Part shown: piece by piece, positions 1 through 22,817 of the stretch
Layout: each line of letters starts with the position of its first letter
Position numbering within the stretch: position 1 is the first letter of the stretch
IMG/VR virus record: IMGVR_UViG_3300043313_000428
Span: 1-22,817 of that record
Origin: a virus
Length of the DNA: 22,817 nt
Strand: one strand, 5' to 3'
The notes under the pieces: model-generated
What the model was told of the DNA's origin: nothing
Seen by the model: only the letters and a program-made list of their open reading frames with translations
Databases searched by the model: none
Translations under genes and position numbers: made by a program

Positions 1-3000
1 TCAGGAGTACCAGGAGCGGCGGCCTTCTTAACCGGGGGTCGACGCATCTTCTTAAGGCGGTCGGCCAGTTCCTGCCACCGATGACCCTGCTCGACCAGCT
101 TCGCTGCGTCAGGTTCTGAACCTCCAGCTGCACGAAGAGTGGCCGCTCGGTATGCCGGACCACCAGCACCATTGGCACGACCCTCGACGTAACGACCTAC
201 CTCCGCTAGCGATGGCCTCTTCTCGTCATCGAGCATCTTCTGTACGGTGCCGAGGAGTTCCTCGTCTTCAGGTGTGAAGTCGATCCCGGAACCAACGATG
301 CGGGCATCGACCTTCTGCGGATCACTGAACGGCTTGATCTCTGGAGGTTTGGCCGGCTCTGCTTTCTTGACAGCCTTCTTGGTTGCCTTCTCAGCACGCT
401 TCTGGTCCACAATCTTGCGTGCCAGGTCAGTGACTATCTCTTCGTTGGTGTCACCCTTGACGTCAGCGAAACCGGCCTCTCTAGCCTGCCTCTTCAGTTC
501 TTCCGGAGCGGTATCCTGCAGTTCCTTAAAATGCTTCGGATCAAGCTCAAGTTTGATTTCTTTAACCGAAACAGGAGCCTCTTCGCTGAAGTGCTGGCGC
601 AGGAACTTGGAGGCCTTCTCCTGGGCGTCGATGCCCTCCTGGAGAACCTCAAGACGTTCCCTGGTGGCCCGACGCTTGATGGGTTCCATCGGCTCGCGGA
701 GGGTAGCCTCGTACTGACCAGCCTCGATCTTGTGGAAGGCGATCCGGTCTTCCAGGAAGGTGACAGCCTCGTCAGGCGACATCCGGCCAGCACGGAGATC
801 GGTGAAGGCCTTGTTCAGGTCAGCGTTCTGCTGTCCTTTCGGAGCATGGATCCCAGCATCGATCCAGGCCTTCTTAAACTCACTGGACCGCTCGTTGTCC
901 AGGGGAACGTTTGACTTCGGAGCCTCGGCGATCTTTATTCGCGGCTCAGCCTTCTTGGCCGGCGCCGGCTTCTCTGCCCCGATGACCTTCGCCTTGGTCA
1001 GCTGGATCTTCTCGCCGTCGTGCTCGAAGCTGTAGCCAGGACGGAGGACATCCACCTGATCCCCGGGGGCGATACCACCACCAGCGGCTTCGTGCTCAGA
1101 GCCTTTGAACCCCTGGGCTCCGGTGCTCGACCGCTGCAGGCCGAGCTTCTTCTCCGTCTTGGTCAGCTCAGCGTTGATCCTGGCGTGGTCACCAGACCGG
1201 ACCGCATCGAGGAGGTCAGGCTCATCACTGAGGATCTTGCCTGCCGCGTCGGCGCGGTGCTGGAAGACCGCCGGGTCGTCCTGGCCGTCATTGAGGAGCT
1301 GGTGGATCTGGCCCAGGACATCGGCCTTCTGCCGAGTATCGTCGATGACTTTCTGCCGAGCTCGGGCAGCATCTTCAGGGTTGGCTGGAGCGGCCTTCTT
1401 AGCCGGAGCGGCTTTCTTGGCTGGAGTAGCAGCTTTGGCCGCTTTCTTTGCGGCTATCCCCTCCATCCGGGCCTTGTGTCGAACCTCAGCTTCCTCGATG
1501 AGCTTGCGGTCCTCGGGAGAGACATCTTTGAGGACGTCTTCCCGTAGACCTGGGAACCGCTCGGTCTTCTGGAGGAGCATCGTGACTACTGCGTCCTCAG
1601 TGACGTTCGGCTTCCCAACCTTCAGTGGTGCGGCAGCCTTCTTGACTGCTGTGACTGAAGGTGCGGCAGCTTTGGCCACCTTGGCCGGCTCAGGCGTTGG
1701 TGCCTTACGACCCTCCAGGATCGCATCGACGAGGTCAGCCTTCAGGGGCCGAGCCTTGCCCACATGGATGTCATGGTCCTTGGCGTACTGCTTCAGGTCC
1801 GCGACGGTGGGGTTCTTGCCGATCAGCTCCTGTATGCGCTGCTCTTTGCCGAGTGGGGACCCAGCCTCTACCGGACCAGCCTTCTCGGCCTGCTGGATCG
1901 CAGCCTTGATCTTGTCCTTGGTCCACGAGCCACGAACGTCAGCCTGGACAGTCTTGGCGTGCTCCAGGAGTTGAGCCTTCGTCATCTTGTCGATGTCAGC
2001 GGCCCCACCCGCCTCTGGAGTAGGAGCGCCTGGTGCGGCGGCCTTCTTGACGGCAGCCTTACGAGGAGCCCGCGCCTTCTTCGCCTCAGGGCCAGCCTCG
2101 ATGATGTCCGCGACCTTGCGAAGGAAGTCATCGGCGGGAGTGCTGCGGTCTTTGGCCAGATCCCGGAGCTGTTGGGCACCCTCCTGCTTGCTGATCTCCT
2201 TCTTACGTACCTGCTCCGCCGTCATGTCGAGCATGGTCTTGTGGAGATCAGGCAACGACGGGTTATCCCCGGTGGCATCCTTCCACCGCTGAATCTGGTC
2301 GTCGTTCAGCTTGTCGTCGGTGATGTTGGCCGGGACCTGGGCGATGGCGGCACCAGGTGGCAGTTCCTTGGCCCCCGCCTTCTTCGCGACTGTCTTCTTC
2401 GGCGCGGCGGCCTTAACCGCTGGTGCGGCAGCCTTCTTAACCGCCGGCTCTGCGGTCCTCTTCATCACCGCAGGGGGTGCGGTCTTCTTAGCGAAAGACT
2501 GTTCTCCGACTGCGACCCTGCCTGGACCTGGAGTTGCGGTCTTCTCAGCTGTTGACGGTGCCACCTTCTTCACGGCAGGTGCGGACGGTGCCTTCCCGGC
2601 GGCCTTCTTTGCGATAGCCCCGGTTACCTGCGCCTTCTCCAGCACCACCTGGTTGTCTACGGCATTGGGGCCGGGACCGTTGGGGTGGTACACCACTGCT
2701 GGCCGGATGACCTGAACCTTCCCACTCTCCGGGATGTCTCCCACCGGATCCATGAGGGTCTCGTCGAACTGCACCACCTTCCCGGCGCGCTGCTCCCGGT
2801 GAGTGAGCTTGCCTTCCCGTGGACCTCCAACCAGCTCGATATTGGACTGGTCCAGGGAACGGGCCATCCGCTGCTTACCCAGGGTCGGCTTGTCTGCCTC
2901 GAACGCCTCAGCGACCCGTTCAAGCTCATGCCGTACGCGGTCTTTCTGATCCTTATGGACCTCATCCATAGAGGGGTGACTGGCCCAGGCCCGGATGTGC

Positions 3001-4187
3001 TCAGCGATGGTCTTATTGTCGGCACCCTTGTGGACCAGCTCAGCCAGCTCCGCACCAGCGTTGCCTTGAGGGACCCGGTCAGCGATGGCCTGGAACCGGG
3101 CCCGGGCCTCGCGCCGGCCCCGGAGCTTGGCCACATCCGCGTCTTCGGGAGATGGCCCCACACCAGGGACCTGGGGAGTTGGTGGCGCCGGGGCAGCCTC
3201 CGGTACGTTGCCCTGGGGGGCCGGAGGTGCTCCAGCAGGCGCAGGTGCTGCCGGCCCCCCTCCAATAGACTCAGCCGCCACCGGTTCGTTGCGGGGCTGG
3301 GTGCCATCGGGGAGGGTCTGCTGGGCCTGCGGGGTGTTGTCGGCCTGAGGCTGGCCACCGTCACCCACTGGCGTCGGAGCCGCTGACGGCTGATCGCCTT
3401 CAGCCTTCATCGACTTGGCCTGGCCACGCTGGGCCTCTTGTACGACGCTCTCTCGGTTCTTGGGCCGCCCTGCCCCTACGTGCCCACCAAGAGGTTGCGG
3501 AGTCTGACCGGCGGTGTGAGGCTCAGCCACGGCCAGGACGTAGAAGCCACCACGGCCATCCTCTTTGACCTTGGTGATCCGGTATGGCTGGTCCCGCTGC
3601 AGGTACATGGTCCGGTCGTTGCCACCCTGACCGGGGATGGTGGCCTTGGTGCCTTTCGGTACAGCAATGGACATGGTGATCTGGCCGGAGCCACCACCGA
3701 GGGGGGTGCCCAGGTTGACAGCCGAGTACCCACGGTCCGCAATGAGCTTCCCGGTGAAGTCAGTCAGACCACCGTCTTCGGCGTGCATCGTCTCGGGGGT
3801 GAGACCGAACGCATCGGGGCCAACGACACGGGACACGATGACATCGTCAGGTAGGTCAACGGCATGACTGTCCATCATGGCCACGAACTTCTTCGTCGAC
3901 GGCTCATCGATGATGCCGTCACGTAGATCTTCTTCAGCCGGTCCGTAGTCTGCGTGGAGACGGGCCAGCTCACCAAGACTCAGACGCTTTTTGGTGGCCA
4001 GGTTCTGGTTGTATTGAGAAGCCTGGTTGTCGGACTGAAAGGTACGTGGCCGGAAGCCAGCCAGGAATGAGGTGATCCGGTTGACCACCCCTTCTGGCAT
4101 CTTCCATTTCGTACGGAAGCGACCATGCTTGTCACGAGGGTGGAGTAGTTCCTCCCTCGTTCCCCATGCGTCACCGATACCGGCCAC
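1..4187 (-). CDS. Giant phage head-associated protein, ART-like N-terminus, SAP/HeH-like modules (partial)
   Basis: The frame stays open from a GTG at 4187 to the left edge, giving at least 1395 residues with the C-terminus missing. AGGGA lies 6 nt before the GTG, and the upstream protease gene stops only 9 nt away, so the two are probably co-translated. Residues about 15-25 carry HPRDKHGRF, a motif common after MuF genes. Residues about 60-215 resemble an ADP-ribosyltransferase fold: R120 in VIVSRVVGPDAFG, GYSAVNLGTPLGG at 153-165, IAVPKGTKA, then NDRTMYLQRD around 190-199. The S and E of the R-S-E triad appear replaced (see findings). Residues about 235-350 are Pro/Ala/Gln-rich. From about 525 on, Lys-Ala-Pro linkers (for example VKKAAAPAVKAAAPKK) separate helical modules. 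SAP/HeH/Rho-N-like modules fall near 731-770, 794-830 and 1225-1256. Function is inferred: a minor capsid or ejected protein. The open frame and position are seen directly; the domain names come from memory of the families. Confidence 0.85.
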   Translation of the reverse strand, partial: MAGIGDAWGTREELLHPRDKHGRFRTKWKMPEGVVNRITSFLAGFRPRTFQSDNQASQYNQNLATKKRLSLGELARLHADYGPAEEDLRDGIIDEPSTKKFVAMMDSHAVDLPDDVIVSRVVGPDAFGLTPETMHAEDGGLTDFTGKLIADRGYSAVNLGTPLGGGSGQITMSIAVPKGTKATIPGQGGNDRTMYLQRDQPYRITKVKEDGRGGFYVLAVAEPHTAGQTPQPLGGHVGAGRPKNRESVVQEAQRGQAKSMKAEGDQPSAAPTPVGDGGQPQADNTPQAQQTLPDGTQPRNEPVAAESIGGGPAAPAPAGAPPAPQGNVPEAAPAPPTPQVPGVGPSPEDADVAKLRGRREARARFQAIADRVPQGNAGAELAELVHKGADNKTIAEHIRAWASHPSMDEVHKDQKDRVRHELERVAEAFEADKPTLGKQRMARSLDQSNIELVGGPREGKLTHREQRAGKVVQFDETLMDPVGDIPESGKVQVIRPAVVYHPNGPGPNAVDNQVVLEKAQVTGAIAKKAAGKAPSAPAVKKVAPSTAEKTATPGPGRVAVGEQSFAKKTAPPAVMKRTAEPAVKKAAAPAVKAAAPKKTVAKKAGAKELPPGAAIAQVPANITDDKLNDDQIQRWKDATGDNPSLPDLHKTMLDMTAEQVRKKEISKQEGAQQLRDLAKDRSTPADDFLRKVADIIEAGPEAKKARAPRKAAVKKAAAPGAPTPEAGGAADIDKMTKAQLLEHAKTVQADVRGSWTKDKIKAAIQQAEKAGPVEAGSPLGKEQRIQELIGKNPTVADLKQYAKDHDIHVGKARPLKADLVDAILEGRKAPTPEPAKVAKAAAPSVTAVKKAAAPLKVGKPNVTEDAVVTMLLQKTERFPGLREDVLKDVSPEDRKLIEEAEVRHKARMEGIAAKKAAKAATPAKKAAPAKKAAPANPEDAARARQKVIDDTRQKADVLGQIHQLLNDGQDDPAVFQHRADAAGKILSDEPDLLDAVRSGDHARINAELTKTEKKLGLQRSSTGAQGFKGSEHEAAGGGIAPGDQVDVLRPGYSFEHDGEKIQLTKAKVIGAEKPAPAKKAEPRIKIAEAPKSNVPLDNERSSEFKKAWIDAGIHAPKGQQNADLNKAFTDLRAGRMSPDEAVTFLEDRIAFHKIEAGQYEATLREPMEPIKRRATRERLEVLQEGIDAQEKASKFLRQHFSEEAPVSVKEIKLELDPKHFKELQDTAPEELKRQAREAGFADVKGDTNEEIVTDLARKIVDQKRAEKATKKAVKKAEPAKPPEIKPFSDPQKVDARIVGSGIDFTPEDEELLGTVQKMLDDEKRPSLAEVGRYVEGRANGAGGPAYRAATLRAAGGSEPDAAKLVEQGHRWQELADRLKKMRRPPVKKAAAPGTP
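13..2438. repeat. Dispersed 17-bp coding repeats
   Basis: GG(T/A)GCGGC(A/G)GCCTTCTT occurs at 13-29, 1627-1643, 2032-2048 and 2422-2438, with shorter relatives around 1390-1430. On the coding (minus) strand these encode KKAAAP in the linkers of the giant protein. They are in-frame low-complexity coding repeats and could recombine to change the number of modules. Confidence 0.7.
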
Positions 4188-4196
4188 GTGTCATCC

Positions 4197-6803
4197 CTAC
4201 TGCGTCGGTGGTGGAGCGGCGGCTGGCGCTGGTGCGGCAGGAGCAGCAGGGGCCGGCGCGGTGACGGGAGCCTCAGTGGCTGGCTGTACCGGCTCGGTGC
4301 CGGCCTCAGGGACCACCGCGAACCGGGCATTCATCTGCTCAGCCAGCGCTACGGCGGTGGGGTCTTCGGCCGGTTGGGCTGCCATGGCCGGTGCGGCGGC
4401 TCCTGAGACTGGCGGAGCAGCTGGAACTAGAGCAACCGCCGCAGCGGCAGGCGCTGGTGTAGGTGCGGGAGCGGCAGCAGGGTCCATGGCGAATAGCCGC
4501 TGGAGTCGGTCTGCCCGGGTTCGGGACGCATAGATCTCCTCATCTTCCAGCAGCTCCGAAAGACGCTGGGCCCGGTCGTTGTTCTCGTACTCCTCCACTG
4601 CCCGAGCCACGGCCGCCACAATCCCGGTCGGTGGAGGCTCGACCGGGGCAGTGAAGACCTCGTCCGGGTCGTCATCCCACACCGACCCAGCCGCCACCAG
4701 GGCCAGGCGCTCCTCGTTCTCCATTGCATACACCGGGAACGCGGGGGCGTTGACAGCCAGGGCGGCGGTCAGCTCCAGGGAGCCCTTCTCCCGACGCCAG
4801 TCCCCTGATAGTGGCGAGCGACGCAGCTTGGCCACTCTCTTCTTGGTGGCCTCCGGGACCACGGAGCCGGCCACCCAGATGCCGAACTGGTCTTCCCCGG
4901 CCCGGACCACTGCGATCTCGTCCCCGGTGTTGTCGTAGTGAAGGGCCGCCGCCGCATACCCGAGGTTGATCGAGGCGTGGCGCGTGTCCTGGACGATCTT
5001 GCCAACGTCGATGAGGTCACCCTCAGCGGTGTATACAGCACCCAGGTGGAACGGTGCGTAGTCCTGCTCCGAGTGCGGGGCCATCACACACTCCCGCATG
5101 GTGACGTCGCGGTGGCACTCGTTCCAGGCCGCCAGGTGGCCGTAGACGCGACCCTCTTCGGTGACGGTGAGTTTGGTCTTGCGGTCCAGGCCAGGGTCGC
5201 TGAACCAAGCGGCTGGAGGCTCCAGCGGGTAGCCCTCACCGGTGGTGGCGTACTCGATGGATGCCTGGGGGTTTTCGGTGCCCTGGATCTCCACACCGTT
5301 CTTCTTGGCAGCAGCCATGATCCGAGCCTTTATCTTGGCGAGCTGGGTCGAGTCGTACTCCCCAGCGTTCTTCGGGACATTGATGTACGCCCACGCCGCC
5401 CGGATGTGCTCTGGCGTGTCGATGGGGTAGCGCTTCTTGCTGTCTCGGTAGCCCGGGTCCGCGTAGGCCACGTCCCCGTACGGCTCCTGTGTCGCCATAG
5501 CGAGCTGTACTCCCTCCTGTGCGGACCGGTCCCACGGGGCCCGGATAGTGCTGTCACCGTATGCGGTGGCCATCTCCGGGTAAATAGAGGAGATGACGTT
5601 CCGCAGTTCCCCCCGGTCCTTTTCGTCGATGCCAGGGAGACCACCGTGGGCACCAGAAAGCAGCGCCGCCGCCGCATAGATGGCGTGGTACACCATCGTG
5701 AGGCGGCCGTTGATGACGTCCCCTACCGGTAGCCGATACGAGGTCGGGTCTGTCGCCGAGAGCTGGGGGTTGTACCACATGAAGGCCCGGCGAAGCTTAT
5801 TGACATCCGGACCTTGTCCACCCGCATTGGCCCAGGCAGCGATCCTTTTGACCGCGTCATCATTGTCGAAAAGCGCGTCACGAGGAGCGAGGGGTAGTCC
5901 GCGCCACCCCGTGGAGTTAACCGCGAACGTCTCTGTCTCCGCACCCAGTGCCATGTAGCCACCCAGGGGCTTGCTTCCTCCGGCGGAACCCGCACAGCCA
6001 CAGTCGTCATCGGTTGGGAGGGCCATATCCGGGTCGTCATCAGGCCAGTCTCCATCGTTGTTGAACACGGTCTGGCGCAGGGCCGCGAACGCTGGGATCG
6101 ACACCAGGGTGGCGCCACCGATGGCGTACAGGGTCATGTGCTCGAAGCCGGTCTCGGGGTTGACCGTGACGTTGACCTTGCCACCGGGGTCCAGGGACGG
6201 CCCGGCCACACCACCTTCAGCCAGGATCCTGGCCTTCTTGGCGTCGTTGAAGGTCTCTTCGTCGAGATAGTCTCCCCACCCCCAGGCATAGTCCTGGCCG
6301 GTGTGGTCTGGTCCGTAGGTCAGGCCGAGGATCCGCCCCACGGTGACCGCCCCGTCGTGGCCCTGACCGGTCTTCTCCCGCCAGTCCAGGGGCAACGGCA
6401 GCATTCGATGGGTGAGGGCTCCAGGCTCGAACACCCGGGTGCGGCGCGGCTCCCCAGTCGGTTTCCCAATCGGTGCTAGCGGTCCGGCCCACAGGTACGC
6501 ACCCAGATATGGCTGCTTGTCGATGAGTTCCTGGGCAGCGGTCAGAGCCTCCAGCTCATCAGTGGCCACCATCGAGGCGGTCAGGCTGTGCCCGTGACCT
6601 TTGCCGGGGGGGGCCCCGACTGCCTTCTGGTGCAGGATGTTGCACAGACCCTGTGGGTTCTTGGGGAAGTACTTGCGGAGGTTGCGCACGCACCGATCGA
6701 AGTCGTGGGGCAGACCCCACCGAATCTTGGCAGCACCTTTACCGGCCAACCAGTAACGTTGGAGCTGGAGCGGCATGCCCCGCCCGGGGTTCGGATCGAC
6801 CAT
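4197..6803 (-). CDS. Capsid maturation protease, two-module
   Basis: An 868-residue protein in the prohead protease slot between MuF and the giant protein. I start it at ATG 6803, which overlaps the MuF stop as TAATG and follows a GAGGAGGGG ribosome site; a start 12 codons upstream is open but would sit inside the MuF gene. The N-terminus has YWLAGKGAAKIRWG and YFPKNPQGLC, then GHDGAVTVGRI near 148 and LYAIGGATLVSIPAFA, all typical of actinophage capsid proteases. Residues about 285-420 match the helical follow-on region (GWRGLPLAPRD, AAALLSGAHGGLPGID). About 440-510 looks like DUF6582 (KRYPIDTPEHIRAAWAYI). A second protease-like module spans about 530-690 (PPAAWFSDPGLD, GRVYGHLAAWNECH, LHYDNTGDE, GIWVAGSVVPE, LSGDWRREKG, LAVNAPAFPV). 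The last 130 residues are Ala/Pro-rich and could act as scaffold. Which module cleaves is not shown. Confidence 0.85.
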   Translation of the reverse strand: MVDPNPGRGMPLQLQRYWLAGKGAAKIRWGLPHDFDRCVRNLRKYFPKNPQGLCNILHQKAVGAPPGKGHGHSLTASMVATDELEALTAAQELIDKQPYLGAYLWAGPLAPIGKPTGEPRRTRVFEPGALTHRMLPLPLDWREKTGQGHDGAVTVGRILGLTYGPDHTGQDYAWGWGDYLDEETFNDAKKARILAEGGVAGPSLDPGGKVNVTVNPETGFEHMTLYAIGGATLVSIPAFAALRQTVFNNDGDWPDDDPDMALPTDDDCGCAGSAGGSKPLGGYMALGAETETFAVNSTGWRGLPLAPRDALFDNDDAVKRIAAWANAGGQGPDVNKLRRAFMWYNPQLSATDPTSYRLPVGDVINGRLTMVYHAIYAAAALLSGAHGGLPGIDEKDRGELRNVISSIYPEMATAYGDSTIRAPWDRSAQEGVQLAMATQEPYGDVAYADPGYRDSKKRYPIDTPEHIRAAWAYINVPKNAGEYDSTQLAKIKARIMAAAKKNGVEIQGTENPQASIEYATTGEGYPLEPPAAWFSDPGLDRKTKLTVTEEGRVYGHLAAWNECHRDVTMRECVMAPHSEQDYAPFHLGAVYTAEGDLIDVGKIVQDTRHASINLGYAAAALHYDNTGDEIAVVRAGEDQFGIWVAGSVVPEATKKRVAKLRRSPLSGDWRREKGSLELTAALAVNAPAFPVYAMENEERLALVAAGSVWDDDPDEVFTAPVEPPPTGIVAAVARAVEEYENNDRAQRLSELLEDEEIYASRTRADRLQRLFAMDPAAAPAPTPAPAAAAVALVPAAPPVSGAAAPAMAAQPAEDPTAVALAEQMNARFAVVPEAGTEPVQPATEAPVTAPAPAAPAAPAPAAAPPPTQ

Positions 6804-7531
6804 TAGCGCCCCTCCTCGTTTCTGATGGCCACATCGCACCGACAGCCGATGACATTGTCTGGGCTCCCGCTCGGGTCTCCCGGGAACATGAGCGGCTCAT
6901 CGCAGACCTGGAACGGCATAAAGATGGGGACGGTCTGGTTGTTGGCAGCCTGGTGACATGGACGTACACGCTGATCTTGCTCCGTACGCCAGGTCTTGTT
7001 CAAGACCCTTCCGGTGATTCGAGACTGTTCGATACCGGCGGCCATAGTCCCGGCCCCATAGGCTCGGGTTACCTCAGTGACAGCGATGGTGTGCGCCCGT
7101 CCCGGCCACCGATCGCTACCCGTGTAGGACAAGACACGATCGACTCTGTCAGCGAGCTGATCTAGAGACTCACCAGCGTTGATACCGTCGGTCAGCTCAG
7201 CAAAGATCAGGTTGGCCACTTCATCCGGGATCCGCACCAACAGGTTCCGGACGTCAGCCAGGTAGGCCACGACGAAGGCATGCCGGGACACTGGCGGCAC
7301 ATCGGTGGCCTCCGACCAGGCGCCCAGCGCAATCTCCCCGATGGTGGTGAGGATCGTGTCCACCTCCCGGTCCCACATCGGCTGCGTGGCGTAGACAGCG
7401 GTCGGGTCAGGGACCATCTTGTGACTGCGGAACGGGGCCATCACCGCCTCCCGGGCACGGTCAAGCCACCGCCGGAGTGCGCTCGATACGACGCTTTCCA
7501 GGCGGGACTCATCGGATGCCCTACTCCCCAT
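6803..7531 (-). CDS. MuF-type phage head morphogenesis protein
   Basis: A 242-residue protein of the SPP1 gp7/Mu gpF class, which joins portal and capsid during head assembly and is often packaged as a minor capsid protein. The start ATG at 7531 lies inside the last codons of the portal gene (11 bp overlap); a longer frame upstream only shadows the portal. The body is helical, with the conserved stretch HTIAVTEVTRAYGAGT followed by WRTEQDQRVRPCHQAANN and the family-ending NVIGCRCDV close to the C-terminus. It ends in a TAATG overlap with the protease gene, so translation is coupled. No toxin domain is fused here; the ART-like domain that some phages attach to MuF proteins is instead in the giant protein two genes downstream. 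Confidence 0.9.
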   Translation of the reverse strand: MGSRASDESRLESVVSSALRRWLDRAREAVMAPFRSHKMVPDPTAVYATQPMWDREVDTILTTIGEIALGAWSEATDVPPVSRHAFVVAYLADVRNLLVRIPDEVANLIFAELTDGINAGESLDQLADRVDRVLSYTGSDRWPGRAHTIAVTEVTRAYGAGTMAAGIEQSRITGRVLNKTWRTEQDQRVRPCHQAANNQTVPIFMPFQVCDEPLMFPGDPSGSPDNVIGCRCDVAIRNEEGR

Positions 7532-9428
7532 CCAGCAGTCCCATTCGACGCAGGTACTCGGCCAGAAGCTCAGGGTGGTGAGGCTTCTCCCGTACCAGGA
7601 GCGTGGTGCAGTACCCATCCAGTGCGGTGCGTAGCGCGGTCGTGTCCATGTCTGGGTCCACATGGGCGGCCAGGAGTGAGAGGTGATCCCAGGCTCCGGC
7701 CAGGAGCTTGTGGGCGTGCTCCTCGTCGTTGACATGGATCTTGGTGTGTAGCTCGTGCGGCTGGATGTTGAACTGAGTGCACAGCGACCGGTTCACATTG
7801 CCGGCCAGCTTCTTGCCAGCCAGCTCCATGGCTCGCAGGACCGTGGCGTTGGCGAGGAAGAACCTGCTCACCGTGCTGGCCGACGCGGTAACGGCGGCTG
7901 GCGCTGCTGGTGGCCCACCGGGGGCGTTGATGGCCGAGGTCTCCTGCGGGATCGGAGCTCCCGGGGTGGCACTGATCCCGGTGGGCGGTGCCGGCGGAGG
8001 CGGCGGACCGGCTCCGCCCATGCCAGGGGCAGGTGTCTGGGGGGTGACGACAGTGCCAGCGGGGAGGATCTCCTCGGTGAAGCCAGCCACCTTCCGGACT
8101 GCCGCGATCTGGAAGAGGTTCGGGTCGCGGAGCATCAGTTCCCGGGTGAAGCGAAGTAGGTCTTCGGTGTCGTCGGGGGCGTCGGAGATCTTGTAGTCAC
8201 CGGACAGGAGAACGGTGGCCTTAGAGACCAGACCCGCGTCGTACATCTCCCGGGTGTCTTTGAGACGCTCTGGCCGCACCGTCAGTGGTGCGGTGTCGTA
8301 CCAGAAGACGTAGCGATCCGGGTCTTCCTTGATCGCCTTCAGCGCCGGCTGGAGATAGGCAGTCGTCAGGGCGTCACAGATCCGAACCATCAACGGTACA
8401 ATGTGGACGTTGATCTGTCCTTCCATGATCTGCCACGCTCCCCAGTGATTGGCTTCCCCGGCTCCTGTCAGGATCGACGGGTCGATGTCCATGGCGAGGG
8501 CGAACCGTCTCAACGCCTCAGCCCGCAGATCCATGGCCTGCTTCGACAGGTCAGAGCCGAACGTGACCAGCTCGATCTTCCCGAGAGCTTCGGTCGGCAT
8601 CTCCACGATGGTGGGCATGACCCCGGCCGCCGTGCCCTCACCTTTCAGGCCGGTGGATCCGACCTTCATCAGAAGACTGGTCAGCCCCTCAGCACCCGGG
8701 ATCTCTGTGTCGTCGTCCGGGAAAGAAGTCTCTTTGGGGATGGGCAGGAGGCCGGCACTGAACAGCCGGGAGTCAATCTGGGCGAACACATATCGGGTGA
8801 GGCGTTCAATCTCCCACAGCATCGGCATCGCGGCCCGGGTCGGGGAGTCAGCCCAGAGTCCTCGCCGGGGATGGGGAGTCCACATCCGGATGATGATGTC
8901 CGTCTCTGGGTTCAGCTTCTCCGGTGTTCCGTCGTAGGTCGTCATCTCTACGACACCGGTCCGGGCGTACCGTTTCAACTCCGAGCAGGACAGCACGAAC
9001 CATTCGTCAGACTCATAGTCGGTGCCCCGACCGATGACGTAGGCGTCACCAGCGATGGTGAGGTTGATCCCCAGAGCTCGGAGAGCCTCCGCCTTGTGGG
9101 GTGGACCACCGAAGAGAGAGTCAGCGAGGCCGGCGATCTTCTTGTTGGTGACCTCTTTCTGGACCCGGCCGTTCTCATCCACCTGGGCGACATAGATACG
9201 GACCCGGGAGCAGGCTGAACCGATCCAGTTGGCGACAAACCGAAGCTCACCGATGATGTCGTAGAGTCGCCACGCCTCCGTCTGCCACGTGTCATCACCG
9301 AACTTGTAACTACGCCATCCCATCCCATCGAGGGAACGAATCCGGGCGGCCGAGGCTACGAGACTGGGTGGTGAATCGTGGGGGGCCGGTGAGGCGACTG
9401 TGTTGGCCTTCTGCCTGCCCAGACGCAT
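7521..9428 (-). CDS. Portal protein
   Basis: A 635-residue portal protein, expected to form the dodecameric ring at the capsid vertex through which DNA enters and leaves. The ATG at 9428 follows a strong AAGGAGTAGCCC ribosome site. Recognisable portal features are the early helical region DIIGELRFVANWIGSACS, the core AGDAYVIGRG, IRMWTPHPRRGLWADSP, MAMDIDPSILTGAGEANHWG-like residues in the clip/stem part, and EGQINVHIVPLMVRICDAL. A Gly/Pro-rich spacer (PPPPPAPPTG) near residue 460-490 leads to a roughly 120-residue helical C-terminal extension. It lies between the DUF1360-like gene and MuF gene, the usual order after the terminase. Confidence 0.9.
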   Translation of the reverse strand: MRLGRQKANTVASPAPHDSPPSLVASAARIRSLDGMGWRSYKFGDDTWQTEAWRLYDIIGELRFVANWIGSACSRVRIYVAQVDENGRVQKEVTNKKIAGLADSLFGGPPHKAEALRALGINLTIAGDAYVIGRGTDYESDEWFVLSCSELKRYARTGVVEMTTYDGTPEKLNPETDIIIRMWTPHPRRGLWADSPTRAAMPMLWEIERLTRYVFAQIDSRLFSAGLLPIPKETSFPDDDTEIPGAEGLTSLLMKVGSTGLKGEGTAAGVMPTIVEMPTEALGKIELVTFGSDLSKQAMDLRAEALRRFALAMDIDPSILTGAGEANHWGAWQIMEGQINVHIVPLMVRICDALTTAYLQPALKAIKEDPDRYVFWYDTAPLTVRPERLKDTREMYDAGLVSKATVLLSGDYKISDAPDDTEDLLRFTRELMLRDPNLFQIAAVRKVAGFTEEILPAGTVVTPQTPAPGMGGAGPPPPPAPPTGISATPGAPIPQETSAINAPGGPPAAPAAVTASASTVSRFFLANATVLRAMELAGKKLAGNVNRSLCTQFNIQPHELHTKIHVNDEEHAHKLLAGAWDHLSLLAAHVDPDMDTTALRTALDGYCTTLLVREKPHHPELLAEYLRRMGLLDGE

Positions 9429-9431
9429 GGG

Positions 9432-9722
9432 CTACTCCTTCCGGTCCGCGAATAGACCGGTCACGTGCGAGGCGGCAGGGATAGCCAAGACGGCGATCAC
9501 CCATTGGTTAGGAAACAGGACGGCGACCGGCATTACCGGGACAGCCACCCAGACAGAGGTACACCAAGGACAATGAGCAAGGTAGGCAGCCATCGACTTC
9601 TCGCCCCACTTGTTCACCACCCAGCGTCGGTAGCCGACCGTGAGCTGATCCTCCACGAGGAGGCGCGTCAGTCGCGCGACCGCAAGGGCACTAACGACTA
9701 AAGCGATGATCAGCATGGACAT
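9432..9722 (-). CDS. DUF1360-like small membrane protein
   Basis: About 96 residues with hydrophobic segments at both ends and the motif HCPWCTSVWVAV in the middle, which together with VARLTRLLVEDQ and the RRWVVNKWG stretch fits DUF1360, a small membrane family found next to terminase or portal genes in many actinophages. Its function is not known. The gene lies 34 bp after the terminase stop and 3 bp before the portal start, so it is part of the packaging operon. Start choice is uncertain: ATG at 9722 or 9716 fits the family, while a TTG at 9746 would add eight residues; no good Shine-Dalgarno precedes any of them. Confidence 0.7.
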   Translation of the reverse strand: MSMLIIALVVSALAVARLTRLLVEDQLTVGYRRWVVNKWGEKSMAAYLAHCPWCTSVWVAVPVMPVAVLFPNQWVIAVLAIPAASHVTGLFADRKE

Positions 9723-9756
9723 AGCATATGGTCCAGCTGGTATCAAGGGATAGTTC

Positions 9757-11184
9757 TCAGATCAGGTTGGCGATCCCGTAGACGCCCTGATCCCACCCGA
9801 GGTTGTACTTCGACGGGTCCCCAGCACCCATTCTCCGACGCTCCCCAGCCATGAGGTGAAGGCAGGCATGAACGAGGGCATCCATCCGGTCCGGGGATTC
9901 TCGGGTGCTCTCCGGGTCGAACATCACCATCTCGTTTTCCAGCTCTTCAAACGTGCCCACCATGTGGAGGCGTCCCTGCTCTCCACGTAGGGCCACAGGC
10001 TCCGCACGAGTTTTCTTACCGTGCTTCGCGTGCACTGCTTTCATGGGGGGAGACGTGTGCCGTGGGAACAGTCCTATATCTATCGAGTCCTGGTAGGTGT
10101 CACGGAGCACCTCGAACAAGTACCGCTTCCCCAGGTTCTCCTCGTATACGACCAGGTCAGCTTTGAAGTCTGCGCAGGCCCGCCAAATAGCCATGGCGGC
10201 TTGGCGACCAGTGAAGTTCACCGACGAGTCGGACAGCACGTACATCTCGTTCTTGGTTGTCCGGGCGGCCACAATGATCCCGAAGGTGGCGTCTTCCCCG
10301 GTCAGGTTAGGGTCACAGCCCACCACAGTGGAGATGATCTCGTCTGGAACCTCCGTGACCCGGTTGCGTTCAATGTCCCCGCGCTTGAACAGCGCACCAG
10401 AGCCGATCTCCAGCATCTTCCCGTACAGCTCCTGCTGGCCCAGGTCGGTGCCGGCGTAGCGGAGCTTCAGCTCCCGCAGAACGTGCGCGGACAGGTTGGT
10501 TGCGTTGTCGAAGGTCGACCCACCCATCAGGTGGATGGTCCCGTCGGCTCTCTTCAGCCACTCCTGGAGGAGCTTGATCGGCTTCGGGGTGGTGGTGGCG
10601 AAGCACCGGGGGTGATCATCTATGAGGTCTGTACGTAGAGAGGGGAGGATCCCCTCATACCAGGACTCATAGGGCTTAGGCCACTTACAGATCTCATCGA
10701 CCCAGGCTCCGGCGGCGTTGTAGCCACGACCAACGTCCTCGTCGTCCGCTCCCTCGGCATAGATCTTGGCGCCGTCCGGGAACAGGATCATGGGACGGGG
10801 TGACTGTTTGTACCGGTGGTTGACACCCTTTCGGTTGAGTACCCGCAGCAGTCCGGCCGGTCCCTCCAGGCAGATCGTCCGGGTGTCCGCCAACGTTTCA
10901 CCGATGAGTAGCCATTCGGTTGGCTGGCCGGACCGGTCGAACGGGTGCTTCAGTACCTGCTCCGTCAACCACTCCGACCCGGCCCGGGACTTCCCCCAGC
11001 CACGACCGGCCAGGGCCAGGGCTACCAGCCAGTCACCCTTGGGTGGCATCTGTTCGGGCCGGGCGACATACCACCACTCGTTGCGGAGCATCTCCCCGAC
11101 GATCTCTGAGGGCAGGGTCGCGATCCACTCGTCCCGGAGGTTTCTTGGGAGAGCGGCGACACGTTCCGCTAGGGAATGTCCCAC
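9757..11184 (-). CDS. terL: Terminase large subunit
   Basis: The packaging ATPase-nuclease, 475 residues from GTG 11184. Walker A is GRGWGKS (residues 60-66) in ALAGRGWGKSRAG, Walker B is AWVDEI (D163, E164), and the ATCatt-like coupling region follows with FATTTPKP. The RNase H-like nuclease half shows the acidic triad candidates D291 in VVGCDPN, E348 in LVVYEE and D435 in PDRMDALVHA. ARPEQMPPKGDW just before Walker A is typical of actinophage enzymes. A TTG at 11220 would lengthen the protein by 12 residues, but neither start has a Shine-Dalgarno. I prefer GTG 11184 because a TACTGT box lies 6 nt before it, which would give a leaderless mRNA. It heads the left-arm operon. No small terminase subunit was recognised in this window. 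Confidence 0.92.
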   Translation of the reverse strand: MGHSLAERVAALPRNLRDEWIATLPSEIVGEMLRNEWWYVARPEQMPPKGDWLVALALAGRGWGKSRAGSEWLTEQVLKHPFDRSGQPTEWLLIGETLADTRTICLEGPAGLLRVLNRKGVNHRYKQSPRPMILFPDGAKIYAEGADDEDVGRGYNAAGAWVDEICKWPKPYESWYEGILPSLRTDLIDDHPRCFATTTPKPIKLLQEWLKRADGTIHLMGGSTFDNATNLSAHVLRELKLRYAGTDLGQQELYGKMLEIGSGALFKRGDIERNRVTEVPDEIISTVVGCDPNLTGEDATFGIIVAARTTKNEMYVLSDSSVNFTGRQAAMAIWRACADFKADLVVYEENLGKRYLFEVLRDTYQDSIDIGLFPRHTSPPMKAVHAKHGKKTRAEPVALRGEQGRLHMVGTFEELENEMVMFDPESTRESPDRMDALVHACLHLMAGERRRMGAGDPSKYNLGWDQGVYGIANLI

Positions 11185-11190
11185 ATGATC

Positions 11191-11220
11191 ACAGTACGGG
11201 CGTTCTACTGGTGGACGCAA
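11191..11220 (-). promoter_or_regulatory. Candidate promoter of the left (head) operon
   Basis: On the minus strand TTGCGT (11220-11215) is followed after 18 bp by TACTGT (11196-11191). Initiation 7 nt later falls on the GTG of the terminase gene at 11184, so the mRNA would be leaderless. The boxes are seen in the sequence; activity is inferred. Confidence 0.45.
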
Positions 11221-11228
11221 GACTGAGC

Positions 11229-11258
11229 TGGTATCCCAGGGGTGGGTGGGGGTAGCAT
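11229..11258 (+). promoter_or_regulatory. Candidate promoter of the LAGLIDADG-like gene
   Basis: TAGCAT at 11253-11258 could serve as a -10 box; the -35 position (TGGTAT, 11229-11234) is weak. The CCCAGGGGTGGG motif occupies the space between them, in the same arrangement as the promoter at 19164-19193. Confidence 0.3.
11235..11246 (-). promoter_or_regulatory. Copy 1 of the CCCACCCCTGGG motif (candidate operator)
   Basis: The minus strand reads CCCACCCCTGGG, identical over 12 bp to the sites at 17485 and 19170. It lies in the divergent region between the terminase and LAGLIDADG-like genes, 6 nt before a possible plus-strand -10 box and 14 bp upstream of the minus-strand -35 box, so one bound protein could affect both arms. 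Confidence 0.5.
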
Positions 11259-11300
11259 GGGCTTCTCACACACAGCTCGCTGGTCCGAGTGGGTGAGAGA

Positions 11301-11336
11301 ACAGGGGATCGGGTCCCTCCGTGCCCGGTCCCCTGT
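11301..11336 (+). promoter_or_regulatory. Leader hairpin upstream of LAGLIDADG-like gene
   Basis: A 13-bp stem (11301-11313 with 11324-11336, one G-T pair) closes a 10-nt loop. It ends 22 nt before the ATG at 11359 and just upstream of the GAGAGGAAA ribosome site. It has only three T after it, so it is a poor terminator; a leader, stabilising or attenuator role is more likely. Confidence 0.55.
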
Positions 11337-11358
11337 TTCCATCGGAGAGGAAACGGAT

Positions 11359-11883
11359 ATGGCGATACCGATGCAGAAGCTGGGCTGGATGGCCGGCATC
11401 ATCGACTTCAAGGGACGTGTTGTATACAAAAACAATAAGACTCGTAAGACCCTCCAGATTGTCCTCATCGTGGAGACCAAGGAAATGGCCATCATCCGAG
11501 GACTATCTGAACTAACCGGTACCAGTCCGGAACTCCAGTCGGCACAGGTGAAGCCAGAGTTCATGCGACGTAGTTGCCACGAGCACTGTCCCGAGGCCCA
11601 CATCCATGTGGGTGACCAGGATCTTGTAATGCCTGAGATCGCCCGCTGGACCATCACCGGAGCCGCGATGGTTGTGGTCCTGTCGAGCCTCCTCCCATTC
11701 CTCAGGACGGATCGAGGATGGACGGAAGCTATCGAGTCTGCTACCAACCAAACGGTCTTCTGGGGTCGTGGCGCCACGGCTGTCCGGGCATCCCTGCGAC
11801 GTCTCCAGGAGATCGGGTGGGACATGCCCATCCTCTACAGCCAGGCGCTACTGGAAGACGACAACGAAGACGAAGAGGAGTAG
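11359..11883 (+). CDS. LAGLIDADG-like protein
   Basis: A 174-residue protein starting at ATG 11359 after GAGAGGAAACGGAT. The N-terminal LGWMAGIIDFKGRVVYK resembles one LAGLIDADG helix, followed by the beta-rich LQIVLIVETKEMAIIRGL that homing-type domains use at the DNA interface. Only one such motif is visible, and the glycine/acidic pair at the helix end is altered (IIDFKG instead of the usual acidic DADG or DGEG), so nuclease activity is doubtful. A C/H cluster (CHEHCPEAHIH) sits in the middle, and the C-terminus is strongly acidic. Proteins of this kind recur as single genes in actinophages, where a structural-scaffold or regulatory DNA-binding role is as likely as homing. It is a one-gene unit, closed by the terminator at 11907-11947. 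Confidence 0.65.
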   Translation: MAIPMQKLGWMAGIIDFKGRVVYKNNKTRKTLQIVLIVETKEMAIIRGLSELTGTSPELQSAQVKPEFMRRSCHEHCPEAHIHVGDQDLVMPEIARWTITGAAMVVVLSSLLPFLRTDRGWTEAIESATNQTVFWGRGATAVRASLRRLQEIGWDMPILYSQALLEDDNEDEEE

Positions 11884-11906
11884 ATTAGACAAGACATGGT
11901 TCCCCG

Positions 11907-11947
11907 GGAAGATCCCCTCCGTTGTTGGCGGAGGGGATCTTCCTTTT
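11907..11947 (+). terminator. Rho-independent terminator after the LAGLIDADG-like gene
   Basis: A perfect 15-bp stem (11907-11921 with 11929-11943) with a 7-nt loop TTGTTGG is followed by TTTT. It starts 24 nt after the stop codon at 11883. Confidence 0.9.
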
Positions 11948-11967
11948 GTCGTAGAGTCGATGATAAT
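11944..11967 (+). promoter_or_regulatory. Candidate promoter of the Ig-like gene
   Basis: The gene between terminators 11907 and 12502 needs its own promoter. Right after the first terminator come TTTTGTCGTA, TAGAGT (11952-11957) and GATAAT (11962-11967). GATAAT is a fair -10 box with an expected start about 25 nt before the start codon; no clear -35 box is visible. The second terminator is also followed by TTTTGTCGTA and TAGAGT. Confidence 0.3.
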
Positions 11968-11998
11968 TGGTCCGTAGACACGTTAGGAGGGACCAGCC

Positions 11999-12490
11999 AT
12001 CGATGTAGACCTGGGCGATGCAGTCCTGTCCGTTAACCTCCACGTCAAGGGACTCCGTCGTTTCCGCATCAAGTGGCACATCGGCGTCGCCACGGATACC
12101 ACACCAGCGGACAGGGTAATCAAACCCCCACCGTACTTTGCCTCAACAGGAAGGTTTGATGTTGCCATGGATCTCCAGGCAGACAAGCAAATTCCTCTAT
12201 CCCTCCAGTTCACCGACGAGATGGACAACCCGGTTCCGACGCCAGCCGGTACCACGGCCGTATACACGGTTGACGACCCGACCGTCATCAACCTGACTGA
12301 CAACGGTGACGGCACCGCCGTGGCGGCAGCGGTGGGTGTGCTCGGTACCGCGACGGTCCATGTTGCGGTCTCGGTCGATGGTGTCCCCGTCATCACCGGA
12401 GACCTCCAGATCATCGTCATGGCAGGTCTCGCGGAGCGGGTCACGATCGTGGCTGGTCCTCCGGTTGAGGTCACGCCCGACACCCCCTGA
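11999..12490 (+). CDS. Ig-like (Big_2-type) domain protein with non-canonical start
   Basis: About 163 residues if read from ATC 11999, the codon placed 8 nt after a perfect AGGAGG. The frame opens after a TAG at 11984, and no ATG, GTG, TTG or CTG before 12011 fits, so the start appears non-canonical. A conservative start is ATG 12167 (107 residues), but AGGAAGG lies 12 nt from it and the upstream 56 codons look coding, with C/G third positions and beta-type residues. The C-terminal half has a bacterial Ig-like pattern: IPLSLQFTDEMDNPVPTP, AVYTVDDPTVINLTDNGDG, AAAVGVLGTATVHVAV. Such domains decorate phage capsids and tails and bind cell-surface sugars weakly. It is a single-gene unit insulated by terminators on both sides. 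Confidence 0.7.
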   Translation: MDVDLGDAVLSVNLHVKGLRRFRIKWHIGVATDTTPADRVIKPPPYFASTGRFDVAMDLQADKQIPLSLQFTDEMDNPVPTPAGTTAVYTVDDPTVINLTDNGDGTAVAAAVGVLGTATVHVAVSVDGVPVITGDLQIIVMAGLAERVTIVAGPPVEVTPDTP

Positions 12491-12501
12491 GCGACGGTTC
12501 C

Positions 12502-12541
12502 AAGAAGCACCCCCAGGACGTCCCCGGGGGTGCTTCTTTTT
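12502..12541 (+). terminator. Rho-independent terminator after the Ig-like gene
   Basis: A 13-bp perfect stem (12502-12514 with 12526-12538) with an 11-nt loop runs into a T-tract. It begins 11 nt after the stop codon at 12490. Confidence 0.9.
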
Positions 12542-12568
12542 GTCGTACCTCCCCGCTAGAGTGATCAC

Positions 12569-12583
12569 ACCCCACCGTGGGGT
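12569..12583 (+). promoter_or_regulatory. Palindrome in front of the helix-turn-helix gene (candidate operator)
   Basis: ACCCCAC-C-GTGGGGT is a perfect inverted repeat with 7-bp arms, 20 bp before the TTG start and just after a possible -10 box TAGAGT (12557-12562). It shares the CCCAC/GTGGG character of the repeated CCCACCCCTGGG motif. A transcript would also fold it as a hairpin. Confidence 0.45.
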
Positions 12584-12603
12584 GGGAAGAGGGGAGGGTC
12601 CAG

Positions 12604-13017
12604 TTGACTGCCAAAGAGGAGCAGCTCGGCCGCGACATCGTGGCTAGCGGGCGCCTCAAACAGCTCCGGGAGGAGCTTGGCCTGACCCGGTCAGCCATGG
12701 CGGAACTGCTACACACGTCACCGATCACTTACACCTCCTGGGAGAAGAAACCGGAGGTGAACCTGTGGGCGGAGACCGCGACCAGGCTCGGCCGGTTCTA
12801 CAGCAACTCTGTGGCGGAGCTTGACTACGTTCGGTCAGTCCTGAAGATCGACATGACGGACCTGGTTCCCCTGTACATCGCCTCGACCATGATGGGGATC
12901 TCCCAGGAGCTGCTCCTGAAGCAGTACCGCGACGAGAAGTTCAATGCCGTGGATCTTGGCATCCTCGGCCTGTGGGTGGAGAAGAAGGTCCTCAACGTCC
13001 TTAGGCAGGGCGAATGA
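12604..13017 (+). CDS. Helix-turn-helix DNA-binding protein
   Basis: A 137-residue protein. The TTG at 12604 follows GGGGAGGG by 5 nt; GTG 12577 is also in frame but falls in the palindrome. Residues about 17-60 form an HTH_3/XRE-like domain: LKQLREELGLTRSAMAELL, then HTSPITYTSWEKKP, where the second helix and the tryptophan after it match lambda-Cro type repressors. The rest is helical with no recognised domain (LYIASTMMGISQELLLKQY resembles a second helix-turn-helix). It overlaps the exonuclease gene by ATGA, so it is the first gene of the replication operon. Its position next to a palindrome suggests autoregulation; it is the best candidate in the window for the protein that binds the CCCACCCCTGGG sites, though that is inference. 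Confidence 0.75.
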   Translation: MTAKEEQLGRDIVASGRLKQLREELGLTRSAMAELLHTSPITYTSWEKKPEVNLWAETATRLGRFYSNSVAELDYVRSVLKIDMTDLVPLYIASTMMGISQELLLKQYRDEKFNAVDLGILGLWVEKKVLNVLRQGE

Positions 13018-13859
13018 TCGCGTGCGTCTACTGCGGTCAGGAGATGACCCCGCTCATCGAGGAGGGACAGACCTCGCACCCCTCGTGCGCCCCACCGTTC
13101 GAACCTCTCGGGAATGAGTACGACCCGTTCGCCGCGATGCTCAAGCACCAACTCACCGAGATCATCCGCTGGGCTGACTCATGGAATCCTCGGGCCAAGC
13201 AGGTCGAGATCGGACCGTCGGAGATCGGTGACCCCTGCGACCGGCGCATCGGCTACCGGCTCGGGGAGGTGCCACCTGTCAACACCCAGTTCGATCCGTG
13301 GGCCGCGATTGTGGGGACAGCTGTCCACTCCTGGCTGGACCAGAGCGTGAGGCTGTGGATGGACTGCCACAACTCTGAGGACTGGTCCACCGAGACGAAG
13401 TTGTCCATCAACAAGTTCGTCCAGGGTCACTCGGATCTGTTCTGGCACGAGCAACACACTGTGATCGACTGGAAGACCGCCGGCCCCACAGTCATGAAGA
13501 AGCTACGGGATGGGGGACCCTCCGACGGATACATCATCCAGACCCAGATCTACGGCTACGGGTATGAACGTGCCGGCTGGCCGGTGAAGAGGGTGGCGTT
13601 AGTCTTCCTTCCGAGGGCCGGTCGCCTGAAAGACATGTACGTATGGACTGGGCAGTACGACAGATCCGTAGCTGAGCACGCACTGGGGAGGATGTACAAC
13701 ATTGCCCGTAAAGTTGTCTCCCTGGAGACATCGATACATCCACATAAATGGGAACAGATTGATGCTGTTCCCTCCAATAGTTGCGGGTTTTGCCCGTGGT
13801 ACAACTCCATGAAACCAAAGGAAGAAGGAGCGAATGACCGAGGATGTCCTGGCCGCTGA
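13014..13859 (+). CDS. Cas4/RecB-type PD-(D/E)XK exonuclease with zinc finger and Fe-S cysteines
   Basis: A 281-residue nuclease. The N-terminus carries a zinc finger (C4, C7, H22, C25). The nuclease core follows: VEIGPSEIGDPCDRR with C75, GTAVHSWL with H105, GHSDLF with D141, VIDWKTAG with D152 and K154 as the D-X-K pair, and QTQIYGYGY as motif with Q176/Q178. The C-terminal CGFC (C257, C260) plus C278, together with C75, give the four-cysteine layout of Cas4/AddB iron-sulfur nucleases. The family degrades DNA ends in recombination. The gene starts inside the stop of the HTH gene (ATGA) and overlaps the next gene by 26 bp. There is no CRISPR system nearby, so a phage recombination or replication role is expected. 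Confidence 0.85.
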   Translation: MIACVYCGQEMTPLIEEGQTSHPSCAPPFEPLGNEYDPFAAMLKHQLTEIIRWADSWNPRAKQVEIGPSEIGDPCDRRIGYRLGEVPPVNTQFDPWAAIVGTAVHSWLDQSVRLWMDCHNSEDWSTETKLSINKFVQGHSDLFWHEQHTVIDWKTAGPTVMKKLRDGGPSDGYIIQTQIYGYGYERAGWPVKRVALVFLPRAGRLKDMYVWTGQYDRSVAEHALGRMYNIARKVVSLETSIHPHKWEQIDAVPSNSCGFCPWYNSMKPKEEGANDRGCPGR

Positions 13860-14070
13860 GGGTATCGAGCCTCAGGATCTTGACGAGGCGAAAGAACTCG
13901 ACGAGGAGGAGACGCTACCAGAGAAGGGAACCGCCGAGTGGTACAACATGGTGGCCCGGCTCATGCAGTACCGCGACCACTGCGGGAAGATGATTACCAA
14001 GTGGCAGAGCAAGACCGTCGAGACTGAGCGGCTGATTCATGAACTCACCGGAGAGCCTCAGTCCTACTGA
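13834..14070 (+). CDS. Small acidic protein of the replication operon
   Basis: 78 residues from ATG 13834, preceded by GAAGAAGGAG within the tail of the exonuclease gene. The first 35 residues are very acidic (DEAKELDEEETLPEKG), and the remainder is a helix with a possible coiled coil (WQSKTVETERLIHELTG). I do not recognise a family. The deep overlap with the exonuclease suggests translational coupling and perhaps a partner protein. Confidence 0.75.
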   Translation: MTEDVLAAEGIEPQDLDEAKELDEEETLPEKGTAEWYNMVARLMQYRDHCGKMITKWQSKTVETERLIHELTGEPQSY

Positions 14071-14109
14071 GATCGGTGACCGGCTCCTCAGGTCTCAGAA
14101 ACAGGAAAA

Positions 14110-14130
14110 CCCGGCCCCTGGGGGACCGGG
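14110..14130 (+). promoter_or_regulatory. Leader hairpin upstream of SSB-candidate gene
   Basis: CCCGG (14110-14114) pairs with CCGGG (14126-14130), then one C-A mismatch and three more pairs close a TGG loop. There is no T-tract. It ends 31 nt before the ATG at 14162. Confidence 0.45.
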
Positions 14131-14161
14131 TGGTAACAACCGGAACAGTACAGGAGCAGAG

Positions 14162-14806
14162 ATGGAATTCGAAACCTTCGTTGGTGGTGGCGCAGGACTG
14201 AACCCGGACAAGCTGATTGGTCACCTCCTCCTGGTGTGGGCGATCAGCTACATTCCGAACAGCCCGACTCAGTACAGTCGCCCGGATCGTCCCTCCGATG
14301 TGATCATCGTGGACGTGGTGGACCTCGACACTGGTGCGATCGGACGCGAGTCGTGGTGGCGCCAGGCTCGGCTCATCCGGGACTTGAAGCCCAAGATCGG
14401 TAAGAAGCTCCCCATCCTGGTGGCCATGACCACGGACGTGGCCACCCAGGGGGGCAAGCCTCCGTATCAGTTGATCGACATGATGAGTAACCCGCAAGCT
14501 GTTGCGAAAGCAAATGGTTGGTTCATGGCGAACCCAGACTTCGTCGTGTCGGAACCGTCACCGGTAGTAGTACCGGTGACGGTGTCGACCCCCCAGCCTC
14601 AGCAACAGGTTTCCCAAGGGCCACCACCGGCCTGGGCAACACCTCTGCCGTCACAGCCACAGCAACCTGCCTGGATGCCGGCGGAAGAGTACTGGCCAGC
14701 CCAGGAGCCCCGGAGCGCCCCGCCGGTGCAGTACCCGCCAGCGCCACCCCGGCCGATGACCCAGGCCGAACAGATGGCTCAGGAGAAGGAGACGTACGGG
14801 TACTGA
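14162..14806 (+). CDS. Replication-cluster protein with Pro-rich tail, SSB candidate
   Basis: 214 residues from ATG 14162 after CAGGAGCAGAG; an in-frame upstream start at 14039 would overlap the acidic gene and cross the hairpin. The first 120 residues look like a compact beta-rich fold (LIGHLLLVWAISYIP, DVIIVDVVDLDTGAIG, WWRQARLIRDLKP, LPILVAMTTDVATQGG) of a kind placed near primases in actinophages. The last 80 residues are disordered and rich in Pro and Gln. The layout, a small beta-rich domain plus a long flexible tail, sits where phages often encode their single-stranded DNA-binding protein. The tail does not end in the acidic DDIPF-type tip of bacterial SSB (it ends KETYGY). SSB function is inference only. 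Confidence 0.75.
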   Translation: MEFETFVGGGAGLNPDKLIGHLLLVWAISYIPNSPTQYSRPDRPSDVIIVDVVDLDTGAIGRESWWRQARLIRDLKPKIGKKLPILVAMTTDVATQGGKPPYQLIDMMSNPQAVAKANGWFMANPDFVVSEPSPVVVPVTVSTPQPQQQVSQGPPPAWATPLPSQPQQPAWMPAEEYWPAQEPRSAPPVQYPPAPPRPMTQAEQMAQEKETYGY

Positions 14807-14823
14807 GTTGCGCGATACGCAAC
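14807..14823 (+). other. Inverted repeat directly after the SSB-candidate stop
   Basis: GTTGCG-CGATA-CGCAAC, 6-bp arms, starts at the base following the TGA and is followed by AACAAAATGG and a relatively AT-rich stretch to about 14872. It could be an operator, a weak terminator or part of an origin next to the primase; nothing decides between these. Confidence 0.35.
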
Positions 14824-14942
14824 AAAATGGCTTCACAGACACATCTAAATATGGGACTTAGTCAATGTCTTCGTGGGGTGTAGCGCCAGGAAGGTCTGAT
14901 GGAGGAGGATGACCTCCACCGGGGATCTTCGGGCATTGAAAA

Positions 14943-14977
14943 GGGGGCCTCGCGGGCCGAAAACTGCCGAGGCCCCC
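14943..14977 (+). promoter_or_regulatory. Leader hairpin upstream of primase-helicase gene
   Basis: GGGGGCCTCG (14943-14952) pairs with CGAGGCCCCC (14968-14977) around a 15-nt loop; no T-tract follows. The primase ribosome site GGAAAGG starts 4 nt after the stem, so the structure could influence ribosome access. Confidence 0.6.
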
Positions 14978-14994
14978 CTAGGAAAGGAACTGGC

Positions 14995-17442
14995 GTGAGC
15001 GTAGCCCAAGTGGCCCAAAGTTGGCAACAGGCTGGAGTCAGTGTCCTACCGATTCCCGCCAATCAATCCAAGCGTCCCGACCGTAGCTGGGCTCAGTACC
15101 AGGTCAAGGCCCCGACGCTGCGGGAGGTCAACGAATGGTGGGGCAACGGTCGCTCACAGTACGGAATCGCCCTGATCTGCGGGTCTGTGTCGGGCAATCT
15201 GGAGATGACCGAGCTGGAGGGCCGGGCCACCCACGGCGCCACCCTGACGGAGATCCTGAACCACTGTGATCGTCTTGGCATCCGACATGTGTGGGAATTC
15301 CTGACAAGTCACAACGGATTCACCGAGATGTCACCTACCGGTGGTATTCACCTCCTCTACCGCATCTCCGACCACCCAGTCCCTGGCAACACCAAGATTG
15401 CCCGCCGGCCGGCCACCGCTGAGGAACTGATCGAACGCCCTGGTGACACTGTCAAGGTCTTGGCCGAGACACGGGGTGAGGGTGGCTACGTCATCACAGC
15501 ACCGAGCCCTGGAGGCTGTCACCCTTCGGGTGAGCCCTGGGTAAGGATCGCAGGAGAGTATGGTGTTCTCCCGTTTATCACCTGGGAGGAACGGTGCACA
15601 CTCCACCAGGCCCTATACGATGCCCTGGACGAGATGCCCTCAGTTCTGCCTCCCCAACAGCTACCAGCCGCGCTCCCCTCCTCCCCCGTTGGGTCGAGCG
15701 CGGCTGGTGCTCTTGACCTGAGACCTGGTGACCGCTGGGCGGACACGATCACGTTCGGCGAGCTGCTCTCCGCCAAGGGCTGGGTCATGTCCCACCGGAT
15801 GGGTGAGGAGGAGTATTGGGTTCGTCCCGGCAAGCACCCTCGGGATGGCCACTCCGCCACGGTGAACTACAAAGGCTCTGGGCTCCTGTACGTGTTCTCC
15901 ACAGCGGTGGAGGGTTTGGAGGCCGAGACCTCGTACACCAAGTTCGGGGCCTACGCCTACCTGTTCCACAACGGGGACATGAAGGCCGCCGCGTCGGAAC
16001 TGGCCGGGCGCTGGGGGACGCCACGGGTAGAGATCGCTGACTTCGAACCAGAACCGATCCCGAGTAACGTATCTGAACCGCTAGATGTGACGTTCACGTG
16101 CGACGACGTTGGGAATGCGATGCGCCTGGCTTACAACATTGAAGGAAGATTTAGATATCTTTATGAAGAGAAGAAATGGTATGTCTGGAAAGATACGTGT
16201 TGGAAACTAGATCGGTCCGATGAACTGGCTCAAGCCTGGATAGCGTGCACCGACGAGATGCGGAAATCTCAGGACGAAACGGTACGTAAATGGGCAGCCA
16301 AGAGTCGTAGCGCTCCACGCCTGAGAGCAGCAATCGATCTACTACGCTCCCTGCCAGGCATCACTGTGTTCGCTGAAGACTTCGACTCGCACCGTCATCT
16401 AGTCAACCTTGGCAACGGTGTCCTAGATCTCCAGGACGGAACGCTCCTACCGCACGACAAGTCTCTGATGATGACCAAACTCTTCAATGCTCGCTACGAT
16501 CCGCAGGCCCAGTGCCCTGAGTTCGAGGCGTTCATGGCTTCCGCTCTGCCAGACCCCAGCATCAGGTCCTATGTGCAGCGAGCGCTGGGTTACACGCTGT
16601 TGGGTGACGCTGACCAGCGGTGCGTCTTCCTTATCCACGGACCGTCCGGTACCGGCAAGTCGACACTGACCGAGACGATGCGCGAGCTATTCGGGGGTTA
16701 CGGGACCACGGCGGCGGCCTCGACGTTCAAGACCTCTGATCGTGGCGCCGGAGCCAGCCCTGACCTTCACGGCCTGCGAGGGAAGCGGTTCGTGAGCACC
16801 TCGGAGACCTCGGTGGGCACCCTGTTCGACGAGGACCTGATCAAAAGGATCTCTGGTCGTGATCAGATCCGGTCACGCAGCCTGTACGAGGACTTCACTG
16901 AGTGGACCCCTCAGTGCACGCTGTGGGTAGCCACCAACAACCCACCGAAGTTCTCCTCCGATGACGACGCGATCTGGCGTCGGGTGAAGCTCATCCCGTT
17001 CCTTACCGTGTTCATCGGCGACGGGGAACGCTCCGACATGGCCCGCCGGACTCTGGCCCCGGAGCGGGATGGGATCTTGAACTGGCTCCTGGCCGGTCTG
17101 CGCGACTACCAGGCCAATGGTCTGGGCGAGCCGGAACCGGTGCGGGCGATGGTGGCCGACCAACGGGCCCAGTCGGACTCGGTGGCCCAGTTCGTCGACG
17201 AGAAGATCACTGACGGAATCCTGACCATGGATCCGAGCAAGTCGATCCGGACGTCGGAGATCTTCGCCATGTACCTGGCCTGGTCGCGGGAGGTGGGCGA
17301 GCGAGGAGTGGGTAGGCGCCGCTTCTTCAACCGCTTGCAGTCCAACTTCCCGCACCTCACGCACGAGAAGGTGGGCCACACTTTCTGGGTCGGTATCGGC
17401 CGTACGGACGGGGCCGGGATTCTGGGGACTATCAGCCCTTGA
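14995..17442 (+). CDS. Bifunctional primase-polymerase / SF3 (D5-like) helicase
   Basis: An 815-residue replication protein. GTG 14995 follows GGAAAGGAACTGGC and gives the usual prim-pol opening, AGVSVLPIPANQSKRP. The N-terminal archaeo-eukaryotic primase domain (about 1-210) shows NLEMTELEG with E73/E75 as metal ligands and GGIHLLYR with H119. A spacer and second alpha-beta part extends to about 350. The D5_N-like domain covers roughly 370-530 (NLGNGVLDLQDG). The superfamily 3 helicase has Walker A GPSGTGKST (549-557), Walker B region KRFVSTSET and sensor LWVATNNPPKF, then the arginine-finger region IWRRVKLIPF. It should prime and unwind DNA at the phage origin. An alternative ATG at 14899 with its own AGGAAGG would add 32 residues. 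Confidence 0.93.
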   Translation: MSVAQVAQSWQQAGVSVLPIPANQSKRPDRSWAQYQVKAPTLREVNEWWGNGRSQYGIALICGSVSGNLEMTELEGRATHGATLTEILNHCDRLGIRHVWEFLTSHNGFTEMSPTGGIHLLYRISDHPVPGNTKIARRPATAEELIERPGDTVKVLAETRGEGGYVITAPSPGGCHPSGEPWVRIAGEYGVLPFITWEERCTLHQALYDALDEMPSVLPPQQLPAALPSSPVGSSAAGALDLRPGDRWADTITFGELLSAKGWVMSHRMGEEEYWVRPGKHPRDGHSATVNYKGSGLLYVFSTAVEGLEAETSYTKFGAYAYLFHNGDMKAAASELAGRWGTPRVEIADFEPEPIPSNVSEPLDVTFTCDDVGNAMRLAYNIEGRFRYLYEEKKWYVWKDTCWKLDRSDELAQAWIACTDEMRKSQDETVRKWAAKSRSAPRLRAAIDLLRSLPGITVFAEDFDSHRHLVNLGNGVLDLQDGTLLPHDKSLMMTKLFNARYDPQAQCPEFEAFMASALPDPSIRSYVQRALGYTLLGDADQRCVFLIHGPSGTGKSTLTETMRELFGGYGTTAAASTFKTSDRGAGASPDLHGLRGKRFVSTSETSVGTLFDEDLIKRISGRDQIRSRSLYEDFTEWTPQCTLWVATNNPPKFSSDDDAIWRRVKLIPFLTVFIGDGERSDMARRTLAPERDGILNWLLAGLRDYQANGLGEPEPVRAMVADQRAQSDSVAQFVDEKITDGILTMDPSKSIRTSEIFAMYLAWSREVGERGVGRRRFFNRLQSNFPHLTHEKVGHTFWVGIGRTDGAGILGTISP

Positions 17443-17467
17443 CGTTGCCCCGTATCGGATATAGGCT
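17439..17467 (+). promoter_or_regulatory. Promoter for the ParB-like gene pair
   Basis: TTGACG (17439-17444), 17-bp spacer, TAGGCT (17462-17467): a close match to actinobacterial house-keeping promoters. The -35 box overlaps the stop codon of the primase gene. Transcription would start near 17474, upstream of the repeated motif at 17485. Confidence 0.6.
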
Positions 17468-17484
17468 TCAGCCATTACAACCGA

Positions 17485-17498
17485 CCCACCCCTGGGTG
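17485..17498 (+). promoter_or_regulatory. Copy 2 of the CCCACCCCTGGG motif (candidate operator)
   Basis: CCCACCCCTGGGTG, identical over 14 bp to the copy at 19170. Here it lies downstream of the expected transcription start and 20 nt before the GTG of the ParB-like gene, so it would be in the leader. The inner CACCC-CT-GGGTG is an inverted repeat. Confidence 0.5.
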
Positions 17499-17518
17499 AG
17501 GTCAGTAAGGGAGGTGTA

Positions 17519-18364
17519 GTGAATACACGAATCATGACTCGGCAGTGTGTGGTCGGCAACGAGCGTGAGCCCCGTCTGTCTAAGGCCGGGATCGAGGAAC
17601 TCGCCGTGGACATCCGGGATCATGGGATGAAGCATCCCATTCTGGTCTACGACCAGTACTCGGAGCTGCTCAGCGGCAAGGTGGACATCAACACGATCGA
17701 CCAGAGTAGATACATGGTCATCGATGGATTGGCGCGGCTTCAAGCGTCAGAGTTGCTCGGCTACGTAACGATCGAAGCGATGATCACTGATGACCTGGCT
17801 GAGGCTTGTCACCTTCTGACGAAGTCGATGCCCGCACTGCTGGATCCAGTTCGACTGGGAGAAATCCTCGATGACCTTCAACCTCTTGTTGAACGACGCA
17901 GGGGTATCGCATTCCTGGCTCGTCGAGGAAAAGATGCCACCGAGCAAGATTTCTTGACCGCATCTGAATTGATCGGCAAGACATTCGGTCTCAGTGTCAA
18001 TGAGATCAAGAGGTTTAAACTCATCTATCGTACCCTCCGTCGCTCAGGCGAGGAAGGGGCCCAACTCCTCGATGCGGTACGTCGCAATGAACTGACGTAT
18101 CACATGGCTTATTCGAGGATCAAGCGAGTCGCCAAGCCAGTAACCCGAACGTCCAAGGAACAGATCGAAACGGTTCAGGTACTGGACAATCTCACCCGCT
18201 CACTGCTCAACATCATCAGAGCTGGCGAGCAAATGGCCAGTGGTCCGGTTGGTATTCCAGCAGAGGACCTAGAACGCTCCCTTGTGGAGCTACGCAAAGG
18301 CCGGAAACGGCTCTCCACAGTGATCCACACCCTAGAGAGGGAACTGAACAGTTATGACGGATGA
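17519..18364 (+). CDS. ParB-like (ParB/Srx fold) protein 1
   Basis: 281 residues. GTG 17519 follows GGGAGGT very closely (3 nt); ATG 17534 is an alternative with a longer spacing. Residues about 20-95 match the ParB N-terminal pattern: IEELAVDIRDHGMKHPILV, then YMVIDGLARLQASELLGY, with IDGLAR in place of the usual GERR/DGHR box. A helical region at about 140-205 (LIGKTFGLSVNEIKRFKLI) looks like the helix-turn-helix that follows in ParB proteins. The rest is coiled-coil-like. CTP binding, nuclease activity or partition function cannot be told from sequence alone. The gene overlaps ParB-like protein 2 by 11 bp. The middle part has lower GC than its neighbours. Confidence 0.8.
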   Translation: MNTRIMTRQCVVGNEREPRLSKAGIEELAVDIRDHGMKHPILVYDQYSELLSGKVDINTIDQSRYMVIDGLARLQASELLGYVTIEAMITDDLAEACHLLTKSMPALLDPVRLGEILDDLQPLVERRRGIAFLARRGKDATEQDFLTASELIGKTFGLSVNEIKRFKLIYRTLRRSGEEGAQLLDAVRRNELTYHMAYSRIKRVAKPVTRTSKEQIETVQVLDNLTRSLLNIIRAGEQMASGPVGIPAEDLERSLVELRKGRKRLSTVIHTLERELNSYDG

Positions 18365-19160
18365 AGCAAAGTTCACGGAAGAGTGGATCCTGGTCGGTGA
18401 CCTGGAGATCGACCGTGAGGTCCAGCGAAACAACATCGACCTCAAGAAGGTCGAGCGGATCAAGGCCAACTACAACCCTGGCGCGCTGGGCGTCATCACG
18501 TGCTCACGACGCAACAAGGTGACCACGGTGGTGCTGGACGGCCAGCACCGGGTCCAGGTGGTGAAGGAGCTGACCGACAACGAGGGTGAGGTCCTCTGTC
18601 ATGTGTTCTCGGGTCTCACGTTGGCCGAAGAGGCGCAGATGTTCCTGGATCTCAACGCTGGCAACCAACCTTCTCTTCTGGAGAAGTTCCGTGTGCGGGT
18701 GGTTGCGGGGGATGAGGGGGCCATCGACATCACCAACATGGTCAAGTCCTACGGCTGGACCATCGGCCCCTCCACCCAAAACGGCACCCTGCAGTGCGTG
18801 GGTGCGCTCGAAAGCATCTACCGGTTGTCCAAGAAGCTGGAGTTTGAGCCGGACCTGCTCCAAGCGGTGATCATGACGATCACCCGTGCGTGGGGCACTG
18901 ACCGGGACGGCGGCAACGCTGTACTGCTTCAGGGCCTGGCGTTCCTGATCAGCGAGCACGGCAGTCTGCTGGACCTGAAGCGTCTGGAGACCTGCCTGAA
19001 GTCCTATCAGGGCGGCCCGATGGGGCTACACACCGACGCCGTGCAGCTGGCGGCTCTCCGCAAGATGAGGGTGGCGATGGCCGTGGCCGAGCAGGTCACG
19101 GAGGCGTACAACAAGGGACGCAAGAACAAGCTCCTCCCGCCGTGGAGGCGACGGAAGTAG
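18354..19160 (+). CDS. ParB-like DGQHR protein 2 (DUF6551-like)
   Basis: 268 residues, starting within the end of the upstream gene. The N-terminal half follows the ParB-like pattern VGDLEIDREVQRNNIDLKKV, PGALGVITCSRRN, then VVLDGQHRVQVV with the D62-GQHR box, and AQMFLDLNAGNQPS, which fits the phage DUF6551/DGQHR class. The C-terminal half is helical with no recognised domain and ends in a basic tail (PPWRRRK). Two adjacent ParB-fold genes in one operon suggest a joint role in DNA binding, modification or partition; no ParA is present here. Confidence 0.8.
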   Translation: MTDEAKFTEEWILVGDLEIDREVQRNNIDLKKVERIKANYNPGALGVITCSRRNKVTTVVLDGQHRVQVVKELTDNEGEVLCHVFSGLTLAEEAQMFLDLNAGNQPSLLEKFRVRVVAGDEGAIDITNMVKSYGWTIGPSTQNGTLQCVGALESIYRLSKKLEFEPDLLQAVIMTITRAWGTDRDGGNAVLLQGLAFLISEHGSLLDLKRLETCLKSYQGGPMGLHTDAVQLAALRKMRVAMAVAEQVTEAYNKGRKNKLLPPWRRRK

Positions 19161-19163
19161 CAG

Positions 19164-19193
19164 TTGCACCCCACCCCTGGGTGTGTGTATGAT
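19164..19193 (+). promoter_or_regulatory. Promoter of the DUF2637-like gene with operator in the spacer
   Basis: TTGCAC (19164-19169), 18-bp spacer, TATGAT (19188-19193). The spacer is almost entirely the repeated motif CCCACCCCTGGGTG. A protein bound there would block RNA polymerase directly. Confidence 0.6.
19170..19183 (+). promoter_or_regulatory. Copy 3 of the CCCACCCCTGGG motif (candidate operator)
   Basis: CCCACCCCTGGGTG begins right after the -35 box; the 12-bp core ends 6 nt before the -10 box, the same spacing seen at 11235-11258. Confidence 0.55.
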
Positions 19194-19196
19194 TAC

Positions 19197-19245
19197 GGGA
19201 CCGGAGCAACGTGGTACACCGATACGGTGTCCTGGCTCCGGTCCC
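19197..19245 (+). promoter_or_regulatory. Nested leader hairpin upstream of DUF2637-like gene
   Basis: An outer perfect 11-bp stem (19197-19207 with 19235-19245) encloses an inner 6-bp stem (19216-19221 with 19225-19230). It starts about where transcription from the 19164 promoter should begin. A further short stem, CCCTT-TGA-AAGGG (19260-19272), covers part of the ribosome site, so translation control is plausible. Confidence 0.6.
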
Positions 19246-19279
19246 CACTCATTTCACATCCCTTTGAAAGGGGGACGCA

Positions 19280-19924
19280 ATGACGCTCGACAAGAAACTG
19301 AACGAACTCCGGTGGTTGAGTCACCTCAGCCGAGGAGTCATGATCGTGGGCTTCGTGGCCTCGGCCGGCGGTAACGTCCTCCACGCGAGGAAGACCGCAG
19401 TCGGGATTGCGATCGCCCTAGCTGCCCCGGTGATGCTGTTCCTGGCCTTCGAGCTAGTGAGCAGGATCCCACTCCGACCCGAAGCGAGCCGAGTGTTCAA
19501 GTTCGCTCGCGTAGCGGCCACGACGGCCATCGCGGTCATCATGGCCTTCATCTCCTACCGGGCCCAGCGGCAAGCCTTCTGGGACCAGACAGGAGACCAC
19601 TACACGGCGATGCTCCTCCCTGGAGCTATCGACGCCCTGATGGTGGTGGGCTCGATCTCGCTGATCGAGCTGGGCATCCAGATTCGCAACCTGGAGGCCT
19701 ACCAGGCCGGCGGGGCGCTGAAGATCTCCAAGCCCAAGGAGGAGGTCCCAGTCCCAAAGAAGGAGGAGCCCTCCAAGAAGGAGCGGATCGCGGCCATCCT
19801 GGCGCGGTCCCCGGACCTGGACGTGAAGGAAATCGCCACTTTGGCGGACTCCAGCTACAACTACGCGGCGGCGATCGTCGGCAAGCTCCGTGCTCCGACG
19901 ATTGAGGAGCCGGTGGCAGTGTGA
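19280..19924 (+). CDS. DUF2637-like membrane protein with C-terminal helix-turn-helix
   Basis: 214 residues from ATG 19280 after AAAGGGGGACGCA. Four membrane segments are visible near 18-35, 40-60, 76-94 and 110-135 (VGIAIALAAPVMLFLAFEL, AATTAIAVIMAFISYRAQR, GAIDALMVVGSISLIELG). The pattern, with PGAIDALMVVGS before the last helix, fits DUF2637, a family common on Streptomyces plasmids and integrative elements, where it is linked to spread between hyphal compartments. A Lys/Glu/Pro-rich linker (150-165) leads to a small cytoplasmic domain, KKERIAAILARSPDLDVKE and the following helix, that looks like a winged helix or HTH. It has its own promoter and long structured leader. Confidence 0.75.
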   Translation: MTLDKKLNELRWLSHLSRGVMIVGFVASAGGNVLHARKTAVGIAIALAAPVMLFLAFELVSRIPLRPEASRVFKFARVAATTAIAVIMAFISYRAQRQAFWDQTGDHYTAMLLPGAIDALMVVGSISLIELGIQIRNLEAYQAGGALKISKPKEEVPVPKKEEPSKKERIAAILARSPDLDVKEIATLADSSYNYAAAIVGKLRAPTIEEPVAV

Positions 19925-19929
19925 TCGAG

Positions 19930-19957
19930 GGCCCGTCCTCCTCAGGGGGGACGGGCC
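19930..19957 (+). promoter_or_regulatory. Intergenic hairpin before small gene at 19976
   Basis: GGCCCGTCC (19930-19938) pairs with GGACGGGCC (19949-19957) around a 10-nt loop, without a T-tract. It lies between the DUF2637-like stop and the AAGGAGGAAGAG ribosome site of the next gene; a weak terminator or leader element. Confidence 0.55.
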
Positions 19958-19975
19958 TCACCTAAGGAGGAAGAG

Positions 19976-20200
19976 ATGAGCGACCCAATTCGTATCCGTT
20001 GGACTCTGTCGATTGGTCTCGTGAACGCTCAGCGAAAAGGAGAGTTCGAGATAGACCGCGAGGAGTGGGATCCATTGACTCCTGACGAGCGCGAGAAGCT
20101 CGCCTATGACCTGTATCAGGAAGAGATAGTGAACTACCTGGATGGTGGTTGCGAGCCCGTGAACGCCAGCTACGACGATCCAGTGAAGGAACCAGAATGA
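19976..20200 (+). CDS. Small conserved-looking phage protein
   Basis: 74 residues from ATG 19976 after a strong AAGGAGG. IRIRWTLSIGLVNAQRKGEF reads as two beta-strands and is followed by EEWDPLTPDEREKLAYDL and YLDGG, an arrangement found in many short actinophage proteins of unknown function. No catalytic motif is visible. It overlaps the next gene by ATGA. Confidence 0.75.
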   Translation: MSDPIRIRWTLSIGLVNAQRKGEFEIDREEWDPLTPDEREKLAYDLYQEEIVNYLDGGCEPVNASYDDPVKEPE

Positions 20201-20391
20201 AGAAGAAGGAGTCCAAGGAACTCAGGATGGCTAAGCATCTGGCCTGGAATGTTGTCGGAACAGGCAAATTGCTTGATCTAAGCAGCGGTCCTGAGACGTT
20301 CTGGAGGAATATGGCACCAGAGATCAAGCGTTACTGGCGAACCATTGCCAGTGAATTCCTACAGGAGCTGGAGCGATATGAGGCTGAGTAG
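20197..20391 (+). CDS. Small basic/helical protein of unknown function
   Basis: 64 residues beginning in the stop of the previous gene (ATGA). A lysine-rich start (MKKKESKELRMAKHL) is followed by helices with IKRYWRTIASEFLQELERY. Not recognised. It overlaps the next gene by 14 bp, so four small genes here appear translationally linked. Confidence 0.65.
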   Translation: MKKKESKELRMAKHLAWNVVGTGKLLDLSSGPETFWRNMAPEIKRYWRTIASEFLQELERYEAE

Positions 20392-20620
20392 ACCCTGCTA
20401 CGACAAGTACCACAACTGTCCTGGCTGGACTGGCGGAGGTATGTACCACGCCAAACGGCACCGTTGTGACAACGGGAAGATCCACACGACGCGCAAGAAA
20501 CTCTGGCGCTGGCGGTTCCACAGCTGCGATACCTGCAACGTGGTGGTCCTGCCGTACGTGACTCGGTGGCTCGATCCATCATGGTTCATGTGGAGGATCC
20601 GCCGGAAGTTCGAACGCTGA
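20378..20620 (+). CDS. Small Cys/His-rich protein
   Basis: 80 residues from ATG 20378, preceded by GGAGCTGGAGCGAT inside the upstream gene. Cysteines and histidines at CYDKYHNC, HRCDNG and HSCDTC could bind one zinc ion; the rest is very basic and rich in Trp/Arg (KKLWRWRF, MWRIRRKFER). No family recognised. A nucleic-acid-binding role is possible. Confidence 0.65.
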   Translation: MRLSRPCYDKYHNCPGWTGGGMYHAKRHRCDNGKIHTTRKKLWRWRFHSCDTCNVVVLPYVTRWLDPSWFMWRIRRKFER

Positions 20621-20631
20621 CAGGAGACGCA

Positions 20632-20802
20632 ATGAGGGAAGAACACAAGATCTACCTGTATACCGAACTTGGTCGGGATTGGTGGGAGTGCTCGTGTGGC
20701 ATCTCTGGTTCCGCTCCTGAAGGCAATGGTGATCTAGCAGCAGACAAACACATCGGGCCTGATGATCTCCGTATCGACACGAACAGGCCGCTGTATCCGT
20801 AA
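20632..20802 (+). CDS. Small Cys-containing phage protein
   Basis: 56 residues from ATG 20632 after CAGGAGACGCA. The motif DWWECSCGISGSAP followed by an Asp/His-containing stretch (AADKHIG) resembles short actinophage proteins with a CxC turn. The function is unknown. It is the last plus-strand gene before the convergent terminator. Confidence 0.65.
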   Translation: MREEHKIYLYTELGRDWWECSCGISGSAPEGNGDLAADKHIGPDDLRIDTNRPLYP

Positions 20803-20805
20803 ATC

Positions 20806-20842
20806 GAGGAACCCCCCGGATCACTCGTCTGGGGGGTTCCTC
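20806..20842. terminator. Bidirectional terminator between convergent operons
   Basis: A perfect 12-bp stem (20806-20817 with 20831-20842) around a 13-nt loop separates the plus-strand arm from the minus-strand cluster. The stop codon of the minus-strand gene lies inside the loop. T-tracts are short (GATTT on the minus strand, none on plus), so efficiency is uncertain. Confidence 0.65.
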
Positions 20843-21012
20843 CGTGTCGGGGGCATGGGGAACATGATGTTCCAGGCCACCGTCCACAGGAAGATCACAA
20901 CGCCCAGATAGACCCATGCCTCTAAGTTCCACATTGGGGTGTCTCCGGCCTGCCAGATGATGACTCCGGCGAGGGCCTGGAGGAGGAGAACGACCAGGAA
21001 CCGACGCACCAT
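20821..21012 (-). CDS. Small two-helix membrane protein
   Basis: 63 residues from ATG 21012, overlapping the upstream stop as TGATG. Two membrane segments are clear (FLVVLLLQALAGVIIW and WVYLGVVIFLWTVAWNIMF) with a basic start MVRR and a Pro/Arg-rich C-terminus. No family recognised; small proteins of this sort occur near lysis or superinfection-exclusion functions, but nothing here proves that. Confidence 0.7.
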   Translation of the reverse strand: MVRRFLVVLLLQALAGVIIWQAGDTPMWNLEAWVYLGVVIFLWTVAWNIMFPMPPTRRNPPDE

Positions 21013-21212
21013 CACGGCGTCTCCTTCATATCGATACTTGTACCTAAAGCGATCTTGCACCACTTGCAGTCGTTGAGTTCGTGGCGATAGAGGGTGACGA
21101 GCCGGTAGCAGTCGGGGCGACCAGGTTCTTTGGGGTGACAGACCGAGACATCGTTGACTGTGCTCAGACAGTCGTCGCATGGCCGGCCACAGTGCCCACA
21201 GATGATCTCCAT
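21012..21212 (-). CDS. Small zinc-ribbon-like protein
   Basis: 66 residues from ATG 21212. It has four cysteine clusters: CGHCGRPCDDC at the start, a pair around VCHPKEPGRPDC, and CKWC near the end, enough for two zinc sites. There is no Shine-Dalgarno, but a TACGGT box lies 7 nt before the ATG, which suggests a leaderless mRNA. A longer frame upstream exists but has no protein-like character. Confidence 0.65.
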   Translation of the reverse strand: MEIICGHCGRPCDDCLSTVNDVSVCHPKEPGRPDCYRLVTLYRHELNDCKWCKIALGTSIDMKETP

Positions 21213-21216
21213 GTAG

Positions 21217-21227
21217 GGTACCGTACC
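21217..21227. promoter_or_regulatory. Palindrome carrying two divergent -10 boxes
   Basis: GGTAC-C-GTACC lies in the 18 bp between the minus-strand ATG (21212) and a plus-strand ATG (21231). It holds TACCGT on plus (6 nt from the plus ATG) and TACGGT on minus (7 nt from the minus ATG). No convincing -35 box was found for either direction. Confidence 0.35.
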
Positions 21228-21230
21228 TTC

Positions 21231-21548
21231 ATGAATCGTAGGGGACTTCTGAAACTTCTCGGGCTCGGTGTCGTGGCGACCCAGCTCCCGGAGCCTGAGC
21301 TTCGCGTGGTTGAGCGTCCGCTGCTGACCTACGTGCCGGCCATGAGCGGGTTCATCACCGCCGCTCACGGATGGTGCGCCCCCAGCTCCACCATCTACGA
21401 CTCACATCTCTCGGAGATGACTGAGTCTGGCCTGCAAGATCTCTCGCAACTTGGCATCCATTGGGTGGTGGCGCCAGCTGTAACGGCCACTGTCGCAAAT
21501 GATGTGCTTGTAGATCCATGCTCGGTCCCGTACCGGCAGAGCATCTAG
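21231..21548 (+). CDS. Possible small protein with twin-arginine-like signal
   Basis: A 105-residue frame starting MNRRGLLKLLGLGVVATQ, which fits a twin-arginine or simple signal sequence (RR-x-LLK). The next stretch is unremarkable. The last 49 codons are antisense to the 3' end of the sigma-like gene, and no Shine-Dalgarno is present. It fills a gap of 189 bp that otherwise has no minus-strand gene. It may be real, perhaps leaderless, or only the first half may be meaningful. Confidence 0.35.
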   Translation: MNRRGLLKLLGLGVVATQLPEPELRVVERPLLTYVPAMSGFITAAHGWCAPSSTIYDSHLSEMTESGLQDLSQLGIHWVVAPAVTATVANDVLVDPCSVPYRQSI

Positions 21549-21920
21549 GGCCGCCGCGATCTCCCCGTGGTGGTAGGCGGCCTCCAGCTCGGCGTACACC
21601 GCGTCGGAGCTGACCAGCTCATCCACCCAGTCCCAGTCTGGGTCGACTGGCACCGCAGGAGCGTCTCTACGGTGTCCACGGGCTCCTGGGGTACCTGTCC
21701 ACAGGTCCCGGCGTAGACAGTCCACCATCCGCAGCCTGGCGGCCGTGGTGAGGTAGCTGGCCTCGGCGCCCCGACCCGGGTCGAAGGTCTTCAGGGCCTT
21801 CCACATGGCGATCCAGCCCTCCTGGGCCAGGTCCAGCCAGTCGTTGGGACGCTTCGGGGCCAGCTCCACTGAAACCTTCAGGAGCCAGCCCCGGTAGCGC
21901 GCCAGGATCTCGTCAGTCAT
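21402..21920 (-). CDS. Sigma-70-like factor (region 2 plus weak region 4)
   Basis: 172 residues from ATG 21920, which overlaps the upstream stop by 8 bp; a TTG five codons earlier is possible. Residues about 28-75 match sigma region 2: DWLDLAQEGWIAMWKALKTF, DPGRGAEASYLTTAARLR and MVDCLRRD. An acidic spacer (VPVDPDWDWVDEL) leads to a region 4-like helix pair (AAALDALPVRDRAWIYKHI) that is shortened and lacks a clear recognition helix. Such proteins in actinophages may redirect host RNA polymerase. The TANNNT boxes without good -35 elements upstream of several starts are compatible with this, as inference. Confidence 0.75.
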   Translation of the reverse strand: MTDEILARYRGWLLKVSVELAPKRPNDWLDLAQEGWIAMWKALKTFDPGRGAEASYLTTAARLRMVDCLRRDLWTGTPGARGHRRDAPAVPVDPDWDWVDELVSSDAVYAELEAAYHHGEIAAALDALPVRDRAWIYKHIICDSGRYSWRHHPMDAKLREILQARLSHLREM

Positions 21921-22017
21921 CCCGGCCGAAGCCAATCACTATGACCACGAACCCCAGGAGCCCGACACACATCCAGGCCCATCCCCAGTCGGCGAAGGCT
22001 TCCAGGAATCCGATCAT
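21913..22017 (-). CDS. Very small membrane protein
   Basis: 34 residues from ATG 22017 after GAGAGGAAGGCC. One membrane helix covers most of it (WMCVGLLGFVVIVIGF), ending in GRDD. It starts in the stop of the upstream gene (ATGA) and overlaps the sigma-like gene, so it is firmly embedded in the operon. Function unknown. Confidence 0.6.
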   Translation of the reverse strand: MIGFLEAFADWGWAWMCVGLLGFVVIVIGFGRDD

Positions 22018-22163
22018 GGCCTTCCTCTCCGGTCGTACTGGTAGAACCACCATGCGTACCGACGTTGCCATAGCGTCCGGTCCGGAAATGCCCCGAACCG
22101 AACGCACTTCTCGATGTAGCGCCGCCACTTTTGTTCGCGGCGCCTGAGTCGAGACTTGTTCAC
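22014..22163 (-). CDS. Very small basic protein
   Basis: 49 residues from GTG 22163, ending in ATGA overlap with the next gene. It is strongly basic and aromatic (RLRRREQKWRRYIEK, LWQRRYAWWFYQYDRRG). The GTG overlaps or directly follows the stop of the zinc-finger gene. No family recognised. Nucleic-acid or membrane-surface binding would suit its composition. Confidence 0.55.
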   Translation of the reverse strand: MNKSRLRRREQKWRRYIEKCVRFGAFPDRTLWQRRYAWWFYQYDRRGRP

Positions 22164-22409
22164 TTATGGATCGATTCGTTGAGGTAGGCCACGTACGAGT
22201 CGAAGCACTCCTTGGCCGCACACGTCGAGGCTGGCTCCTGGCTTGTCCAGAGGGTACGGGTCACCACAGTTCGGGCACTCGACCCATTGGCGGCCGGCTG
22301 CCCCCTGACGGTTGATCTCCTCGTACGCGAGGTGCGTGACGTACAGGCCGTCGTGAGTCTGTGCGTACTGCTGGGTCATGGCCACGATCTCGCTGTCGGT
22401 GTAGGTCAT
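22164..22409 (-). CDS. Small zinc-finger-like protein, probably frameshifted near its end
   Basis: 81 residues from ATG 22409 after GGAAGGACCAG, overlapping the upstream stop by ATGA. A helical start (SEIVAMTQQYAQTHDGLYV) leads to WVECPNCGDPYPLD, the first half of a zinc ribbon. In this frame the second Cys pair is missing (VCGQGVLRLVRG). In the +1 frame the sequence reads CAAKECFDSYVAYLNESIHK and stops at 22160, with a GTGA overlap to the next gene. That is a better zinc-ribbon end. Confidence 0.6.
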   Translation of the reverse strand: MTYTDSEIVAMTQQYAQTHDGLYVTHLAYEEINRQGAAGRQWVECPNCGDPYPLDKPGASLDVCGQGVLRLVRGLPQRIDP

Positions 22410-22597
22410 CTGGTCCTTCCTTGCTGGTCGGTACGGAGCCACGCATTCGCCGCCTCTAGTTGGTGAACGAGATCCTCCAGGACGTTGATCCGGTACCTGA
22501 GAGCTGAGATCACCAAGCGCAACCGATCTTCATTGCTTCCTGGTGTGTCGTAGATCTTGGCGATCTCCTTGTCGTACTCCTCGTCTCTCCAGTTCAC
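22406..22597 (-). CDS. Small acidic, coiled-coil-like protein
   Basis: 63 residues from GTG 22597 after GGAAGAGGCATCA. WRDEEYDKEIAKIYDTPG is followed by a helix with leucine spacing (LRLVISALRYRINVLEDLV). No family recognised. Its first 14 bases equal those of the upstream gene. Confidence 0.6.
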   Translation of the reverse strand: MNWRDEEYDKEIAKIYDTPGSNEDRLRLVISALRYRINVLEDLVHQLEAANAWLRTDQQGRTR

Positions 22598-22766
22598 TGA
22601 TGCCTCTTCCCCGCCCGGTATGGATCCCGAGCGCGTAGACGGTGAGGACACAGATGGCCACTGAGACTCCGATTAGCCATCCGGGTATTTCCCAATAGCT
22701 GGATACCGCCAGGAAACCTGCGATACCTGCTAAAGCCAAGCTCTTCAGACACTCTCTCCAGTTCAC
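22530..22766 (-). CDS. Small two-helix membrane protein
   Basis: 78 residues from GTG 22766. Two membrane segments (LALAGIAGFLAVSSYW and WLIGVSVAICVLTVYALGI) are followed by a basic tail (GRGRGISELERRGVRQG) that overlaps the next gene by 68 bp in another frame. TAGAAT lies 7 nt before the GTG and no ribosome site is visible, so the mRNA may be leaderless and this may be the first gene of the minus-strand cluster. Confidence 0.6.
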   Translation of the reverse strand: MNWRECLKSLALAGIAGFLAVSSYWEIPGWLIGVSVAICVLTVYALGIHTGRGRGISELERRGVRQGDRQDLRHTRKQ

Positions 22767-22773
22767 ACCCCCA

Positions 22774-22779
22774 ATTCTA
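22774..22779 (-). promoter_or_regulatory. Candidate -10 box of the minus-strand cluster
   Basis: TAGAAT, 7 nt before the GTG at 22766. Just upstream the minus strand reads AGGGGTGGG (22791-22783), nine of the twelve bases of the repeated motif. Confidence 0.35.
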
Positions 22780-22817
22780 CTACCCACCCCTCCCCGGGGC
22801 TACCCCTCCCGGATACC

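Follow-up and report, generated by a model that had tools for sequence, protein, structure and literature searches.

Cluster A mycobacteriophages, including L5 and TipsytheTRex, carry many operator or stoperator copies of 12-13 bp, located between genes and in promoters, and their repressor, a small protein encoded by the phage, binds DNA through two domains, a helix-turn-helix (HTH) and an HTH variant (PMC9283540). The GC-tract element described here resembles this system in its short repeated sites between genes and in promoters, and in the two-domain plan of a candidate regulator encoded at 12604-13017. It differs in site sequence, in lying mainly within promoter spacers, and in its near-palindromic form; the motif was found in both orientations within promoter spacers, unlike cluster A stoperators, whose orientation follows transcription. 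The number of sites per phage was about nine, compared with more than 20 in cluster A. The repressor of L5 or TipsytheTRex was absent among the matches listed for the candidate regulator in a profile search of solved structures and in fold searches.

Start-associated sequences of cluster K phages are likewise short conserved repeats before many genes in one phage group (PMC3203893). The elements studied here lie between the -35 and -10 hexamers, unlike those of cluster K. The cluster K sequences sit at translation starts. MerR operators also lie between -35 and -10, and the C-terminal domain of the candidate regulator is predicted to have a MerR/Xis winged-HTH shape; however, the protein carries an N-terminal Xre domain and lacks the MerR effector domain. 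MerR activators have 19-20-bp spacers, whereas the association found here peaked at 17-18 bp. With intergenic enrichment, fixed placement in promoters and conservation at orthologous promoters, the GC-tract element would join a known kind, the multi-site phage operators.

Source record and motif copies in the window

The window, i.e., the whole stretch of DNA analyzed, is the 22,817-base virus record IMGVR_UViG_3300043313_000428. IMGVR_UViG_3300042834_000003 (57,922 bases; G001, also L009) was 100% identical to window positions 1-16451 and represents the same phage, extended. A terminase search of IMG/VR yielded 26 loci with 62-100% identity, including records of 55-64 kb. Queries with ParB-like protein 1 and primase returned nothing or the same phage only. 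No DNA-level match to cultured phages was found, and cultured phages offered no informative homologue of the DUF2637 protein. Terminase and primase proteins showed identities of at most ~39% among the matches listed, many of which were actinophage proteins. The source clade looks like a group of uncultured, actinophage-like viruses. For clade-wide statistics, we used 20 records or part-records (687 kb), among them G001 and 18 related records. The window features considered are as follows.

11228-11258 (+), weak promoter CTGGTA-19-TAGCAT facing the LAGLIDADG-like gene, with the inverted motif (11235-11246, -) in its spacer
11359-11883 (+), LAGLIDADG-like ORF of weak family assignment (PHROG HNH, E 5.5e-4; no Pfam match)
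12568-12584 (+), palindrome CACCCCACCGTGGGGTG, 20 nt before the HTH gene and preceded by a -10-like TAGAGT
12604-13017 (+), candidate regulator of 137 aa, Xre HTH_3 plus MerR/Xis-like winged HTH, clade-conserved
17439-17496 (+), promoter TTGACG-17-TAGGCT (17439-17467) and downstream motif (17485-17496), before ParB-like gene 1
17519-18364 (+), ParB-like protein 1
18354-19160 (+), ParB/DUF6551-like protein 2, clade-conserved
19164-19193 (+), DUF2637-like gene promoter TTGCAC-18-TATGAT, whose spacer contains CCCACCCCTGGG (19170-19181); orthologous promoters with C-tract spacers in relatives
19280-19924 (+), DUF2637 protein (E 1.2e-5), downstream of the 19164-19193 promoter
21402-21920 (-), sigma-70 region 2 protein (Pfam E 1.2e-12)
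22774-22802 (-), promoter TAGCCC-17-TAGAAT, whose spacer contains the partial motif GGGGAGGGGTGGG; a small ORF begins downstream, near 22763

The preliminary description had reported three exact copies of CCCACCCCTGGG, and all three were found with the strands and hexamers as claimed, at 11235-11246 (-), 17485-17496 (+) and 19170-19181 (+), each between genes. The last occupies the spacer of its promoter, as proposed. The first had been assigned the same place in a second promoter; it does end 6 nt before TAGCAT, but the sole -35, CTGGTA at 19 bp, is a weak one. The copy at 17485 lies downstream of its promoter, as stated, starting 17 nt past the -10 and thus in the leader rather than the spacer. 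The nine-base partial copy was located at 22783-22791, inside the spacer of the minus-strand promoter. Just one of the three exact copies lies within a promoter that has a good -35, a point against the operator reading proposed below.

Markov simulations predicted 0.01-0.03 copies of CCCACCCCTGGG per window. Nevertheless, 21-79% of simulations produced some 12-mer with three copies, and the real window contains six such 12-mers; therefore, the window count is not decisive, and we rejected window-only motif frequency as evidence. Position and conservation in relatives, rather than frequency in the window, decide whether the motif is real.

Placement and conservation across the clade

Exact CCCNCCCCTGGG occurred at 17 distinct sites in the clade sample, compared with a mean of 0.9 and a maximum of 6 for 300 permuted patterns. 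Equal frequency inside genes had been named as a finding that would speak against the motif; the comparison favored it, as 16 of the 17 sites avoided the called genes, even though these take up 73% of the DNA. The home-made gene caller missed small genes, so the intergenic share is somewhat overestimated. Nine of the 17 sites fell wholly within TTGNNN-17/18-TANNNT spacers (versus 0.25% of intergenic windows), and a -10 hexamer was at most 8 bp away at 15 of them (background 6.7%). The remaining two share one orthologous position, following the primase gene: in the window (17485) and in G009 (51043, 18 nt), a -10 precedes the element by 17-18 nt. Sequences, spacing, conservation and intergenic placement were observed directly.

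An EM motif derived from spacers was CCC[ACT]CCCCTGGG, present in about half of intergenic 17/18-bp promoters. The element is a GC tract broader than the 12-mer of the preliminary description and independent of orientation. Variant sites carried CCCC[AT]CCC without TGGG; this variation might exceed that expected of a classical operator and count against the operator reading. C/G-tract spacers, by a definition broadened after site inspection, made up 13/31 of intergenic TTG/TA pairs at 17 bp and 12/30 at 18 bp, compared with 0-12% at the remaining spacings from 10 to 25 bp; the association peaked at 17 and 18 bp only. When the spacing test was redone without gene calls under the same definition, they accounted for 27/79 pairs at 17-18 bp versus 12/663 elsewhere (Fisher p ~9e-20, which overstates the strength because related records are not independent). 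The exact-motif test is free of the weakness in definition. At 17-18 bp, such spacers were absent from 25 unrelated high-GC viral contigs (0/45) and from four cultured actinophages (0/13; 0/58 together), and all 120 unrelated contigs gave 1/1260.

The element at the DUF2637 promoter was kept in seven lineages, including one (G022) in which it is degenerate.

Window: TTGCAC-CCCACCCCTGGGTGTGTG-TATGAT
G009: TTGACA-CCCACCCCTCCCCTGGGA-TACTGT
G016: TTGCAC-CCCACCCCTCCCTGAGGG-TAGGAT
G006: TTGCAC-CTTACCCCTCCCTATGTA-TAGGAT
G012: TTGTCA-CCACCCCCTCCCTGTGTA-TAGGAT
G021: TTGTGC-ACCCCCCACCTGGGTAG-TACAGT
G022: TTGACA-CCCCAGAGATCCCTGG-TACAGT (spacer degenerate)

The DUF2637 gene is inverted in relatives with respect to the window, indicating that the element travels with its promoter. 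At the place in L015 orthologous to 11228-11258, we found TTGACA-19-TATAGT with the motif in the opposite orientation. Before the terminase gene, the element lies in an oppositely directed promoter, with the motif in either orientation. The preliminary proposal that promoter spacers harbor a common cis-element is therefore strongly supported clade-wide by site counts, spacing and orthologous promoters. A search of IMG/VR with the exact whole-promoter pattern found no further virus, and the 21-mer CTACCCCCACCCACCCCTGGG occurred elsewhere only in the same phage and as a single copy in one contig of no obvious relation.

Separately, a second promoter class, TRTTCA-17-TAAWGT, without a GC tract, was observed upstream of terminase in L022, L017 and L027; it is possibly a late promoter.

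Candidate regulator and rival explanations

With some reserve, we favor the reading that the GC-tract element is the operator of a phage-encoded regulator, repeated across promoters of the clade. Protein binding, repression, early or middle timing and the regulator's identity are our inferences. Copies of the operator would serve early and middle promoters across this uncultured actinophage-like clade, and the regulator, usually bound between -35 and -10 of sigma-70-type promoters, would block RNA polymerase; some copies lie just downstream of the -10 rather than in the spacer. Being a near-palindromic run, C then G, the operator could work in either orientation. The motif has the look of an on/off switch acting across the whole phage, and its probable reader is a small, conserved DNA-binding protein of the phage itself.

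The most likely regulator would be the two-domain protein of 12604-13017. Its N-terminal domain is an Xre-type HTH_3, and its structure model (pLDDT 91) contains two predicted DNA-binding domains. The modeled C-terminal winged HTH matched BldC, mycobacteriophage Xis and MerR proteins over 51-53 residues (rmsd 1.7-2.3 A, Z 7-8), a match that reflects a common fold and by itself is no proof of function. Searches of solved structures gave general HTH similarity only, and cultured phages held no informative homologue of the protein. Orthologues with 38-50% identity were present in every record with a primase gene, and their recognition-helix region, xxxTYxxW/C, is largely kept; the regulon, first spotted by eye in a single fragment, extends to these relatives. 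In the distant members G022, G023 and L031, the protein is kept but sites are degenerate or no exact ones are present, which counts against the reading. That this protein reads the motif is a reasonable guess based on co-conservation only. We propose, tentatively, that this Xre HTH plus MerR/Xis-like winged-HTH protein (137 aa) could be the master regulator of the clade, reading an orientation-independent GC-tract operator in spacers that has been retained over large divergence. The perfect palindrome CACCCCACCGTGGGGTG upstream of its gene overlaps a two-mismatch motif site (12575-12586, -) and is a possible autoregulatory site; relatives carry G-tracts at this place, which could equally be ribosome-binding sites.

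The fixed position in the 17/18-bp spacer would also suit an intrinsic promoter element, a GC spacer that, needing no binding protein of its own, tunes recognition by host or phage-modified RNA polymerase, and the phage does encode a sigma-region-2 protein. However, a comparison with related records turned up no counterpart of this sigma-like gene, and in both control sets, the unrelated high-GC viral contigs and the actinophages, spacers lack the element. It is also present in both orientations and, at one orthologous place, downstream of the -10; the spacer and leader positions together favor a protein-bound operator over a core-promoter element, and we consider the intrinsic explanation unlikely. 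If a protein is bound, it could instead be a phage activator or an early-to-middle switch, as several sites have a poor -35 (11228 and G001 4658), like activator-dependent promoters, and the modeled C-terminal domain of the candidate resembles MerR/BldC/Xis. Most spacers here are nonetheless 17-18 bp with good hexamers, unlike those of MerR activators, which makes an activator distinctly improbable.

Less probable again, the element would serve a host transcription factor as its operator, letting the phage sense the state of its host. The element does occur throughout a clade that may share hosts, but a prophage search by terminase in genome contigs found none, and we know of no actinobacterial factor with a GC-tract site. 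Chance repetition of a GC-rich 12-mer, which the window simulations would readily allow, is scarcely credible, as clade-level conservation, spacing and the intergenic tests already refute it. With these results, a phage clade known from metagenomes only gains a promoter map that can be tested and a candidate for its master regulator, and the pair of operator and protein might be developed into an orthogonal switch for high-GC hosts.

Further upstream of the HTH gene, past a terminator-like hairpin, window 12530-12562 carries TTGTCR-N11-TANNNT or a close variant, conserved in ~8 relatives; its 11-bp spacing matches no standard sigma-70 promoter.

Inverted sequence matches and parS-like sites

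The last 70 bp of the window (22748-22817) are the reverse complement of G001 6108-6177, and G001 1-86 is the reverse complement of G001 4915-5000. Behind these matches may lie either an inverted repeat of greater length or promoter regions duplicated where the assembly broke.

Operators of temperate-phage immunity would go with integrase or partition genes that allow lysogeny. No tyrosine integrase, serine integrase or ParA was found in 12 records, which may be fragments, and parS-like sites were present. The perfect bacterial parS core GTTTCACGTGAAAC occurred in eight copies in G001 (20, 612, 932, 2104, 2396, 2818, 4596 and 4968), four in G006 (59494-62199), four in G016 (2383-3977) and one in G010 (32070), with no near-misses. 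As these clusters occur in a clade in which no ParA was found, they suggest that the phages may use the ParB system of the host. More than 120 other IMG/VR DNA stretches carry the 16-bp parS consensus, in some cases clustered.
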